Shown here: positions 1 through 64,000 of the stretch, piece by piece | How positions within the stretch are numbered: position 1 is the stretch's first letter | How the letters are laid out: the number at the start of each line of letters is the position of its first letter | Assembly: GCA_001896885.1 (NCBI GenBank) | Contig: MKRJ01000028.1 | Coordinates: 27,288 to 91,287, forward strand | From: Rhizobiales bacterium 65-79 | GTDB taxonomy: Bacteria; Pseudomonadota; Alphaproteobacteria; Rhizobiales; Rhizobiaceae | Length of the DNA: 64,000 nt | Direction of reading: 5' to 3' | Notes under the pieces: generated by a model | What the model saw: the letters and a program-made list of their open reading frames with translations, nothing else | Databases searched by the model: none | What the model was told of the DNA's origin: nothing | Position numbers and translations under genes: made by a program

Positions 1-352
1 TCTCGCGGGCGAAGCGTAGCGCCTCTTCGCTGTCGGCCGTCCACACGCCGAGAGGGTCGACGGCAAGAGTAAAATAGAGAGGCATTGAAACAGGGCTGTC
101 GCCACGCTCGACCAGCCAGGCAGTTTCAAGAGGTTCCGCATCACCCTCGCGGTTGCGGTATTCGTCATGCATGGCGATGAGCGCCATGAACTCGTCGGTC
201 GGAAGATCCTCGACGAACTCGGCGTAGTCGATCGGCGTCATGTCGTCGAAATCGAGCCTCGCGCAGCGCGCCATCAGCCGCGCGTAGGCCGTGTGGGCGG
301 GCGTACCGGTCGGCCGGGGAAGCTCGCCATTGTCGCTCGAAGGATAGGTCAT
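1..352 (-). CDS. Hypothetical phage protein, partial (C-terminus beyond window edge)
   Basis: An open frame starts with ATG at 352 and is still open at position 1, giving about 117 residues. It begins MTYPSSDNGELPRP and has an acidic middle with DFDDMTPIDYAEFVEDLP. It follows the gp35-like head gene in the leftward late operon, where Mu carries head-completion and tail genes. I do not recognise the family; it is not obviously Mu gp36 (DUF1320). Codon use resembles the neighbouring structural genes. Confidence 0.6.
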   Translation of the reverse strand, partial: MTYPSSDNGELPRPTGTPAHTAYARLMARCARLDFDDMTPIDYAEFVEDLPTDEFMALIAMHDEYRNREGDAEPLETAWLVERGDSPVSMPLYFTLAVDPLGVWTADSEEALRFARE

Positions 353-467
353 TGTTCCGCCTGTTGGACGGCCAGCCGCCCCGTCGCTGCAGCTAGCCTT
401 TTGATCGCGCCTGTCGGCGGGCGCGCCGGGTATTCTGGTGGCGGGCGGCCGAGCTCCCCCGACCCAA

Positions 468-484
468 CCCGGCATCATGCCGGG
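468..484. other. 17-bp perfect palindrome in the 353-514 gap
   Basis: CCCGGCAT-C-ATGCCGGG forms an 8-bp perfect dyad in the 162-bp non-coding gap between the gp35-like gene and the next leftward gene. There is no T-run after it on the minus strand, so a simple intrinsic terminator is unlikely. It may be an RNA hairpin or a regulator site. The rest of the gap shows nothing I can name. Confidence 0.4.
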
Positions 485-514
485 CGCGCTTGCGCGCCTG
501 CCCGCCGTAACTCG

Positions 515-1186
515 TCAGTCCGCGGCGGCCGGCGCGCCCGGAGCCGGCGCCACCGAGAGCTCGGCGTCGCCGAGGATCAGCTCCAGTTCCTCCAGTGTCG
601 GCGTGAAAGTGACGGCGCTGGCGCCGAAGGATCGGCCGGCGCGGCGACGGCCCTTGGCCGGCCCGAGTACGGTCACCGCGCCCGGCTTGCCGTCCTTGCC
701 GAGGAAGGCTTCGCGCGGCAGCCTCTGCGGCACCGCGCCCGCCAGGGTGACGGGGCCGGTGCCCGGCGTCACCGCCAGCTCGGCGTCTCCCTCGATGAGC
801 TTCAGCTGGTCCAGCGTCACCTCGATGGTGACGGGATTGGCGCCGAACTGGTAGCCGGCGCGCCGGCGGCCCTTGGCAGGACCGATGACCGTCACCGTCA
901 CGGGGTTGTCTCCCCAGCCGTTTTCGATCAACGCCTCGGCCATGGTGCCGCCGCCGGAAATGAGCGAGGCGGCCTTCTGGTATCGTTCGAGATCTGCCGT
1001 TGCAGCATCGCGGTCGCGAAGCGCCGCAGCCTTGGCCTCCTCGTCATTCTTTTCGGCCGCCGCGACGAGACGGGCATCCGCCTCGTCGACAGCCCTCCTC
1101 GCTGCCTCGACTTTGCCTGCCGCATCATCTGCGAGCTTCGCGCGTAACGCGCTGGCCTTCGCGGATTTGTTGTTCTTCGCCATCAT
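515..1186 (-). CDS. Mu gp35-like head-region protein with an internal domain duplication
   Basis: This 223-residue protein has a charged, Ala-rich helical N-terminus (residues 1-75) followed by two copies of a ~45-residue unit. Each copy has a VxGPAKGRRRAG core, then (Q/R)SFGA-like residues, then a (D/E)(Q/E)L..I.GDAEL(A/S)V end. The GP..GRRRAG..F signature recalls the FluMu gp35 (HI1506-like) family found next to the major head gene. An ATGATG pair offers two starts; the second (1183) has better spacing from GGAG. It lies downstream of T with a hairpin-containing gap between. A structural or decoration role is inferred; the duplication is seen directly. Confidence 0.7.
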   Translation of the reverse strand: MMAKNNKSAKASALRAKLADDAAGKVEAARRAVDEADARLVAAAEKNDEEAKAAALRDRDAATADLERYQKAASLISGGGTMAEALIENGWGDNPVTVTVIGPAKGRRRAGYQFGANPVTIEVTLDQLKLIEGDAELAVTPGTGPVTLAGAVPQRLPREAFLGKDGKPGAVTVLGPAKGRRRAGRSFGASAVTFTPTLEELELILGDAELSVAPAPGAPAAAD

Positions 1187-1208
1187 TCTCTCCGGGTCTT
1201 GCGGTCAC

Positions 1209-1278
1209 TCGGCAGCGGGCCTGCCGAGGGATCGGAAGACCCGCCGACCTCCCCATCAGGCAGGAGGGAGGCCGGCGG
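1209..1278. terminator. Two strong hairpins between head gene T and the gp35-like gene
   Basis: The 113-bp gap holds TCGGCAG/CTGCCGA (1209-1227, 5-nt loop) and a larger stem CCGCCG-a-CCTCCC / GGGAGG-c-CGGCGG (1241-1278, 12-nt loop). Neither is followed by a U-tract. They could reduce read-through from the strongly expressed major head gene or stabilise its 3' end. Confidence 0.45.
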
Positions 1279-1299
1279 GGAACGCCGCTTGCGCGGACC

Positions 1300-2208
1300 C
1301 TATGCCTCGGAAGCGAGCCAGGGGCAGATGAGCAGCTCGGCAGTGCCCTTCCACTCGTTGGTCTCGCCGCCCGAGGCGTATTCGGAATTGAGGAGCTTGC
1401 GCGCGGCGCTCTCCAGCGACGGCGGCACGAGGAGCAGGTTGCCCATGAGGCCGAGCGGATTGCCATGGTCGCCCGTCATGCCGGATAGCCCGGCGCGCGC
1501 CGCCTTGTAGTGGTCGGCATCGAGCGTCTGCTTCGAGCCCCACGCCTGCTGCCAGAAGCCGAAGCCGACATTGGCGCGCGCGTCGGCGCCGTAGACGAAC
1601 TCCTTCATGAAGAAGACGTTGTCGTCGGTAGGCCGGTCCTTGGCGACGAAGTCGAAGTCCTTGCGGCGCTGGTAGATCAGCGGTTTGAGTGGCATGCGGG
1701 TGTCGAGCAGGAACCAGGGCGTGCCCGAGCCGCCATCCGTGTTCGCCTTCGACTGGAGGACGCCGTTCTTGTCGATCACCGGATGATCGGTGTCGAAGAA
1801 ATACTGGCCGTCGTAGCAGACGCTGGAGAAGCCGGCGAGGAGCAGCGCGAAGATGAGCTGATCGGGCAGCGCCTCGGTCTGCTGGCCCATCTGCTCGAAC
1901 ATCGGCGTGTAGATGCCGAGATTGTCGGTCTCGATGTCGTCCTTGTCGACGGTGACCGTCAGCTCCCAGGGCTTCTCCTTGATGGAGTAGTCATGCTGCA
2001 TCAGGTTCTGCAGCGCGCGCGGTCCGATCCACTCCCGCACTCGGGGGAAGCGGCCGAGCCAGCCGTACTTCTGTTCCTTGGTGGTCGCCGGCACCAGGGT
2101 GGCGATCCGGCTCCACATGGTGGTGGCCTTCGCGGTGGCGACGCCGCGCTGGAAGGAGGTTTTGAAGCCGACGCGGAGGCTGTCGAGATTGGCGGCGTTG
2201 ACGAGCAT
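1300..2208 (-). CDS. T: Major head protein, Mu gpT-like
   Basis: This 302-residue protein matches the Mu-like major head subunit family. It has the N-terminal MLVNAANLDSLRVGFKTSF segment, an FPRVREWIGPRALQNL region and the GQYFFDTDHPV stretch typical of gpT. It forms the capsid shell. It sits in the usual place after protease/scaffold I and a small cement protein. The length is close to Mu gpT (about 305 residues). The start at 2208 keeps the conserved N-terminus. Late expression from the leftward structural operon is inferred from position. Confidence 0.93.
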   Translation of the reverse strand: MLVNAANLDSLRVGFKTSFQRGVATAKATTMWSRIATLVPATTKEQKYGWLGRFPRVREWIGPRALQNLMQHDYSIKEKPWELTVTVDKDDIETDNLGIYTPMFEQMGQQTEALPDQLIFALLLAGFSSVCYDGQYFFDTDHPVIDKNGVLQSKANTDGGSGTPWFLLDTRMPLKPLIYQRRKDFDFVAKDRPTDDNVFFMKEFVYGADARANVGFGFWQQAWGSKQTLDADHYKAARAGLSGMTGDHGNPLGLMGNLLLVPPSLESAARKLLNSEYASGGETNEWKGTAELLICPWLASEA

Positions 2209-2244
2209 GGAAAAGTCCTCGTTGGAAGGGGTTTAAGCTGCCGG

Positions 2245-2697
2245 TCAGGCGGGCTTGGTGACGCCGGCGACGTAGGCCTGGGCGAGCGTCTCGTCCAAGC
2301 GCACCCACACGCCGAGATCGTCGACGCCTTCGACGAAGCCGGCGATCGAGCGGCTGGCAGTGCCATCCGTCTTGGCAACGGTCTGGTCATCGACGACGTA
2401 GCAGGGCTTGCCAATCTCGGTGATGCCGATCAGGTCGGTCGAGGCGGAATTGGCGAAGCGGAAGATGCCGGGCCGATAGCGGACATCGAGATCGCCGGCG
2501 GAGCCGCCGGAATTGTCGACCCGTTCCTCGGCCCGGCCGCAGCCCACCGCTCCGGTGGCCGTGGCGCCCTTGGTCACGTAGCCCGACGAATTGCGCATGA
2601 CGAGCGCGCCAGCGTAGATCAGTACGGCGGCGGCGCCTCCAACACGGAGGTCGCCTTCCATGCGGGCGGTATTGCGGTCTGCGGCAAGGGCGGTCAT
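2245..2697 (-). CDS. Small head protein, probable capsid cement/decoration protein
   Basis: This 150-residue protein is rich in Gly, Ala, Val and Asp, with predicted beta structure and no obvious signal or membrane segment. It lies between the protease/scaffold gene and the major head gene, where many Mu-like phages encode a DUF2190-type cement protein. The composition (MTALAADRNTARMEGDLRVG, then repeated VxYRPGIFRF-like strands) fits that class, but the assignment rests mainly on position and size. Confidence 0.6.
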   Translation of the reverse strand: MTALAADRNTARMEGDLRVGGAAAVLIYAGALVMRNSSGYVTKGATATGAVGCGRAEERVDNSGGSAGDLDVRYRPGIFRFANSASTDLIGITEIGKPCYVVDDQTVAKTDGTASRSIAGFVEGVDDLGVWVRLDETLAQAYVAGVTKPA

Positions 2698-2757
2698 GTC
2701 CTGGTCCTTCGGCTGGCCGGGCGCTTCCGCGCCGGCACTGGTTGATCCTGGTCGCGC

Positions 2758-3381
2758 CTAGAGCGCGATCTCCTGTTCGGCTTCGGCGGCGCGCGTCTTC
2801 TTGTAGGCTTCGGGATCGATGCCCATCAGCGCGCAGACCTGCCGATCCGAATCGGTGAGGCCGGGCTTGCCGTCCTTGTCCTTCGCCGGGGGGTCCACGC
2901 GGGCACCGGACGGGCCGAGCGCCGGCATGGCGTTGACGAGCTGCTCTGTGCGCGCCGGGTTCTCCATGTGCATGGCGACGTACGCATCGCGCATCGGCTT
3001 GACGCCGACACGGCCGGCCTTGATGGCACCGTCGACGAAACCCTCGGCCTTTTCCTTCGCAGTCGCGTCGCGCAGCGTCTTCAGTTCGCCCGCGACGGTG
3101 GCGAGCTCTCCCTGGAGCGCGACGACGGAGGGGTGTTTGGTGATGTCGTCGCCAGTCGCCGGATCGGCCTTCTTCAGCGCGGCCACGCCGGCCAGCACGG
3201 TTGCGGCGTCGGCGCCCTTCTTCAGCCCGGCCGCCTCGGCGATCGGGTCGAGCGTCGCTTGGAGGGCGGTCGAGCCCCTGGCCTGTTCGGCGTGCAGCGC
3301 GGTCACCTTCTCGACCAGCTGGTCCTCGGTCGTGTTGGCGTCGAGGCCGATCGCCTTCAGCAGCTTTTCAAGCAGGGTCAT
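2758..3381 (-). CDS. Z: Nested scaffold protein, Mu gpZ-like, in frame within I
   Basis: An in-frame ATG at 3381 begins MTLLEKLLKAIGLDANTTED and is preceded by AGGAG six nucleotides upstream, much better than the site in front of the full-length gene. Translation from it would give a 207-residue helical protein equal to the C-terminal half of I. In Mu the scaffold Z is made exactly this way from an internal start. The nested start and ribosome site are seen; the scaffold function is from the Mu parallel. Confidence 0.7.
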   Translation of the reverse strand: MTLLEKLLKAIGLDANTTEDQLVEKVTALHAEQARGSTALQATLDPIAEAAGLKKGADAATVLAGVAALKKADPATGDDITKHPSVVALQGELATVAGELKTLRDATAKEKAEGFVDGAIKAGRVGVKPMRDAYVAMHMENPARTEQLVNAMPALGPSGARVDPPAKDKDGKPGLTDSDRQVCALMGIDPEAYKKTRAAEAEQEIAL

Positions 3382-3924
3382 ATCGTTCTCCTGGTGCAGC
3401 GCGGCCATGCCGCGCAGATTGGGCCGGTTGATGAGGGAGGCGCGCAGGATCGCGGTCACCGTGCCGTCGGCCGCGTGCCGAATGGCCGGCGAGATGTAGC
3501 GGTAGGCCTTCTCGCGCATCAGGCGGCGGCCGGTCGGGGTCCATTCGACCTGTCCCCAGATGCCGTCCTGCCGCGCCTGCAGCGCTACGATCCAGCCGCG
3601 CGCCGGCGCCGGCTCGCCGCGCGGCAGGGCGAGATCGGTCGCGTGGTTCTCGTCGAGCACCAGGCGGCCGCCCGCAGCCTGGAGGCTGTTGCGCGCCAGC
3701 TCGGCCGCGTCGGTCACTCGATAGGGGCCGCGCCCGTCATTGCCGGTGAAGGTGCCCGAGGGCGTGAGCTGGATCCACTCCGGCACGCCGTCGCCGCCCG
3801 CAGCGATGTCGATTGCCGCGCAAAGCGCGACCGAGCCGGCATCCTGGGCGGCGTGAAGCGAGATCAGGTCGGGTGCGTTCCGAAGCATCGGCGAAAAATG
3901 GCCGACGCCCGGGCAGGAAAACAT
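2758..3924 (-). CDS. I: Head maturation protease, Mu gpI-like
   Basis: This 388-residue protein resembles the Mu I protease. The N-terminal ~200 residues contain LVLDENHATDLA and ARGWIVALQAR, then YRYISPAIRH and LINRPNLRGMAALH, the usual order in Mu-type prohead proteases. The C-terminal half is a charged helical scaffold-like region. The protease is expected to process the scaffold during capsid assembly. No good Shine-Dalgarno precedes the start at 3924; Met13 (3888) is an alternative. The gene faces away from the cargo island that starts at 4120. Confidence 0.88.
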   Translation of the reverse strand: MFSCPGVGHFSPMLRNAPDLISLHAAQDAGSVALCAAIDIAAGGDGVPEWIQLTPSGTFTGNDGRGPYRVTDAAELARNSLQAAGGRLVLDENHATDLALPRGEPAPARGWIVALQARQDGIWGQVEWTPTGRRLMREKAYRYISPAIRHAADGTVTAILRASLINRPNLRGMAALHQENDMTLLEKLLKAIGLDANTTEDQLVEKVTALHAEQARGSTALQATLDPIAEAAGLKKGADAATVLAGVAALKKADPATGDDITKHPSVVALQGELATVAGELKTLRDATAKEKAEGFVDGAIKAGRVGVKPMRDAYVAMHMENPARTEQLVNAMPALGPSGARVDPPAKDKDGKPGLTDSDRQVCALMGIDPEAYKKTRAAEAEQEIAL

Positions 3925-4119
3925 TCACAGCATGTTGTGCATGGGGGCCGCTTGTCACGAAGGAGGCGCGGGCGGGAGCGCGAAGCGGCGTTGCGACGCG
4001 AGGCTGTCACGAAACGGCCGGCGGCGTCAATCGGAACGGGAGACCCGAGTTCGTCGGTCCGCATTTCCCCTCGTCGCTAAATTAGTTAGTCTCGGGCCGG
4101 GGTTACCGGTGGAGAAGGC

Positions 4120-4614
4120 ATGCAAGGCAGTTGCTCTTGGATATGGCAGGCTGTTGCCTGGCTCCGCGACAATGCTGCGGTGATCTCCGCACTCATCGCA
4201 GCGGGCGGACTTTTCTTCAATGGATGGCAGATCAGGGCCGCGGCCCGTGCCCACAAGGCATCGACCCTCGCCCAGATCGCGCTTCGAACCGCGGAGTTGC
4301 AATGGCGTACTCTGGCCACACCGGAATTGCGCGGGCTGCTGACGACGACGCCGAACCCGTCGCCGTTGCGCCAGCAGGAGATTTTCGCGGGGATGGTCAT
4401 CAATCATTTTGAGACAGTCTACGACCTCTACGAACTCGGCGGGATGCCGGAGTCGGCTTGGTCTGCCTTCAAGGCGGATATTGTCGAAACCATGAATCGC
4501 GGTCTTTTCGCGGAGCGCTGGCTGGAGCTCAAGCATCATCATGGGAAGCACTTCCGCGATTTTGTCGAAAAGGAACTCAAGGACGCGAGGATGGCGAAAA
4601 AGGAGAAGGGATAG
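4120..4614 (+). CDS. Cargo protein with N-terminal membrane segment, unknown function
   Basis: This 164-residue protein has one hydrophobic segment (about residues 18-35, VISALIAAGGLFFNGWQI) and a soluble helical domain containing HKASTLAQIALRTAEL and VYDLYELGGMPESAWSAF, with a Lys-rich tail. It would sit in the inner membrane with a cytoplasmic C-terminus. GGAG lies 6-7 nt before the start. It is transcribed against the surrounding head genes and its stop abuts the next start, so the two form an operon. Base composition is more AT-rich than the phage backbone, fitting acquired cargo. I do not recognise the family. Confidence 0.75.
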   Translation: MQGSCSWIWQAVAWLRDNAAVISALIAAGGLFFNGWQIRAAARAHKASTLAQIALRTAELQWRTLATPELRGLLTTTPNPSPLRQQEIFAGMVINHFETVYDLYELGGMPESAWSAFKADIVETMNRGLFAERWLELKHHHGKHFRDFVEKELKDARMAKKEKG

Positions 4615-5211
4615 ATGAACGATCTGAACCGCTGGCGACCTTTTATGATCGCAGTTTGTGCAACGACGTTCTGTAGCGCCGGAGCCCAGGCAATGGGTTA
4701 CTGCAATGCCGACCATTCCACCGGGCCCATTAAGGTCCAGGGCGTCGTCACGGCAGCGGCCAAATTCTACGAAGCAAGCGCGCATCTCATGAAGATGCTC
4801 GAGGCATTCGAGAAATCGGATCCTGGAAGCGCAAAAAATGAAGCCATAACGGCCGCCGGACTTTTTCATGATTCGGCCACCGATTATGTCAAAACGAAAG
4901 ACACGTTCGCTATTGCGAACTGGGCCTCGGAACTCGACAAAAAAACCATATTCGCAATGGCGGGGGACAATAGTGGACAAGCCGTCAACGCCGTCCTGCA
5001 GATCGGCTCTGACGGCCCATATGCGCTGATGGAAAAATGTGCGGAAAAGGCGGGGCAACTTGGCAAGAGCGTCAACCAGTTTGCGGCGGAAGCCGGTGAC
5101 CACCCGACGACCGTTGAATTCAGCAGATTGCTGAATTCGTTCACGGAGACGCTTAATTTCGGGACGGCCGTCTCGGCGGTCTTCGCAAGTACGAAGCTTG
5201 AGAAGAAATAA
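4615..5211 (+). CDS. Cargo protein with signal peptide, unknown function
   Basis: This 198-residue protein starts immediately after the stop of the previous gene. Residues 1-27 look like a Sec signal (MIAVCATTFCSAGAQA, cleavage after AQA), so the rest should be periplasmic. The mature part is helical, with two Cys (GYCNADH and MEKCAEKAG) that could pair. With its membrane partner upstream it may form a two-component envelope module, for example for superinfection exclusion or host conversion; that is inference. I do not recognise the family. Confidence 0.75.
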   Translation: MNDLNRWRPFMIAVCATTFCSAGAQAMGYCNADHSTGPIKVQGVVTAAAKFYEASAHLMKMLEAFEKSDPGSAKNEAITAAGLFHDSATDYVKTKDTFAIANWASELDKKTIFAMAGDNSGQAVNAVLQIGSDGPYALMEKCAEKAGQLGKSVNQFAAEAGDHPTTVEFSRLLNSFTETLNFGTAVSAVFASTKLEKK

Positions 5212-5221
5212 TGCGATTTCT

Positions 5222-5401
5222 TCAAATCTCCGGCAGCATCAGCCCGACCTTGCCGACATTGACGCCGAATCCGGGATCAATCCCGACCGGCGACAGCACC
5301 AAGCGGCGCGTGCCATCCGACGCCCGGACGACCTTCGGCACCATCGCGTCGGCTGGCGGCTCGGCCGAGACGGCGAGCCCGTAGCGGGAGAGGTCGCGCT
5401 C
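5222..5401 (-). pseudogene. Detached 3' fragment of the head morphogenesis gene gpF
   Basis: Positions 5231-5401 repeat positions 7022-7192, the 3' end of the intact gpF-like gene, with about a dozen differences in 171 bp. Read leftward it encodes SERDLSRYGL to the C-terminus and has its own stop at 5222. The match stops abruptly at 5401 and the rest of gpF is missing. It lies between the two-gene cargo operon and the KAP gene. It is best explained as the former gpF end, displaced when the KAP gene arrived with a replacement gpF 3' end. Confidence 0.88.
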
Positions 5402-5486
5402 CGACGGCGCGAGGCTGGCACGGAGCGGCCGGGCGCTGCAATCGGGCTGCGATCGAAGGCGGAATCGGCTAACATCGGAGAAGCAA

Positions 5487-7013
5487 TTGGGCGAAATGCA
5501 AACGATGGAGAACCAGGCGGAAGACATCTGGGCCGATGACAAGCTTGGCCGGCAGGGAGACGCCGACTATCTGGCTTCGTTCCTACGCAACCGTAGTGCC
5601 GAGCTCGTGGCTCGCGGCGTTGAAAAATCGTTCGTCCTGAACCTGGACGCTACCTGGGGCGCGGGAAAGAGTTTTTTTCTGGAGCGTCTGCAACGGCAAC
5701 TGAAGGCCGAGGGTCATGTTGCCGTCTATATCAATGCCTGGCGCGACGATTTCGCGGACGATCCGTTGATCGCGGTGATGGCCGCGATCGACGAGGAGAT
5801 CGCCCCTTACGTCAAGAAACCCGGAAAGCTCCAGTCGACATGGAAGAGTGTGAAGAAGAACGGCGGCAAGATAGGCATCCAGGTGGCAAGGGGCCTGGCG
5901 CTCCGCGCCGCCGGGACGATCCTCACGCATCAGATCGCCAAGGATATTGAAGGGGTGCTTGGCGATGTCGGATTCGACCTTCCGGAGGAAACTCTGAGAA
6001 AGAGTTCGGAAAAGTTCGGTGAAGCCGCCATCAAGGATATCGAGAAAGTGCTCGACAAGCGGGCCGAGGAAGCCGTCTCGGATTTTTCGGCAATGAGAAC
6101 GTCGCTCTCGACGTTCCGGGCGAAGCTCAAGGAATTCGTCATCGCCGTCGAGCAGAAAGAGCACAAGGTGCCGCCTATGTTCGTGCTCGTTGACGAGTTG
6201 GACCGCTGCCGCCCACCTTACGCAATTGCCACGCTGGAGAGGATCAAGCACCTGTTCGACACGCCGCGCGTCGTATTCATCGCAGCGACGGACAGCAGCC
6301 AACTCGTTCACTCAATCGGCGCGGTGTACGGGCAAGGCTTCGAGAGCGGTCGCTATCTGAAGCGCTTTTTCGACCACGTCTATTCCTTCGAAAAGCCCTC
6401 TACCCGGCAGTTCATCGCTTACCTGATGAAATCGCAGCCTCTTGACGCGCAAAGGCTTCGATCTCCTTTCCAGGATGATCATCAAGAGTTCATCGTGAGT
6501 TTTTTTGACGCCGTCGGCACGGACCTGCGCTCGATCGAACAAATTTATGGCCTGCTCTCTACGATCGTCACCAGTTGGGATAGTCCTGTGCCGCTTCAGC
6601 TCCTCGTCCTCCTGCCGCTGCTGCTCGCCTATCATGAAGATCGTACGAAGCTCGCCGAGGGCGTCGATGTGAAAAGCACGGCGCTGTCCCGCGACATCAA
6701 AAAATGGGGGTTCGAGTCCTTCACCAGGATCAACATGCGAGAGACCGTGCGAAATTTCGAACCCTTCATGATCGCCGCGGGCCAAGCATGGGGTTTCCGC
6801 CGCAATCTTCTGGACACGATCAATGCGGAACGGGGTGCTGGAAGATTGCAGGGCTGGGTCCATGACCAATTCGTCAGAGAATTTAACACCGTGTATGGTG
6901 GTAAGCCCCGGCCACCCGATAACAAGTATCGGTGCACGATCGAGGGCTATCCTCGCCTCATCCGGCAGGCGGGCCGCATTGATATGGCGGCGGAAATTGA
7001 ACTCGACGACTAG
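5487..7013 (+). CDS. KAP-family P-loop NTPase, cargo, possible defence or exclusion gene
   Basis: This 508-residue protein carries the KAP NTPase signature. Walker A is ATWGAGKSFF (GAGKS at residues 58-62). Walker B is FVLVDELDRCRP (D236, E237), followed by LERIKHLFDTPRVVFIAATD and YLKRFFDHVYSF. KAP proteins are often membrane-associated and include the anti-phage protein PifA. Here a weakly hydrophobic stretch lies near residues 130-160. TTG at 5487 has GGAG at 6 nt; ATG at 5496 and 5505 are alternatives. It is transcribed opposite to the head genes, and its stop overlaps the gpF stop by 4 bp, tail to tail. A role in phage exclusion is inferred. Confidence 0.9.
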   Translation: MGEMQTMENQAEDIWADDKLGRQGDADYLASFLRNRSAELVARGVEKSFVLNLDATWGAGKSFFLERLQRQLKAEGHVAVYINAWRDDFADDPLIAVMAAIDEEIAPYVKKPGKLQSTWKSVKKNGGKIGIQVARGLALRAAGTILTHQIAKDIEGVLGDVGFDLPEETLRKSSEKFGEAAIKDIEKVLDKRAEEAVSDFSAMRTSLSTFRAKLKEFVIAVEQKEHKVPPMFVLVDELDRCRPPYAIATLERIKHLFDTPRVVFIAATDSSQLVHSIGAVYGQGFESGRYLKRFFDHVYSFEKPSTRQFIAYLMKSQPLDAQRLRSPFQDDHQEFIVSFFDAVGTDLRSIEQIYGLLSTIVTSWDSPVPLQLLVLLPLLLAYHEDRTKLAEGVDVKSTALSRDIKKWGFESFTRINMRETVRNFEPFMIAAGQAWGFRRNLLDTINAERGAGRLQGWVHDQFVREFNTVYGGKPRPPDNKYRCTIEGYPRLIRQAGRIDMAAEIELDD

Positions 7014-7708
7014 TCCGCCTTCGGCAGCATCAGCCCGACCTTGCCGACATTGACGCCGAAACCAAGATCGATGCCGACCGGCGACAGCACCAGGCGGCGC
7101 GTGCCATCCGGCGCCCGGATGACCTTCGGCACCATCGCGTCGGCCGGCGGTTCGGCCGAGATGGTGAGCCCGTAGCGGGAGAGGTCGCGCTCGGAGAGCG
7201 ACTGGACATGGCAGCGGCAGTTGAAGCCGCAGGGCGGATAGTGGGTGTCCCACCAGGGATGATCAACCGGCAGTATCGTGTTGTGCCAGGCGGCATGGGC
7301 CGGCCGGACGCGATTGTCCTCCATGGTGACATAACGCAGATAGGGCCGCACCGCCTTCAGCCGCTCGATCTGCTGCCAGCGGCCGGCCGCATAGGACTGG
7401 GCGGTCAGCGTCCGGAAGACCAGCTCGGAATGCCAGTCGGCGCCGCCGGGCGGCTCCCAGCCCCGGCGCGCGACGATCGCGTCGTAGTCCTCGCGGAAAT
7501 CGTCGAGCGTGCCGCCTTCGTCCAGCGTCTCGGTCAGCGCCTCCAGGAAGTCGCGGGCGATCTGGGCCTTAAGGCCAGTCGCGCGCTGGACGCCGGCCGC
7601 GCCGGCCTCCTCCTGCAGCCGCTCCCATTCACCATCGGGCAGCGCCAGCCGCCGGCGCAGGAAGTCGATCGCCTCGGTGAAGCGGACGGGCTTCGGCTCC
7701 ATCGCCAT
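7010..7708 (-). CDS. F: Head morphogenesis protein, Mu gpF (gp30)-like
   Basis: This 232-residue protein has the Mu gpF minor-head signature, RVRPAHAAWHNTILPVDHPW followed by DTHYPPCGFNCRCHV. In Mu, F is a minor head protein acting with the portal during head assembly. The start follows the portal stop directly. The final ~57 residues (from SERDLSRYGL) also occur in the detached copy at 5222-5401, so this 3' end was probably imported with the KAP gene. It is shorter than Mu gpF (over 400 residues), which is common in alphaproteobacterial relatives. Confidence 0.92.
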   Translation of the reverse strand: MAMEPKPVRFTEAIDFLRRRLALPDGEWERLQEEAGAAGVQRATGLKAQIARDFLEALTETLDEGGTLDDFREDYDAIVARRGWEPPGGADWHSELVFRTLTAQSYAAGRWQQIERLKAVRPYLRYVTMEDNRVRPAHAAWHNTILPVDHPWWDTHYPPCGFNCRCHVQSLSERDLSRYGLTISAEPPADAMVPKVIRAPDGTRRLVLSPVGIDLGFGVNVGKVGLMLPKAD

Positions 7709-9307
7709 CTATGCATCCTGGCCGAGACGGCCGGCCAGCTCGGCGGCGATCGCCGCCTGCTGCAGCGCGAAGGACAGGTCGGCCGGCGCCGCCGTCGCGG
7801 CGATCGCGGCGATCGCCGAGCGCGCCTCCTCCGGCGACCCGGCATTCTCGACGGCGCGGCGCAGCTCCTCGAGGAGCGCGGCGATCGAGCCGGCGCCCAT
7901 CCCGAGCGCCGCGCCGGTGATCACCTCGTCTGCCGTGCGAAAGAGGGCCGGTTGCTCGGCGTGCAGATTCTCCGCCGATTCCTGTCCGGGATCCTGCATG
8001 GACTTTTTGCCTCCGCCGGCCGGCTTGCGAGGATCTTCGGCCGAGGCCTTCGCAGCCGGCGCGGTGAGCAGCTCATCGTCGTCTTCCGGGGCGCCTATGC
8101 CGACGATATCGCGCATCTGCTTCTGCCCGACCTTCAGCCCCATCGGCACCAGCTTGGAGACGCTGTCGACGACGAGCTCCACGTCGACCTCGTCGGGACG
8201 GCCGATCTTCAGCCGCGGATAGGCCTTCTGGGGACCGAATTCGAGGTCGATCCACGGCCGGATCAGGTCGCGATTGAGGATCGCCGACAGGTCCTTGCAG
8301 TCGGAGCGCTCGATATCCTCCTGGACCTCGCGGTGCTCCCTGCCGACCGCATGGCCGCCGGCGATGGCGTCGGTCGTCGCCGTCTGGCCGAGCACGAGCT
8401 TGGAGAGCTGGCGGTCGAACCAGTCGGCGCGATCGCCAAACAGTTTCGAATTGTCGCCGGCGAAGTTCGTCTGCTCGAAGGCGATCTCCATCCCGGCCGG
8501 GATGATGGCCGCGCAATCGCCGGCGATGTTGGCGACCGCGCGGAAGAGGGTGTCGCGGTCTTCCTGGGTAGCGCCGGGGCCGTATTTGCCGATGCGGATC
8601 GGCTGACCGAAATTCTGCACGAAGATCGCCCAGTCGCGCAGCGTGAAGGCCTTGAACATCCACGCCCAGGTGGCGACCCGCGCGATGCCGGAGCGGATCG
8701 GCAGGCCGGATTTTGCCTTCATCACGGCGCGGATGAACTTGAAGGCGGGCAAGGGCAGGTCCTCGCCCTGCTCACCGATCAGGACGGGCGTCGTCAGGTC
8801 GTGGCGCTCGAAGCGGAACCAGCGCGGGTCGCGCCATTCGAGTTTGTCGGGCCGGCACTGGCCTTCCGAAAAGTCCCATATGATCTCGGTGAAGGAATAA
8901 GCCTTGCCCACCGCGTCCAGGATGTCGCGGATCTCGCCGGCGAGCTCGTCGCGCTTCAGCCATTCGGCCACCATGTCGGTCTTGGCCTGGTCTTCCTTCG
9001 CCACGCTGGGCGGCTCGACCGTGATGTCGATCTGGCTGACGGCGCGCTTCCTGGTGCCGAGCACGCCGAGATAATGTGGGTCGCGCTCCTCAATCGTCTC
9101 CGCAAGCTCCAGATAGCGCACCGGGTCGCCCTGGTCCGCCTCGCGCAGGATCTGCGCCAGACGCACCGGGTTGAGCCCGTCTCCTGGATAGCCGGTCATA
9201 GGCGAGCGCACGCCCGACAGGGTCGGCCCGGCCACTTCCGTCGTCAGCGTCTTCTTCTCGATCGGCCGGCCGTACTGGTCGGTCAGCCCCTTGTAGACAT
9301 CAGCCAT
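7709..9307 (-). CDS. Portal protein, Mu gp29-like (DUF935)
   Basis: This 532-residue protein matches the DUF935 portal family. It has the N-terminal GYPGDGLNPVRLAQILREAD segment, ERDPHYLGVLGTRKRAVSQI and NFGQPIRIGKYGPGAT, and an acidic, Ala-rich C-terminus. It forms the dodecameric portal through which DNA is packaged. It lies between TerL and gpF, exactly the Mu order, and its stop abuts the gpF start. The start at 9307 keeps the conserved beginning (MADVYKGLTDQYGRP). Confidence 0.93.
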   Translation of the reverse strand: MADVYKGLTDQYGRPIEKKTLTTEVAGPTLSGVRSPMTGYPGDGLNPVRLAQILREADQGDPVRYLELAETIEERDPHYLGVLGTRKRAVSQIDITVEPPSVAKEDQAKTDMVAEWLKRDELAGEIRDILDAVGKAYSFTEIIWDFSEGQCRPDKLEWRDPRWFRFERHDLTTPVLIGEQGEDLPLPAFKFIRAVMKAKSGLPIRSGIARVATWAWMFKAFTLRDWAIFVQNFGQPIRIGKYGPGATQEDRDTLFRAVANIAGDCAAIIPAGMEIAFEQTNFAGDNSKLFGDRADWFDRQLSKLVLGQTATTDAIAGGHAVGREHREVQEDIERSDCKDLSAILNRDLIRPWIDLEFGPQKAYPRLKIGRPDEVDVELVVDSVSKLVPMGLKVGQKQMRDIVGIGAPEDDDELLTAPAAKASAEDPRKPAGGGKKSMQDPGQESAENLHAEQPALFRTADEVITGAALGMGAGSIAALLEELRRAVENAGSPEEARSAIAAIAATAAPADLSFALQQAAIAAELAGRLGQDA

Positions 9308-9448
9308 GGCTCACCCCGCGCGAAACGCGATCCTCGACCGGAATTAATCTCGCCGTTAAACGGCCATTAAACAGGCTGGAGGGCCTTCGGCCGGTTTCCA
9401 CGTCCATCGGGCCGGCGACGGGGCACAGGGGAATTCTGGCGCTCCCCA
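9308..9448. other. 141-bp gap between TerL and portal genes
   Basis: There is no credible gene here. The AT-rich core has a near-repeat, GTTTAATGGCC / GTTTAACGGC on the minus strand, about 40-60 bp before the portal start. It could be a promoter or processing site within the late operon, but no consensus is clear. Confidence 0.4.
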
Positions 9449-11170
9449 TCAGACGCCTCCCCGCAGGCCCGAGCCGAGCGGCGGCTTCCACCAGGGCCGG
9501 CCGGCACCGTCGGGGATGTCGTCGGCCGTCCAGAAGCCGCCTGGGCCGTTCGACCCGGCCACACCGTCGCGCGCCGAGGGGACGGCCTGATAGCCGTATT
9601 CGTGCCATTGCATGCGGCTGGCGAAATGCGCGAGGCCGAGCATGACGGCGAAATCGCCATGCCGCTTCTTCTTCGGCCCGTCGCCGCCAGCATCGGCTTT
9701 CTGGTCGATCCGCTCGGGCGGCACCTGCGGCACGCCGCGGATGATCTTGACCAGGCGCAAATCGCCCAGATGGTCGGCGTCTCGCACGAGCGCGATCGAG
9801 CCGTCCTCGAAGGCCGTCTTCAGCGGCGGGAAATGCTCGTTGTACCATTGCGGATTAAGCTTGATCGCCCAGACCAGGCCGGAGCTCTCCTCGTCCTCGC
9901 GCAGGCCGAATTTGCGGCCGAGATCCTCGGCGAGCTGCATGCCCATGCCGGTGGCGTCGATCGCAGCACCTATCAGCCTGGGCGCCGCGCCCAGGATGTC
10001 GCTGGCGATGGCGAACTGTTCCTGGAAGGGGACCCGCCGCATCTCGACCGTCAGCGCCGAGCGCCGCTTGAGAAGGCCGTCGATCGCCAGCAGCCCCATG
10101 ATCGCCGGGTCGGCCAGCCGCGCCGGGTCATAGCCGAAGGCGTGCAGCCATTTGCCGTTCAGCCCCTTCAACGCCCGTTGAACGGCCTCGACATGCGGCG
10201 CCATCAGGTGGCGGCGCTCCAGCTCGGGCCGATGCAGGAAATCGTCGGGCAGGTCTATGCGGATGATCGGAGCCTCTTCCGGCAAGAGCGTCATGCGCGC
10301 CTCGATGAGCGGCGCCGTTAGCCAGGCGCCCGAACCCATCGTCGGGATGCAGAACAGCTCCTCGTCGGCTGCATCACCGTAGTCGTCGATGATCTCCTGG
10401 CGCCACCGCGCCTCGTATTCCGGCGACCATTCCTCGCCATTCACCAGGCAGATGCGCTGGAACAAGCCATCGAGGAGGGCCTGGTCGAAATCCACCTTGA
10501 GGTGCCTGTACTTCTTGCGGCCGGCAAGGACGTCCTGGACGAGCACGTTGAACTCGTTGTCGACGCCGTCATGCGTCGAGCAGACGATGATCTTGCCGCC
10601 CCACATGCGCATGGCGAGCGCGGCCTTCATCAGTTCCTTCAGGCTGTCGACGAAGGCCGCCTCGTCTATAATCACATCGCCCTGGTGGCCGCGCAGCGTG
10701 CGCGGCGCCGAGGACAGCGCGATGATCTGGAACCCGCTCGCGAAGCGGATGCGGAAGGCCTGGATTTTCCGCGTGTCCTCGGGATGGGCGAGATCCGTGT
10801 CCTCGAACAGGAATTCCTCCTGCTCGGCCGCGGCCACGGCGAAGGCGCGCGCCCACATGCCGCAGCAGTCGATGAACTCCTTGGCGATCTCCTGCTTGTA
10901 GGAGATGTAGAGCACGTCCATGCCCTTCGCGTCGCGCGAGCGGCCGGCGCGCAGCACGGCATAGGAGCCGATCCCCCAGGTCTCGCCGACCCGGCGGCTC
11001 TTCTCGACGACGAGCACGCGGACCGCCGTCGACTCCATAAGCTCGACGGTGAGGCTCTGATAGCCGAGAAGCACCTTCGGCAGGCCGAGGTCGGCGACGA
11101 GCTGCGGCACGATCTCGATCGACTCGCGGCGAAGCTTCTCCCATTCAGCTTGCGTGATCGGGGCGGTCAT
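9449..11170 (-). CDS. Terminase large subunit, Mu gp28-like
   Basis: This 573-residue protein is the packaging motor. The ATPase domain has a Walker A-like VVEKSRRVGETWG (residues 54-66), Walker B DVIIDEAAF (165-173) and a motif III-like IIVCSTHDG. The C-terminal nuclease region includes AAIDATGMGMQLAEDLG. Mu-type terminases package headful from inside adjoining host DNA, so a Mu-like phage carries variable host ends. TerS lies upstream, with one small gene and a reversed cargo gene between. Only a weak ribosome site precedes the start. Confidence 0.93.
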   Translation of the reverse strand: MTAPITQAEWEKLRRESIEIVPQLVADLGLPKVLLGYQSLTVELMESTAVRVLVVEKSRRVGETWGIGSYAVLRAGRSRDAKGMDVLYISYKQEIAKEFIDCCGMWARAFAVAAAEQEEFLFEDTDLAHPEDTRKIQAFRIRFASGFQIIALSSAPRTLRGHQGDVIIDEAAFVDSLKELMKAALAMRMWGGKIIVCSTHDGVDNEFNVLVQDVLAGRKKYRHLKVDFDQALLDGLFQRICLVNGEEWSPEYEARWRQEIIDDYGDAADEELFCIPTMGSGAWLTAPLIEARMTLLPEEAPIIRIDLPDDFLHRPELERRHLMAPHVEAVQRALKGLNGKWLHAFGYDPARLADPAIMGLLAIDGLLKRRSALTVEMRRVPFQEQFAIASDILGAAPRLIGAAIDATGMGMQLAEDLGRKFGLREDEESSGLVWAIKLNPQWYNEHFPPLKTAFEDGSIALVRDADHLGDLRLVKIIRGVPQVPPERIDQKADAGGDGPKKKRHGDFAVMLGLAHFASRMQWHEYGYQAVPSARDGVAGSNGPGGFWTADDIPDGAGRPWWKPPLGSGLRGGV

Positions 11171-11202
11171 GCTGCTATCCCGGCAGATGGGAGGGCAGAT
11201 AG

Positions 11203-11502
11203 ATGGATGACGTCGAGAGCCTCGCGGCGGAGGCCGCCAATTTCGCCCTGTTCAACTTCGCACTCTTTGTGTGCCAGGTGCTTCCACCACCTCACGGCAT
11301 CGATAAGAAGACTCCGGATGAACAATTGGCGCGTGAGGCAATAAGGGAGGCTATCAAAGCCGGCTGCACGAATTTCGACGCCGCGCTGTGGGGCACCCGG
11401 GGGAATATCGAGCGTCGGTATGCGGGCGCGCCTTCTGCAATCCAATCTTCTGCGATGGAGCGCGTGCGCCGCGTGTTGCGGGAAGAACAGGGCAAAACCT
11501 AG
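11203..11502 (+). CDS. Small cargo protein on the strand opposite the packaging genes
   Basis: This 99-residue protein has GGGAGGG about 8 nt before its ATG. It begins MDDVESLAAEAANFALFNFA and ends in a charged helix (ERVRRVLREEQGKT). A mildly hydrophobic stretch lies at residues 14-28. It sits between TerL (divergent, 32 bp apart) and a small leftward gene (convergent, 14 bp apart), so it has its own promoter. The frame has better ribosome-site and codon support than the overlapping leftward frame. Function unknown. Confidence 0.65.
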   Translation: MDDVESLAAEAANFALFNFALFVCQVLPPPHGIDKKTPDEQLAREAIREAIKAGCTNFDAALWGTRGNIERRYAGAPSAIQSSAMERVRRVLREEQGKT

Positions 11503-11516
11503 AGCCGGAAGGCGTG

Positions 11517-11741
11517 TCATGCCGCGCTCGCCTTCTCCGCCTTTTCCGGCGCCAGCGCCTCGGCGAGCGCTTCGCCAACCTTGGCGATGCAGGCATCCAG
11601 TCGGCGGACGTATTCGTCGAAGCCGAGCCATTCCGGATCGTGCAGCTTGCGACGGGCGCGCTCCAGCTCGGCGCGCAGCGCGTTGTTGAGGCAGCAGGCC
11701 TCGTCCATGGTCAGGATGATGGTGACGGGACGGCCGCTCAT
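11517..11741 (-). CDS. Small helical phage protein next to TerS
   Basis: This 74-residue protein has an amphipathic helical middle (ACCLNNALRAELERARRKL) and an Ala/Glu-rich tail. Its start overlaps the TerS stop by 4 nt (ATGA), so it is translationally coupled to it. There is no recognisable domain. A minor packaging or late function is possible from position only. Confidence 0.65.
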   Translation of the reverse strand: MSGRPVTIILTMDEACCLNNALRAELERARRKLHDPEWLGFDEYVRRLDACIAKVGEALAEALAPEKAEKASAA

Positions 11742-12331
11742 TGCTTCGTCCTCACGCCCAGGATCTGCGCTTTGATCGCCTCGGCCGTCTCGGCCGACAT
11801 GCCGTTCACCTTGCGCACCGTGTCCACGGCCTTCTCGACCTGTTTGGCAAACGCGGCCTCGACCTTCTGCCGGCGGGCCGTCGAGACGCCCTGGGCCTGG
11901 GTGGCCTTGAAGAGAGCACCAGCCAGGTTCAGCGCGCCCTTGGGATCGACGCCGCGATCGTCCGTCGCCTGGATGGTCTCGAAGACCAGCGACTTGATCG
12001 CCTCGGCGGCGATGACGGTGAGGTCGTCGGAGGCCTTGGCGTCGAACTTTTCGGCGAGCGCGCCGGCGATCGCCCGCGTCTCGTCCAGCCGCCGCGAGAG
12101 GGCGGCGAGCTTGATGGAATAGCGGTTGAAGGCGGAGAACGATGGAATGGTAAACTCCAGCTCGCCGCGGCGCTCGGCCTGCAGCGCCTGCAGCTTCTGG
12201 AAGAACTCCTCGTAGATCTCCGTCTGGGTCCGATCACGGTCGCGCAACTCCTCGGCCGCCCAGGCGATGATGGGCGATGCCTCCTCGGGCAGAAGCTCGA
12301 TGGTCGAGAGCCGGCCGCGACCGCGCACCAT
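11738..12331 (-). CDS. Terminase small subunit, Mu gp27-like (DUF3486)
   Basis: This 197-residue protein fits the DUF3486 family. The N-terminal MVRGRGRLSTIELLPEEA is followed by an FSAFNRYSIKLAALSRRL helix region and an Ala/Lys-rich helical C-terminus. It is expected to recognise phage DNA at the pac end and pass it to TerL. The Mu order gp25-gp26-gp27-gp28 is preserved. It starts directly after the gp26-like stop. Confidence 0.9.
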   Translation of the reverse strand: MVRGRGRLSTIELLPEEASPIIAWAAEELRDRDRTQTEIYEEFFQKLQALQAERRGELEFTIPSFSAFNRYSIKLAALSRRLDETRAIAGALAEKFDAKASDDLTVIAAEAIKSLVFETIQATDDRGVDPKGALNLAGALFKATQAQGVSTARRQKVEAAFAKQVEKAVDTVRKVNGMSAETAEAIKAQILGVRTKQ

Positions 12332-12332
12332 G

Positions 12333-12632
12333 TCAGCCCTCCGGCCGCGACGGGCGCTTGACGCCGGGCAACGCCATCTCGCGGCGGAGGTGCCGGTGGC
12401 CCGTCTCCGTCAGGCGCGCGATCTTGACCGTGCCCGCATCGGTGATGGTGACGGCGCCCATTTCGGCCAGCCAGCCCAGCTCCGCATGGACCCATTCGCG
12501 CGGCTTGTAGATGCCGAACGTCCCCAGCACCTCGCCGAGCAGGCTGGAGTTCAGCGTCTCCGATGGTTCGTCGGCCAGCGCCTTCAGGATCACCAGGCGC
12601 GCTTCCTCGCGCATGATGCGATCGATGCTCAT
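12333..12632 (-). CDS. Mu gp26-like winged-helix phage protein
   Basis: This 99-residue protein looks like a winged-helix fold: EARLVILKALADEPSETLNS, then REWVHAELGWLAEMGAVTI and a C-terminal basic tail. It matches the VpaChn25_0724/gp26 type found between gp25 and TerS in Mu-like phages. The start overlaps the gp25-like stop by 4 nt. The role is unknown; DNA binding is plausible from the fold. Confidence 0.8.
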   Translation of the reverse strand: MSIDRIMREEARLVILKALADEPSETLNSSLLGEVLGTFGIYKPREWVHAELGWLAEMGAVTITDAGTVKIARLTETGHRHLRREMALPGVKRPSRPEG

Positions 12633-13021
12633 TTCCCGTTCGCCCTCTCGAATTCCAGCTCCTGCAGCCGGTCGGCGATCGCCTGCACCGGCTTCAGCCG
12701 CTCCGAAATCACCTCGAATTTGCCGTTCAGATCGGAGAGGCCGACCTCGATCCGGTGGACCTGCTCGCGGTCCGGCAGGTGCTTGAATTCGGTCTCCAGC
12801 GCCAGGACGCGATCCTCGACCAGCTTGAAGCGGCCGTTGACCGCTGCCGCCGTCGTTTCTCGATTCAAGGCCAGCTTTTCCGACGACTTGCCGATCTCCT
12901 CCTTGAGGTCGGTTATTTCCGCCAGCGCTTCCTTCGAACCCGAGGTCAGCCAGGCATAGGCGGTCGTTCCGATGGCGATCGCCGAGAGGATGAGGCTCGC
13001 CCAGTCCTTCAGGAACTCCAT
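12629..13021 (-). CDS. Mu gp25-like membrane/coiled-coil protein (DUF2730)
   Basis: This 130-residue protein has one membrane segment (residues 5-25, KDWASLILSAIAIGTTAYAW) followed by a long coiled coil (about 30-130, rich in Leu, Glu and Lys). That is the DUF2730 architecture. It precedes gp26 and TerS as in Mu. The ATG at 13021 overlaps the upstream stop as TGATG and is preferred to a longer upstream frame. Confidence 0.82.
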   Translation of the reverse strand: MEFLKDWASLILSAIAIGTTAYAWLTSGSKEALAEITDLKEEIGKSSEKLALNRETTAAAVNGRFKLVEDRVLALETEFKHLPDREQVHRIEVGLSDLNGKFEVISERLKPVQAIADRLQELEFERANGK

Positions 13022-13239
13022 CAGGCGATCCTCCGGCGACGCTCGCCCAGCGAGGCGCAGTCGAAGCACCTGTCGGTGCCGGGATAGGCCGCCCGACGGG
13101 CCGGCGAGATCTCGGCGCCGCAATCGCAGACGAGCCGGCCTAGGCCGCGCGGCCGCAACGCGGCCTGAATGCGCGCCACGCCGGCGGTGCGCTCCTGGTC
13201 GGCCCGCAAGGCGGCCAGATCGAAATCCCTCTCGCTCAC
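13021..13239 (-). CDS. TraR/DksA-type C4 zinc-finger protein
   Basis: This 72-residue protein has the four-Cys finger CDCGAEI..RR.AYPGTDRCFDC (about residues 38-62), typical of phage TraR/DksA proteins. These bind in the secondary channel of RNA polymerase and can shift host or phage transcription. Mu-like phages often carry one between the lysis and head modules. The start overlaps the Rz1 stop by 4 nt. The N-terminal coiled coil is very short. Confidence 0.88.
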   Translation of the reverse strand: MSERDFDLAALRADQERTAGVARIQAALRPRGLGRLVCDCGAEISPARRAAYPGTDRCFDCASLGERRRRIA

Positions 13240-13565
13240 TGCTTTCCCTTCATCATGACGCTGGTGTTGGCGAGGCCAGCGCGGAGATCATCGAACCAGC
13301 CGAAGCAGCGATCCTCGCGCCGGTGTTCCCGATTGAGCGCGTGGCGTTCCCCCCGGAGAGGCACGCGCGCGTCCTGGCCGACCACGAGCGGCGCATGTTT
13401 CTCGCGCAGCCGGCAATCGGGCGGCAGATCGGGAAGCTGGACCGGCTGCTCGGCGACAGCTTTCGCCGCGGCAGCGTCCACGTAGCGGCTCGCATCGCTA
13501 GCGCACCCAATCAATATCGGACTGATGGACAGTCCAAGGCCGATCGCCAAAAGTGCCCTGCGCAT
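13236..13565 (-). CDS. Outer-membrane spanin lipoprotein, Rz1-like
   Basis: This 109-residue protein has a lipoprotein signal MRRALLAIGLGLSISPILIGC, with the lipobox Cys at residue 21, followed by a Pro-containing periplasmic part. Its start lies inside the end of the Rz-like gene in another frame (68-bp overlap), the usual embedded Rz/Rz1 layout. Together the two fuse inner and outer membranes at lysis. A longer frame upstream exists but lacks the signal at its N-terminus. Confidence 0.82.
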   Translation of the reverse strand: MRRALLAIGLGLSISPILIGCASDASRYVDAAAAKAVAEQPVQLPDLPPDCRLREKHAPLVVGQDARVPLRGERHALNREHRREDRCFGWFDDLRAGLANTSVMMKGKQ

Positions 13566-13875
13566 CGTGCGCCACCCTTTCCGTTTCCTCGTCTTTCGCT
13601 GCCTGGGCCTCGTCGGCCGCCAGCCGGCGGCCATAGTTCGAATAGGCGTAGTCGGTCGCGAGCTTCGCCCGCTGCAGCGACGCGACCTGCGCCTTCAGCC
13701 CGGCGATCTCGCCACCGGCGACCAGCTCCGCCACCGCCTTGTCCACCGCATGGCGCATGGCGCTGCCCCGGTCCCACCACAGCCACGCGCCGATCGCGGC
13801 GATCGCCACGACCGGGACAGGGATGCAGAAGGTAAGGAAGCGGACTAGCAGCACCCAGGCGGCGGTTCCGGTCAT
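13498..13875 (-). CDS. Inner-membrane spanin, Rz-like
   Basis: This 125-residue protein has an N-terminal membrane segment (residues 5-33, ending AIGAWLWWDRG) and a periplasmic helical domain (GLKAQVASLQRAKLATDYAY). This is the i-spanin layout, and its 3' end overlaps the Rz1-like lipoprotein gene. It starts with a 4-nt overlap with the previous gene. Function is inferred from topology and from the partner. Confidence 0.8.
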   Translation of the reverse strand: MTGTAAWVLLVRFLTFCIPVPVVAIAAIGAWLWWDRGSAMRHAVDKAVAELVAGGEIAGLKAQVASLQRAKLATDYAYSNYGRRLAADEAQAAKDEETERVAHDAQGTFGDRPWTVHQSDIDWVR

Positions 13876-14264
13876 GGGGCCGGCACCGCCTCGGCCGGCG
13901 CTGGGGCGGCGGCCGCATCGCCTGCCGGCGCCTCCGCCGACGGACCGGTCACGGCGGCCGCGTCGGCGCCAGGCTCAGCCCCGATCGAGCGGAGCTTCGC
14001 AAGCGTCGCACGCACTTCGCCGAGGACGCCGGTCTTGCTCTCGATCTCGGCCACGAGCTGCTTCTCGTAGCCGGCGAGGCTGTCGAAGGCTTGCATCACC
14101 TGGCCGTCGAATGTGTCGATCGTCTCCCGCGCCAGCGTCTGCGCGTCCTTGATCACGGCTTCGATGCCGCGCTCGACGGCTTCCTTGGCCGCCGCGACCT
14201 TCGCCTCGGCGACCTGCGCCGCCTGCTTGCCGCGATCGAGGCCGAGCCAGCTCAAGATGCTCAT
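13872..14264 (-). CDS. Helical phage protein in the lysis cassette, unknown function
   Basis: This 130-residue protein begins MSILSWLGLDRGKQAAQVAE, continues as an Ala/Glu/Lys-rich helix (residues 10-85), and ends in a disordered Ala/Pro/Glu tail. It is coupled by 4-nt overlaps to the holin-like gene before it and the Rz-like gene after it. A role in lysis timing or peptidoglycan access is possible but unproven. The short N-terminal hydrophobic patch is not a clear membrane segment. Confidence 0.7.
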   Translation of the reverse strand: MSILSWLGLDRGKQAAQVAEAKVAAAKEAVERGIEAVIKDAQTLARETIDTFDGQVMQAFDSLAGYEKQLVAEIESKTGVLGEVRATLAKLRSIGAEPGADAAAVTGPSAEAPAGDAAAAPAPAEAVPAP

Positions 14265-14545
14265 TCGGATGGTCCTTCCGTTTCGGGGTCGATGATGGTG
14301 TTCGGGCCGGCCACTGCCGTGATGGCGCGCAGGTCCATGGCCCCGAAGGCCCGGTGGATGCCGAGCAGCGCCGCGATCATCAGCACCATGGAGGGGATGG
14401 TGATGCCGCCGATCGCCACCGCGTCGTGCCAGCCGGCCAGCGCGCCGGCCACGATCGCGACGATGACGCCCCAGGCGAGCACGAAGCTCCACCAGAAGGC
14501 GCGGCGCGAAAGGCGGTAGGCCGGTTTCTTCAGGAGGCTACGCAC
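14261..14545 (-). CDS. Holin-like small membrane protein
   Basis: This 94-residue protein has a basic N-terminus (MRSLLKKPAYRLSRRAF) and two hydrophobic segments (about residues 18-40 and 45-65), then an acidic tail. Size, topology and position between the endolysin and the spanins fit a class II holin that releases the endolysin. It overlaps the endolysin gene by 8 nt. No family signature is visible, so the call rests on topology and context. Confidence 0.7.
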   Translation of the reverse strand: MRSLLKKPAYRLSRRAFWWSFVLAWGVIVAIVAGALAGWHDAVAIGGITIPSMVLMIAALLGIHRAFGAMDLRAITAVAGPNTIIDPETEGPSE

Positions 14546-14999
14546 CGAAGAGCCTCGAATGCTTCGCCCATTCGCGCCATGGATGCAGCTCGTAGTGCGG
14601 AAGGTCCGACAGATGCTCGTCGGTCAGGATGCCGTTGAAGTTCCAGTCGCCGCCCCAGCGGAGCGGCACCATCAACTCCTTGGCGATGCCGTAGCCGAAT
14701 CCGGTCGCCGGGTTGAAGCAGCCGACCACCTTCGAGAGGGCGATGAAGCGCTGGCGGTCGTTCCAGTCGAGCGGATACGGCGCCACGTCGAGCGCGATCG
14801 CCGGCGCCCAATTATGCGCTGACTGCCCGAAATGCGCGTGGGTGTTCCCTTTGCGGAGAGCCTTCTCCTGGTCGGCACGGTCGCGCTGCGACTGCAGGAT
14901 CATGAAGTTGAACTTCTCGATCGCCGCGTTCATCACCTTTTGCAGGAGCGGATGCGCGCCTTCGAGACGCGCCAGCGAAACGGCAGAGAATTTGGCCAT
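14538..14999 (-). CDS. Endolysin, M15C-type L-alanyl-D-glutamate peptidase
   Basis: This 153-residue protein (start at 14999) has the M15 zinc peptidase pattern. The first metal ligand is the His in GQSAHNWAPA, the Asp is in IALDVAPY, and the C-terminal His is in LPHYELHPW. It should cut peptide cross-links in peptidoglycan. There is no signal peptide, so release depends on the holin. It is the first gene of the lysis cassette, about 100 bp after the Mor-like gene. Longer upstream starts would run back into the Mor-like gene and are not supported. Confidence 0.88.
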   Translation of the reverse strand: MAKFSAVSLARLEGAHPLLQKVMNAAIEKFNFMILQSQRDRADQEKALRKGNTHAHFGQSAHNWAPAIALDVAPYPLDWNDRQRFIALSKVVGCFNPATGFGYGIAKELMVPLRWGGDWNFNGILTDEHLSDLPHYELHPWREWAKHSRLFGA

Positions 15000-15086
15000 G
15001 ACCGCCCCGGTTTCGGAATGCGAACGGCCGGAAAGCGGTCCGGCCAGGTCATGGCAGAATGGCCGGCCGGAGCCCGGTGCGCCTTT

Positions 15087-15100
15087 CACAGCGCGCTGTG
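15087..15100. promoter_or_regulatory. 14-bp perfect palindrome upstream of the lysis cassette
   Basis: CACAGCGCGCTGTG is a perfect dyad lying 4 bp beyond the stop of the Mor-like gene and about 90 bp before the endolysin start. It is the first sizeable non-coding gap after the putative activator. A late-gene activator site is one reading (Mu Mor and C bind dyads near -50); a terminator stem for the middle operon is the other. No U-tract follows. Confidence 0.45.
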
Positions 15101-15103
15101 CAC

Positions 15104-15466
15104 CTAGAGGAGGGAGAGCTGGTTCGACGGCGCTTTCACCCAGCCGCGCACCGCATAGTCGGTGACATGCAGGCGGCGGGCGATCTGGCCCTGGGTGAGG
15201 CCCTTGCCGGCGAGGTAGTTCGCCAGGAAGGGCTTCACCGTCGGCACGCGAACATAGCCGTGATCGGTGCGGGCACGCAACTGGCGCACCAGGGCGCGCG
15301 TCTGGTCGAGGCCGAGGAAGCGGGCGAATTCCGAACCGCCCTTCGGATCGGCCGGCAGGCCGAAGGTGGCGCCGCCGAATTCGAGCAGGAATTCGACGGC
15401 CCGGTCGAGCCCGAGCGCCTCGACATAGGGACGCGCCGGCGGCGGGATATCCAGGGCGCCGGTCAT
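15104..15466 (-). CDS. Mor/C-like transcription activator candidate
   Basis: This 120-residue protein has an N-terminal part with EFLLEFGGATFGLPADPKG, recalling the GG..iyIP dimerisation segment of Mor. Its C-terminal helix-turn-helix is LTQGQIARRLHVTDYAVRGW. Mor and C switch on middle and late genes in Mu. The location, directly before the lysis and head modules, suits such a switch. The start at 15466 overlaps the methyltransferase stop by 4 nt. A different HTH family is possible, since similarity to Mor is faint. Confidence 0.6.
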   Translation of the reverse strand: MTGALDIPPPARPYVEALGLDRAVEFLLEFGGATFGLPADPKGGSEFARFLGLDQTRALVRQLRARTDHGYVRVPTVKPFLANYLAGKGLTQGQIARRLHVTDYAVRGWVKAPSNQLSLL

Positions 15467-16026
15467 GCCGCGAATTTCCCGGTCTCGCGGCCCCAGACCG
15501 CATGACCCGGCCACGGCTCCCGCGCGAAGAGTTCGCAGGCCGGCACGCTAGGCAAAAGACGCTCGACCATTTCCCTCATTTCGGGGGGCTTGCGGCTATG
15601 TTCGCGACGCGCTGAATCGATCAGGTTGCGCACCGAGCGGCTGCGATAGATGGGCCGGCCCATCGTTCCGACTAGAAACGGTTCCGTGGCTGTTCGCAGG
15701 ATGTAGCCGGGACCGAAGGCGGCGGCGCCTGATGCGGTGCGCTTCACCCAGGGGCCACCGGTCTTATAGGTGAAACCCCAGGCGGCCGTGATCCGCAGCG
15801 CCACCGGCAGGTGTGGCCAGGTCGACCAGAGGACGAGGAGGCAATCGCGCGAAGCCAGATAACCCACCGGCAAGGCGGCGATCTCTTCCTCGCTCATTGT
15901 CTCGTAGTGCGCTTCCGGGCTTTTGCCGTAGCCCTTCTCGGAGCGCATTTCATATGCCCAGGGCGGATCGGCGATGATCGCGCCATAGCGCAAGGGCACG
16001 AGCGGATCGAACGGCCAGGACGTCAT
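15463..16026 (-). CDS. MT-A70-family adenine-N6 DNA methyltransferase
   Basis: This 187-residue protein has the catalytic DPPW motif at residues 20-23 (IIADPPWAYEM). It also has the MT-A70 landmarks CLLVLWSTWPHLPVAL, GFTYKTGGPWVKR and SRKPPEMREMVERL. The length is typical for phage MT-A70 enzymes. In this position it could modify phage DNA against host restriction, as Mom does in Mu by other chemistry. No restriction partner lies beside it. It overlaps both neighbours by 4 nt. Confidence 0.92.
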   Translation of the reverse strand: MTSWPFDPLVPLRYGAIIADPPWAYEMRSEKGYGKSPEAHYETMSEEEIAALPVGYLASRDCLLVLWSTWPHLPVALRITAAWGFTYKTGGPWVKRTASGAAAFGPGYILRTATEPFLVGTMGRPIYRSRSVRNLIDSARREHSRKPPEMREMVERLLPSVPACELFAREPWPGHAVWGRETGKFAA

Positions 16027-16277
16027 TCGCCGCGGCCTCGCCGCGACGGCCAGCTCGGCGGGATCGCGGTGACGACGCTGGTCGAGCCCTGCGCATCGCG
16101 CGTCTCGGCGAGGACGAGCTTGATGTTCTCGACCGTCACGGCCGCCGCGCCGAGGCGCACCGCGTTGACCGTCAATCCCGCGAGGTGCAGGCGCAGCGCC
16201 TCGACGTCGAGGCCGTGCCGGCGCTCAAGATAGCGCAGAACCGCATGGTCCGTGACGATGGCGGGTTTGTCGCTCAT
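16023..16277 (-). CDS. Small phage protein of unknown function
   Basis: This 84-residue protein contains ITDHAVLRYLERRHGLDVEA-like sequence (starting MSDKPAIVTDHAVLRY), a LAGLTVNAVRLGAAAVTVEN middle and a basic tail. It is coupled by 4-nt overlaps to the broken gene before it and the methyltransferase after it. No function can be assigned. Confidence 0.7.
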   Translation of the reverse strand: MSDKPAIVTDHAVLRYLERRHGLDVEALRLHLAGLTVNAVRLGAAAVTVENIKLVLAETRDAQGSTSVVTAIPPSWPSRRGRGE

Positions 16278-16550
16278 TCGCGGCCCGTCCAGTCCGGCAA
16301 TCCGCCGGCCCCCGTCTCGACCAGCTGGCCGATGACCTGTTCGCCGAGGCCGCGGCCGAAGGCGATCTTCTCGGCCTCCGCCCAGCCCGGTGCGACGATG
16401 TTGCCGGCGAAAGTCCGGCCGCCCTCCCTGAAGGGCGGTCGTGAACACGATGCCGCGCGCGGCGAGCCGGTTCCTGACCGGCAACGGGATGCCGAAAAGA
16501 TCGTCGAAGAGGATGGAGTCGGCGAAAGGCCGCGTCGCGTCGACATGCAT
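16274..16550 (-). pseudogene. Small phage gene split by a frameshift at a GC hairpin
   Basis: From ATG 16550, overlapping the GemA stop as TGATG, the frame reads MHVDATRPFADSILFDDLFG and on to RLAARGIVFTTAL. The sensible continuation, RTFAGNIVAPGWAEAEKIAF and on to LPDWTGRE, lies in the +1 frame and ends at 16274. Start to stop is 277 nt, one more than a multiple of three. The break falls at CCGCCCT-ccctga-AGGGCGG (16419-16438). Mutation, programmed frameshifting or a sequencing error could each explain it. Function unknown. Confidence 0.7.
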
Positions 16551-17167
16551 CAGCGCACCGTCTTCCTCAACCGTCGCACCATCTCGCCGAGCCGGTTCAT
16601 GACGCCCTGCCATTCCTTCGCGTTCATCCGGTCGACAGGGCGGAAGGCATGGTCGTCGAGGAAAGCATGGAAGCCTTTCCATTCGACCGCGCCGGCCTGG
16701 GCGAGCAGCGCCCATTGCGCCAGCGCGATCTTGGCACCGGCCTGCCGGCGCCAGGCCGGGTCGAACTTGCCGTTGCTCCACTCGACCCCGGCGCGCGTCG
16801 CCCAGCTCTTCAGCGCCTCGATCGCCTTCGCCGCCTCGGCGCCGTCGAGGAGGAAGCGCGTATGGTCGATGTGCGTCTGGCGCCTCACGAAGGCCAGCAG
16901 CGCCTTGTCGCTCCGATCCTCGACCTCGCCGAGGTTCCACAAGGCGATCCAGTGCGCCTGCAGCTTGGCGGCGAACGGGCCCTCAAGGGCCTTTTTTGTC
17001 GGCTTGAAACCCTGCCGGCGCAGCTCCTCGAGGAGCCGGCCGCGCTCGCCCTCGCTCATGTCCCGGGCGGAGTCCTTGCCGGTGACGCGCAGCGCCACGG
17101 CCCGGTAGGTGTCCTCGTCGAGCCCGAGCTGCTTACGGGCGACGTGAATGGCCGCGAGCGCGTTCAT
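16550..17167 (-). CDS. gemA: GemA-like regulatory protein (DUF1018, Mu gp16)
   Basis: This 205-residue protein matches the GemA/DUF1018 family. The N-terminal IHVARKQLGLDEDTYRAVAL is followed by a TGKDSARDMSEGERGRLLEE segment and a C-terminal half of Trp-containing helices (KAIEALKSWATRAGVEW). In Mu this early gene modulates host gene expression and supercoiling-dependent functions. It is the last large early gene before the methyltransferase and activator candidate. Confidence 0.9.
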   Translation of the reverse strand: MNALAAIHVARKQLGLDEDTYRAVALRVTGKDSARDMSEGERGRLLEELRRQGFKPTKKALEGPFAAKLQAHWIALWNLGEVEDRSDKALLAFVRRQTHIDHTRFLLDGAEAAKAIEALKSWATRAGVEWSNGKFDPAWRRQAGAKIALAQWALLAQAGAVEWKGFHAFLDDHAFRPVDRMNAKEWQGVMNRLGEMVRRLRKTVR

Positions 17168-17236
17168 AGGAACGTCCCCGCCGCCGCGCCGGACCCGGCC
17201 GGCTGGCCTGCGGTCGCGGCCTGGACCGCTAGCCCG

Positions 17237-17431
17237 CTAGTTCCTCCTGAGCTCCACCGCGCAATCCTCCAGCTCCTCGGTGAGCATGCCGAAGAGCAGC
17301 GCGAATTCGGACACGCCGACTTGCTGGAGGCTCTTTGCCGAGCCGATGAGGTCGCCCAGCCCCTTGAGGGCCGCCACCGTATATTCGAGCCGATCCAGCG
17401 GATGCGGTCGGTATCGCTCTTGTTGTTCCAT
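17237..17431 (-). CDS. Small helical phage protein
   Basis: This 64-residue protein begins MEQQERYRPHPLDRLEYTVA and has a helical remainder (FALLFGMLTEELEDCAVELR). The start at 17431 has GGGGGAG 5 nt upstream and is preferred to longer frames that run into the region facing the exported cargo gene. No known family. Confidence 0.65.
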   Translation of the reverse strand: MEQQERYRPHPLDRLEYTVAALKGLGDLIGSAKSLQQVGVSEFALLFGMLTEELEDCAVELRRN

Positions 17432-17604
17432 GGCTCTCCCCCTTGCCGGCCGACTGGTGGCCGGACGACGCAGGTTGGAAGACCGCATGGAGCATGCGGC
17501 AAGCCTTTCGGCTTCCCGCGCCGCCCGACCAGGGCGCTCCATTTCGGGCTTCCAATCCCGACTCCGCCTTGTCTGCGGAGCGGTTCGAGATTAGGTTGCT
17601 GACC

Positions 17605-17931
17605 ATGCACGTCAAACGAAAACTCGCGGCGCTCGCAGCCCTTGTCACGATGATGGTTACCGGCCCGTGTCTGGCGGCCGACCATGCCCATGAGCTCGAC
17701 GCCCTGGGCGCGCTCTCCTTCGCGCCGCAGGCCTGCGGCATCGACATCGATCGCGACGCGCTCTACCGGCTGGCGGCGAACATGGAGGCCGACTACGGCG
17801 CCCCCATGCTGCGCGCCAGCAACCGCGTCGCCGGCGAGCAGGCCTCCTGGACGGCCGACCAGCGCACGCGCTATTGCGAGGCCTCCCTCGCCATCGCCAA
17901 GCGGCTCGGAATCTACCGCGGCGCTCACTGA
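17605..17931 (+). CDS. Exported cargo protein, unknown function
   Basis: This 108-residue protein has a clear Sec signal (MHVKRKLAALAALVTMMVTG, cleavage after CLAA). The periplasmic remainder contains two Cys (PQACGIDID and TRYCEASLA) that could pair. It is transcribed against the early operon, and its end overlaps a leftward gene by 7 bp. Expression from a lysogen would place it in the envelope, as for other lysogenic-conversion genes. I do not recognise the family. Confidence 0.75.
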   Translation: MHVKRKLAALAALVTMMVTGPCLAADHAHELDALGALSFAPQACGIDIDRDALYRLAANMEADYGAPMLRASNRVAGEQASWTADQRTRYCEASLAIAKRLGIYRGAH

Positions 17932-18203
17932 AAGAACCTCGGATCGATGGTTTGCGGCGCCGGTGCGGTCGTCAGCCGGCCTTCTCGGCCGGTGCGCCCG
18001 CTCGAGATCAGCCATTCGGCATAGAAGCGCGTAATCTCCTCCGCATGGCGCGGCCGAGGCTCGTGATGGTTCACGGTAGCCGCGATGACGGAAAGCATGG
18101 CGCGGATGGCGTCGTCGGCGTCGTTCTCGCCCTCGTTCAGCACGGCGACGACGCGCTCGGCGAGCCGGTGCTGTTCGTCAGTGAGGATGCGTTCAGCAGG
18201 CAT
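17925..18203 (-). CDS. Hypothetical early phage protein
   Basis: This 92-residue protein begins MPAERILTDEQHRLAERVVA and has an acidic middle (NEGENDADDAIRAM) and a basic C-terminus. GGAG lies 6 nt before the chosen ATG at 18203; an in-frame ATG at 18215 also exists. It overlaps the HTH gene upstream. No function is visible. Confidence 0.65.
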   Translation of the reverse strand: MPAERILTDEQHRLAERVVAVLNEGENDADDAIRAMLSVIAATVNHHEPRPRHAEEITRFYAEWLISSGRTGREGRLTTAPAPQTIDPRFFQ

Positions 18204-18540
18204 GGGAATCTCCATCGTCCAGGACGGCGTCGACCAGGCTGTCCTCGGCCACTTTCTCGATGATCAACGCCGCGAGCGTCTCGCGACGTAGCCCGCTCGC
18301 CCGCGCGGCCGGCGCCAGGCGCTGGAGGACGCCGAGCGGAAGGAGGATACTGCGGCAGACATCCGGATTGCCGGTGCGCGCGCCGTTCCAGCGCCGCGCC
18401 GAGCATTCGAGTGCCGAGACGGTGTCCAGCTTGATGCCGATCTTCCTGGCAATCTCCGCCTTGGTCTTGCCCTCACCGAGAAGCGCCAGCACGGCGGCGG
18501 TGCGGCTCGGATAGCCGAGAGTGGGTTTCGGCCCGCTCAT
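18193..18540 (-). CDS. Helix-turn-helix phage protein
   Basis: This 115-residue protein has an HTH near residues 14-45, with AAVLALLGEGKTKAEIARKI then GIKLDTVSALECSA. A C-terminal helical part follows (SGLRRETLAALIIEKVAEDS). The pattern resembles LuxR- or sigma-like recognition helices. It is coupled to the previous gene by a 4-nt overlap. It may regulate the early-to-middle transition; that is inference from fold and position. Confidence 0.7.
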   Translation of the reverse strand: MSGPKPTLGYPSRTAAVLALLGEGKTKAEIARKIGIKLDTVSALECSARRWNGARTGNPDVCRSILLPLGVLQRLAPAARASGLRRETLAALIIEKVAEDSLVDAVLDDGDSHAC

Positions 18541-18821
18541 GACCGGCCTCCCGTATAGTCGGGGAGGCCGAGCAGCTTCTCCCGCCGGATCGCTTTGCGG
18601 CCGTTGGTCTGCCTCTTCTTCTCGGCGCGAGACTGCTCGGCCGCCTCGGCCCGGCGCCGCGGGCCTTCCAATTGGGCCTTGGCGATCTCGCGCAGCAGCC
18701 AGCCCAGCGCATCGGGATCGTCAACCTCGATCTCGACCTTGACGATGGCGCGAGCGCCCTTCGAGCTGGACGTATAGCTGCGGATGCGCGCGTGCTCCGG
18801 TTCGATCCAGATCGTGCTCAT
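18537..18821 (-). CDS. Hypothetical early phage protein
   Basis: This 94-residue protein has a beta-rich N-terminus (RAIVKVEIEVDDPDALGWLL) and a very basic helical C-terminus (about residues 55-85). It is the first leftward gene after the divergent cargo gene at 18878; the 56-bp gap must hold promoters for both or be read through. Function unknown. Confidence 0.65.
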   Translation of the reverse strand: MSTIWIEPEHARIRSYTSSSKGARAIVKVEIEVDDPDALGWLLREIAKAQLEGPRRRAEAAEQSRAEKKRQTNGRKAIRREKLLGLPDYTGGRS

Positions 18822-18877
18822 CGCAAAGCTGCCGGAACAAGACGATTGCCGGAGGCGGCCGCCATTCGGTACGGTCG

Positions 18878-19570
18878 ATGACGGCGGAGGGAAAACCGAT
18901 GAAATGGACGGATTGGCTGCCGCTGGTCAATCTGGCGATCGCGACGCTGATGGGCGTTTGCCTGGGGATTGCTGGCGCGGGAACTTCGGGAACTGTAGAC
19001 TTTCTCTACAAATGGCAAACGTTGTTCGCCGGCATTCTGGCTGTCGTGGCCGCCGGGCTGACGATCTTTCAGATGGAGCGTACCGACTGGAGGCAGCAGG
19101 TCCGACACAAGGATCTGGTGAAATTGAACTTGCGCGCAGATGAGTTGCGCGTCCGGCGCGCCTATGCGGTGCTGTCGAAATATCAGGCGGCAGTGCCGGT
19201 TTTTCGCAATGCCTTGGATGGCTTCAAGAGAAGAATCAACGGTGACGTGGACACCCTGCCTCCGCCTACACTGAGAGATCTTATGAACGTGGCGGGCTTC
19301 ATCAGAAAAGCGATCAGCGACGACATGGTCGGGGAATGTCTGCCGCTTTTCACGGCAGAGTTGGTGGAGGCTTTCCGGCTGGTCGATACGCAATGCACGG
19401 TCACACGTTCCATGGATTTCATGCGGCTTGAGATCGGAGAGGCCCATGAGATGGGCCACAACGAGAAAACTGCTATTCTTGAGGAAATCGCGCGACTTGA
19501 GGTGGTCGGCATCGTATTCCAGAGGATGATCGATGGAACGCGAGAACTGCTTACCGCGTACGCGCGCTAA
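18878..19570 (+). CDS. Cargo membrane protein, two transmembrane segments
   Basis: This 230-residue protein has two N-terminal membrane segments (about residues 12-32 and 45-63, joined by a short loop). A long helical cytoplasmic domain follows (from QMERTDWRQQVRHKDLVKLN). The reading frame start may be the second Met (MKWTDWLPLVNLAIA, 18899). It is transcribed against the early operon and is more AT-rich than it. The layout resembles the membrane protein at 4120. Superinfection exclusion is possible but not shown. Confidence 0.75.
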   Translation: MTAEGKPMKWTDWLPLVNLAIATLMGVCLGIAGAGTSGTVDFLYKWQTLFAGILAVVAAGLTIFQMERTDWRQQVRHKDLVKLNLRADELRVRRAYAVLSKYQAAVPVFRNALDGFKRRINGDVDTLPPPTLRDLMNVAGFIRKAISDDMVGECLPLFTAELVEAFRLVDTQCTVTRSMDFMRLEIGEAHEMGHNEKTAILEEIARLEVVGIVFQRMIDGTRELLTAYAR

Positions 19571-19584
19571 TTCGCCGCCCGCGA

Positions 19585-19995
19585 TCATCGCCCCGCCTCC
19601 TCAAGGAGCCCGGCGGCGCGGTCGGCAAGGTCGCGGTTGAAGGCGCCAAGGCGGATATCGATCTGCCGGCCGGCTGCGCCCTCGATGTCGCCGAGTTTTA
19701 GCAGCGGCGTGTCGATGCAATCGGCAAGGCAGGTGGCGAGCCGACCGGGCAGATGTCCGTCCAGCCACGCGAGCACCTCGTTGGCATGATCGTCGCCAAG
19801 CGGTTCCCAGCGCGCGCCCGGGCGGTCCTGACGGCAGAGCTTACCGTCGTCGACGCGAAAGCACGGAAAGCGCTCAAGCCCAGCGATGCAGGCGGAGCAC
19901 AAATCCGGTTCGACCCAATAACAGGCACCGTCCGCCGTCACGCAGGCGGCCATGTCGGTGCAGCCGCAGACGCGGCAGGCGCGCACGGCGTCCAT
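19585..19995 (-). CDS. Cys-rich, probable zinc-binding early phage protein
   Basis: This 136-residue protein has an N-terminal cysteine cluster, CRVCGCTDMAAC..DGACYW..PDLCSAC (residues 6-35), likely to bind zinc. A helical C-terminal half contains the segment RQIDIRLGAFNRDLADRAAG. The ATG at 19995 overlaps the previous stop as TGATG. Such small Cys-rich proteins are common in alphaproteobacterial Mu-like early regions, but no function is known to me. Confidence 0.7.
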   Translation of the reverse strand: MDAVRACRVCGCTDMAACVTADGACYWVEPDLCSACIAGLERFPCFRVDDGKLCRQDRPGARWEPLGDDHANEVLAWLDGHLPGRLATCLADCIDTPLLKLGDIEGAAGRQIDIRLGAFNRDLADRAAGLLEEAGR

Positions 19996-20600
19996 CACCT
20001 TGCCCTTTCGTACGGATAGATCGGGATCGGCCCGTCGACACGTTCGCCGGTAGTGAGGTTGACGGTCGAGCAGCCCTCGAGGCACCTAGCATGGCAGGTG
20101 CCGAGATTGATATCGGTCGCGCAGATATCACCGTCCTTGAAGGGCTCTCCGCAGACGGAACAGCCGTCGCGTTCTTCCTTCGGCCCGATCGGCACCGGCC
20201 CGAACCCGTGCGGGTTGAGCGGATCGTCGTCACGGCCGAGGCCACCCTTCATTCCGGCCTCGGTGCCATAGGGTGACGGATATCGCGCTTCTCGGCCTTC
20301 GATAGCCGCCAGCTTGTTCCGCGCAGCGGTCAGCCAGTTTCGAAGAGCGCCGCCGAGCCCCATGGTCGACGTGCTGCGAATGCCGGCGATGCGCACGGCC
20401 GTCTCGCTGCTCTTGTCGCGGATGGTCGCGCCGATCTGCACGACGGCCAGCTCCAGTGCGCTATCTGCCGATCGGCATGTATTGCGATAGGTCTCGTAAT
20501 CCTGCAGGGCGCTGACGACTTCCAGAGCTTTGGTGTGCGCGTCAACGGCGCGTTCGACGATTGGCAGGGCGGAGGGGAGGTCGAGGACGGGATCAGCCAT
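19995..20600 (-). CDS. Early phage protein with C-terminal Cys motif
   Basis: This 201-residue protein (start at 20600) is helical for residues 1-100. A flexible Gly/Pro-rich segment follows, then a C-terminal CSVCGEPFKDGDIC..GTCHARCLEGC cluster that looks zinc-binding. It overlaps the small gene upstream by 8 nt. It belongs to the block of small early genes between MuB and GemA. Function unknown. Confidence 0.68.
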   Translation of the reverse strand: MADPVLDLPSALPIVERAVDAHTKALEVVSALQDYETYRNTCRSADSALELAVVQIGATIRDKSSETAVRIAGIRSTSTMGLGGALRNWLTAARNKLAAIEGREARYPSPYGTEAGMKGGLGRDDDPLNPHGFGPVPIGPKEERDGCSVCGEPFKDGDICATDINLGTCHARCLEGCSTVNLTTGERVDGPIPIYPYERAR

Positions 20601-20796
20601 GATGCGCCTCCGTCTCTTCCGACATCTCGCCGAGGCAGCGCAGGCGCTCGTCGCAGTCGTCTGCATGATTTTCGAGCCGCTCCGCCAGCTCGCGCAGGAT
20701 GCGCGCCGCAGCGTGAAATGCGCCGTCCTCGGCGATGTAGGCGACCAGGACTAGCTGCTCTTCGATGTGCGCGTGAATGCTCTGCTCTTTTGCCAT
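20593..20796 (-). CDS. Small helical early phage protein
   Basis: This 67-residue acidic protein is predicted to be mostly helical (HIEEQLVLVAYIAEDGAFHA, then RILRELAERLENHADD). It starts 9 bp after the DUF3164 stop. It has no membrane segment or motif that I recognise. Confidence 0.65.
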   Translation of the reverse strand: MAKEQSIHAHIEEQLVLVAYIAEDGAFHAAARILRELAERLENHADDCDERLRCLGEMSEETEAHHG

Positions 20797-20805
20797 CGCC
20801 GCCCC

Positions 20806-21456
20806 CTATGCCTTGGCCAGGTCGATGGTGATGGCGCGCCAGGGCGCGTCCTGCTTGTCGCGGCGATAGCAGCGGACATATGTTTTCGAGCCCACCACCT
20901 TCATGGCGTCGCGGATCGCGGCCATGGCGCGCTGCCAGCGCTCGTCCTCGATGTCGAGGCGGAGCAGCATGAAGATTTCAGACCGGTTGATCTGGCCGGC
21001 CTTGTCGACGTTGAAGGCGCGGGCAACGATCGCCCGGATCTCGGGCCTGCTCTCCGCCGACCATTCGGTGAGGCACTCGTCGATCAGCGTCTTCGCCGTC
21101 TGCAGCTGCGCGCCGAAGTCGATGAAATCCGCCACCTGGACCTGCACCTTCATCAGCCCGTCGAAGGTCATGAAGGTCTTGTTGCCCTTGGTGCCGCCCT
21201 TCGAGGCGCCGTATTCCTGGGCGAGCAGCGCCTCGTAGGCGCCGAGATCGTCGAAGGTGTGCTGGCGGAAACGGGTGATCTGGGCGGAGAGATCGTCGGC
21301 ATAGCCGATGATCTTGCGCACCGTCTCGTCCTCCAGCTTGTCGGCCGGCTTGACCGATTCCAGCGGGACGAGATTGCCCTTGGCATCGGGCATATAGGGC
21401 TTGCCGTTGACCAGCGTCACGCCGACCGGGGTATCCTCAAGAATGACGGCGTCCAT
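20806..21456 (-). CDS. DUF3164 family early phage protein
   Basis: This 216-residue protein matches the DUF3164 family common in Mu-like phages. It has VNGKPYMPDAKGNLVPLESV, a helical KLEDETVRKIIGYADDLSAQ stretch, GNKTFMTFDGLMKVQVQVAD and a C-terminal WRAITIDLAKA. The family is sometimes mislabelled as a sulfate transporter; nothing here suggests transport. AAGGAG lies 7 nt before the start. Its role, perhaps in replication or host interaction, is unknown. Confidence 0.88.
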   Translation of the reverse strand: MDAVILEDTPVGVTLVNGKPYMPDAKGNLVPLESVKPADKLEDETVRKIIGYADDLSAQITRFRQHTFDDLGAYEALLAQEYGASKGGTKGNKTFMTFDGLMKVQVQVADFIDFGAQLQTAKTLIDECLTEWSAESRPEIRAIVARAFNVDKAGQINRSEIFMLLRLDIEDERWQRAMAAIRDAMKVVGSKTYVRCYRRDKQDAPWRAITIDLAKA

Positions 21457-21691
21457 GTCTTTCTCCTTTCGCTGGAAAGCGGATGATGTTGGCGGCGGCA
21501 GCGAGCGCCTCCGGATCGGGTTGCTGGCGGGCGGCGCGCAGTTCGAGAATCCGCGCCATGATCTCCAACTGGACGAGGCAGCGGCCGAAGGCGGCGAAGA
21601 TCTCGGGGTCGGCGGGCCGGCGGCCGGTGGCGAACGGCTCCAGCAGCGACGCCATCTGCGCGATCGACCGGCTCAAGGCGCGTTCACTCAT
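21437..21691 (-). CDS. Small early phage protein
   Basis: This 84-residue, mainly helical protein begins MSERALSRSIAQMASLLEPF and ends in a basic tail (PAKGERHGRRHS). It overlaps the DUF3164 start by 20 nt and the preceding gene by 8 nt. No function is visible. Confidence 0.65.
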   Translation of the reverse strand: MSERALSRSIAQMASLLEPFATGRRPADPEIFAAFGRCLVQLEIMARILELRAARQQPDPEALAAAANIIRFPAKGERHGRRHS

Positions 21692-22082
21692 GGCCGTCGC
21701 CTCGCTCCGGAGTCTGTCGAAGGGCCGAATGCGGACAGCCGCCCCGGCAGGCGTGATAGACCGAGACGCGGATGGAGCTGGTCGCGGCGAAGGGCTTCCT
21801 CTGCCAGTCGAGGCACTGGTTGCGGCCGATCTCGCCGAGCACCGGGCAGTCGACGACGACCCCCATCAGCGCGCCGCGCACCTTCTCCTCGACCCGTCCC
21901 ACGTCGCCCGTGTAGCGTGCGCGGATGACGTTGGAGAGCGCTGCCGGCGAATAGCCGATGCGCTTTTCCGCGCCGCGCAGGCCCTCGCGGTCGACGAGCT
22001 CGGCGAGCGCGACGATCCAGTCCGGCGCCGCGCCGCCATGCGCGGCGGCGGCCTTCTCCACCATGGTCGGGGTGGCGTTCAT
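21684..22082 (-). CDS. HTH phage regulator with C-terminal Cys residues
   Basis: This 132-residue protein has a Cro/YdaS-like helix-turn-helix (RGAEKRIGYSPAALSNVIRA, about residues 35-55) followed by RYTGDVGRVEEKVRGALMG. A C-terminal part carries spaced Cys (VVDCPVLGEI, NQCLDWQ, HACRGGC). The architecture recurs in rhizobial Mu-like elements. It is coupled to the previous gene by a 4-nt overlap. DNA binding is likely; its target is unknown. Confidence 0.7.
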   Translation of the reverse strand: MNATPTMVEKAAAAHGGAAPDWIVALAELVDREGLRGAEKRIGYSPAALSNVIRARYTGDVGRVEEKVRGALMGVVVDCPVLGEIGRNQCLDWQRKPFAATSSIRVSVYHACRGGCPHSALRQTPERGDGHE

Positions 22083-22699
22083 GACGACGCTCCGGCGCGG
22101 TCGAAGACCCGGTCCAGGTTCTGGTCGTAAACGTCCTTGCTGGCGAGCACGCGCGGCATCATGGGACCGGTGTTCATGCTCGGCTTCAGACGAAAGCTCG
22201 CCGAGCGCCGGGAGCCGAGGCGGAGCAGGTAGCCGGCGCGGGCGAGCAGGTTGACGTAGCTCTGCGCGCCGGCGCGCGTCACCGGCGCCTCGTCGGTCGA
22301 GCCGCAGAGCACCAGATCGTCGACGGTGAAGCCGCGCCGGCCGGCCGGACCGCGCATCACGTTCCACATCGACTGGCGGGCCGACAGGCGCGGCCGGTTG
22401 CCGCCGTCGCGATCGACGTTCGGCGTCGCCTTCTGCGGCTTGGCCAGCCGAAACTGGCGCCGGCGGCGGCCGGGTTCCGCGCCCGCGACCGTGCCGGCCC
22501 GGACGATGAAGCCCGCCTTTTCCAGCCGCCACATGAATTCGGCGACCGACGAGCGGCGCGGATCGTTGGAAAGGCCGTGCACGTCATCGACGGTGAATAG
22601 GCCACCGTTCGCCCCGAGCTTCCGGATGGTCGCCCAGGCATGGTCCTGGCCGCGCCGCGCGAGATTCCCGCGCAATCTGAACTTGACCTCGTTCGACAT
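22079..22699 (-). CDS. Early phage protein with two winged-helix-like repeats
   Basis: This 206-residue basic protein shows two similar halves. Residues 15-75 contain WATIRKLGANGGLFTVDDVH and LEKAGFIVRAG; residues 105-165 contain MWNVMRGPAGRRGFTVDDLV and LLARAGYLLRLGSRR. Each half resembles a winged helix with a FTVDD turn. It follows MuB with a TGATG overlap. A DNA-binding role next to transposition genes is plausible. Family not recognised. Confidence 0.68.
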   Translation of the reverse strand: MSNEVKFRLRGNLARRGQDHAWATIRKLGANGGLFTVDDVHGLSNDPRRSSVAEFMWRLEKAGFIVRAGTVAGAEPGRRRRQFRLAKPQKATPNVDRDGGNRPRLSARQSMWNVMRGPAGRRGFTVDDLVLCGSTDEAPVTRAGAQSYVNLLARAGYLLRLGSRRSASFRLKPSMNTGPMMPRVLASKDVYDQNLDRVFDRAGASS

Positions 22700-23451
22700 C
22701 ACGCGGCCTTCCGGAAGCGCTTCGGCGTCTCGCCGGTGAAGATGCGGCCGGAATAGTTGCCGATATCGAGGGTCGTGATGCCGCTGTTGGCGGCGAAGGA
22801 CGCCGCCTCGTTGAGCGTCGTGGCGATGCGCCTGGCCTTGCCGCCGGTCTCTTCGCGGATGCGGTCGAGCAATGCATCCGTGATCGACAGCTTCGGATAG
22901 AGGAAGCGGGCGAGAGCGCGGGTGTCTTCCAGGTCGCAGGGCTGAGCCAGCACCCATTCGAGCACGCGGTTGTGGACGCGCTCATGCGCTTCGAGCTTGT
23001 GCGGGAGAAGCTCCTCGCCGACGAGAAGCACCGGCACCTGCGCCGCCTTGTTGATGTCGCGCACCAGCTCGATCATCCCCTTGTCGACGAGCTTGTCGGC
23101 CTCGTCGATGATGAGGGGGCGCGACGGGTCGTCGCCGAGCCGCGCGATGATGTCGTCCATCAGGTCGCCGATCGTGCCCTTCGGCTGGGCGACGCCGAGT
23201 TCGGCCAGGATCGCCTGGCAGAATTTCTTTCGCGTCCAGAAGTCGAAGACCTCGACGAAGACGGCGCCCGTCTTGTTCCAGCAATATTGCGCCGCCATCG
23301 TCTTGCCGTAGCCGGAGAAGCCGGAGAGCACGCCGATGTTCGGGAGGTAGACCGGACGGTGCTGCAGCGTGTGGACGAGCGCCAGGCAGGCGGCGACGTT
23401 CTTGAGCGGCGCCACCGAGCCCGGCCGTACGTTTTGAAGGGTTGCGTTCAT
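22699..23451 (-). CDS. B: MuB-like transposition target-selection ATPase
   Basis: This 250-residue AAA+ ATPase has Walker A GFSGYGKT (residues 44-51), Walker B PLIIDEADK (112-120) and a sensor-2 region GGKARRIATTLNEAAS. MuB polymerises on target DNA, delivers it to the transposome and blocks insertion near itself. It lies 61 bp after the transposase gene as in Mu. It is shorter than Mu B (312 residues), lacking most of the N-terminal HTH appendage, which is common among non-enterobacterial relatives. Confidence 0.93.
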   Translation of the reverse strand: MNATLQNVRPGSVAPLKNVAACLALVHTLQHRPVYLPNIGVLSGFSGYGKTMAAQYCWNKTGAVFVEVFDFWTRKKFCQAILAELGVAQPKGTIGDLMDDIIARLGDDPSRPLIIDEADKLVDKGMIELVRDINKAAQVPVLLVGEELLPHKLEAHERVHNRVLEWVLAQPCDLEDTRALARFLYPKLSITDALLDRIREETGGKARRIATTLNEAASFAANSGITTLDIGNYSGRIFTGETPKRFRKAA

Positions 23452-23512
23452 TTCCTTGCCTGATCCTGTGGACCGCCCCCCGATCTGTTCGGGATGCCGC
23501 CCGGTGCCCTGG

Positions 23513-25672
23513 TTAGAGGCTCATCGCCTCGCCGAACTCGTCGAACACTTGACGCAACGCCTGGTATTCCGCCCCGGCGCGGTAACCGCCGAGCCAGAGG
23601 AGATCGCGCTCGGCGACCTCGTCGCCGGCGGCCATCCGCCTTTCGATGTCGAGGGCGCGGCGGAAGCGCTGTTCGCGCGTCTCGGGAAGCCTGGTGATCT
23701 CTCCCCTTGCCGGGGAGACGGCCGGGAGGGCCGAGGGGGCCGCCTCCTGGAGAAGCTCCGCGTGGAGCTTCGCCGCTTCCGCCGGCAGCGGCGCCGCCTC
23801 GTTCTTTCGCAAGGCGGCGCGCGCGGCATCGAGCGCCGGCGTGGAATGGGTCTCCCGACGCTGCGGGAAGGCGATCAGCTTGGCGGCCCGCTTCTCGCCC
23901 TGGCGGCGCACGGCATCGGCGATGGCGCGCGGGCCGATCTTCTTCATTTCGGCTCGGATCGGCCTGACGCGCTCGTCCATGAAGGCCTTCTGCGCGGCCT
24001 TGACCCGGGCGATGGTCTCGACCGGGTCGAGGCCGGCGAGTTCGGGGCAATGCGCCTCGCCGATGAAGATCTCGCCGTCCGGCTCGAAAAGCAGGATGCG
24101 GCCGAGGTCGGCCGGGTCCATGCGGCAGAAGACGGTGGTACCCGGCATGGCGGCGCCGGTGAGATAGTGCGAACCGCCGATGCGGATGCCGGTCTTGGTC
24201 ACGGTGCGCAGACCGTCCTTGCCCGGCGCCGGCGCCAGCAGCACGTCGAGCGCCGCTTCGCTGGCGATCCGCCGGACCTCGCCGGCATAGGCGGCGGCCG
24301 CCTGGAAAGGCGTGCGGCCGCCGAGGCCCTCGTGAGGGGTCGTGGCGTAGATCTTGTCCGACCAGTCGTCGCACCAGGCCTGGAACTCGGCGAGGTCCAT
24401 ATCGACCTCGAAGAGCTCGGCCGGATCGGCGCCGATGCGTTTTGAAAAAGCCTTGCGGTTTTCGATCACCTTGCGGTCGGCGACCGAGTGACCGATGAAA
24501 CCGGGCAGCCCCGCGAGGCTGCGCTGGAAGGTGCCGATCGCGCGCTCGACATTGCCTTTTGAACGCGGCTCGAAGGGCGCCGACAGCTTGACCTCGATGC
24601 GGAGCGCCGCGAGCAGCCGCTTGGTGGCGTGGGCGATGAAATCCGAGCCGTTGTCGGTGTTGACGATTTCCGGCACGCCCCAGGCCAGGATGCACTTGCG
24701 CATCAGGAGCCCGACGCCGGCGGCGCGCGGTGTCGGCGTCACGAGCACCTTCGTGCGCCTGGAGAAGATGTCGATCGCGAGATAGACCGAATGACGGCCT
24801 TGCTTCAGCATGACGTCGGCCGGCGAGGCGTCGATCTGCCACAGCTCGTTGAGGCGATCGGCGCGGGTGGCGTTGACAGCGGAGAATTCGACCGCGCTGC
24901 GGTAGCGGTCCGGATCGGTGAGGAGCAGCAGCTCGTTACGGTATTGGACTTTCCAGGTCTTGATTGTCTGCTGGATGGTCCGTAGCGGCGGTACGGGGAA
25001 CTCCGTGCCGAAATTGTCGATGATGAAGGCCTCGACGTCCTTCGCGGATATGAAAGGCTTCTTGGCGATCGCCGCCAGCACCGCCGTTCTGACCTTGCCG
25101 CCAAGCGCCCGGTCGAGCGCCCCGGTGCCTTTCCGCATCGCCGCGGCGTCGTAGCCGAGCGCATCGGTGCCGGCGCGGTCGCGGATCGAGCGCCAGCGCG
25201 CCAGCGTGCGCGCTGAAAGCTTCCCGATTTCCCCGGTGACGAAGGCCGGAACGTCGATTGAACCGGCGTTGAAGAGGTCGGAAAAGAGCGTGTCGGCGGC
25301 GACGATCGACAACGCCCCGTCATGGCGGAAACGGTCGGCGAGCCGGACGACGACCAGCCGCGCGTCGCGCACCGTCCTGCCTTTCGCCGTCAGACCGTCG
25401 GCATCCGTGATCGCCGGGTGCAGATCCTCCGCCACGACGCGCACGAAGCGGCCCGCATAGGCTAGCCGCAGGGGAAGCGGCAGATTGTCGATATGGTATT
25501 CGAGCCCGCCGCCGCCTTCGCGGCCGCGCCGCTCGCGGCAGAGGGTAGGCCGGCCATCCCATGCCTCGCGGCGGATCAGCTCGTTCATGCCGCGCTTGGT
25601 CGCCGGCAGGCCAGGCAGCGCGCCGTCGGCGGCGAGCTCTGCGAATTCCTGGGCGGTCAGCCACAGTTTCAA
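23513..25672 (-). CDS. A: MuA-like DDE transposase
   Basis: With the TTG at 25672 (GGAGGG upstream, TTGA overlap with the preceding stop) this is a 719-residue protein. The N-terminal Mu-type DNA-binding domain starts LKLWLTAQEFAELAADGALP. The rve core has WQIDAS (D281), VNTDNGSDF (D340) and KGNVERA (E376). A Mu-type C-terminal beta-barrel follows (GIRIGGSHYL.GAAMPGTTVF). D-to-E spacing is 35 residues, the classical DD35E, shorter than Mu's own. It cuts and joins the phage ends during integration and replicative transposition. An upstream ATG at 25906 would add about 78 unconvincing residues. Confidence 0.95.
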   Translation of the reverse strand: MKLWLTAQEFAELAADGALPGLPATKRGMNELIRREAWDGRPTLCRERRGREGGGGLEYHIDNLPLPLRLAYAGRFVRVVAEDLHPAITDADGLTAKGRTVRDARLVVVRLADRFRHDGALSIVAADTLFSDLFNAGSIDVPAFVTGEIGKLSARTLARWRSIRDRAGTDALGYDAAAMRKGTGALDRALGGKVRTAVLAAIAKKPFISAKDVEAFIIDNFGTEFPVPPLRTIQQTIKTWKVQYRNELLLLTDPDRYRSAVEFSAVNATRADRLNELWQIDASPADVMLKQGRHSVYLAIDIFSRRTKVLVTPTPRAAGVGLLMRKCILAWGVPEIVNTDNGSDFIAHATKRLLAALRIEVKLSAPFEPRSKGNVERAIGTFQRSLAGLPGFIGHSVADRKVIENRKAFSKRIGADPAELFEVDMDLAEFQAWCDDWSDKIYATTPHEGLGGRTPFQAAAAYAGEVRRIASEAALDVLLAPAPGKDGLRTVTKTGIRIGGSHYLTGAAMPGTTVFCRMDPADLGRILLFEPDGEIFIGEAHCPELAGLDPVETIARVKAAQKAFMDERVRPIRAEMKKIGPRAIADAVRRQGEKRAAKLIAFPQRRETHSTPALDAARAALRKNEAAPLPAEAAKLHAELLQEAAPSALPAVSPARGEITRLPETREQRFRRALDIERRMAAGDEVAERDLLWLGGYRAGAEYQALRQVFDEFGEAMSL

Positions 25673-25980
25673 GGGCGCGCCCTCCGATAGCCGATCTCCG
25701 ACCAGGCGGAGCTGACCGGTGCCGACTCCGTTGCCTGGCTGGGAGCCGAGGCCGGACGCGACGGAACGTGGGAAATCGCGACTTCGAGGTAGCGCTCGAG
25801 CGTTTCGGTCAGCCGCGCCCGGGCCTCTTCCGACTCGGCGCGGTCGCGCACGATGCGGGTGCGGACGAGAAGCCGGGCTTCGTGCGGCGGCAGCGAGAAA
25901 TAGCACTCGACACAGACCTCGTTCTCCTTGGGGATGGCGTGGTCGCAGCCGGGAACGGGGCAGCAGACGAGATCCGTCAT
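25669..25980 (-). CDS. Small Cys-containing early phage protein
   Basis: This 103-residue protein has an N-terminal Cys cluster (VCCPVPGCDHAIP and VCVECYFSLPP), probably one zinc site, followed by a helical part and a disordered Ser/Pro/Ala tail. The DHAIP.....C..C pattern is frequent in small phage zinc proteins. Its stop overlaps the transposase start (TTGA), so the two are translationally coupled. Function unknown. Confidence 0.72.
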   Translation of the reverse strand: MTDLVCCPVPGCDHAIPKENEVCVECYFSLPPHEARLLVRTRIVRDRAESEEARARLTETLERYLEVAISHVPSRPASAPSQATESAPVSSAWSEIGYRRARP

Positions 25981-26438
25981 CGCCGCCCCCGGAAGCGTGC
26001 TTCCAGTTCCTGCTTGCGCCGCACGATCTCGAATTGATGCTCTTCGATGAAATGCAGCTCGATCAGCGGCGCGTATTTCTCCGGCACCACCGCGCAGCCG
26101 AAGGGTTCGGCGACCAGGCCGAGGAGATCGAGGCAGCCGGTGGCCTCGATCAGCGCCATGAAGCGCTCCAGCGTGATCTTGTGGCTCTCCTTCGCCTCCG
26201 ACGCGTAGGCGTCGAGCATGTCGGCGCTGATCGGGCTGCCCAGCTTGGCGCTCATCGCCTCGGCGATCTCGCCGCGCGACTTGCCCGACCGCTTCAGCGC
26301 CAGGCCGACCGCGCGGCTGATCTTCGAGGACAGGCGGTCGCCGGCGAGATCGGCCGGCTCGAAACCCATTGTCGTCTTCGGCGGCTGCCAGTCGACGAAG
26401 AGATCGAGAGTGGAACGGTCGCCCCGCGCGATCGCCAT
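25977..26438 (-). CDS. Early phage protein with HTH-like middle
   Basis: This 153-residue protein has a middle helical region that could be a lambda-repressor-type HTH (ALKRSGKSRGEIAEAMSAKL, then GSPISADMLDAYASEAKESH) and a Glu/Arg-rich C-terminal helix. It is commonly found just upstream of MuA in alphaproteobacterial Mu-like phages. The ATG at 26438 overlaps the ParB-like stop as TGATG and is preferred to an ATG 9 nt upstream. Confidence 0.72.
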   Translation of the reverse strand: MAIARGDRSTLDLFVDWQPPKTTMGFEPADLAGDRLSSKISRAVGLALKRSGKSRGEIAEAMSAKLGSPISADMLDAYASEAKESHKITLERFMALIEATGCLDLLGLVAEPFGCAVVPEKYAPLIELHFIEEHQFEIVRRKQELEARFRGRR

Positions 26439-27280
26439 CAGAACCACCCCCTTTTCTTGGCGTGCGCGCGGACGAAAGCTTCCTGCGTGTCGAGGAAGTC
26501 GGCGCGCTCGCGTTCGCTCATGCGGGCGAAATTGCCGAGCGTGGAGGCGAAGCGCTTCTCCGACGCGGTGAGGAGCCGCCTGCCGGCGACCAGCGCCAGC
26601 GCGTCGGCGACGTTCGCGGCTTCAGGCGGCGAAGAGAAGAGGAGGTCGAGCGCCTGGTGCTGGGCCTCTTCCGGCTGTTCGGAGAGGAGGCGCAGGCCGG
26701 CCTGGTGGTCCTCGAGCCAGGTCTCGCGCAGCCGGTTCTTCACCGCATCGGAAAGCCCGGTTGCGATGGCCACCGCGATCTCGATCGCACGCCGCGAAAG
26801 GCCTGTCATTTCGGCCGCTTCCGATCGGAACGAAAAAATTTCGTTCTGATCGGCGCGGGCCTGCCGCGCTGCTTTCGAGCGGCGGTCTCCTCCGTTCCTG
26901 ACGAGGGGATAGAGGGCCTCGTGCAGCTCTTTCAGCTCCGCGAGGCTTTCCGCCTTTTCGAGCGCCGTCAGGCTTTCGCGATTGAGGTTCTCGGTGATCT
27001 CGAGCATGCGGCGCTGCTCGGCGGTGATCTCACCCGCCGGCGTCACGCGCGCGTCGACCGCCTCCCAGCCCGCCAGATGCGCGGCGTCGAGCCGGGTGGC
27101 GCCCGAGATCAGGGTGAACCGGCCGCTTTCCTCGGCGACAAGGTTGACCGGATGCTGCTGCGGCTGGCCGGCGGCGAATTCCTTGCCGAGCGTCTCGGCC
27201 CGCCATGGCTTGACCCGGCGAAGGCGATCCGCCGGAACGTCGATCCGGGTGAGCGGGATGGAGGCGAAATACGCGCTCAT
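26438..27280 (-). CDS. ParB-like nuclease/DNA-binding domain protein
   Basis: This 280-residue protein has a ParB N-terminal domain: IPLTRIDVPADRLRR, then HPVNLVAEESGRFTLISGAT and RLDAAHLAGWEAVDARV. A central HTH-like part (AAEMTGLSRRAIEIAVAIAT) and a helical C-terminus follow. No ParA partner is present, so classical partitioning is unlikely. In Mu-like phages such proteins occur early and may act in DNA binding or transcription. The start at 27280 overlaps the previous stop by 4 nt. Confidence 0.83.
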   Translation of the reverse strand: MSAYFASIPLTRIDVPADRLRRVKPWRAETLGKEFAAGQPQQHPVNLVAEESGRFTLISGATRLDAAHLAGWEAVDARVTPAGEITAEQRRMLEITENLNRESLTALEKAESLAELKELHEALYPLVRNGGDRRSKAARQARADQNEIFSFRSEAAEMTGLSRRAIEIAVAIATGLSDAVKNRLRETWLEDHQAGLRLLSEQPEEAQHQALDLLFSSPPEAANVADALALVAGRRLLTASEKRFASTLGNFARMSERERADFLDTQEAFVRAHAKKRGWF

Positions 27281-27510
27281 GCCGCGCCTCCATGCCGTGC
27301 GGCGATGCAATCGCGGATGACGCTCTCATTATCCTTGAGAAACTGCAGCGTCGAAAGGACGGCTTCCATGTGGGAAATCAGAAGGTCGGCCTCTGCCTGC
27401 CGCATCGAGCCCTTGCCGACCAGGCGCGGATAGACCTCGCGCCGCTTGCCGATCTCGCGACGGACCTCGGCGATCTGTGTCGCCAGCGACACCTTCGCGG
27501 GCGCGCTCAA
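27277..27510 (-). CDS. Small helical early phage protein
   Basis: This 77-residue protein is helical with basic character (TQIAEVRREIGKRREVYPRL, then QAEADLLISHMEAVLSTLQF). It is coupled on both sides by ATGA overlaps. No function is known to me, though the pattern recurs among rhizobial phage genes. Confidence 0.7.
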   Translation of the reverse strand: MSAPAKVSLATQIAEVRREIGKRREVYPRLVGKGSMRQAEADLLISHMEAVLSTLQFLKDNESVIRDCIAARHGGAA

Positions 27511-27917
27511 CGGCCGATCTCCAGCCGGTAGCCGCGCCCGTATTCGGCGACGATGGCGAGCTTCAGGCCGGCGAGCTGGCGCCGCAGATTGCAGACATGG
27601 ACCTTGACGCTGTCCGGATGCGGCTCGCGCCCGCGGTCGTCATAGACCCGGCTGTAGATGAAGTCGGCGGCGGCGGCGCGCGGATAGGTGTCGAAAAGCA
27701 CCTCGAAGATGGCGAACTGGTCGGGCGTCAGCCGGACGGCCGCGTCGCCGCGGCGCACCCGGGCCAGATCGGCGTTGAGGCAAACGCCCTTTTTCGATTT
27801 CGGCATGGCCTGGCCGCAACAGGGACAGGGCGCGCCCGCCGCCGGGGGCATGGGGAAGTGGCGGCGGGCGCGGCCGTCGGCGGCGTTCTGGGGGGTGCGG
27901 ACCGCTGACGGGATCAT
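27507..27917 (-). CDS. OmpR-type winged-helix regulator with zinc-like CPCC motif
   Basis: This 136-residue protein joins an N-terminal Cys cluster (APCPCCGQAMPKSKKGVC) to a Trans_reg_C winged helix: RLTPDQFAIFEVLFDTYPRA, HPDSVKVHVCNLRRQLAG and EYGRGYRLEIGR. There is no receiver domain, so it is not phosphorylation-controlled. A phage-encoded OmpR-type DNA-binding protein in the early operon suggests gene regulation during lytic development. The start at 27917 overlaps the previous stop by 4 nt. Confidence 0.8.
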   Translation of the reverse strand: MIPSAVRTPQNAADGRARRHFPMPPAAGAPCPCCGQAMPKSKKGVCLNADLARVRRGDAAVRLTPDQFAIFEVLFDTYPRAAAADFIYSRVYDDRGREPHPDSVKVHVCNLRRQLAGLKLAIVAEYGRGYRLEIGR

Positions 27918-28441
27918 GATTTTGCCTGCAGGCGGCGCGGGCAGACATCGCGGTGGCGAGAGGCCCAAATCTGGATGGAATGAGCCGGCTTGCCGAGCTC
28001 GGCTGCGATCGCGCTTATCTTCTCACCCCTTGCCCAGAGGCGGCGGATCGTCTCGACCTCCTCGGCCGGATATTCCGAACCCTTGGCCAGCCTGGGAGAG
28101 GACGGCGCCGCTGCCTTCGGAGGCAGCCCGCCCTTTAGCGCTGTTTGCCAGCCCTCCTTGATGCGCTCCACGAGGCTTTCGGAAATGCCGAGCGCGCGCG
28201 CCGTCATTGTGTTGGAGCCGTGGCCAGCACAGGCGAAGACGAGCTTCACGGTCTCGTCGAGGTCGCGGTCGGAGGCCGGAATCTCCTTTTCCTGGCCGAT
28301 GCGTGCCGCATAGGCTGCATCGAACAGGAGCCGGGCGTATTTGCTCGTCGGCATGTTCATCGCCGAGGCGCGCGCTTCGAGGCGGCGATAGAGCGCCTCC
28401 TCTATCGAGAACGCGATCTGGTGCAGGGACGGCGCGTTCAT
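27914..28441 (-). CDS. HTH-containing early phage protein
   Basis: This 175-residue protein (start at 28441) begins with a segment like a ribbon-helix-helix or anti-toxin-type region (HQIAFSIEEALYRRLEARAS). It has two HTH-like stretches: NTMTARALGISESLVERIKE, and YPAEEVETIRRLWARGEKIS with AIAAELGKPAHSIQIWASR. The last is typical of GcrA/SANT-like motifs in rhizobial phages. It is probably DNA-binding. It is coupled by 4-nt overlaps on both sides. Confidence 0.72.
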   Translation of the reverse strand: MNAPSLHQIAFSIEEALYRRLEARASAMNMPTSKYARLLFDAAYAARIGQEKEIPASDRDLDETVKLVFACAGHGSNTMTARALGISESLVERIKEGWQTALKGGLPPKAAAPSSPRLAKGSEYPAEEVETIRRLWARGEKISAIAAELGKPAHSIQIWASRHRDVCPRRLQAKS

Positions 28442-28623
28442 GGCAGCAGTCTCGCGACGCACAGCATCAGCATGACACCGGCGGAGGCGCCGATCGCCAG
28501 CACCAGCGCCGCCGCGACGACCAGGGCGGCTGTCGGCAGCGGGTCGGGCCTGACGACGAAGAAGGAAAATTCATCCGCGCCATTGTCCGCACTTGGGCGC
28601 GTTCCGGACCGGATGCGCTTCAT
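28438..28623 (-). CDS. Small single-span membrane protein
   Basis: This 61-residue protein has one strong membrane segment (about residues 30-58, from LPTAALVVAAALVLAIGASA) after a hydrophilic N-terminus. It lies directly after Ner with ATGA overlaps at both ends. Mu carries kil and other small host-takeover genes early, so toxicity to the host is possible, but nothing in the sequence proves it. Confidence 0.7.
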   Translation of the reverse strand: MKRIRSGTRPSADNGADEFSFFVVRPDPLPTAALVVAAALVLAIGASAGVMLMLCVARLLP

Positions 28624-28928
28624 TCGCCACCTTCCTTGTCCACAACGGGTGATCGGTTTTGACTCGCAAGCGAAAGGCGCGGCCTGCTAGAAGGGAGCCG
28701 GCGCCTGCCGTTCGGCCAGTAGCGGTCCGGCCAGAGCGTCTGCACCGGCATGCCGAGTGCCTTCGCGATGATCGTCTCCGCCTTCGGATATGGGGCGGCG
28801 AGCGCCGCGGAGACCTCGGAAGCCGATAGTGTCGTCTTCTGCTCCGCGAAGGCCTTCAGCGTGCCGAAGCGGCGCTTGATGATCGCCATGATGTCGTGGC
28901 GGTCCGTGATGGTCGCGTGCTGCTGCAC
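28620..28928 (-). CDS. ner: Ner-like early regulator
   Basis: With GTG at 28928 (GAGGG 7 nt upstream) this is a 102-residue protein. The core HDIMAIIKRRFGTLKAFAEQ, ending KALGMPVQTLWPDRYWPNGR, parallels Mu Ner (RADVIAELKKR ... IWPSRY). Ner binds the early operator and turns down the repressor and early promoters during lytic growth. It is the first leftward gene opposite the repressor, the expected place. The C-terminal ~35 residues extend beyond Mu Ner. An upstream ATG at 29009 would cross the operator. Confidence 0.88.
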   Translation of the reverse strand: MQQHATITDRHDIMAIIKRRFGTLKAFAEQKTTLSASEVSAALAAPYPKAETIIAKALGMPVQTLWPDRYWPNGRRRLPSSRPRLSLASQNRSPVVDKEGGE

Positions 28929-29003
28929 CGGCTGCCCTCGAAATGATCGACCCGGTCCGCAAGCCCGGTTCGATCGTGAAATAGTTCTGGTTTCCCAGAA
29001 GTG

Positions 29004-29039
29004 TCCCAAACGGGATGATTAGTCAATCCCATTTGGGAT
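29004..29039. promoter_or_regulatory. Twin operator dyads between ner and the repressor gene
   Basis: Two related dyads lie in the 128-bp ner/repressor gap: TCCC-AAAC-GGGA (29004-29015) and ATCCCA-TT-TGGGAT (29026-29039). Their centres are 23 bp apart, about two helical turns. Both share CCC-N4-GGG. A further half-like TTTCCCAGAA lies just before. These are the best candidates for repressor (and Ner) binding, covering the divergent lysis/lysogeny promoters. No clear -35/-10 boxes could be fixed. Confidence 0.75.
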
Positions 29040-29056
29040 GAAAAGCGGGAGGGTAT

Positions 29057-29659
29057 GTGGAAAAGGGGGCGGGCGAGCCGGACGAGCTGTGGCGGGAACG
29101 GCTGAGGGCAGCTGTTTCCGGCAATGGCGGTCCCACCGCGGTGGCCCGTTTATCCGGGGTTCCGATCCAGACGCTGAGAAACCACATGGGCGGCCGCACG
29201 AAGAAGGCGCCGCTGGAGGATTTGCGCAAAGTAGCCGATGCGCTGGGCCTCTCCTCATCCTGGCTGATGGCGCTCGACCGGGACGAGACTACTGGATTCG
29301 CCGAAGGCGACGTTGCCCCTTACAGCGGCGATTTGCCCGCCCTCGAAGAGCCGCTCGCCCATGCCCGTGGCCGCTGGCGGATCATGAGCCGCGCGCTCGA
29401 TCTCGCCGGAATTCTGCCCGGCGATATCGTCGAGTTCGACCTGAACGACATGCAGCCGCCGCGCGGTACCGTCGTCGTTGCGCAGCACTACCGCCCCGAT
29501 CGGCCGCAGGCTGACACCGTCCTACGCGTTTACGAGCCGCCCGTGCTTCTCGTGCGCACGACCGACGCGGCAATTGATGGGCGGCCGATCGAACTCGGAG
29601 AGCGTACCGTCGTCATGGGGTCTTTCCGGCGCCTCTACCGCGAGCGCCGCGGTTCCTAG
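29057..29659 (+). CDS. Phage repressor, HTH plus S24/LexA-like domain lacking the catalytic Ser
   Basis: This 200-residue protein starts at GTG 29057 with GGGAGGG just upstream. An HTH spans about residues 27-45 (TAVARLSGVPIQTLRNHMGG). The C-terminal part has an S24-like fold (GILPGDIVEFDLND, then PPRGTVVVAQHY and VLRVYEPPVLL). Where LexA/CI proteins have Ser-Met before the GD motif, this one reads Ala-Leu (RALDLAGILPGD), and the usual Lys is not evident. It should hold the lysogenic state but may not self-cleave with RecA. It faces ner across the twin operators. Confidence 0.88.
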   Translation: MEKGAGEPDELWRERLRAAVSGNGGPTAVARLSGVPIQTLRNHMGGRTKKAPLEDLRKVADALGLSSSWLMALDRDETTGFAEGDVAPYSGDLPALEEPLAHARGRWRIMSRALDLAGILPGDIVEFDLNDMQPPRGTVVVAQHYRPDRPQADTVLRVYEPPVLLVRTTDAAIDGRPIELGERTVVMGSFRRLYRERRGS

Positions 29660-29682
29660 CTAGGAGAGCAAGGGGTGACCTG

Positions 29683-29898
29683 ATGCCTGTGACCTTTGAC
29701 TATCCCGACCGTCCCCTTGATTGCCGAGAAGTGCTGTCCAGTGCGCTGTGCGCCATCGCCGATCAGGCCATAGCCATGGGGTGGGACAAAGAGGAAATCA
29801 CCGTCGCCATGATGGAAATAGCGAACGACTGGTATCTCGGTCAGGCTGCCGGAGAGACGGAGAAATCAATTGGCCGCATAGAGCAGCGTTCTCGCTAG
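29683..29898 (+). CDS. Small protein downstream of the repressor
   Basis: This 71-residue acidic helical protein begins MPVTFDYPDRPLDCREVLSS and continues with an ADQAIAMGWDKEEITVAMME stretch. It lies 23 bp after the repressor on the same strand and is probably co-expressed in the lysogen. Function unknown; a part in immunity is possible from position alone. Confidence 0.65.
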   Translation: MPVTFDYPDRPLDCREVLSSALCAIADQAIAMGWDKEEITVAMMEIANDWYLGQAAGETEKSIGRIEQRSR

Positions 29899-29952
29899 AA
29901 GGACGGTCAATTACCAAAAGGAATAATTGCGCAGCGCGGCCTTCGCATTCAG

Positions 29953-29969
29953 CCTCCCCGATCGGGAGG
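29953..29969. terminator. Hairpin between convergent genes
   Basis: CCTCCC-CGATC-GGGAGG forms a 6-bp GC stem in the 90-bp gap between the rightward repressor operon and the leftward gene at 29989-30285. Its place between convergent genes suggests a two-way terminator, though neither side has a proper U-tract. Confidence 0.45.
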
Positions 29970-29988
29970 GCTGATGGTAGAGACGCAA

Positions 29989-30285
29989 TCACTTCACTTC
30001 GATACGGGCGAGATACCGCTCGACGGCAACGGAAACCGCACGCGCAAAGATCCGGTCGCCGGACTCCCGACTAAAGCGGCGCGCCAGGCAGGTCGCCTTC
30101 TTCCTATCCCCGTCGGAAACATCGACGAAGAAACGGGCAATGCGCGCCACGTCCAGCGCCTTGACACTTCCAGGCGAATTTTTATGTCTATGAGAATAGA
30201 CATGGACCGGTCCGGACAAGGCGCCAACGGGCGCTTCTGAGAGCCGCTTCCTGAGCTCCACCCATTGTTCCGAGTCGGTGGACAT
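29989..30285 (-). CDS. Small basic protein divergent from luxR
   Basis: This 98-residue protein (start at 30285, GGGGGA 8 nt upstream) begins MSTDSEQWVELRKRLSEAP. It has a helical C-terminal half (VARIARFFVDVSDGDRKKAT, then RIFARAVSVAVERYLARI). It runs divergently from luxR, 73 bp away, so the two may share control. The opposite frame (29974-30240) is less convincing. I do not recognise the family; phage or host origin depends on where the prophage ends. Confidence 0.55.
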   Translation of the reverse strand: MSTDSEQWVELRKRLSEAPVGALSGPVHVYSHRHKNSPGSVKALDVARIARFFVDVSDGDRKKATCLARRFSRESGDRIFARAVSVAVERYLARIEVK

Positions 30286-30358
30286 CAATCGATCCCCCAA
30301 TTGCGTCCCCCGGGACACCTTTTATCGTCCCGAGGAGCCCTTGGGAAGGAGGAGTTCG

Positions 30359-31078
30359 ATGGCCAACCTCCATCTTGAAGCCCTGGAATTCGTCACCAGA
30401 ACCGGAAGCTATCAAAGCCTTCGCGAACTGAACGATGCATTCACCAGGCTCGTTTCGTCATTCGGCTTTCCGTCATTCATCTTCGCCGGTCTGCCCCGGC
30501 CGGGAGAGGATGTAAGGCCGCTGGTCATATCCAATCACTGGCCGCCGGCGTGGACAGATCGCTATCACGAGCAGGAATATTTCTCCGACGACCCGGTCAG
30601 CCGCTGGTCGCTCACCAAGCGTCGGCCATTTCTCTGGCGCGAAGCGCAGAGGCGTGAATGGACCAAACGCAGCGACCTGATTGCCGGCGAGGCGTGGGAG
30701 CACGGCCTGGCCGACGGCATCGCCTACCCGCTATCCGACCGGCAGGGCGGGGCCGTTATTTCCCTCGCTTCGGACTATTCGTTCCGCGCCGACGACTACG
30801 CGCAAGCATCGCTCTTTCTGGCCTGCAGCTATTTCAGGCACGCAGCCGAAGAGCTCACCGGCAGATCCGGAGCGCCGCAACCGGTCCTGACTCCGCGTGA
30901 AATAGAGGTCGCCCATTGGGCGGCCGCTGGCAAGACCGCCTGGGAAACTTCCGAAATCCTAGCGATAGCTGAGACCACCGTCCGGGCGCATCTCGCCTCG
31001 CTACGGGAAAAACTCGACGTCGCCACCACAACCCAAGCGGTAGACAAACTGGCGCTGTTAGGGATTATACAACTTTGA
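30359..31078 (+). CDS. LuxR-family acyl-homoserine-lactone receptor/regulator
   Basis: This 239-residue protein has GGAGGAG 5-6 nt before the ATG at 30359. The N-terminal autoinducer domain keeps the conserved Trp, Tyr, Asp and Trp around NHWPPAWTDRYHEQEYFSDD and FLWREAQ. The C-terminal LuxR helix-turn-helix is LTPREIEVAHWAAAGKTAWE, then TTVRAHLASLREKL. It should bind an AHL and regulate promoters with lux-box dyads. luxI follows 91 bp downstream on the same strand. It lies 700 bp beyond the phage repressor and before the candidate phage end, so it may be phage-encoded. Confidence 0.93.
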   Translation: MANLHLEALEFVTRTGSYQSLRELNDAFTRLVSSFGFPSFIFAGLPRPGEDVRPLVISNHWPPAWTDRYHEQEYFSDDPVSRWSLTKRRPFLWREAQRREWTKRSDLIAGEAWEHGLADGIAYPLSDRQGGAVISLASDYSFRADDYAQASLFLACSYFRHAAEELTGRSGAPQPVLTPREIEVAHWAAAGKTAWETSEILAIAETTVRAHLASLREKLDVATTTQAVDKLALLGIIQL

Positions 31079-31111
31079 AGGGTAGTCAATCCGCTGATCC
31101 GAGAGTGCTCC

Positions 31112-31130
31112 TCCACAAGCAGCTTGTCGA
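31112..31130. promoter_or_regulatory. Candidate lux box upstream of luxI
   Basis: TCCACAAGC-A-GCTTGTCGA is a 19-bp dyad with one mismatched pair and a perfect ACAAGC/GCTTGT core. It lies 39 bp before the luxI start, where a LuxR-AHL activator would bind near -40. Known lux boxes are 18-20 bp dyads of this kind, though usually with an even centre. Autoinduction of luxI by the adjacent LuxR is the natural reading. Confidence 0.65.
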
Positions 31131-31169
31131 ACAATCTCTCTGCGAATCAACCATGGCGGGGAGATTTCC

Positions 31170-31826
31170 ATGCAAGTTCACGTGGTTACATCGGCGAACA
31201 GAGACTTCTACAAGAAAGAGCTGCTGGGCTTCTTTCACGAGCGTCATCGGATCTACGTCGAGGAAAAGGGTTGGCGCGAGGATGATGGCACCGGGCTCGA
31301 AATCGACCAATTCGATACCGATGCCGCGACTTATCTCATTGGCGTCGAAGACGGTCGCGTCATGACCGGCACGCGCCTGATATCGACGACGTTACCTCAT
31401 CTGGCCAGCGAGATTTTCCCGCATCTCTGCCACTTCAACGGCGTGCTGCGCTCCCCGACCGTCGCAGAATGGACCAGGGGTTTTATCTCGCCGGAGTATC
31501 GAGAAAAAGGCATCGGCCCGATCAAAGGGCAGTTCTGCTCGGCCGTGATGGATTTCTGCCTGCAGGAAGGGATCGCCCAAGTCGGCGGCATCCAGGAACT
31601 CTACTGGCTGCGCTTGTGGAAGCGTTTCGGCTGGAAGGTGGATCCCGTCGGCTCGCCGGCCAAGGTCGACGGCAAGTGGTGTGTCGTTGCCTATATGCAG
31701 GTCAGCGAAGCTGCACGGGACGGCGCCATGGCGTCAGGGGGTATCGATCGCTCGATCCTCGTCAGGCGCGGCCCGCAGCAGCCGTTCATCGTGGCACCGG
31801 CGGCAGGAGAGACCTATGTCGCGTAG
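31170..31826 (+). CDS. LuxI-family acyl-homoserine-lactone synthase
   Basis: This 218-residue protein has the invariant LuxI residues. Arg, Tyr and Trp are in FFHERHRIYVEEKGW, acidic residues in EIDQFDTDAATYLI, Arg in GTRLISTT, and Glu/Arg in VAEWTRGFI. It makes an N-acyl-homoserine lactone from SAM and an acyl carrier; the acyl length cannot be read from sequence. GGGGAG lies 8 nt before the start. The last 11 bp overlap a small downstream gene. With the adjacent luxR it forms a complete circuit. Confidence 0.95.
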   Translation: MQVHVVTSANRDFYKKELLGFFHERHRIYVEEKGWREDDGTGLEIDQFDTDAATYLIGVEDGRVMTGTRLISTTLPHLASEIFPHLCHFNGVLRSPTVAEWTRGFISPEYREKGIGPIKGQFCSAVMDFCLQEGIAQVGGIQELYWLRLWKRFGWKVDPVGSPAKVDGKWCVVAYMQVSEAARDGAMASGGIDRSILVRRGPQQPFIVAPAAGETYVA

Positions 31827-32064
31827 CTCAGTGTCAGCGGTCAGTGCGTCCTCGCAGAGCTGCGGCGCTTCAACCGTTTCCGTTCCTCAAAAAGCGGCGG
31901 CTGATTACATCGGGGAAGTTGTTTTTGAATTAGCTGCCGTAGCGGCGGTCAGCGGGATGCCGCTGATCCATTATTTGCTCTGCATGGTGCTGGCCGAAAC
32001 GCACAATATCACCCGTCATATGGAAGCGGCCGATGTCAGTTCGGGCGAGGAAGGCGCTGACTGA
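31816..32064 (+). CDS. Small protein overlapping the end of luxI
   Basis: This 82-residue protein starts inside the last 11 bp of luxI in another frame, so it is coupled to it. A Ser-rich N-terminus is followed by a helical core (ADYIGEVVFELAAVAAVSGM, then PLIHYLLCMVLAETHNI). Rhizobial LuxI genes are often followed by small regulators such as CinS or QseM; this could be an analogue, for example an anti-activator. Similarity is only suggestive. Confidence 0.65.
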   Translation: MSRSSVSAVSASSQSCGASTVSVPQKAAADYIGEVVFELAAVAAVSGMPLIHYLLCMVLAETHNITRHMEAADVSSGEEGAD

Positions 32065-32123
32065 GGCAATCCATATCTAGAAATGTGCCATCGGCATTTC
32101 ATGCAGCCGCGGGGATAACATTC

Positions 32124-32152
32124 TGAGGTTCCCACCTTGAAGGTGATCCTCA
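32124..32152 (+). terminator. Hairpin downstream of the lux operon
   Basis: CACCTT-G-AAGGTG (32133-32145) is enclosed by TGAGG/CCTCA (32124-32128 and 32148-32152). It lies 60 bp after the stop of the small gene following luxI. It is probably a transcription-end hairpin, but without a strong U-tract. Alternatively it is a regulator dyad. Confidence 0.45.
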
Positions 32153-32307
32153 CGGCTGCCAGAATAGCGCATCTCGTTGATTTTACTGAATTCGAAGAAG
32201 GTGAGATCGAAGCTACGAACCACCATGGTGAGTTCCCACCTCGCCGGGTCAACACCTGAAATTCCGCCTTTTCTCGGGTGCCGGATCAGCCGTTTTGCCC
32301 CGCATCA

Positions 32308-32330
32308 TGCCAACCGAAGTTGCGCGCCAC
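32308..32330 (+). repeat. Inner copy of the ~23-bp end repeat (candidate transposase site)
   Basis: TGCCAACCGAAGTTGCGCGC plus CAC matches the copy at 32444-32466 at all but a few positions (shared TGCCAACCG-A-TTGCGCG-AC). It lies about 157-180 bp from the proposed end, within the distance over which Mu spreads its left-end MuA sites. Confidence 0.6.
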
Positions 32331-32443
32331 TTCTGACCATCGCCCCGGGCTACCTCGCCAGATCGGTTGCAACATCTTGTAATCGCGCTCTTTTTCGCTC
32401 TTTCCCAGCTGTTACCGCCTATTCCCGGAAAAGCCCTGGTTCT

Positions 32444-32466
32444 GCCAACCGTACTTGCGCGTTACA
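32444..32466 (+). repeat. Outer copy of the ~23-bp end repeat (candidate transposase site)
   Basis: TGCCAACCGTACTTGCGCGT plus TAC is the second direct copy, about 21-44 bp from the CA at 32486-32487. A site this close to a TG...CA end is what the outermost Mu-type transposase site would look like. Both copies have the same orientation. Confidence 0.6.
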
Positions 32467-32495
32467 AAACGGATTTTGATTTTGCCAGTGAAGGC

Positions 32496-32569
32496 TGGAG
32501 CGGGTGAAGGGAATCGAACCCTCGTATTCAGCTTGGGAAGCTGCTGCTCTGCCATTGAGCTACACCCGC
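32496..32569 (-). tRNA. tRNA-Gly (CCC)
   Basis: The minus strand folds as a 74-nt tRNA. The acceptor is GCGGGTG/CACCCGC with discriminator U and an encoded CCA (32496-32498). The anticodon stem CAGCT/AGCTG holds loop TTCCCAA, anticodon CCC at 32535-32537, and the T arm has GGTTCGATTCC. It is the first host feature beyond the prophage. The prophage does not use it as an integrase attachment site, since no integrase exists. Confidence 0.97.
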
Positions 32570-32707
32570 GACGGCCGCATTAATCGACGACGCCATGCCG
32601 GCCTGTCAAGCGACTTGTCGGCGACCTGCTCCGCTTCCGGCCATGATGACGCGTCGCGACCTTGCCTGCTAAGTCTGGGTTCCGTGCCTTACGATGAGGG
32701 GGGACCG

Positions 32708-33547
32708 ATGCATTGGAAGGAACATGTCGAAACCGCGCTCGACGGGCGGCATCCGGGGCTCGGTCACTATGTCGAACTCTTCCTGCACGCCATCATCGTG
32801 CTTTCGACCGTCGCCATGGGAGTCGAGACGCTGCCCGACCTTCCTCGCTGGGCGGTCGAAGGGCTTTTCGCCTTCGAGCTTTTCGTGGTCGCGGTATTCA
32901 CGATCGAATATGTGCTCAGGCTTCTCACCACGCCCAATCCTCTCGGCTATGCGCGCAGTTTCTTCGGCATCGTCGATATCCTGGCGATCGCGCCTTTCTA
33001 TATTGCGCTCGTCCTCGCCGGCGCTCACGTCGACCTGCGCGCGATCCGTGCATTGCGGCTTCTGAGGCTCCTCAGGCTCTTCAAGCTGGCGCGCTACACC
33101 GCCGCGCTCGACCGGTTCGGCGTCGCCTGGCGCGCGGTCAAGGACGAGGTCATGGTCTTCGGGGTGACGGCGCTCGTCGTGCTCTATGTCTGCGCGCTGG
33201 TCATCTACCAGTGCGAGCATGGCGCCCAGCCCGACAAGTTCCGCTCCGTCTTCGACGCCATGTGGTGGGCCGCCGTGACGCTGACGACGGTGGGCTACGG
33301 CGACATCTATCCGATCACGCCCCTGGGGCGGCTGTTCACCGTTTTCATGCTGTTCGTCGCCCTCGGCATCATCGCCGTGCCGACCGGCCTCGTCGCGTCG
33401 ACTCTGGTGGCGATCCGTCACCGGGAGGACGAGCAGGACCGGAAGGAAAAGGCAGAGGCCGCGGCCAAGGAGGCGAAGGCCGCGCGCGTGAAGGCCGGCA
33501 AGGCACCGGCCCGCCGCCGCACTAGGCGAAAAGCCGCATCGTCCTGA
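32708..33547 (+). CDS. Voltage-gated-type potassium channel
   Basis: This 279-residue protein has six membrane segments. An S4-like voltage sensor carries regularly spaced Arg (RAIRALRLLRLLRLFKLARY), and the selectivity filter TTVGYGD is at residues 193-199 between S5 and S6. It is a Kv-like bacterial K+ channel that moves K+ across the inner membrane. The C-terminal 40 residues are a Lys/Ala-rich basic tail. The start at 32708 follows a GGGG-rich site; a longer frame would overlap the tRNA and is rejected. Confidence 0.93.
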   Translation: MHWKEHVETALDGRHPGLGHYVELFLHAIIVLSTVAMGVETLPDLPRWAVEGLFAFELFVVAVFTIEYVLRLLTTPNPLGYARSFFGIVDILAIAPFYIALVLAGAHVDLRAIRALRLLRLLRLFKLARYTAALDRFGVAWRAVKDEVMVFGVTALVVLYVCALVIYQCEHGAQPDKFRSVFDAMWWAAVTLTTVGYGDIYPITPLGRLFTVFMLFVALGIIAVPTGLVASTLVAIRHREDEQDRKEKAEAAAKEAKAARVKAGKAPARRRTRRKAASS

Positions 33548-33552
33548 TCCGC

Positions 33553-34638
33553 CTAGCGGAAATGCTTTGAAAGCTTGAGGCCCTGCGCTTGGTAGTTGGA
33601 TTTCAGGTCGGCGCCGTAGAGTGCATCCGGCCGCGACAGGAGATGCTCGTAGACGAGACGGCCGACGATCTGGCCATGTTCGAGAATGAAGGGAACTTCG
33701 TGGCTCCGGACCTCCAGCACGGCCCGGCTGCCCGTTCCGCCGGCCGCCGAATGGCCGAAGCCGGGATCGAAGAAGCCGGCATAATGCACCCGGAATTCGC
33801 CGACGAGCGGATCGAAGGGCGTCATCTCGGCGGCGTAATCCGGCGGTACGTGCACCGCCTCGCGCGACACGAGGATGTAGAATTCGTCCGGATCGAGGAT
33901 CAGTTCGCCCTTGCCGCGGCTGTGGAGCGGCTCCCAGAAATCATGGCGGTCCTGCTCGGCCCGCCGGTCGACGTCGATCAGGCCGGTATGATGCTTGCCG
34001 CGATAGCCGACCAGCCCGTTGGCGTCCCCGGTCAGGTCGATGGAAAGCGCGATGCCGCCGCCGGTGATGTTGGGCTCGTCCGCCGCGACCAGCCGCTCGG
34101 CGCGGTGCAGCGCATCGAGTTCGCCCTCGCCGAGAAGCGCGTGGCCCTTGCGGAAGCGGATCTGCGACAGGCGCGAGCCGGCTCGGACCACGATCGGGAA
34201 AGTGCGCGGGCTCACCTCCATGTAGAGCGGTCCGGCATAACCGGTTGGAATCTTGTCGAATTCCTGTCCATGGTCGGTCATGACGCGGGTGAAGATGTCG
34301 AGCCGGCCGGTCGAGCTTTTCGGGTTGGCAGAAGCCGAGATGTCGCCGGGCAGCTTCAGGGCCTCCATCAGCGGCACGATATAGACGCAGCCCGTTTCCA
34401 GCACGGCGCCCGGCCCGAGGTCGATCTCGTGCAGCTTCAGCCTTTCCAGCTTGTCGGCGACGCGGTGTGCCGGGCCCGGCAGGAAGCTTGCGCGGACGCG
34501 ATAGGCCGTCGCGCCCAGCCTGAGATCGAGGCTTGCCGGCTGGATCTGGTCGGCGTCGAGCGTGCGCTCGGAGGAAAGCGCTCCGCTCCTGAACAGGGCG
34601 GCGATGTCGCGGTCGGGCAGGATGCCGGTTATCCGCAC
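33553..34638 (-). CDS. dcd: 2'-Deoxycytidine 5'-triphosphate deaminase, long alphaproteobacterial form
   Basis: This protein of about 361 residues begins ITGILPDRDIAALFRSGAL after a GTG at 34638 with GGGAG 6 nt upstream (an ATG at 34677 is the longer alternative). It has QIQPASLDLRLG, ANPKSSTGRLDIFTRVM and GYAGPLYMEVSPRTFPIVV in each half of the duplicated dUTPase-like fold. It deaminates dCTP to dUTP for dTMP synthesis. Its end is convergent with the K+ channel gene, 5 bp apart. Confidence 0.92.
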   Translation of the reverse strand: MRITGILPDRDIAALFRSGALSSERTLDADQIQPASLDLRLGATAYRVRASFLPGPAHRVADKLERLKLHEIDLGPGAVLETGCVYIVPLMEALKLPGDISASANPKSSTGRLDIFTRVMTDHGQEFDKIPTGYAGPLYMEVSPRTFPIVVRAGSRLSQIRFRKGHALLGEGELDALHRAERLVAADEPNITGGGIALSIDLTGDANGLVGYRGKHHTGLIDVDRRAEQDRHDFWEPLHSRGKGELILDPDEFYILVSREAVHVPPDYAAEMTPFDPLVGEFRVHYAGFFDPGFGHSAAGGTGSRAVLEVRSHEVPFILEHGQIVGRLVYEHLLSRPDALYGADLKSNYQAQGLKLSKHFR

Positions 34639-34720
34639 GGTTGGCTCCCGAAGTTTCACGTTCAGCGTGACATTCACTTGCCGATTGACGCAAGCGGGGC
34701 AACGGCCTAAAGGACCTTAT

Positions 34721-34776
34721 CCCGTGGTGATTTGGCCGGTCGGCTTGCAGCCACGTTAAACAAGTCGCTAAAGGAC
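34721..34776 (+). promoter_or_regulatory. SAM-II riboswitch upstream of metZ
   Basis: The stretch matches the SAM-II (metA-type) consensus: CCGTGGTGATTT, then GGCTTGCAGCCACG, TTAAACAAGTCGCTAAA and GGACC. These form the stem P1 and pseudoknot that bind S-adenosylmethionine. It is known upstream of methionine genes in alphaproteobacteria. Here it sits 65 bp before the metZ start and directly before an intrinsic terminator, so high SAM should stop transcription. Confidence 0.93.
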
Positions 34777-34786
34777 CGATTTCGGA

Positions 34787-34822
34787 CCGGTACGCGATTT
34801 GAATTTCGCGGGCCGGTTTTTT
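34787..34822 (+). terminator. Intrinsic terminator after the SAM-II riboswitch
   Basis: CCGG-ta-CGCGA / TCGCG-gg-CCGG with an 8-nt loop is followed by TTTTTT. It lies between the aptamer and metZ. The layout argues for control by transcription attenuation rather than only by hiding the ribosome site. Confidence 0.85.
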
Positions 34823-34840
34823 GTTTTGAGGATCCTACCG

Positions 34841-36034
34841 ATGTCGAACGGAGCGAAGGCGAACTGGAAGCCGCAGACGAAAATGGTGCATGGCGGCACG
34901 CTCCGATCCGGTTTCGGCGAGACTTCCGAGGCGATCTACCTGACGCAGGGCTTCGTTTACGACACGGCCGCGGCGGCCGAGGCGCGCTTCAAGGGCGAAG
35001 AGGAAGGCTTCATCTATTCCCGCTACGCCAACCCTACAGTCGACATGTTCGAGAAGCGCATGTGCGCGCTGGAAGGCGCTGAGGACGCCCGTTCCACCTC
35101 GTCGGGCATGGCGGCGGTCTCGATGGCGCTTCTCTGTTCGGCAGGCGCCGGCGACCATGTGGTGGCGGCGCGGGCGCTGTTCGGCTCCTGCCGCTGGATC
35201 ATCGAGAAACAGATGCCGAAATGGGGCATCGAATCCACCCTGGTCGACGGCACCAAAATGGAGGAATGGGAAAAGGCCGTCCGGCCGAACACCAAGCTGT
35301 TCTTCCTCGAAAGCCCGACCAATCCGACGCTGGAAGTGGTCGATATCGCGGCGGTGGCGAAGCTCGCGGATTCGATCGGCGCGCGCCTCGTAGTCGACAA
35401 CGTCTTCGCCACGCCGATGCAGCAGAAGCCGCTCGAACTCGGCGCGCATGTCGTCGTCTATTCGGCCACCAAGCACATCGACGGACAGGGGCGCTGCCTC
35501 GGCGGCATCGTCCTTTCCGACAAGGAATGGATCGACAAGAGCCTGCACGATTTCTTCCGGCATACCGGCCCCTCGCTGTCGCCTTTCAACGCCTGGACGC
35601 TCTTGAAGGGTCTGGAGACGCTGCCGGTGCGCGTGCGCCAGCAGACGGAGAGCGCCGGAAAGATCGCCGATTTCCTCGCCGGCCATCGCAAGGTCGATCG
35701 CCTGATCTATCCCGGCCGCGCCGACCACCCGCAGGCCGACATCGTCAGGAAGCAGATGAAAGGCGGCTCGACGCTTCTGTGCATCGACATCAAGGACGGC
35801 AAGAAGGGCGCCTTCGCCTTCCAGGATGCGCTCGAGATCGTGCGCATTTCCAACAATCTCGGCGACGCCAAGAGCCTGATCACCCATCCGGCGACGACCA
35901 CGCACAAGAACCTGGCGGAAGAGGCTCGCGCCGAACTGGGCATCAATCCCGGAACGGTCAGGCTCTCGGTCGGCCTGGAGGACGTGGACGATCTGATCGC
36001 CGACATCGACCGGGCATTGGCGAAAGTGGCCTGA
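34841..36034 (+). CDS. metZ: O-succinylhomoserine sulfhydrylase
   Basis: This 397-residue Cys/Met-metabolism PLP enzyme has AEARFKGEEEGFIYSRYANP, the loop ARSTSSGMAAVSMAL and the PLP lysine in YSATKHIDGQGR. It makes homocysteine from O-succinylhomoserine and sulfide. It is preceded by the SAM-II riboswitch and terminator, so methionine demand controls it. The start at 34841 has GAGG about 9 nt upstream; upstream in-frame starts lie in the terminator. The length is typical for MetZ. Confidence 0.95.
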   Translation: MSNGAKANWKPQTKMVHGGTLRSGFGETSEAIYLTQGFVYDTAAAAEARFKGEEEGFIYSRYANPTVDMFEKRMCALEGAEDARSTSSGMAAVSMALLCSAGAGDHVVAARALFGSCRWIIEKQMPKWGIESTLVDGTKMEEWEKAVRPNTKLFFLESPTNPTLEVVDIAAVAKLADSIGARLVVDNVFATPMQQKPLELGAHVVVYSATKHIDGQGRCLGGIVLSDKEWIDKSLHDFFRHTGPSLSPFNAWTLLKGLETLPVRVRQQTESAGKIADFLAGHRKVDRLIYPGRADHPQADIVRKQMKGGSTLLCIDIKDGKKGAFAFQDALEIVRISNNLGDAKSLITHPATTTHKNLAEEARAELGINPGTVRLSVGLEDVDDLIADIDRALAKVA

Positions 36035-36035
36035 G

Positions 36036-36641
36036 CTACCGGAACGTTCGCGCCGCCAGCACGATGCGGGCGAGCGCCGTGTAGAAGGTCATCGCCGCGA
36101 GGACGAGGGCGATGACCGGAAACCACGCCGGAAGAAGGCAGGCCAGCGCAAAGGCGGCGATCGTCTCGGTCGCTTCGACAAGTCCGCTGGTGAAGTAGAG
36201 CGACTTGGCGCCGCGCACGCCGGTCGTGAGCTTTTGCCGCTCCGCCATGGCGGCATAGGCGAGGAAGCTCGACCCGTTGATGTAGAAGGAGAGAATGAGC
36301 GCGGCGCCGGGGAGGGCGTTGGCGGCCGGGTCGGCGAGCACGAAGCCCATCGGGACGGCGCCGTAGAAGACGAAGTCGAGCACGATATCGAGATAGCCGC
36401 CGAAATCGGTCCTGCCTCCGATGCCGGCTACGGCCCCGTCGAGCGCATCGCCGAAGCGGCTGGCGAGGATCAGGACCAGTCCCGCGAGAAACCATCCCTC
36501 GGCGATGGCGGCCGCCGCCACCAGCCCCACGGCGCATGAGGCGAGCGTGACCGCATTAGCCGAAAGTCCGGCCCCCGCGGCGCACACGGCAACCGGCGCG
36601 ACCAGCGGATCGATTTGTCTTCTTGCCCAGCCGTCGAGCAT
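36036..36641 (-). CDS. CDP-alcohol phosphatidyltransferase family membrane protein
   Basis: This 201-residue protein has about six membrane segments and the CDP-alcohol transferase motif, here GDALDGAVAGIGGRTDFGGY followed by LDIVLD. The usual DG..AR has Gly in place of Arg, a variant that may alter substrate choice. It should join a CDP-activated lipid to a small alcohol in the inner membrane; the substrate is not predictable. It is convergent with metZ. Confidence 0.88.
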   Translation of the reverse strand: MLDGWARRQIDPLVAPVAVCAAGAGLSANAVTLASCAVGLVAAAAIAEGWFLAGLVLILASRFGDALDGAVAGIGGRTDFGGYLDIVLDFVFYGAVPMGFVLADPAANALPGAALILSFYINGSSFLAYAAMAERQKLTTGVRGAKSLYFTSGLVEATETIAAFALACLLPAWFPVIALVLAAMTFYTALARIVLAARTFR

Positions 36642-36771
36642 GAATTACCTCCCGGACGACCCATATAGCCATCGGGATGAGGCTTGGGCACCTCGCCGCG
36701 CTCACATTCGTGTCAGGCGTTGACCATGGCGCCGGCCTGCGCGAATCTGCATGCTCAGGGAGGAATGCACC

Positions 36772-37164
36772 ATGTATCGCGCCGTCACCCGCGATATCGA
36801 GGTCTGTGTCGAACCCTTCTATCTTGCGGACCGCTCCGATCCGGAAGACGGCCACTATGTATGGGCCTACCGGATCACCATCGCCAACAATTCGGACACG
36901 TTCGTCAAGCTGCTCTCGCGCTACTGGCATATCACCGACGGCGCCGGCAAGGTGGAGGAGGTCCGTGGGCCGGGAGTGGTCGGAGAACAGCCGGAACTCG
37001 AGCCTGGAGACAGCTTCCAGTACACATCCGGCTGCCCGCTCTCGACGCCCTCCGGCATCATGGTCGGCTGCTACACGCTGTGCGACCGGCGCGGGACCAG
37101 GTTCGAGATCGACATACCGGCCTTTTCGCTCGACATACCGGGTGATCCGCACACGCTGAACTAG
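36772..37164 (+). CDS. apaG: ApaG
   Basis: This 130-residue protein has the ApaG/DUF525 fibronectin-III-like fold: [40 protein letters not shown], then [20 protein letters not shown] and [10 protein letters not shown]. It is linked genetically to Co2+ and Mg2+ resistance; its molecular role is unclear. AGGGAGGA precedes the ATG at 36772. A gene pair with metZ is frequent in rhizobia. Confidence 0.95.
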
Positions 37165-37271
37165 GCACTGACGGCGCACGGCTTGCAAATCCATGGGGGC
37201 CCCGCATAATCGGCTTGCCGCCGCGCCTCGCACAAGGGAAAGCAGGCATGGACGGTCGGGGGAGGGCCTAG

Positions 37272-37931
37272 GTGCAATCGGACTACAAATTCGTCATCGC
37301 CGACGACCATCCTCTTTTCCGTGGTGCGCTGAAGCAGGCGCTGGCGACCATCGGCCATAATCCGGCGATCATCGAGGCCGGGGATTTCGAAGACCTCAAG
37401 GGAGCGCTTCTCGCCAACGAGGATGTCGACCTGGTCCTGCTCGATCTCTCGATGCCGGGCGCCAGCGGGCTCTCGGCGCTGGTGGCGCTGCGCGGGCTGC
37501 ATTCCGCCGTGCCGGTCATCGTCGTCTCCGCGCACGACAACGCCGTCACGATCCGGCGCGCTCTGGAACTCGGGGCCTCTGGCTTCATCTCGAAATCGGC
37601 GGGGATGGAGGACATACGCCACGGGATCGAGACCGTGCTCGGCGGTGGCATCACGACGCCGAAGAACATCGACCTCGGCGTCGAGGCGGATGCGGAGATA
37701 TCCGACCTGATCGGCCGCATCCAGACGCTGACGCCGCAGCAGACGCGCGTGCTCGGCATGCTCGGCGAGGGGCTCCTGAACAAGCAGATCGCCTATGAGC
37801 TGACGGTCTCCGAAGCGACCGTCAAGGCGCACGTCTCCGCCATCCTGCAGAAGCTCGGCGTCGACAGCCGCACGCAGGCCGTCATCCTGCTTTCCAAGAT
37901 CGGCGGCGATCCGCTGCAGCCGGCCGGCTGA
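37272..37931 (+). CDS. LuxR-type (NarL family) response regulator, CrbR-like
   Basis: This 219-residue protein starts at GTG 37272. The receiver domain has DDHPLFRGAL, the phospho-acceptor Asp in VDLVLLDLSMPG and Lys in FISKSAG. The output HTH is LTPQQTRVLGMLGEGLLNKQ, then SEATVKAHVSAILQKLG. It faces the large SLC5-containing hybrid kinase gene downstream. This pairing matches CrbSR/MctSR-type systems that control acetate or monocarboxylate use. It is a phosphorylation-driven regulator, not an AHL receptor. Confidence 0.92.
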   Translation: MQSDYKFVIADDHPLFRGALKQALATIGHNPAIIEAGDFEDLKGALLANEDVDLVLLDLSMPGASGLSALVALRGLHSAVPVIVVSAHDNAVTIRRALELGASGFISKSAGMEDIRHGIETVLGGGITTPKNIDLGVEADAEISDLIGRIQTLTPQQTRVLGMLGEGLLNKQIAYELTVSEATVKAHVSAILQKLGVDSRTQAVILLSKIGGDPLQPAG

Positions 37932-38011
37932 ATTCCAGCAGCCTCATCCCGAGGTGCCCCGCGAAGCGGAGTCTCGAAGAACGCACGGCCGCCCGATTCC
38001 GAACCGCGGCT

Positions 38012-41000
38012 TCACTCCGCCGCCGACAGCACCTTGCGGTAGCGCGAGAGCATGGCGCGCAGCGCCGCCGGCTTGACCGGCTTGTTGAGCACGCCGACTT
38101 CCATGCGCGCGGCCATCGCCTTCAGTTCCTCCGAGCGGTCCGCGGTGAGCAGCAGGGCCGGCGTATCGCGCCCGTGGCGCGAGCGCAGCCGCGCGATCAG
38201 TTCCAGGCCGTCTTCGCCGTCGAGATGGTAATCGGCGAGGATCACGTCGGGCGGGAGCGACGCCTGCTCGTCAAGGACGGCCGAGCCGGCGGCCGTTCGG
38301 ACCACGCATCCCCATCCCTCCAGAAGCAGGCGCATGCCTTCGACGATGCGCGGATCGTTGTCGATGCACAGCACCGACAGGCCGGAGAGCGCGAAGATGG
38401 GACCCGAGCCCTGAGCCGGCTCCCCGACCGCGGCCTGCGGCGCCGAATGGGTCCGGGGCAGGATGACGGAGAAGCGCGTGCCCTTGCCCTTCACCGATTC
38501 CAGATGCAGCTCTAGCCTCAGCACCCGCGCGATGCGGTCGACGATCGACAAGCCGAGCCCGAGGCCCGGCGCTTCCCGCACGCCTTCGTCAAGGCGGGTG
38601 AACTCGCGGAACACGGCGTTCAGCTTGTCCTCGGGGATGCCGATACCCGAATCGAAGACCTGGATCTCGACGAGTTCCCCGCGCCTCCTGACGCCGACCA
38701 GGATACGTCCCGACCGCGTATATTTGATGGCGTTGGAAACTAGATTCTGCACCAGCCTTCTCAACATGTTACGGTCGGTTCTTACCATGAGGGAGGAGGG
38801 CACGGTGGTGAGTCTCAGCCGTTTCGCCTCCGCCATGGGCTGGAAGTCGGTGGCGATCTGCTGCAGGAGTTCGTCGAGGCGGAAAACCGTTTCCGACGGC
38901 TTCAGCGCCCCGGTGTCCAGCCGCGAGATGTCGAGCACCATGCCGAGGATCGTTTCGACCGATTCGAGCGAGGATTCGATGTTGCGGGCGGCTTCGCTCG
39001 CTTCGCCCGCGCCCGCTTTTTCGATCAGCGAGGAGCAGTAGAGCCGCGCCGCGTTAAGCGGCTGCAGGATGTCGTGGCCGGCCGCCGCCAGGAAGCGCGT
39101 CTTGCCGAGATTGGCCTCCTCGGCGATCTTTTGCGCCTGCGCCAGTTCCTCGTTGACGCGCGTCAGTTCCCCGGTGCGAGCGGTCACGCGCTGTTCCAGC
39201 GTCTCGTTGATGCGCTTCAGTTCGGCGTCCGCCTTCACGCGCGCCGTGATGTCGGCATAGGTGGCGACCACGCCGCCGTCGGGCATCGGATTGGAGCGCA
39301 GTTCGATGATGCGCTGGCCGCCCCGCAGCGCTAGCTGCCATGACTGGCCGAAAGTGGTCAGCCGGTCGAGCGTCTCGGCCTCCTGTTGCTGGAGGATGTC
39401 GCCGCGCCTGGCGAGGAACGTCAGGATCTGCGCGAGCGATATGCCGACCTGCCCCAGTTCGTCCGGCAGGTCGAAAAGCGCGCGGTACTGCCTGTTCCAG
39501 CAGGTCAGCCGCAGATCCTTGTCGAAGACGGTGATGCCCTGCTCCATCTGGTCGAGCGCGATCTGCAGGAGGTCGCGGTTATGCTGGAGCGCGTCGGAGG
39601 CATCGTCCAGCAGGCGGAAGGCGTCCTTCATCGAGCCGTCGTTGCGCTGGATGAGGAGTGACAGGATGAGGCGCGCCGAGGACGAGCCGACGGCGCTCGC
39701 CAGCAGCTGTTCGGAGAAGCGTATGGCGGCCATGCTGGCCGGCGCGTTGCCGGGCAGGGGATGTCCCTCCCGCTCCTCGAAGCTCTGGAACGAACGCTCC
39801 GTCCGCTCTACTCCGAGATAGCGCGAGATCGTGTCCTTGATGTCGTTGACGGTGATGGTGGTGCGCGAGCGGCGGAAGGCCGGCACGGGACCAGCTTCGC
39901 GCGGCACGAAGATGGAGGCCTGGATGCGCTCGCGCGGCTTGGAGGCGCGCGACAGCGAGCCCAGCACATAGAGCGTCGTGTTGAGCGCGAGGCTCCACAG
40001 GACGCCGTGGTTGAGAGGCGCCGCCACGGTCCCGAACAGCGCCTGCGGCTTGAGCATGGCGATGCCGAAAGGCCCGTTGAGCAGGAATTCGGTTCCATGC
40101 GGCAGGATGGACGGAATGAAGAGTGTATAGGCCCAGATGATCCCGCCGGCCGCCATGCCGAGCGCCGCGCCGCGCGCATTGGCGCCGCGCCATAACAGCC
40201 CGCCGACGAAGGGCGGGATGAATTGCGCGATGGCGGCGAAGGAGATCAGGCCGATCGACACCAGCCCCACGTCGCCGGGCATGCCGCGGTGGTAGAGGAA
40301 CGCCGCGAAAAGGATGACGAAGATCGCGATCCGGCGAATGGTCAGGATCATCTTCGACCAGTCCTCGTTGTCGCCGAGCTCGGGCCGGAGCAGCCGGCGC
40401 AGGAACAGCGGGATCACCAGGTCGTTCGAGATCATGATCGAAAGCGCCACGCTCGCCACGATCACCATCGCGGTCGCCGCCGACAGGCCGCCGATGAAGG
40501 CGATCATGGCGATGATGTCGCGATCGTGGGAGAGCGGCAGCGCCAGCACGTAGAGATCGGCGCTGGTCGCGTCGCCGATATGCGTCAGCCCCGCGAAGGC
40601 GATGGGGATGACGAAGATGTTGATGGCGACGAGGTAGAGCGGGAAGACCCAGGCCGCCTTGCGCAGCTCATCCTCCGACCGGTTCTCGACGATCATGATG
40701 TAGAACTGGCGCGGAAGCATGATGACGGCGGCGGCGCTGAGGCCCGTCATGACCAGCCAGGACGTCAGCGACGTATGGTAGTTGAGCGCCGCCTGAACGT
40801 CCTGGTTCTCGCGGACGGCTTCGATGAGGCTCGTCGGCCGGTCGGCCAGGAAGAACATGACGGTCACGCCGACGGCGAGGAAGGCCAGAAGCTTGACGAC
40901 CGATTCCACCGCCATGGCGAGCACCAGCCCGTCCTGGTGCTCGGTGGCGTCGGCATGGCGCGTGCCGAAAAGCATGGCGAACACGGCAAGCATGAAGGCG

Positions 41001-41497
41001 ACGGAAAAGGCGGCGTCGCCGAGAGGGAAGGTGCTGGTCGCGGCCTGATGGTAGTGCGTCACCATGAGGTCGACCGAACCCGAGATCGAGCGGAGCTGGA
41101 GCGCGATGTACGGAATGGTGCCGATCGTGCCGATGAGCGTGGCGATGGAGGCGACGGCGAAGCTCTTGCCGTAGCGGGCGGCGAGGAAATCGGCGATCGA
41201 GGTTATCCTCTCCGCCTTGACCAGCCGGATCAGGCGCTTGAGCAGCGGGAAGCCGAAAACGAAGATGATGATCGGCCCGATATAGATCGAGAGGAAATCG
41301 AAGCCGTGCTCCGAGGCGAGTCCGACCGAGCCGAAGAACGTCCACGACGTGCAGTAGATGGCGAGGCTGAGCGCGTAGATATAGGGGCGCGGGGTCGTCG
41401 CGCTGGTTCGCCGGGCGTTCCTGTCGCCGACGCTGGCCACGATAAAGAGCAGCGTCACATAGGCGATCGCGGCGAGGAATATGGGCCAGCCCTGCAC
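38012..41497 (-). CDS. SLC5-type hybrid sensor histidine kinase, CrbS-like
   Basis: This 1161-residue protein joins a sodium/solute symporter-like domain (residues ~1-500, about 12-13 membrane segments), a PAS-like region (~640-770) and a short coiled coil. A histidine kinase follows (H808 in AAAGHDILQPLNAARL; N box NLVSNAIKYT; G box GLGLGLSIVDRIAR). The C-terminal receiver has Asp in VILADYHLDG. It belongs to the CrbS/NahK-type kinases that sense or carry small carboxylates. It is convergent with its likely partner response regulator (80-bp gap). A direct transport role is uncertain. Confidence 0.93.
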   Translation of the reverse strand: MQGWPIFLAAIAYVTLLFIVASVGDRNARRTSATTPRPYIYALSLAIYCTSWTFFGSVGLASEHGFDFLSIYIGPIIIFVFGFPLLKRLIRLVKAERITSIADFLAARYGKSFAVASIATLIGTIGTIPYIALQLRSISGSVDLMVTHYHQAATSTFPLGDAAFSVAFMLAVFAMLFGTRHADATEHQDGLVLAMAVESVVKLLAFLAVGVTVMFFLADRPTSLIEAVRENQDVQAALNYHTSLTSWLVMTGLSAAAVIMLPRQFYIMIVENRSEDELRKAAWVFPLYLVAINIFVIPIAFAGLTHIGDATSADLYVLALPLSHDRDIIAMIAFIGGLSAATAMVIVASVALSIMISNDLVIPLFLRRLLRPELGDNEDWSKMILTIRRIAIFVILFAAFLYHRGMPGDVGLVSIGLISFAAIAQFIPPFVGGLLWRGANARGAALGMAAGGIIWAYTLFIPSILPHGTEFLLNGPFGIAMLKPQALFGTVAAPLNHGVLWSLALNTTLYVLGSLSRASKPRERIQASIFVPREAGPVPAFRRSRTTITVNDIKDTISRYLGVERTERSFQSFEEREGHPLPGNAPASMAAIRFSEQLLASAVGSSSARLILSLLIQRNDGSMKDAFRLLDDASDALQHNRDLLQIALDQMEQGITVFDKDLRLTCWNRQYRALFDLPDELGQVGISLAQILTFLARRGDILQQQEAETLDRLTTFGQSWQLALRGGQRIIELRSNPMPDGGVVATYADITARVKADAELKRINETLEQRVTARTGELTRVNEELAQAQKIAEEANLGKTRFLAAAGHDILQPLNAARLYCSSLIEKAGAGEASEAARNIESSLESVETILGMVLDISRLDTGALKPSETVFRLDELLQQIATDFQPMAEAKRLRLTTVPSSLMVRTDRNMLRRLVQNLVSNAIKYTRSGRILVGVRRRGELVEIQVFDSGIGIPEDKLNAVFREFTRLDEGVREAPGLGLGLSIVDRIARVLRLELHLESVKGKGTRFSVILPRTHSAPQAAVGEPAQGSGPIFALSGLSVLCIDNDPRIVEGMRLLLEGWGCVVRTAAGSAVLDEQASLPPDVILADYHLDGEDGLELIARLRSRHGRDTPALLLTADRSEELKAMAARMEVGVLNKPVKPAALRAMLSRYRKVLSAAE

Positions 41498-41759
41498 GCC
41501 GGAGATCCTCCTTTAGCCTGTGGGCGGATTGGCTCGCGTCAGCCGGATGGGTAGAGCAGGCGCGCGGGAGAGTCTAGAATTTTGCGCCGCTATGCTTGAC
41601 GCCGTCGTCCTGCCACAGACGAAAGGAGAAGCGGATACCTTTGCAATGAAAGCACTTTTTCGGTGACCTTGCCGCACTTTTTGCTAAGTTCTTCGACGCC
41701 TGAGTGCAGATTCGACCGGAATGGCGGTCGGCACCGATGCGGCAGCAAAGGAGAGATCG
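41498..41759. other. 262-bp divergent gap between the sensor kinase and mscL
   Basis: It should hold divergent promoters. An AT-richer stretch lies near 41630-41700. No hairpin, operator or small gene that I can support is visible. Confidence 0.5.
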
Positions 41760-42185
41760 ATGCTTAAAGAATTCCAGGAATTCATCTCCAAAGGCAACGT
41801 TATGGACCTTGCCGTCGGTGTCATCATCGGCGGCGCCTTTGGACTGATCGTCAAATCGCTGACCGACGACATCATCATGCCGATCGTAGGCGCCATTTTC
41901 GGCGGCTTCGATTTCTCGAACTATTTCCTGGCGCTTTCCCACGGCGTCACCGCGACGACGCTTGCCGAGGCGCGCAAGCAGGGCGCCGTCTTCGCCTATG
42001 GCAATTTCATCAGCGTGGTCATCAATTTCCTCATCCTCGCCTGGATCATCTTCATGATGGTCAAGGGCGTGAATGCGATCCGCCGCAAGTTCGAGAAGCC
42101 GGCTGTTCCGGCGGGGGATGCGCCGCCGCCCGCCGACGTCAGGCTCCTCACCGAAATCCGCGACCTGCTCGCCCACCGCGCCTGA
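41760..42185 (+). CDS. mscL: Large-conductance mechanosensitive channel
   Basis: This 141-residue protein has the MscL N-terminus [20 protein letters not shown] and pore helix [21 protein letters not shown] second membrane segment ([20 protein letters not shown]) and a short cytoplasmic helix follow. It opens under membrane tension to release solutes on hypo-osmotic shock. AAAGGAG precedes the ATG at 41760 by 7 nt. Confidence 0.97.
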
Positions 42186-42291
42186 AAAAAAGAGACACGA
42201 CGGGGATGGCCCATGCGAGGGTCATCCTCATCGCCGATGGTCCATTTCGCTGGCCTGGGCCGGGCCGGCACAGCCAACCGGTTCTTGAAAA

Positions 42292-42684
42292 ATGCCTCTC
42301 GTTCGCATCTCGCTCTTGCGCGGGAAATCACCCGCCTATCATGCCGCGCTCTCCGATGGAGTGTACAGGGCTATGCGCGAGACCTTCAATGTCCCTGAGG
42401 GCGACCGCTTCATCCTTATCCACGAGCATGAGCCCGGCACGTTCTTCGTCGATCCCGACTATCTTGGCATTCCACGCTCGGCCGACGCGGTGATCATCCA
42501 GATCACCTGCAACGACACGCGCACCACCGCACAGAAGATCGCTTTTTACGCGCGCATCGCGGAGCATCTGGGAAGGAGTCCCGGCGTCAGGCAGGAGGAG
42601 GTTTTCATCAACCTGGTGGAGGTCAAGGCGGAGAACTGGTCCTTCGGTAGGGGCATCGCCCAATATGCCAAACCGCCGCAATAA
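42292..42684 (+). CDS. Tautomerase family protein
   Basis: This 130-residue protein starts MPLVRISLLRGKSPAYHAAL, leaving Pro1 as the catalytic base after Met removal. It has the tautomerase/MIF-type middle (GDRFILIHEHEPGTFFVDPD) and a C-terminal VFINLVEVKAENWSFG. The length fits the fused cis-CaaD/malonate-semialdehyde-decarboxylase-like groups. The substrate is unknown. It may be co-transcribed with the aminotransferase 12 bp downstream. Confidence 0.88.
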   Translation: MPLVRISLLRGKSPAYHAALSDGVYRAMRETFNVPEGDRFILIHEHEPGTFFVDPDYLGIPRSADAVIIQITCNDTRTTAQKIAFYARIAEHLGRSPGVRQEEVFINLVEVKAENWSFGRGIAQYAKPPQ

Positions 42685-42696
42685 GCTCTGAACGAC

Positions 42697-43857
42697 ATGA
42701 CCTTGATCGATCGATTGCGGCCCGAAGCCCGCCGGGCTCCGGAGAGCGGCATCTCGGCCGTCGCCAATCGCGGCCGGGGCCAGCCCGGCGTCATCCCGCT
42801 TTGGGTCGGCGAAGGCGACCTGCCGACGCCTTCCTTCATAGCCGACGCCGCCACGCGCGCGCTTACAGGCGGCGAGACCTTCTACACCTGGCAGCGCGGC
42901 ATTCCGGATCTGCGCGAGGCGCTGGCGCGCTACTACACGCGCCATTTCGGGCGGACTTTCTCTTCGGAAGAATTCCTGGTCACCGGCGGCGGCATGCAGG
43001 CGATCCAGCTTGCGCTGCAGGCGACGGCCGGCGCGGGCGACGAGGTGATCTACCTCGCGCCGGCCTGGCCGAACTTTCCCGGTGCGGCGGGCGTGGCGGG
43101 GGCGAAAACCGTGCCGGTCCGGCTCGACTTTGGCGACAATGGCTGGTCCTGCGATGTCGGCCGCATCGAACAGGCCGTCACGCCGAAAACCAGGGCGATC
43201 TTCCTGAATAGCCCCGCCAACCCGACCGGTTGGACGGCCGACCGCGAGACGCTCCAGGCCGTGCTCGATCTGGCGCGCCGCCACGGCCTCTGGATCATCG
43301 CCGACGAGATTTATGCGCTGTTCTATTATGGCGGCGGACGAGCGGCGTCCTTCCTCGACATCATGGAGCCGGAGGACCGCGTCCTCTTCGTCAACACCTT
43401 CTCCAAGAACTGGGCGATGACCGGATGGCGCATCGGCTGGCTGAAAGTGCATCCGGCGCTCCAGCAGACCTTCGAGAACCTGATCCAGTATTCGACGTCC
43501 GGCGTGGCGCAGTTCATGCAGCGCGGCGCGATCGCGGCGCTGGACGAGGGCGACGGCTTTCTCTTCGAGCAGGTGGAGCGGGCGCGGAAGGCCCGCGACC
43601 TCGTCTGCGGCATCCTCGCGGGGACCGGCCGCACGCGCTTTGCGGTGCCGCAGGGCGCCTTCTATCTGTTCTTCGGCGTCGATGGCGTCACGGATTCGCT
43701 CGCCGCCGCCTTCCGCATCCTGGATGAGACTAAAGTCGGCCTGGCGCCGGGCGTAGCCTTCGGCGGCGAGGGCTTTTTCCGGCTCTGCTTTCATCGCCGG
43801 CTCGACCAGATCGAGGAAGCCGCGGGCCGGCTGGCGGGGTGGATCGGGAAATTATGA
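42697..43857 (+). CDS. Class I/II PLP aminotransferase
   Basis: This 386-residue fold-type I enzyme has FYTWQRGIPDLREALARYYT, the PLP-phosphate and ring contacts around NSPANPTGW and ADEIYALFYY, and the PLP lysine in NTFSKNWAMTGWRIGW. The C-terminal Arg (FFRLCFHRRL) should bind the carboxylate. The aspartate/aromatic aminotransferase group is likely; the substrate cannot be named. Confidence 0.92.
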   Translation: MTLIDRLRPEARRAPESGISAVANRGRGQPGVIPLWVGEGDLPTPSFIADAATRALTGGETFYTWQRGIPDLREALARYYTRHFGRTFSSEEFLVTGGGMQAIQLALQATAGAGDEVIYLAPAWPNFPGAAGVAGAKTVPVRLDFGDNGWSCDVGRIEQAVTPKTRAIFLNSPANPTGWTADRETLQAVLDLARRHGLWIIADEIYALFYYGGGRAASFLDIMEPEDRVLFVNTFSKNWAMTGWRIGWLKVHPALQQTFENLIQYSTSGVAQFMQRGAIAALDEGDGFLFEQVERARKARDLVCGILAGTGRTRFAVPQGAFYLFFGVDGVTDSLAAAFRILDETKVGLAPGVAFGGEGFFRLCFHRRLDQIEEAAGRLAGWIGKL

Positions 43858-43923
43858 TTCCGGGATCACAAGGTTTTTTGCTCTTGCGCCACGGCCACCT
43901 ACTCCCGGTCTTTCGGCCGGATC

Positions 43924-44008
43924 CTCCCCTCAGAGGGGAGGGAAAGCGCCGGCCGCACCGTTTTCATCCCCTTTGAGGGGGAGGTGGCCCGAAGGGCCGG
44001 AGGGGGTG
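43924..44008. repeat. Palindromic intergenic repeat (copy 1)
   Basis: Stem CTCCCCTC-aga-GGGGAG is followed by CCCCTTTGAGGGGGAGGTGG and GGCCC-gaa-GGGCC ahead of GGAGGGGGTGG. It lies between convergent genes. Related copies lie at 55.9, 57.3, 58.2 and 61.4 kb. Confidence 0.75.
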
Positions 44009-44015
44009 GATTTAC

Positions 44016-45293
44016 CTATCCGCCCGCCTTGTTGACGGCCAGCGGCACGATGCGTTCGGACGAGGCCGGCGCTTCCCGCTTCTCGGGCGCGAAGGGAATG
44101 CCGAGCGCCTGCCATGTCTCGAGAAGGGCGTCCTTCAGACCGCCGATCAGTTCGTCGGAATGGAACGGCGTCGGCGTGATGCGCAGGCGCTCGGTTCCGC
44201 GCGGCACGGTCGGGTAGTTGATCGGCTGGATATAGATGCCATGAATTTCGAGCAGCCGGTCGCTCGCCTTCTTGCAAAGCTCCGGATCGCCGACCAGCAC
44301 CGGTACGATATGCGTTTCCGACGGCATGACCGGCAGGCCGGCGGCCGAAAGCACGTCCTTGGCGCGTTTCGCCTGCCGCTGCTGGGCGTCGCGCTCCGTT
44401 TGCGAATGTTTGAGGTGACGGATGGAAGCCGTCGCGGCGGCGGCGATGGCCGGCGGTAGGGCGGTGGTAAAGATGAAGCCCGGCGCGTAGGAGCGCACGG
44501 CGTCGACCACGGCGCGCCGGCCGGCGATATAGCCGCCGAGCGTGCCGAAGGCCTTGGCCAGCGTCCCTTCGATGATGTCGATGCGGTCGGCCAGCCCCTC
44601 GCGATCGGTGATGCCACCACCGCGCGGCCCGTACATGCCGACGGCGTGGACCTCGTCGATATAGGTCATGGCGTTGTACTTGCCGGCGAGGTCGGCGATT
44701 TTTTCGATCGGCGAAACGTCGCCGTCCATTGAATAGACGGACTCGAAGACGATCAGCTTGGCGCGCTCAGGTCCCGCCGCGGCGAGCAGGCTTTCCAGAT
44801 GCGCGAGGTCGTTGTGGCGGAAGATCTTTTTTTCCGCACCGGAGCGGCGCACGCCCTCGATCATGGAGGCGTGGTTGAGTTCGTCGGAGAGGATCAGGCA
44901 ATCCGGCAGCAGGCGGGCGACGGTCGAGATCGCGGCCTCGTTGGAGATGAAGCCGGAGGTGAAGACCAGCGCGGCCTCCTTGCCGTGCAGGTCGGCGAGT
45001 TCGTGCTCGAGCTCGACCAGCGGATGGTTGGTGCCGGAGATGTTGCGCGTGCCGCCGGCGCCGGAGCCCATGCGGCCGGCGGCATCCTGCATGGCGGCGA
45101 TGACGTCCGGATGCTGTCCCATGCCGAGATAGTCGTTCGAGCACCACACCGTGATCTCGCGCGCCTCGCTTCCGTCACGCCAGATGGCGCGCGGAAAGCG
45201 GCCGACGATGCGTTCGAGGTTGGCGAAGACCCGGTAGCGTTTTTCTGCGTGAAGCTGGTCGATCGCTTCCTCGAAGAACCGCTGATAGTCCAT
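44016..45293 (-). CDS. hemA: 5-Aminolevulinate synthase
   Basis: This 425-residue PLP enzyme makes 5-aminolevulinate from glycine and succinyl-CoA, the Shemin route typical of alphaproteobacteria. It begins [20 protein letters not shown] and has [44 protein letters not shown] and the PLP lysine in [19 protein letters not shown] lies about 7 nt before the start at 45293; the longer frame is unsupported. The C-terminal ~25 residues after IPFAPEKRE are a variable tail. Confidence 0.96.
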
Positions 45294-45461
45294 TGTGCCG
45301 CTCCTGCAATCCGGGCGGAGCATAGTAGCCGCCCGCCATGAGGTAAACGCCGCACGGTCTGTCAAAATGCCACGCCTTCCGACCCTCGCCTTGACGGGGT
45401 GCCGGCTTGGCTAAGATGTTGAAATCGCTACCTCCCCCCGCAAGGGAGGAGACAGGCCGCG

Positions 45462-46832
45462 CTACCCCAGCACCTCCGTCACCGCCTTCTTCGCACCGGC
45501 GACGATCGTGTCCGCCTCCGCGCGCGTCAGGCAGAGCGGCGGCGCGAAGCCGAGGATGTCGCCCTGCGGCATGGCGCGGCCGATGATGCCGAGCCTGAGC
45601 AGAGCGGTCGCCACCTGCGGGCCGACCTTCTTCGCCGGGTCGAAGAACTTGCGGTCGTCCTTGTCCTCCACGAATTCGACAGCGTTGAGCAGGCCTTCGC
45701 CGCGCACGTCGCCGACATGGCGGTGGCCGGAAAGCGCGTCCTTCATCGCCTTGTTGAAATAGGCGCCGGTCTCGCGCGCGTTCGTCACCAGGTCGAGTTC
45801 GTCCACGACCTTCAGATTGGCCACGCCCGCCGCCGCGCCGATCGGGTGCGCCGAATAGGTCCAGCCGTGGCCGATGGCGCCGTTCTCGTCGGTGCCGCGC
45901 TCCAGCACCTTCCACACCTTCTCCGAGACGATCGAACCGGAGAGCGGCGCGTAGGCCGAGGTCAGGCCCTTGGCGATGGTGATGATGTCGGCCTCGATGC
46001 CGTAATGGTCGGAGCCGAACATGGTGCCGAGGCGCCCGAAGCCGGTCACGACCTCGTCGGCGATGAGCAGGATGTCGTGCTTCTTCAGGACCTTCTGGAT
46101 CGCCGCCCAGTAGCCCTTCGGCGCCGGCACGATGCCGCCCGTGCCGAGCACCGGCTCGCCGATGAAGGCGGCCACCGTGTCCGGACCCTCGCGCTGGATC
46201 AGCGCCTCCAGTTCCTTCGCACAATGTTCGGAGAATTGCTCCTCGCTCATCGAGCGGTCGTCGCGCCGGTAATAATAGGGCGCGATCGTATGCTTCACCT
46301 GCGGGAAGGGGAGATCGAACTTCTTGTGGTAGAGATCGAGCCCGGTCAGCGAGCCGGTCATCAGGCCGGAGCCGTGATAGCCGCGCCAGCGCGAGATGAT
46401 CTTCTTCTTCTGCGGCCGCCCGAGGATGTTGTTGAAATACCATACCAGCTTGACGTTGGTTTCGTTCGCATCGGAGCCGCCGAGGCCGAAATAGACCTTC
46501 GACATGTTCTTCGGGGCGCGCTCCAGCACCATTTTCGCAAGCGTGATCGAGGCTTCCGTGCCGGTGCCGACATAGGAATGGTAATAGGCGAGTTCCTTCG
46601 CCTGTTTGGCGATCGCGTCGGTGATCTCGGTGCGGCCGTAGCCGGCGTTGACGCAATAGAGCCCGGCGAAGGCGTCGAGCAGGCGCGTGCCGTCGCGATC
46701 CTCGATATAGACGCCCGAACCGCCGGTGATGACCCGCGTCGGCGTCTCGCCGCGCGCGTGCTGGGCGAGATGGGTCGAAGGATGGAAGAAATTCTCCCTG
46801 TCCCACTGGCCGAGTTGATCGTTGGTAAGCAT
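45462..46832 (-). CDS. doeD: Class III aminotransferase, probable L-2,4-diaminobutyrate transaminase (DoeD)
   Basis: This 456-residue PLP enzyme has SYVGTGTEASITLAKMVLE, GLGGSDANETNVKLVWYFNN, the Asp of LLIADEVVTGFGR and the PLP lysine in TIAKGLTSAYAPL. The omega-type class III family includes DoeD, which converts 2,4-diaminobutyrate to aspartate semialdehyde. The neighbouring dehydrogenase, AsnC-type regulator and ectoine transporter support this call. AAGGA precedes the start at 46832. Taken alone it would only be called an omega-aminotransferase. Confidence 0.82.
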   Translation of the reverse strand: MLTNDQLGQWDRENFFHPSTHLAQHARGETPTRVITGGSGVYIEDRDGTRLLDAFAGLYCVNAGYGRTEITDAIAKQAKELAYYHSYVGTGTEASITLAKMVLERAPKNMSKVYFGLGGSDANETNVKLVWYFNNILGRPQKKKIISRWRGYHGSGLMTGSLTGLDLYHKKFDLPFPQVKHTIAPYYYRRDDRSMSEEQFSEHCAKELEALIQREGPDTVAAFIGEPVLGTGGIVPAPKGYWAAIQKVLKKHDILLIADEVVTGFGRLGTMFGSDHYGIEADIITIAKGLTSAYAPLSGSIVSEKVWKVLERGTDENGAIGHGWTYSAHPIGAAAGVANLKVVDELDLVTNARETGAYFNKAMKDALSGHRHVGDVRGEGLLNAVEFVEDKDDRKFFDPAKKVGPQVATALLRLGIIGRAMPQGDILGFAPPLCLTRAEADTIVAGAKKAVTEVLG

Positions 46833-46863
46833 TGGCCTGTCCTTTCGGGTATTTGAAATCGTT

Positions 46864-48363
46864 TCAGCGCCAGTCGCGGCAGACATATTTGACCTCGGTG
46901 AAGGCCTCCATGCCGAGCCGCGCGCCCTCGCGGCCGAGGCCGGATTGCTTCATGCCGCCGAAGGGGATCGGCGCGCCGGTCACCTTGGTGCGGTTGACGG
47001 CGACCATGCCGTATTGCAGCGCCCGGCTGGCGCGGTAGATGCGGCGCGGATCGTTGGTGTGGAGATAGGCGACGAGCCCGTATTCGGTGTCGTTGGCGCG
47101 CTCCAGCACCTCTTCCTCCGTATCGAAGGGCGCGACCGCCGCGACCGGGCCGAACGTCTCCTCATGCATGATGAGCGCGTCGGCCGGCACGTCGGCGAGC
47201 ACGGTCGGTTCGAAGAAGAGCGGACCGGCCGGATGACCCTTGCCGCCGGTGAGGCAGCGCGCGCCTTTTGCCAGCGCGTCCTGGACCTGTTCGCGCTGCT
47301 TGGCCACCGCGCGCTCGTTCATCAGCGGCCCGATATCGGGATCATCCATTCCCGGCCCGACGGTCAGTCCGGACGTCGCCTCGGCGAGGCGTTTGCAGAA
47401 GGCCTCGTAGACCGGGCGCTCGACGAAGAAGCGATTGGCCCCGAGGCAGTCCTGGCCGCTGGTGGCGAATTTCGCCTTGACCGCCTCCTCCACCGCCTGG
47501 TCGAGATCGGCGTCGGAAAAGACGATGAAGGGCGCCAGCCCGCCGAGTTCCAGCACCAGCCGTTTCACCGTGTCCGCCGACTGGCGGAAGAGCAGCCGGC
47601 CGATCTCGGTGGAACCCGTGAACGAAAGGACGCGCACGCGCGCGTCCTCCGTCCACGGTTTGACGATCTCCGGCGCATGGCCGGTGACGATGTTGAAGAC
47701 GCCGCGCGGCATGCCCGCGCGCTGGGCGAGAACGGCGAGCGCGGTCGCCGAGAAGGGCGTTTCGACCGAAGGATGCGCGACGCAGGTGCAGCCGGCGGCA
47801 AGGGCGGCGGCGGCCTTGCGAGTCAGCATCGCGGCCGGGAAGTTCCATGGCGTGATGAGTGCTGCGACGCCCGCCGGCTCGCGCCACAATTCCACCTCCG
47901 CGTCGGGCAGGTGCGACATGACGCTCTCGATGTTGGCGCGCCTGGCCTCCTCGGCATAGAACTCGACGAAGGAGGCGGCGTAGTCGATCTCGCCGCGCGC
48001 CTCCGAGATCGGCTTGCCCTGCTCGATCGTCATGATCCGCGCCAGGTCCTCACGCGCGTCCGTGATGAGCATGAACCATTTGCGCAGCACCGCCGAGCGT
48101 TCCTGCGGCAGGAGGCCAGCCCAGCCGGGAAAGGCGGCGGAGGCGGCGTCGACCGCCGCCCGCGATTCCGCCCCGGACAGGGCCGGAATGGAGCCGATGA
48201 CGGCGCCGGTCGCCGGATCGGTGACGGCGATCGCCCTGTGGCCGGCGGCGTCGATGCCGATCCGCTCTCCGTCGATGAAGGAGGCGGCGCAGAAGAGTTC
48301 CTGATCCGAAAGCCTCGGCTCCGGACCGTCGGGCCCCTGTCGTTTGGTTGCCGTTTTCGCCAT
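46864..48363 (-). CDS. doeC: NAD(P)-dependent aldehyde dehydrogenase, probable DoeC
   Basis: This 499-residue protein is of the succinate-semialdehyde-dehydrogenase type. The cofactor segment is ALITPWNFPAAMLTRKAAAA and the GSTEIGRLL motif is present. Catalytic Glu is in LELGGLAPF and Cys in ATSGQDCLGAN. DoeC oxidises aspartate semialdehyde to aspartate, completing ectoine use as carbon and nitrogen. It lies 31 bp upstream of doeD in the same direction. Sequence alone would fit gabD equally; context decides. Confidence 0.82.
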   Translation of the reverse strand: MAKTATKRQGPDGPEPRLSDQELFCAASFIDGERIGIDAAGHRAIAVTDPATGAVIGSIPALSGAESRAAVDAASAAFPGWAGLLPQERSAVLRKWFMLITDAREDLARIMTIEQGKPISEARGEIDYAASFVEFYAEEARRANIESVMSHLPDAEVELWREPAGVAALITPWNFPAAMLTRKAAAALAAGCTCVAHPSVETPFSATALAVLAQRAGMPRGVFNIVTGHAPEIVKPWTEDARVRVLSFTGSTEIGRLLFRQSADTVKRLVLELGGLAPFIVFSDADLDQAVEEAVKAKFATSGQDCLGANRFFVERPVYEAFCKRLAEATSGLTVGPGMDDPDIGPLMNERAVAKQREQVQDALAKGARCLTGGKGHPAGPLFFEPTVLADVPADALIMHEETFGPVAAVAPFDTEEEVLERANDTEYGLVAYLHTNDPRRIYRASRALQYGMVAVNRTKVTGAPIPFGGMKQSGLGREGARLGMEAFTEVKYVCRDWR

Positions 48364-48491
48364 GGCGGATTGTCTTGACGGGTGAATTTCCACCGCATGA
48401 CAATAGCGGCGGCGACGGAGAGGCGTTCGCCAAACTCGCCTGCGAAATCCGATGGATGAACTGTTTACGGCAGGGGCGGCGAAAGGATCGT

Positions 48492-48995
48492 CTATGTGTT
48501 CAGCTGGGCGAGCAGGCTGACCGGCATCGGCTCGTTTTTCACGGCCGAGGTGACGACGTAGGAATAGTAGCGGCGGATGCCGACCTGGTCTCCCAGCATC
48601 CTTTCGATCAGCGCCTGGTAGTCGGTGAGGTTGCGCACGACCACCTTGCACAGATAGTCGATGCCGCCGCCGACGGCCCAGCATTCGACGATCTCCGGAA
48701 TGCGCGCGACGGCTCCCTCGAAGCGGGCGAAATCCTCGCTGCGATGGCTCTCGATCTCGATCTCGACGAAGACGATCGCCACCGGTCCGAAGGCCCTTAG
48801 CGAAATCTGCGCGCCGTAGCTTTCGATGATGCCGGCTTCCTCGAGCCGGCGCAGCCGTTCCCAGCACGGCGTGGCCGAAAGGTTGACGCGCTCCGCCAGC
48901 GCCGCCTTCGGGATGCGCCCTTCGCGCTGCAGGATGGCGAGGATCTTGATGTCCCGCGCATCGAGTCTCGGTGTCTCGGATCTGGTTTTGGTCAA
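48492..48995 (-). CDS. Lrp/AsnC-family regulator (DoeX/AsnC of the ectoine cluster)
   Basis: This protein of about 167 residues has an HTH (DARDIKILAILQREGRIPKA, then LAERVNLSATPCWERLRRLE) and the AsnC ligand-binding domain (GPVAIVFVEIEIESH, then VGGGIDYLCKVVVRN). It sits between doeC and ehuA as DoeX/AsnC does in ectoine clusters and probably senses a pathway intermediate. The TTG at 48995 gives the usual family length; the longer ATG frame (49145) adds 50 unusual residues. The start is uncertain. Confidence 0.85.
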   Translation of the reverse strand: MTKTRSETPRLDARDIKILAILQREGRIPKAALAERVNLSATPCWERLRRLEEAGIIESYGAQISLRAFGPVAIVFVEIEIESHRSEDFARFEGAVARIPEIVECWAVGGGIDYLCKVVVRNLTDYQALIERMLGDQVGIRRYYSYVVTSAVKNEPMPVSLLAQLNT

Positions 48996-49151
48996 GCCGG
49001 TCCGGGCCCCTCTCGACAGACCGGCCAAGTTTAGAACGGGCGCGGCGGCCGCGTCCAGATTCCCCGGCCCAGATTTTCGGGCATCGGGGAAAGATGCGAG
49101 CGACATCTCTCGCGCGCGCTTGGGTAGGAGGTGTTCCTGCGGCATCGCCGA

Positions 49152-49925
49152 TCAGCCCTCGAGCACCGCCTTGAGGAACTCGCGCGTGCGCGCCTCCTTC
49201 GGGTTCGAAAATATCTGCTCCGGCGTGCCCTGTTCCTTGACCTTGCCGCGGTCGAAAAAGCAGATGCGGTCCGAGACTTCGCGGGCGAAGCGCATCTCGT
49301 GCGTCACCAGAAGCATCGTCAAATCGTGCTCGGCGGCCAGGCTGCCGATGACGTTCAGCACCTCGCCCACCAGTTCCGGGTCGAGCGCCGAGGTCGGCTC
49401 GTCGAAGAGCATGATCTTCGGCCGCATGGCGAGCGCGCGCGCGATGCCGACGCGCTGCTGCTGGCCGCCGGAGAGCTGCGAGGGGAATTTATGCGCGTGC
49501 TCGGTCAGCCCGACCATCTTGAGGAGCTGTTCGGCCCGGTCGCGCGCCTCCGCCTTGGGCAGTTTCAGGACGTTGATCGGCGCCTCGGTGATGTTGCGCA
49601 TCACGCTCATATGCGGAAAGAGGTTGAACTGCTGGAACACCATGCCGAGCTTGGCGCGCATCTTCTTGAGGTGCGCTTCCGACGCCGGCTTCAACGTTCC
49701 GTTGCGCTCCTCGTGCCAGAGCGGCTCGCCATCGACATGGATGACGCCGCTCGATATCTCCTCGAGCGTCATCAGGATACGCAGCACCGTCGATTTGCCG
49801 GAGCCGGAAGGGCCGATGATGGTGACCTTTTCGCCGGGCTTAACGTCGAAGTCGAGTTCGTCCAGCACGACATGCGTGCCGTACTTCTTCACCACCTTGT
49901 CGAACTTGATGATGGGTTCGGTCAT
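49152..49925 (-). CDS. ehuA: Ectoine/hydroxyectoine ABC transporter, ATP-binding protein
   Basis: This 257-residue ATPase has Walker [11 protein letters not shown]-loop [14 protein letters not shown], signature [10 protein letters not shown], Walker [10 protein letters not shown] and switch His in [10 protein letters not shown]. It belongs to the polar amino-acid family (GlnQ/HisP-like), to which EhuA belongs. The start overlaps the ehuD stop by 4 nt. It powers uptake through EhuCD. Confidence 0.9.
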
Positions 49926-50617
49926 TTGAGCGGTATCCCGGTTTTCGGCAGACTCATGTCGACGTAGCGGACGATGCCCGAGCAGACGATCGTCAGGATC
50001 AGGTAGATCCCGCCGACCATCGTCAGCGGCACGAGATAGTCGAAGGTCTGGTCGCCGATGATCTTGGCGACGCCGAGCATCTCCAGCACCGTCACCACGG
50101 AGAGCACCGGCACGTCCTTCATGATGGACACCAGATAGTTGCCGAACGCCGGAATGACGCGCGGCACCGCCTGCGGCAGGATGATGTGCGTGAAGGTATG
50201 GCGCGCGGAGAAATCGAGCGCGCGGGCCGCCTCGCGCTGGCCCTTGGGGATGGCCTCGATGCCGGCGCGATAGACCTCCGCCGTATAGGCGCTGTACTGC
50301 ACGCCGAGCGCCAGGCAGCCGGTCAGGAAGGCGGGCAGGATCACGCCGTGGTCGGCGAGCACGTAGTAGAGGAAGAAGAGCTGCACAAGGAGCGGCGTGT
50401 CGCGGAAGAACTCCGTGATGAAGGTCGCCGGCCACGAGATGAAGCGCGACGGCGCGCCTTTCAGGACGGCGAAGATCAGGCCGAGCACCATGGCCACGGC
50501 GAAGCCGGCGATGGAGGCCTCGATCGTCACCACCAGCCCCATCAGCAGGATTGGCAGGATGGAGATGGCGAAGGCGAGTTCGCCATGCGAGGTGTCCCAG
50601 GAAAATCCAAACAACAT
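49922..50617 (-). CDS. ehuD: Ectoine/hydroxyectoine ABC transporter, permease
   Basis: This 231-residue inner-membrane protein has about five membrane segments, the polar amino-acid permease signature [18 protein letters not shown] and the EAA loop [20 protein letters not shown]. It pairs with EhuC to form the channel. It follows ehuC by 12 bp. Substrate assignment comes from the cluster. Confidence 0.9.
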
Positions 50618-50629
50618 CGTCCGGCTCCC

Positions 50630-51301
50630 TTAATGACCAACTCTGCGCCAGCGCCCGACCGCGCGTTCGAGTAGATGCATGAGGCCGGCGATGACGAGCG
50701 CCATGCCGAAATACATGAACAGGATCATGGTATAGACGGTCGTGCTGTCCTGCGTGAAGTTGCGGATGCGCTCGGCGACGAAGGCGAGGTCGCCGAGGCT
50801 GATCAGCGAGGCGAGCGCCGTGTCCTTCAGGTTCTGCACCGCGAGATTGCCGAAGGCCGGCATCATCTCCGGGATGGCTTGCGGCAGCGCGATGCGCCAG
50901 AGCGCTTGGCGCGGCGAGAAATTGAGCGCCTTCGCCGCCTCGTACTGGCTGTAGCGGACGGACTGGATGGCGCCGCGTACGACCTCCGCGCCGTAGGCGC
51001 CGATATTGAGGCCGAGCGCCAGTACCCCGGCGGCGACCGGCGGAAGCCTGAGATCGATGCCGATGGCGTCGCCGGCGATGGGCAGCGCGAAATAGAGCCA
51101 GAAAAGCTGGACCAGCAGCGAGGTGCCGCGGAAGATCTCGATATAGGCGATCGAGAAGCCCTTGATCGCCCAGTTCGTCGACAGCTTGCCGATGCCGAAG
51201 GCGAAGGAACAGATGGCGCCGACGATCGTGGAATAGACGGTGAGCTGGATGGTGATCCAGGCGCCCTGCGACAGCGGCTTGAGGTATTCGCTCCATTCCA
51301 T
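50630..51301 (-). CDS. ehuC: Ectoine/hydroxyectoine ABC transporter, permease
   Basis: This 223-residue permease has the [18 protein letters not shown] segment and EAA loop [20 protein letters not shown], the HisM/GlnP type. It is the second channel subunit. A large hairpin separates it from ehuB, so it may be expressed at a lower level than the binding protein. Confidence 0.9.
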
Positions 51302-51377
51302 CGGTGAATCATCCCCTGTTCACCCGCGTGGCGGACGGTGCGTGTAACGGGTGCAGGCCGCGACCTTTCCGGAATAC

Positions 51378-51407
51378 AAAGCGGGGCCGGAATTCCGGCC
51401 CCGCTTT
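51378..51407 (-). terminator. 30-bp perfect palindrome between ehuB and ehuC
   Basis: AAAGCGGGGCCGG with AATTCC at the centre and the mirrored arm forms a perfect 30-bp dyad ending in TTT on the minus strand. It lies about 13 bp after the ehuB stop. Such hairpins often give partial termination or mRNA protection, so that the binding protein is made in excess over the permeases. Confidence 0.8.
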
Positions 51408-51419
51408 CATTGCGTCGGC

Positions 51420-52304
51420 TCACTTGTCCGAGCAGAGTTCCTTTGTCGTCTTCTCGAAGGAGCCTTTGATATCGGCCGGGGTGAAGCCGTAGCCTTCGAG
51501 GATCTTCTTCCACTCGTCGGTCTTCTTGAACTTCACCAGCGCGTCGTTGAACTTGTCGCGCAGATCCTTGGAGTCCTTGTTGAAGTTGAAGCCGCCCCAG
51601 CTCCGCGCTTCCTTGCCGTCGATCACCGGATCGGTGAAATCGGGCGCCAGCGCGACCTTGTCGCTCTTCTTGGCGAGTTCGCTGGCCGTCAGGCCGGTCG
51701 CCGCATAGGCGTCGGCGCGGCCGGTCGAGACGGTCGAGATCGCGTCGGCGTTGGAGGCGATGGTGACGATGTTCGATTCGGGCACGCCGAGCTTCTGCAT
51801 CATGTTGAGCTGGTCGGCGCCGGCCATCACGGCGACCTTGAGGCCTTCCTTCTTGAAGTCGGAATAGGTGTGAAGGCCCTTCGGGTCGCCCTTCACCACC
51901 AGGAGGCCCTCGCCGTAGGAGGTGTTCGGCTCGGTGTAGGCCACCTTCTGGCAGCGCTCCGGACGGATGGCCATCTCGGAGGCCGTCATGTCGAAGCGGT
52001 TGGCCTGCAGGCCGGGAATGAGCGAGGAGAAATTGGTGACGACCCACTGGATGTTCTCGGGCTTGATGCCGAGTTCATTCATCACGGCCTTGGCGACATC
52101 GGGACCCGCGCCCTTCGCGTCCCCGCTCGGATCCATGTAGCCGTAGGGGATCTCGTTCGCGACCGCGATGCGGATATAGCCCCGCTTCTGGATTTCCTTG
52201 AGCGTCGTGGCGTCGGCGGCGCTGGCGGTCATCGCCGCGAGAGTGATCGCGCCGACGGTGGCGAGGGCGATCTTAGTGAATGAAAAACTGGATTTCTTTC
52301 CCAT
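51420..52304 (-). CDS. ehuB: Ectoine/hydroxyectoine-binding periplasmic protein
   Basis: This 294-residue protein has a Sec signal (residues 1-32, ending ASAADA) and the family-3 solute-binding fold: GYIRIAVANEIPYGYMDPSG, FDMTASEMAIRPERC and ATGLTASELAKK. EhuB binds ectoines between two lobes. AAGGA lies 6 nt before the start at 52304. It is the first gene of the transporter operon and divergent from eutB. Confidence 0.9.
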   Translation of the reverse strand: MGKKSSFSFTKIALATVGAITLAAMTASAADATTLKEIQKRGYIRIAVANEIPYGYMDPSGDAKGAGPDVAKAVMNELGIKPENIQWVVTNFSSLIPGLQANRFDMTASEMAIRPERCQKVAYTEPNTSYGEGLLVVKGDPKGLHTYSDFKKEGLKVAVMAGADQLNMMQKLGVPESNIVTIASNADAISTVSTGRADAYAATGLTASELAKKSDKVALAPDFTDPVIDGKEARSWGGFNFNKDSKDLRDKFNDALVKFKKTDEWKKILEGYGFTPADIKGSFEKTTKELCSDK

Positions 52305-52654
52305 TTTCGTTCCTTCCAGAGGTCTTGCTGATGATGATGTGCCGGCAAAAGGCCGGCCTCTTCGAGAAGCGGCGTCGGAGCATCGCGCGGCGGCAGGAAG
52401 CATGAAGTCCGGATGTTCCCATATCGTTGTTTTTGTTGTCCCTCAGGGTTGCGGAGAGCGGCCTCCGAGTCGAGGGAGGATGTCTCTTTTTATCGCCCGG
52501 CGGACAGGAGGATCGGCTGTCCGTTTCGGCCAGATTGGATAGAACCACTATCGTTGCCAAGGCATAGTATCGCCGGCACAATCCGATGGCAAAACAGGCC
52601 GGCCGCGACCCAGGCGCCCGGAATATCCGCCTTCCCTCTGTCCGGGCATTGCTG
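52305..52654. promoter_or_regulatory. 350-bp divergent control region, ehuB / eutB
   Basis: There is no convincing gene. It must contain the divergent promoters of the transport and catabolic operons. I could not fix promoter boxes or an EnuR-type operator. No enuR or eutA gene is present here. Confidence 0.55.
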
Positions 52655-53629
52655 ATGGCGATAGCGTTCACCGACATCCTTGAAGCGCGCAGGCGGATCG
52701 CCGGCCGCGTGCTGCGGACGCCGATGCGGCGGTCGGCGGCGCTGGAGCGCGTCGCGGATGCGCCCGTCTGGCTGAAATGCGAACACCAGCAGACGACCGG
52801 CTCCTTCAAGCTGCGTGGCGCCACCAACGCGGTGCTTTCCCTCACCGAAGAAGAGCGCACACGCGGCGTCGTCACCTTCTCGACCGGCAATCATGGCCGC
52901 GCGCTCTCCCATGCCGCGAACGCGGCGGGCACGCGCGCGGTGGTGTGCATGTCGGCGCTGGTGCCGCCAAACAAGGTCGAGGCGATCCGCGCGCTCGGCG
53001 CCGACATCCGCATTGTCGGCAACAGCCAGGACGAGGCGGAGCGCGCCGCAAGCGCACTGGAGAAGGCGGAAGGGCTGAGGCGCGTGTCGCCCATGGACGA
53101 TGCCGCCGTCATCGCCGGCCAGGGGACGCTCGGCATGGAGATCATGGAGGATGCACCGGACCTTGAAACCGTGCTGGTGCCGCTTTCGGGCGGCGGCCTG
53201 ATCTCCGGCGTGGCGCTGGCGGTGAAGACGCTGAGCCCGAAGACAAAAGTGGTGGGCGTCGGCTCGAAGAGGTGCCCGGCCATGGCCGCGAGCCTGGAGG
53301 CCGGCCGCCCGGTCGAGGTGCCGGAAGAACCGTCGCTCGCCGATTCGCTCGGCGGCGGCATCGGGCTGGAGAACCGGCATACTTTCGGGATGACGAAACG
53401 CTATGTCGACGAATGCGTGCTGGTCGGCGAGGAGGACATCGCCGCCGGCATCCGCTTCGCTTACGAGGCGGAGGGCGAGGTGATCGAGGGCGCGGCGGCG
53501 GTCGGCATCGCCGCGCTCTTGAACGGCTCGGTGAAGCCCGCCGGCCCGGCGGCGATCATCCTCACCGGCAGGAACATCGCCCCCGACCTGCATCGCCGCG
53601 TCATCAACGGCGAAACGCCGCAAATCTGA
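52655..53629 (+). CDS. eutB: EutB-like PLP serine/threonine dehydratase family protein
   Basis: This 324-residue fold-type II PLP enzyme has the lysine in TTGSFKLRGATNAV, VVTFSTGNHGRALSHAA, the phosphate-binding PLSGGGLISGVAL and a C-terminal ILTGRNI. EutB acts with EutA and EutC to turn hydroxyectoine into ectoine. The start at 52655 gives the usual family length; a longer frame starts at 52586. It heads the catabolic operon eutB-eutC-doeA-argE-like. Confidence 0.88.
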   Translation: MAIAFTDILEARRRIAGRVLRTPMRRSAALERVADAPVWLKCEHQQTTGSFKLRGATNAVLSLTEEERTRGVVTFSTGNHGRALSHAANAAGTRAVVCMSALVPPNKVEAIRALGADIRIVGNSQDEAERAASALEKAEGLRRVSPMDDAAVIAGQGTLGMEIMEDAPDLETVLVPLSGGGLISGVALAVKTLSPKTKVVGVGSKRCPAMAASLEAGRPVEVPEEPSLADSLGGGIGLENRHTFGMTKRYVDECVLVGEEDIAAGIRFAYEAEGEVIEGAAAVGIAALLNGSVKPAGPAAIILTGRNIAPDLHRRVINGETPQI

Positions 53630-53639
53630 AAGAACCGCC

Positions 53640-54632
53640 ATGCCCGACGTGACGATCCTGATGGAGAAGGAACTGCGGAAACTGGTGCCGCTCGACATCG
53701 ATGCCGTCTCGGTCGTCGAGGAGGCGTTCCGCGCGCTTGCCGGGGGCGCGGTGGTGATGCCGCCCATCCTGAGGCTCGACATAAAGGAGGCGAATGGCGA
53801 GGTCGACGTGAAGACCGCCTACGTTCCGGGCCTGGAAAGCTTCGCCATCAAGATCAGCCCTGGCTTCTTCGACAACCCGAAGCTCGGCCTGCCGTCCGTC
53901 AACGGGCTGATGATGCTGCTCTCCGCGAAGACCGGCCTTCTCGAAGCGGCGCTCCTCGACAATGGCTATCTTACCGATGTGCGCACCGCCGCCGCCGGCG
54001 CGGTCGCGGCCAAGCATCTGAGCCGTGAGAACGCCGAAACGGCCGCGATCTTCGGCGCTGGCGTGCAGGCGCGCCTGCAATTGGAGGCGCTGACGCTCGT
54101 TCGTCCCATCCGCCGCGCCCGCATCTGGGCGCGAGATGTCGCCAAGGCGGAAGCGGCCGCCGCCGATCTTGAGAAGCGCCTCGGCATCGAGATCGAGGCG
54201 ACTGCCGACCCCGGGAAGGCGGTCGCCGGCGCCGATATCGTCGTCACCACCACGCCGGCGACTTCGCCGATCCTGAAGGCCGACTGGATCTCCGCCGGCC
54301 AGCACGTCACCGCCATGGGCTCGGACGCCGAGCACAAGAACGAGATCGACCCGCGCCTCGTCGGCAAGGCCGACCGCTACGTCGCCGACCGCCTGTCGCA
54401 GACGCGCATCCTCGGCGAACTGCACCACGCCATCGCCGCCGGCCTCGCCGATGCGCAAGCCGACTTTCCCGAACTCGGTTCGGTGATCGCCGGCAAGGTG
54501 CACGGCCGCACCGGCGAAGGCGACATCACCTTCGCGGATTTGACCGGCACCGGCGTCCAGGACACGGCGATCGCCACGCTTGCCCGCCGCCGCGCGGTCG
54601 AGATCGGCGCCGGCCAGATATTATCCACCTGA
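53640..54632 (+). CDS. eutC: EutC-like ornithine cyclodeaminase/mu-crystallin family protein
   Basis: This 330-residue protein has the cyclodeaminase Rossmann segment (ETAAIFGAGVQARLQLEALT), KISPGFFDNPKLGLPSVNGL and NGYLTDVRTAAAGAVAAKHL. EutC is the third hydroxyectoine enzyme, probably NAD-linked. It starts 10 bp after eutB. True ornithine cyclodeaminase activity is unlikely in this context. Confidence 0.9.
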   Translation: MPDVTILMEKELRKLVPLDIDAVSVVEEAFRALAGGAVVMPPILRLDIKEANGEVDVKTAYVPGLESFAIKISPGFFDNPKLGLPSVNGLMMLLSAKTGLLEAALLDNGYLTDVRTAAAGAVAAKHLSRENAETAAIFGAGVQARLQLEALTLVRPIRRARIWARDVAKAEAAAADLEKRLGIEIEATADPGKAVAGADIVVTTTPATSPILKADWISAGQHVTAMGSDAEHKNEIDPRLVGKADRYVADRLSQTRILGELHHAIAAGLADAQADFPELGSVIAGKVHGRTGEGDITFADLTGTGVQDTAIATLARRRAVEIGAGQILST

Positions 54633-54655
54633 TCCCTCTCATCGGAAAAGCAAAG

Positions 54656-55840
54656 ATGACGCTCAGCAATCTTCCCTTCTCGCGTGACGAGTACAAGGCC
54701 CGCCTGGCCAAGACCCGCAAGGCCATGGACAAGGCCGGCATCGACATCCTTTTCGTCGAGGACCCGTCCAACATGGCCTGGCTGACCGGCTATGACGGCT
54801 GGTCGTTCTATGTCCACCAGGGCGTGCTCGTCTTCCCCGACGAGGATCCGATCTGGTGGGGCCGCGGCCAGGACCGCAACGGCGCCATCCGCACCGCCTG
54901 GATCGCCGAGGATCGCATGATCCCCTACGCCGACCACTACGTGCAATCGACCGAGCGCCACCCCATGCAGACGCTGGCCGAGATCATCCGCTCCAAGGGC
55001 TACGGCGGCAAGCGCCTCGGCCTGGAACTGGAGAACTATTATTTCTCCGCCAAGGCCTACCTGACATTGCAACAGGAACTGCCAAACGCGAAGCTGGTCG
55101 ACGCCACCGCGCTGGTGAACTGGCAGCGCGCGGTGAAGTCGGCGAAGGAGATCGAGTATATGGGCCGCGCCGCCCGCATCGTGGAAGCCATGCACGAGCG
55201 CATCCGCGAGGTCGCGGAGCCCGGCCTGCGCAAATGCGATATCGTCGCCGAGATCCTGAATACCGGCGTGCGGGGCGTCAGTGACTTCGGTGGCGACTAT
55301 GCCGCGATCGTGCCGCTGACGCCGTCCGGCAAGGATGCCTCCGCGGCGCATCTCACCTGGGACGACCGGCCGATGAAGTCGGGCGAGGGCACCTATTTCG
55401 AGATCGCCGGCTGCTACCGTCGCTACCATGCGCCGCTGTCGCGCACGCTTTTCCTCGGCGAACCGCCGGCCGGCATGCAGAAGGCGCAGGACGCCGTGCT
55501 GGAAGGTCTTGACGCGGGGCTCAACGCGGCGCGCCCCGGCAACACCTGCGGCGAAGTGGCGAAGGCCTTCTTCGACGTGCTGCGCAAGCACGGCATCGAG
55601 AAGGATTCGCGCACCGGCTACCCGGTCGGCATCTCCTATCCGCCGGACTGGGGCGAGCGTACCATGAGCCTGCGCCAGAACGACACTTCCGTCATCGAGG
55701 AGAACATGACGTTCCATTTCATGCCGGCGATCTGGACGGACGACTGGGGGTTCGAGACCTCCGAGACGATCCGCATCCGGGCGCAAGGCCCGGCGGAATG
55801 CCTCGCCGACGTTTCGCGTGAATTGGTGGTGAAGCGCTGA
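54656..55840 (+). CDS. doeA: Ectoine hydrolase (DoeA/EutD)
   Basis: This 394-residue M24 (pita-bread) family protein has LFVEDPSNMAWLTGYDGWSF, FGGDYAAIVPLTPSGKDASA, FEIAGCYRRYHAPLSRT and SYPPDWGERTMSLRQNDTSV, all typical of DoeA. It opens the ectoine ring to N-acetyl-2,4-diaminobutyrate. Usual M24 metal ligands are partly replaced, as in DoeA. It starts 23 bp after eutC. Confidence 0.93.
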   Translation: MTLSNLPFSRDEYKARLAKTRKAMDKAGIDILFVEDPSNMAWLTGYDGWSFYVHQGVLVFPDEDPIWWGRGQDRNGAIRTAWIAEDRMIPYADHYVQSTERHPMQTLAEIIRSKGYGGKRLGLELENYYFSAKAYLTLQQELPNAKLVDATALVNWQRAVKSAKEIEYMGRAARIVEAMHERIREVAEPGLRKCDIVAEILNTGVRGVSDFGGDYAAIVPLTPSGKDASAAHLTWDDRPMKSGEGTYFEIAGCYRRYHAPLSRTLFLGEPPAGMQKAQDAVLEGLDAGLNAARPGNTCGEVAKAFFDVLRKHGIEKDSRTGYPVGISYPPDWGERTMSLRQNDTSVIEENMTFHFMPAIWTDDWGFETSETIRIRAQGPAECLADVSRELVVKR

Positions 55841-55855
55841 GCCATGGCTTGGCCG

Positions 55856-55998
55856 TCTTACCCCCACTCCGCCTCGCTTCGCTCGGCACCTCTCCCCCAC
55901 ATGCGTGGGGTAGAGGAAGGGTGCCAAGCCCAGCGGCCGGCGCTTCCTCTCCCCCGTCGAGCGGGGGAGAGGTGGTTCGCGGAGCGAACCGGAGTGGG
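55856..55998. repeat. Palindromic intergenic repeat (copy 2)
   Basis: The outer arms ACCCCCACTCCG and CGGAGTGGGGGT enclose two hairpins (CCCCCACATGCGTGGGG and TCTCCCCCGTCGAGCGGGGG plus AGA). It fills the gap between doeA and the ArgE-like gene. Confidence 0.8.
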
Positions 55999-56045
55999 GG
56001 TCGAACTTCAATTGCGATCACCTTGTCCCACCGACGGAGCCTCCC

Positions 56046-57218
56046 ATGCCGCATGAGCTTCTGCCCGAGGCGAAGGCGATCCTCTCCGACCTGATCGCTT
56101 TCCCAAGCGTTTCAAGCGATTCCAACCTCGAGCTGATCGCCTACATCAACCGCCGCATCGATGAGGTCCACGGCCGCACCCGGCTTACCCTCGACGCCAG
56201 CGGCTCCAAGGCGAACCTCTTCGTCACGCTCGGCCCCGAGGACATGGATGGCGGCGTCGTCCTCTCCGGGCACACGGATGTCGTGCCGGTGGAAGGCCAG
56301 GACTGGTCGGCTGACCCGTTCACGGCTGTCGAGCGCGACGGCCGCATCTACGGGCGGGGTTCCTGCGACATGAAGGGCTTCATCGCCTGCGCCGTGGCGC
56401 TCGCGCCGCGTTTCGCGAAAGCCGGGCTGAAGAAGCCGCTTCACATGGCCTTCACCTATGACGAGGAGGTCGGCTGCTTCGGCGCGCAGGTGATGCTGGA
56501 CGATCTCGCCAGAGCCGGCCGCAAGCCGGCGGTCTGCATCGTCGGCGAGCCGACCTCGATGCGCATCATCGAGGGGCACAAGGGCTGCTGCGAATACACG
56601 ACCACCTTCACCGGCTTCGAGGGTCATGCCTCGCAACCCGAGAAGGGCGTGAACGCCATTGAATACGCCGCCCGCTTCATCGGCCGCCTGCTGGAGGTCG
56701 GCGAACGGCTTCGCACCCGCGCGCCGGCTTCCTCGCGCTTCGATCCGCCCTGGTCGACCGTGCAGGTCGGCCGCATCGCCGGCGGCATCGCGCGCAACAT
56801 CATCGCCGGCACCTGTTCGGTTGAGTGGGAACTGCGGCCCGTCAACGCCGAGGATTTCCGATTCGCCCGCAATCACATAGACGAATATCTTGAGAAGGAG
56901 CTTCTGCCGCGCATGCGCAATGTGTGGACCGAAGCCGACATCGTCACCGAAATCATCGGCGAGGTCGCCGGGCTCGAACCGATGGAACATTGCGAGGCCG
57001 AGGCGCTCGTTAGGGCGCTGACGAAGGATCGCATGCCGGCGCAATGCGTCTCCTTCGGCACGGAGGCCGGGCTCTTCCAGCAATACGGCGTCTCGACCGT
57101 CATCTGCGGGCCGGGCTCGATCGACCAGGCGCACAAGCCCAACGAATTCGTGGACGTCGCGCAACTGGATGCTTGCCTCGGCATGATCGAGAGGCTGGAG
57201 GAAAGACTGACGGGGTGA
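56046..57218 (+). CDS. ArgE-like M20 deacetylase, probable N-acetyl-diaminobutyrate deacetylase
   Basis: This 390-residue M20 zinc peptidase has the metal ligands in LSGHTDVVPVEG, GRGSCDMKGFIA and FTYDEEVGCFGA, and the dimerisation domain (GFEGHASQPEKGVNAIEYAA). It resembles acetylornithine deacetylase (ArgE). It occupies the place where ectoine clusters normally carry DoeB, an M14/aspartoacylase-type deacetylase. It may therefore remove the acetyl group from N-acetyl-2,4-diaminobutyrate. A plain ArgE role is the alternative. Confidence 0.85.
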   Translation: MPHELLPEAKAILSDLIAFPSVSSDSNLELIAYINRRIDEVHGRTRLTLDASGSKANLFVTLGPEDMDGGVVLSGHTDVVPVEGQDWSADPFTAVERDGRIYGRGSCDMKGFIACAVALAPRFAKAGLKKPLHMAFTYDEEVGCFGAQVMLDDLARAGRKPAVCIVGEPTSMRIIEGHKGCCEYTTTFTGFEGHASQPEKGVNAIEYAARFIGRLLEVGERLRTRAPASSRFDPPWSTVQVGRIAGGIARNIIAGTCSVEWELRPVNAEDFRFARNHIDEYLEKELLPRMRNVWTEADIVTEIIGEVAGLEPMEHCEAEALVRALTKDRMPAQCVSFGTEAGLFQQYGVSTVICGPGSIDQAHKPNEFVDVAQLDACLGMIERLEERLTG

Positions 57219-57239
57219 GTTCCTTTTCGGCCCTGATCC

Positions 57240-57385
57240 GACCCCTCTCCGGTTTGCTTCGCAAACCACGTTGCCCCAAAGGGGCGAGGAACCCGGGTTC
57301 TGAAGCGCCACGGCCTCGGCGGGTTTGGTTCCTCTCCCCTATGGGGAGAGGTGCCGAGCGCAGCGAGGCGGAGAGGGGTCATCGT
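57240..57385. repeat. Palindromic intergenic repeat (copy 3)
   Basis: The outer arms CGACCCCTCTCCG and CGGAGAGGGGTC enclose GCCCCAAAGGGGC and CTCTCCCCTATGGGGAGAG hairpins. It lies between the ArgE-like gene and rpe. Confidence 0.8.
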
Positions 57386-57477
57386 ACCGAGCGGACACCC
57401 GCCTTTCACCCGTCGACACGCTCGACAAATCCCGGTAGGAAATTTCCGGCTCAAGCCTCGGCACACCGGAAAGACGC

Positions 57478-58164
57478 ATGAAAAAACCGATCATCATCGC
57501 GCCCTCCGTTCTGTCCTCCGACTTCTCCAGGCTCGGCGAGGAAGTGGAGGCGGTGGCTGCCGCCGGCGCCGACTGGATCCATCTCGACGTGATGGACGGG
57601 CACTTCGTGCCCAACATCACCTTCGGTCCGCCGGTCATAAAGTCGATCCGAGGCCGCACGAAGCTGCCCTTCGACGCCCACCTGATGATTTCGCCTGCCG
57701 ATCCCTACCTCGAGGCCTTTGCCGAGGCAGGCTGCGACCGCATCACCGTGCATGCCGAGGCCGGGCCGCATCTCGACCGATCGCTGCAGGCGATCAGGCA
57801 TCTCGGCAGGAAGGCGGGCGTCGCACTCAACCCCTCGACGCCGCCGGGCGCCATCGAATATGTGCTCGACCGGCTCGACCTCGTGCTTTTGATGACCGTC
57901 AATCCGGGCTTCGGCGGGCAGGCGTTCATCCCGGCTATCGTCGACAAGATCGCGCGCGTGAAGGCGCTGATCGGCGGCCGTCCGATCGAGATCGAGGTGG
58001 ATGGCGGCATCGCGCCGGAAACCGCGCCGCTCGTCGCGAAAGCCGGCGCCACGGCGCTGGTGGCGGGCTCGGCCGTGTTCACCAAAGGGGGCGAGGCGGC
58101 CTACCGCAAGAACATCGAAGCGATCAGGATGGCGGCCGACGCCGCGATCGGGCTGGCGGTGTAG
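57478..58164 (+). CDS. rpe: Ribulose-phosphate 3-epimerase
   Basis: This 228-residue TIM barrel has [59 protein letters not shown] and [11 protein letters not shown], which carry the metal and phosphate contacts. It interconverts ribulose and xylulose 5-phosphate. It stands alone between two repeats, near the zwf-pgl-edd genes of related metabolism. Confidence 0.96.
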
Positions 58165-58205
58165 CTATGGTAACAGCCCCTGATATTTGACTGTTCTTGC
58201 CTTGA

Positions 58206-58325
58206 ATCCACCCCTCCGGCCCTAACGGGCCACCTCCCCCTCGAAGAGGGAGGAAAGCGGCGAGGCTGACGCTTTCCCTGCCCTGCAGGGGAGGGTCCGG
58301 CCGACAGGCCCGGGGGTGGGGTGGT
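58206..58325. repeat. Palindromic intergenic repeat (copy 4)
   Basis: The outer arms CCACCCC and GGGGTGG enclose GGCCC-taac-GGGCC, CCTCCCCCTCGAAGAGGGAG and CCCTGCCCTGCAGGGGAGGG hairpins. It lies between rpe and a convergent small gene. Confidence 0.8.
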
Positions 58326-58361
58326 CATGCGAACTAAGGATCGACCGCAAAGACCTGTGGA

Positions 58362-58664
58362 CTAATTGTTCCGGCTGCCCCTGCCCGGCATCGGCTTGCC
58401 GAAGCCGACGGCATAGCTGATGTAGCCGTGAACCTGCACCTTCATCTCGCCGATCTGGAACGAGGTAGGATCGTCGCTGTTCTGCGGCGTGTCGGGCTCG
58501 GGAGGATAGATGCCGTCGTGGCTGGCGATCGGCTTCTGCGGCCGGACGCCCGGAAGCGTGCCGTCGTCAGTCTTGGTCTGTTCGCCCGCCCATGCAGCGG
58601 ATGCGGCCAACAGAAGCGCGGCCGATGCGGCCACCGTCCGAAGCATTCTCATCTGCGCTGCCAT
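58362..58664 (-). CDS. Small exported protein, unknown function
   Basis: This 100-residue protein has a signal peptide (residues 1-30, ending ASAAWA) and a Pro-rich, hydrophilic mature part. It ends with FQIGEMKVQVHGYISYAVGF and a GRGSRNN tail. It is likely periplasmic. No family is recognised, and the gene stands alone before edd. An alternative start is Met5 (58652). Confidence 0.75.
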   Translation of the reverse strand: MAAQMRMLRTVAASAALLLAASAAWAGEQTKTDDGTLPGVRPQKPIASHDGIYPPEPDTPQNSDDPTSFQIGEMKVQVHGYISYAVGFGKPMPGRGSRNN

Positions 58665-58736
58665 CGCGGCGACCTTTCCAGCAGAATTGTCCCAATAAGA
58701 TAGGCGAGCCGCGCCGCCGAGACAAATCACACTTGT

Positions 58737-60554
58737 TCAGGCGAAGACGCTGGCGCCTGCATCGGCGCGGCCGACATTGGCGCGGAGCGCCGCGAAAAGC
58801 TCCCGCCCATGGCCGAAGCCGTTGGCGGAGAGGTCCTTGACCGGACGCGGCCGCCCCACGAAGGCCTCCGTGTCGCCGAGCACTTCAAGCGTGCCCGCTT
58901 CCGCGTCGAGCCGCACCAGATCGCCGTTCCGGACCTTGCCGATGGCGCCGCCTTCGGAAGCCTCCGGCGTCACGTGGATCGCCGCCGGCACCTTGCCGGA
59001 AGCGCCCGACATGCGCCCGTCCGTCACCAGCGCCACCTTGTGTCCACGGTCCTGGAGGATGCCAAGCGTCGGCGTCAGCCGGTGCAGTTCCGGCATGCCG
59101 TTCGCCTTCGGCCCCTGGAAGCGGATGACGGCGACGAAATCGCGGTTGAGCCTGCCGGCCTTGAAGGCGTCCTGCAATTCCTCCTGGTCGTCGAAGACGA
59201 TCGCTGGCGCCTCGACGATGCGCCGCTCCGGCTTGACCGCCGAGACCTTTATGATCGCGTGGCCGAGATTGCCGGAAAGCACGCGGATGCCGCCGCTTGG
59301 CTGGAACGCCTTCGGCATTGGCGCCAGCACCTTCTCGTCATGGCTTTTCTCGGGCGCCGGCTCGCGCAGGACCGATCCGTCCGCGCCAAGCTTCGCTTCC
59401 ACCGTATAAGCCCTCAGGCCCCCGCCCCAGATCGTCTGCGCATCCTCGTGCAGCAATCCGGCGTCGAGCAGTTCGCGGATGAGGAAGCCCATGCCGCCGG
59501 CGGCCTGGAAATGGTTCACGTCAGCCATGCCGTTCGGGTAGATGCGGGCGAGCAGGGGCACGATGTCCGAAATGTCGGAAATGTCCTGCCAGGTGAGGCG
59601 GATGCCGGCCGCCGCGGCGATGGCGATCAGGTGGATCGTGTGGTTGGTCGAGCCGCCGGTGGCGTTCAGCCCGACCACGCCGTTGACGATCGAGCGCTCG
59701 TCGATCATGCGGCCAGCCGGGGTATAGGCATTGCCGAGATGGGTGATGGCGAGCGCCCGCTTCGCCGCTTCCCTGGTCAGTGCGTCGCGCAGCTTCGTGC
59801 CCGGATTGACGAAGGAGGCGCCCGGCATGTGCAGCCCCATGATCTCCATCAGCATCTGGTTGGAGTTGGCGGTGCCATAGAAGGTACAGGTGCCGGGGCT
59901 GTGATAGGATTTCGCTTCGGCTTCCAGCAGTTCGGCGCGGCCGACCCGGCCTTCGGTGTAAAGCTGGCGCACGGCCGATTTCTCGTCGTTGGGGATGCCC
60001 GACGGCATCGGTCCGGCCGGGATGAACACCGCCGGCAGATGGCCGAAGGAAAGCGCCGCGATGGCCAGCCCCGGCACGATCTTGTCGCAGATGCCGAGGA
60101 AGACGGCGGCGTCGAACATGTTGTGCGAGAGGCCGATGGCGGCCGCCATGGCGATCACGTCGCGCGAGAAGAGCGACAGTTCCATGCCGGGCTGCCCTTG
60201 CGTGACGCCGTCGCACATGGCCGGAACGCCGCCCGCCACTTGAGCGACACCTCCGGCTTCCCGCGCGGCCTCGCGGATCAGCGCCGGATAGGTCTCGTAA
60301 GGCTGGTGCGCCGACAGCATGTCGTTATAGGCGGTGACGATGCCGAGATTGGGGACCTCGTTGCCGGCGAGCGCGGTCTTCTCGTGCGCGGCGCAGGCGG
60401 CGAAACCGTGGGCGAGATTGCCGCAGGAAAGCGTCGAGCGCTTTACCGTCTGGCTGGCCGCGCCGGCGATGCGCTCCAGATAGGCTTCGCGCGAGATTTT
60501 GGAACGTTCGCGGATGCGGTCGGTGACCGCCATCAATTGCCGGTGCGCGCTCAT
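58737..60554 (-). CDS. edd: 6-Phosphogluconate dehydratase
   Basis: This 605-residue IlvD/Edd protein has the Fe-S cysteines in AMCDGVTQG and [11 protein letters not shown], and [20 protein letters not shown] and [20 protein letters not shown]. It turns 6-phosphogluconate into KDPG in the Entner-Doudoroff route. It follows zwf and pgl in the same direction. eda is not in the window. The start at 60554 keeps the conserved N-terminus. Confidence 0.97.
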
Positions 60555-60612
60555 CGTCTTCTTCCCTTCCCTGGCGCCGGATCCTCCCATTCCGGCGGCT
60601 GGTGTTTGCGGC

Positions 60613-61329
60613 TCAGTCCTTTTCGCCGGGTTTCGGCGCCCAGTAGATTTCGACCGGCTTTTTCGCGGCGTCGAATACGGCGCGGATGGGAAGGCGCGGC
60701 CCTTGGCCGAGTGCCTTTTCCAGCATCTCTTTCTTGTCCGTGCCTTCGATGTGCAAGGCGAGGTTCCGTGCCTCGATCAGTTTCGGCAGCGAGAAGGTCA
60801 GGCGCGGCTCGCCGGCGCTTTGCGCATGGACCGGCAGGACGATGCGCCTGCCGGAAAGGTCGAGCGGCCGCGCGAGGTCGGGATCGTCGGGGAAGAACGA
60901 CGCCGTATGGCCGTCGGGTCCCATGCCGAGCACGACGAAATCGAACGGATAGGGGAGGGACGACAGCGCCGCCTCGGCCTTTTCCGCGGCTTTCTCCACC
61001 GTCGGAGCTTCATGATAGAGGCCGACGAAATTCGCCGCCGCCGCCTTGCCGCGCAGGAGGTCGCGGCGCACCAGTCTCTCATTGGAACGGTCGGAACTCG
61101 GCGGCACGAAACGCTCGTCCACCAGCGTGATCGTGACTCTGGACCAGTCGAGATCGGTTTCGGACAGCGCCTTGAACAGGTGCACCGGCGTGGTCCCGCC
61201 AGACACCGCCAGCAGAGCCTCCCCGCGTGCCTGGATGGCCTCGGCCAGGATCTCCGCTATGCGTCCGGCCAGTTTCTCCGCCAGCGCCCGGGGTGTCGCG
61301 AACTCGTGCCAGTGGCGGGGGGTAGTCAT
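60613..61329 (-). CDS. pgl: 6-Phosphogluconolactonase
   Basis: This 238-residue protein has [40 protein letters not shown] and [20 protein letters not shown], the DevB/Pgl signatures. It hydrolyses 6-phosphogluconolactone made by zwf. It lies between zwf and edd. Confidence 0.96.
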
Positions 61330-61360
61330 GATCTCCTCGCGATAAGGCAGTCGGCGAAAG

Positions 61361-61490
61361 CCCCCTCATCCGGCCGCTTCGCGGCCCTCTTCTCCCCGGT
61401 GGGGAGAAGAGGGAGCGACATCGCGGCCGGCGCCTCCTCTCCCCAGCGGGGAGAGGGTGGCTTGCGCAGCAAGCCGGGTGAGGGGGAAGG
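61361..61490. repeat. Palindromic intergenic repeat (copy 5)
   Basis: The outer arms CCCCCTCATCCGGC and GCCGGGTGAGGGGG enclose TTCTCCCCGGTGGGGAGAA and CTCTCCCCAGCGGGGAGAG hairpins. It lies inside the zwf-pgl gap, so it would be part of the operon mRNA and could modulate pgl expression. Confidence 0.8.
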
Positions 61491-61511
61491 AGAATGAGCC
61501 ATCCACCGCCC

Positions 61512-62984
61512 CTAATTGCTCTCGTGCCAGGTGCGCCCGTCGCGCTCGATGAGCGCGATGGAGGCCGACGGCCCCCAGGTGCCGGCGGTATAGCCCTGCG
61601 CTTCCTGCTCCGTGTCCTCCCAGGCGGCCTGGATGGTGTCGATCCAGCTCCACGCCGCCTCCACCTCGTCGCGGCGCATGAACAGTGTCTGGTTGCCGCG
61701 CACGACATCCATGATCAGCCGCTCATAGGCGTCCGGGTTGCGCACCTCGAAGGCCTGCGCGAAGCTCATGTCGAGCGGCACGTGCCTCAGGCGCATGCCG
61801 CCCGGTCCCGGATCCTTGATCATGATCCATTGCTTGACGCCTTCGCCCGGCTGCAGGCGGATGACGAGCTGGTTGGCGACCGGCCGCCCGGCGCTCTCGC
61901 CGAAGATCGAGTGCGGTATCTGCTTGAATTCGATGACGATTTCGGAGACGCGCGTGGCCAGGCGCTTGCCTGTCCTGAGGTAGAAGGGCACGCCCGCCCA
62001 GCGCCAGTTCTCGATCTGCGCCTTGATGGCGACGAAGGTCTCGGTGTTGCTCTCATTGTTGCCGAGCTCGTCCAGGTAGCCTTTCACCGGCCCGTCGGCG
62101 GAGGCCCCGGCGCGGTACTGGCCGCGCACCGTGTTCTTCTGTGCGTTGCCGTTCTCGATGTGCTTCAGCGAACGCAGGATCTTCAGCTTCTCGTCGCGCA
62201 CCGCGTCGGCGTCCATCGAGGATGGCGGCTCCATGGCGACGAGGCAGAGAAGCTGCAGCATGTGGTTCTGCACCATGTCGCGCAGCGCGCCCGCCTTGTC
62301 GTAATAGCCGGCGCGGCCCTCGAGCCCCACCGTCTCCGCGACGGTGATCTGCACGTGGTCGATATGGGCGTTGTTCCACAGCGGCTCGTAGAGCGCGTTG
62401 CCGAAGCGCAGCACCATGAGGTTCTGCACCGTCTCCTTGCCGAGATAGTGGTCGATGCGGAAGATCTGCTGCTCTTCGAACACCTTGCCGATTTCGTCGT
62501 TGAGCGCCTTTGCGGACGCAAGATCGCGGCCGATCGGCTTTTCGACGACGATGCGCGAATTCGGCGTCAGCAGGCCGTGCGATTTCAGCTTCGCCGCGAT
62601 CTCCCCGAAGATCGCAGGCGCCACCGCCATGTAGAAGACGCGGATGCATTCGCTCTTGCCCACGGCTTTCCTGAGGTCGTCGAAGCCGGCGCCGGAAGTG
62701 GCGTCCGCCGAGACCCACGAGAGACGGTCGAGGAAACTTGCCAGCGCCTTCTTGTCAATCTCCTTGGCATCGACATGCTCGGTGATCGCCTTCTGGGCGA
62801 ACTCCCGATAGGCCTTGTCGGACATCTTCGCCCGCGAGACGCCGATGATGCGCGTCGGCTCGGAAAATTGCCCCGCGATCTGCCTTTGGTAGAGCGCCGG
62901 CAGAAGCTTGCGCTCGGCGAGGTCGCCCGTGCCGCCGAAGACGATGAAATCGAAGGGCTCGACTGGAATGGTCTGGCTGGTCAT
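61512..62984 (-). CDS. zwf: Glucose-6-phosphate 1-dehydrogenase
   Basis: This 490-residue protein has FVVFGGTGDLAERKLLPALY-like N-terminal NADP contacts (IVFGGTGDLAERKLLPALY) and the catalytic RIDHYLGKETVQN. It also has EKPIGRDLASAKALNDEIGK and the substrate-binding VPFYLRTGKRL. It makes 6-phosphogluconolactone and NADPH. It is the first gene of zwf-pgl-edd and divergent from the aldehyde dehydrogenase. Confidence 0.97.
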   Translation of the reverse strand: MTSQTIPVEPFDFIVFGGTGDLAERKLLPALYQRQIAGQFSEPTRIIGVSRAKMSDKAYREFAQKAITEHVDAKEIDKKALASFLDRLSWVSADATSGAGFDDLRKAVGKSECIRVFYMAVAPAIFGEIAAKLKSHGLLTPNSRIVVEKPIGRDLASAKALNDEIGKVFEEQQIFRIDHYLGKETVQNLMVLRFGNALYEPLWNNAHIDHVQITVAETVGLEGRAGYYDKAGALRDMVQNHMLQLLCLVAMEPPSSMDADAVRDEKLKILRSLKHIENGNAQKNTVRGQYRAGASADGPVKGYLDELGNNESNTETFVAIKAQIENWRWAGVPFYLRTGKRLATRVSEIVIEFKQIPHSIFGESAGRPVANQLVIRLQPGEGVKQWIMIKDPGPGGMRLRHVPLDMSFAQAFEVRNPDAYERLIMDVVRGNQTLFMRRDEVEAAWSWIDTIQAAWEDTEQEAQGYTAGTWGPSASIALIERDGRTWHESN

Positions 62985-63189
62985 GGTCCGTCCGTCCGCG
63001 TTGTGATCGCCGCGGCAATGCCGCTCTATATTCTAATCGATTTAATTTTGCCAGTGCGACGGAGTGTCCGCATCGGCCTTGACAGGGCAGACGGGGAAGC
63101 GTTTCACCGGGGCGCGGCTCGTCCGATGCCTTTCGCACATGCGAAACAAGTTGGAGCGACCGCGTCGAGGAAGCAAGGAGAAAGCGGAT

Positions 63190-64000
63190 ATGGGCGCCCA
63201 TCTTTCGACGACGGTGGCGGAAGGCCTGGCCTTCATGCAGATCGTCGATGGCAAGCCGGTGGATTCGCTTTCCGGCCAGCGCATCGACGTGGCCTCGCCT
63301 TCGGACGGCAAGGTGTTCGCCTCCATTCCCGCCTCCGGCGCCGCCGATGTCGACCGGGCCGTGCAGGCGGCGCGCCGCGCCTTCGACGAAGGTCCGTGGG
63401 GGCGCATGCCGGCGGTGGAGCGCGGACGCTGCCTTACCCGCCTTTTCCGGCTTGTCGAGGAGAACGGCGAGGAGCTTGCGGCGCTGGAATCCCGCGACAC
63501 CGGCAAGCCCATCCGCCAGGGCAAGGCCGATGTGACGGCGACCATGCGCTACTACGAATTCTACGGCGGCGCCGGCGACAAGATTCATGGCGACACCATC
63601 CCGTTCCTGGACGGCTATACGGCGCTGACCTTGCGCGAGCCCCACGGCGTGGTCGCCGGCATCGTGCCGTGGAACTATCCGCTGCAGATCACCGCGCGCG
63701 TGGTCGGCGCGGCGCTCGCCATGGGCAACACGCTGGTGGTGAAGCTGGCCGAGGACGCCTCGCTGACCGCGCTCCGCGTGGCGGAACTCGCATTGGAAGC
63801 GGGCATTCCGGCAGGCGTGCTGAACGTCATCACCGGCTACGGGCGCGAGGCTGGCGCCGCGCTCTCGGCGCATCCCGGCGTCGATTACGTCACCTTCACC
63901 GGATCGCCGCTCACCGGCACCGCGATCCAGCAGGCCGCGGCGATCAACAATCGCGGCGTCACCATGGAACTCGGCGGCAAGTCCCCGCAGATCGTCTTCG
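63190..64000 (+). CDS. Aldehyde dehydrogenase, betaine-aldehyde-dehydrogenase-like, 5' part
   Basis: The frame opens with ATG at 63190 and runs off the window after about 270 residues. It has SGQRIDVASPSDGKVFASIP, AVQAARRAFDEGPWG, GIVPWNYPLQITARVVGAAL, FTGSPLTGTAIQQAA and the catalytic Glu region MELGGKSPQIVF; the catalytic Cys lies beyond the edge. The family oxidises betaine aldehyde, gamma-aminobutyraldehyde or similar substrates; the exact one is open. The 205-bp gap to zwf holds the divergent promoters. Confidence 0.88.
   Translation, partial: MGAHLSTTVAEGLAFMQIVDGKPVDSLSGQRIDVASPSDGKVFASIPASGAADVDRAVQAARRAFDEGPWGRMPAVERGRCLTRLFRLVEENGEELAALESRDTGKPIRQGKADVTATMRYYEFYGGAGDKIHGDTIPFLDGYTALTLREPHGVVAGIVPWNYPLQITARVVGAALAMGNTLVVKLAEDASLTALRVAELALEAGIPAGVLNVITGYGREAGAALSAHPGVDYVTFTGSPLTGTAIQQAAAINNRGVTMELGGKSPQIVF

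What the first reader, a model, noticed from the sequence alone, without database searches (positions are those of the whole stretch)
29057..32495. A complete LuxR/LuxI quorum-sensing circuit lies between a Mu-like phage repressor and the candidate phage left end
luxR, a candidate lux box, luxI and a small overlapping gene lie 0.7-2.4 kb beyond the repressor, on the side where Mu's left end must be. Host housekeeping genes begin only after tRNA-Gly. Two ~23-bp direct repeats and a CA end lie between the lux genes and the tRNA. If the end is at about 32487, a Mu-like prophage carries both AHL synthase and receptor and could couple lysogeny, induction or exclusion to cell density. Phage-borne LuxR receptors are known; a full synthase-receptor pair in a transposable phage would be unusual. 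The gene calls are firm; membership in the prophage is inference.
Basis: partly seen in the sequence, partly recalled or inferred. Interest (0 to 1): 0.92.

Follow-up and report, generated by a model that had tools for sequence, protein, structure and literature searches.

The report
Mu-like prophage carrying LuxR-LuxI quorum sensing
A 46-kilobase virus genome lying in the DNA of a rhizobium-type bacterium carries, inside its own boundaries, genes predicted to make and to sense a chemical signal, and so would likely let the virus gauge how many neighbouring cells already carry it before it wakes.

Summary
The central inference holds. The luxR-luxI pair (30359-31826) lies inside a Mu-like prophage, between its repressor (29057-29659) and its left end. 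The ends are now mapped at base level: TGTA...TACA termini, left end at 32466, right end 13.9 kb left of the window start (contig C28:13363), 46,391 bp, with a 5-bp target duplication AAACG on both sides. Four related prophages have the same termini, each with its own perfect 5-bp duplication (5 of 5). Two same-genus genomes lack prophage and luxI; one keeps the site empty next to tRNA-Gly. The related prophages examined lack luxRI; one carries a SIR2/STAND gene in the same slot. The repressor is predicted to fold like lambda CI but lacks both catalytic residues. Precedent exists: a July 2026 preprint shows LuxI/LuxR in a Mu-family Phaeobacter prophage driving lysogeny, with such modules reported only from the Roseobacter clade. 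This one is in the rhizobial family, beside an intact Ner/repressor switch. Most likely the signal reports lysogen density to that switch; direction and target are untested.

The parts
1..32466 (.). Part of the Mu-like prophage that lies in the window (whole prophage: contig C28:13363-59753, 46,391 bp)
   Evidence: Termini TGTA...TACA and AAACG duplication; phage genes across it
32462..32466 (+). Left terminus of the prophage (TTACA; read inward TGTAACGCGCAA)
   Evidence: Same 12-bp terminus at the left end of related prophages; ends verified in 5 prophages
32467..32471 (+). 5-bp target duplication AAACG, left copy (right copy C28:13358-13362)
32444..32461 (+). Terminal repeat nearest the left end (likely transposase site)
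   Evidence: inverted copies at the right end
32309..32326 (+). Second left-end repeat, 135 bp inward (130-141 bp in four relatives; in two of them one copy is inverted)
31816..32064 (+). Small gene overlapping the luxI stop, 82 aa, no homologue found; CinS-like by position and size only
31170..31826 (+). luxI, predicted acyl-homoserine-lactone synthase, 218 aa
   Evidence: PF00765 69.7 bits, cut-off 24; invariant R25, W35, D46, D49, R69, R103 and near-invariant E100
30359..31078 (+). luxR, predicted AHL receptor, 239 aa
   Evidence: PF03472 and PF00196; LasR, RhlR and CviR are the closest solved structures
29683..29898 (+). Small gene behind the repressor, 71 aa
   Evidence: phrog_37486, unknown function
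29057..29659 (+). Phage repressor: HTH plus predicted lambda CI/LexA-type domain without catalytic Ser and Lys
29004..29039 (.). Divergent ner/repressor promoter region with two dyads, TCCC-N4-GGGA (likely repressor operators)
28620..29009 (-). ner-like gene (longest frame; true start may lie further in)
   Evidence: HTH_35 63.5 bits, phrog_769
26438..27310 (-). ParB-like gene
   Evidence: phrog_3264
23513..25906 (-). MuA-like DDE transposase
   Evidence: rve, Mu-transpos_C, HTH_Tnp_Mu_1; phrog_310
22699..23451 (-). MuB-like transposition protein
   Evidence: phrog_296
16550..17167 (-). GemA
   Evidence: PF06252
1300..13123 (-). Head and packaging genes: major head protein, protease, MuF-like protein, portal, large and small terminase
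   Evidence: connector and tail genes continue left of the window
32496..32569 (-). Host tRNA-Gly(CCC), outside the prophage, edge of a variable site

Best explanation
[quoted passage not shown] Shown: the ends, the 5-bp duplication, the position of the genes, and that related prophages have the same Ner/repressor pair without luxRI. Inferred: LuxI makes an AHL, LuxR binds it, and the liganded LuxR acts on the phage. The direction I think most likely is towards lysogeny, by raising transcription on the repressor side, because luxR and luxI follow the repressor on the same strand with the Ner-like gene divergent, an order like that of the tested Mu-family Phaeobacter Phage A. A self-made signal would then mean that most neighbours already carry the phage.
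For: Ends and duplications in 5 of 5 prophages where both ends were located. luxRI between repressor and left end. Catalytic LuxI positions kept. LuxR has both domains. Order ner(-) / repressor(+) - small gene - luxR - luxI resembles hth / xre-luxR-luxI of Phage A, where the module drives lysogeny (sections 5, 6 and 12 of PMC13345283). The repressor lacks the CI/LexA catalytic pair, so RecA-driven self-cleavage is unlikely and another input is plausible.
Against: Relatives keep repressor and ner without luxRI, so the pair is an add-on, not the switch itself as in Phage A. 460 bp separate the small gene from luxR, so co-transcription with the repressor is not shown. No lux box above chance: the dyads at the ner/repressor promoter look like those in relatives without luxRI (my reading) and are better taken as repressor operators. 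The gene order is only an analogy; I had no Phage A sequence to align. Nothing was measured.
Confidence: 0.45

Rival explanations
1. Same prophage circuit with the opposite sign: at high AHL the operon makes the small protein 31816-32064, which inactivates the non-cleavable repressor and induces the phage, as CinS inactivates PraR in Rhizobium and as small proteins under LuxR/XRE control inactivate CI in Aeromonas phages.
For: The small gene overlaps the luxI end by 11 bp; an ATG frame of 45-140 aa overlapping the luxI end was found mechanically in 24 of 52 other distinct luxI loci (listing). CinS is a small protein co-transcribed with CinI that inactivates the Cro/CI-type repressor PraR (passages of PMC4149787). 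LuxR-XRE-small protein modules induce prophages without DNA damage, and those small proteins also lack homologues (passages of PMC10432266). The repressor has no catalytic Ser or Lys.
Against: The protein search found no relative of the small protein but itself (limited to sequences sharing short exact words), and its profile score against CinS-like proteins (11.1) is reached by 3 of 30 shuffles. In the Aeromonas phages the signal comes from the host, not the phage.
Confidence: 0.25
2. Cargo with a target in the host: luxRI sits in a slot for accessory genes and alters host behaviour or surface at high density, without touching the phage switch.
For: The stretch has lower G+C (58.6%) than the phage part 1-29659 (66.3%) or the host part 32600-64000 (65.4%). 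G320 carries an unrelated SIR2/STAND gene in the same slot. The switch genes are conserved without luxRI. The host genome has a second luxI, 32% identical, on contig C45.
Against: Placement next to the repressor, and a tested Mu-family precedent where the pair controls the phage.
Confidence: 0.25
3. luxRI belongs to the host and only lies next to the prophage.
For: The tRNA-Gly flank is a variable site; rhizobial genomes carry related luxRI.
Against: The left end with its matching duplication lies beyond luxRI; the empty site lacks luxRI.
Confidence: 0.02

Closest known systems
Phaeobacter inhibens T5 Phage A, Mu family, xre-luxR-luxI module (PMC13345283, preprint July 2026; abstract, sections 3, 5, 6, 12, 14, 29 and part 1 of section 15 read, plus passages)
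   Same: Mu-family prophage with synthase and receptor; divergent HTH gene; luxR and luxI on the strand of the regulator
   Different: Phage A lacks recognizable Ner/C and the module is the switch; here a Ner-like gene and a CI-like repressor are present, luxRI is set apart by 460 bp, a small gene follows luxI, and the host is of the rhizobial family, while the preprint reports its prophage modules only from the Roseobacter clade
XRE-LuxR-small protein modules of Aeromonas phages Apop and ARM81ld (PMC10432266; abstract and passages read)
   Same: Phage LuxR plus small ORF of no known family acting on the repressor circuit
   Different: Signal (C4-HSL) is host-made in that work; linear plasmid-like phages, not Mu-like
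Rhizobium leguminosarum cinIS with PraR (PMC4149787; abstract and passages read)
   Same: Small gene behind an AHL synthase gene; target is a Cro/CI-type repressor
   Different: A bacterial regulatory system; homology of our small protein to CinS not shown
Rhodobacter phage RC1 and Rhodovulum phage RS1
   Same: Closest phage records by transposase, 48.8% identity
   Different: Not among the 3 records with a LuxI match
luxRI of Mesorhizobium zhangyense (677-kb contig)
   Same: LuxI 64%, LuxR 47% identical
   Different: Of 16 proteins of our phage region tested, only LuxR and LuxI match in its 20-kb locus

Membership tests
Mu-like transposable phage | DDE transposase with Mu C-terminal domain | tested here: met
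   rve, Mu-transpos_C and HTH_Tnp_Mu_1 above cut-off
Mu-like transposable phage | MuB-like protein and GemA | tested here: met
   phrog_296, PF06252
Mu-like transposable phage | 5-bp target duplication at TG...CA ends | tested here: met
   AAACG on both sides; 5 of 5 prophages with both ends located
Mu-like transposable phage | Repeated transposase-site-like sequences at both ends, inverted | tested here: met
   binding itself not tested
Mu-like transposable phage | Replicative transposition and virions with host flanks | not testable with these tools
   Needs phage particles
LuxI AHL synthase | PF00765 and catalytic residues | tested here: met
LuxI AHL synthase | Makes an AHL | not testable with these tools
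   Needs expression and mass spectrometry
LuxR receptor | Autoinducer-binding and LuxR HTH domains | tested here: met
   PF03472 88.4 bits, PF00196 55.1 bits
Phaeobacter-type xre-luxR-luxI lysogeny module | Counter-oriented HTH gene next to the regulator gene | tested here: met
   HTH_35 gene 28620-29009 on - strand
Phaeobacter-type xre-luxR-luxI lysogeny module | xre, luxR and luxI in one three-gene operon | tested here: inconclusive
   Repressor has an XRE-like HTH by predicted fold but a 71-aa gene and 460 bp separate it from luxR
Phaeobacter-type xre-luxR-luxI lysogeny module | No recognizable Ner/C in the phage | tested here: not met
   Ner-like HTH_35 protein and CI-like repressor present and shared with relatives lacking luxRI
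Phaeobacter-type xre-luxR-luxI lysogeny module | AHL-LuxR activates the lysogeny promoter | not testable with these tools
   Needs reporters
cinIS-type operon | Small gene coupled to the synthase gene | tested here: met
   ATG inside the luxI end, 11-bp overlap
cinIS-type operon | Small protein homologous to CinS-like proteins | tested here: inconclusive
   Profile score not above shuffles; no authentic CinS sequence was at hand
SOS-cleavable CI/LexA repressor | Catalytic Ser and Lys | tested here: not met
   0 of 7 repressors have Ser or Lys at the matching columns; the Lys register is ambiguous, no Lys in either register

The most novel reading that the evidence does not exclude
A transposable phage of rhizobia has fitted an existing, SOS-blind Ner/repressor switch with a portable, self-made AHL sensor: LuxI and LuxR report lysogen density, and the small protein encoded with luxI is the antirepressor that trips the peptidase-dead repressor. 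This would be phage quorum sensing bolted onto a classical switch, arising outside the Roseobacter clade, with an antirepressor of new sequence.
Probability: 0.2. Interest if true: 0.85.

Novelty: new variant of a known kind. Interest (0 to 1): 0.62.

Why it matters
Phages that make as well as sense an AHL have only just been described, and a screen of Alphaproteobacteria reported prophage xre-luxR-luxI modules only from the Roseobacter clade (PMC13345283, section 14). A base-resolved case in the rhizobial family suggests the trick has been invented or moved more widely. Because related prophages keep the same repressor and Ner genes without luxRI, this phage allows a clean comparison: what does adding a self-signal do to an otherwise similar lysis-lysogeny switch? 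The terminal motif and duplication rule given here also let others map the ends, and so the cargo, of this phage group in draft genomes.

Tried and rejected
End at 32487 with duplication GTGAA: rejected. The right-end candidate with the same spacing to its repeat (TGTCCG, C28:13342) is preceded by CTTCC, not GTGAA; alignment with relatives moved the ends inward to the shared TGTA motif, where AAACG matches.

Lux box between luxR and luxI: rejected as evidence; several related luxI loci do show 18-bp dyads about 75 bp before luxI, though by shuffles only part of those are above chance. An 8-4-8 dyad at 30184-30203 is unique in the window but 35 of 500 shuffles of its region do as well.

Small gene as a CinS homologue: not shown. 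Joined empty site: of 4 same-genus genomes only our own matched, at the phage junction; flanks in the others are diverged.

Other phages with this LuxI: two IMG/VR scans, by protein and by 20-row alignment, found only one contig, 99.99% identical to this window and running into the same host tRNA flank. In 50,697 phage records LuxI matched 3: two are records of one Acinetobacter phage name, of which the stretch read looks bacterial; one is an unverified faecal scaffold with a LuxR-like match beside it, phage nature not checked. A more diverged phage LuxI would be missed. Order-wide transposase searches gave no answer. The closest LuxI proteins (81-88%) lie on contigs of about 2-2.5 kb whose context could not be fetched.

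Literature: that I found no rhizobial case rests, open-licence papers only.
Full report
WHAT IS THERE. The window is C28:27288-91287 of a 5.13-Mb draft genome. luxR (30359-31078), luxI (31170-31826) and an 82-aa gene overlapping the luxI end (31816-32064) are open and on the + strand. LuxR has the autoinducer-binding and HTH domains, LuxI the synthase domain, all above Pfam cut-offs. In an alignment of 20 LuxI proteins the positions R25, W35, D46, D49, R69 and R103 are invariant and E100 nearly so; that these are the catalytic set is recalled knowledge of the family.

ENDS OF THE PROPHAGE. Related prophages in G146, G320 and G339 (transposase 66, 65 and 63% identical) have a like layout: two left repeats 135-141 bp apart (in G146 one is inverted) and two right repeats 23 bp apart, as in ours. 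Aligning ends showed the shared terminus TGTA[A/G]CGCGCAA. Taking it as the end gives a perfect 5-bp duplication in all five prophages where I located both ends (adding G254, transposase 50%): ours AAACG, G320 CGTAG, G146 CCACG, G339 CCAAT, G254 GATGG. Lengths are 46,391, 46,230, 45,033, 42,883 and 43,825 bp. I also read 12 kb on the early side of 16 of the 18 remaining transposase matches (G222 and G315 were not read): the left terminus TGTAACGCGCAA was found in 6 of the 16, and no such motif in the other 10.

EMPTY SITE. In same-genus G001 the host gene and tRNA-Gly are about 10 bp apart; in G002 about 4.7 kb of unrelated genes lie there. Neither has a transposase match at E <= 1e-30 or a LuxI match at E <= 1e-15. 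The third same-genus genome, G003, has a LuxI match of 38% identity on a 3.4-kb contig. In our genome 0.6 kb between the host gene and the right end did not align to either relative.

PHAGE CONTENT. Transposase, MuB-like protein, GemA, DUF3164, ParB-like protein, MT-A70 methyltransferase, both terminase subunits, portal, MuF-like protein, protease, major head protein, connectors, tape measure and central tail fibre were recognized. Thirteen genes from tape measure to small terminase are 27-71% identical to those of G146, G320 and G339; the tail-fibre side (C28:14.4-21.3 kb) gave no match there at 1e-8. The gene set looks complete; activity is unknown.

LUXRI IS CARGO. Of 394 family genomes drawn, 22 have a related transposase. 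Eight of these 22, ours included, have a LuxI match at E <= 1e-15, but only ours has it in the phage: in the other seven it lies on another contig or at least 147 kb away. tblastn of 26 early-side loci found LuxR-like matches only in G339 (L120 and its IMG/VR copy L033), outside the left end and so on the host side, and no LuxI; three of the 26 (L028, L029, L031) stop at the repressor, so their slot was not seen. Between repressor and left end G146, G339 and the IMG/VR prophage L027 have under 0.5 kb, while G320 has an 868-aa SIR2/nSTAND gene. The stretch 29660-32308 has 58.6% G+C against 66.3% for the phage part 1-29659.

ORIGIN. The closest LuxI proteins are unnamed ones on short contigs (81-88%) and one of a Rhizobiaceae MAG (78%). 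The closest named genome locus is in Mesorhizobium zhangyense, 64%; of 16 proteins of our phage region only LuxR and LuxI match there. I had no Phaeobacter Phage A sequence, so independent origin is likely, not shown.

MECHANISM. Phage A of Phaeobacter, of the Mu family, has hth divergent from xre-luxR-luxI; LuxR with its AHL activates the lysogeny promoter, and inhibiting it induces the phage (PMC13345283). Our gene order is similar, so I favour a lysogen census that supports lysogeny. The main rival is induction through the small protein, by analogy to CinS-PraR and to LuxR-XRE-small protein modules. Sequence does not decide between them: no lux box rose above chance and the search found no relative of the small protein.

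NOVELTY. [quoted passage not shown] This case adds a host of the rhizobial family (G217, of the same family by the tool, has a contig of the same length as the Mesorhizobium zhangyense record), an intact Ner/repressor pair, and a separate cargo slot. New variant of a known kind.

Noticed in passing
L119:11248-13854 (G320): A related Mu-like prophage carries a SIR2 plus nSTAND NTPase gene (ThsA and weak Avs5 matches) in the same slot between repressor and left end: a likely anti-phage cargo.
   Followed up: partly
L120:5811-6920 (G339): A LuxR-type gene followed by a roughly 75-aa ORF lies just outside the left end of a related Mu-like prophage, on the host side by the mapped duplication.
   Followed up: partly
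L001 (G000:C45, about 0.1-1.5 kb of the locus): Second luxI, 32% identical to the phage one, in the same genome, behind what reads like a luxR gene: a possible partner for cross-talk.
   Followed up: no
L017:9630-14347 (G002): The same site next to tRNA-Gly holds about 4.7 kb of other genes in a same-genus genome: a variable insertion site.
   Followed up: no
L015:12718-13357: About 0.6 kb between the last shared host gene and the right phage end does not align to either same-genus relative.
   Followed up: no
L146:4308-5234 (G288): 308-aa ORF between a repressor-like ORF and the left end of another Mu-like prophage, possibly further cargo.
   Followed up: no
L156 (CAKLQH020000009.1): Record filed as Acinetobacter phage MD-2021a has lasI and sdiA among acyl-CoA metabolism genes; the stretch read looks bacterial.
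   Followed up: partly
L157 (MT835580.1): Unverified faecal 'Bacteriophage sp.' scaffold has LuxI-like and LuxR-like matches side by side; phage nature not checked.
   Followed up: no
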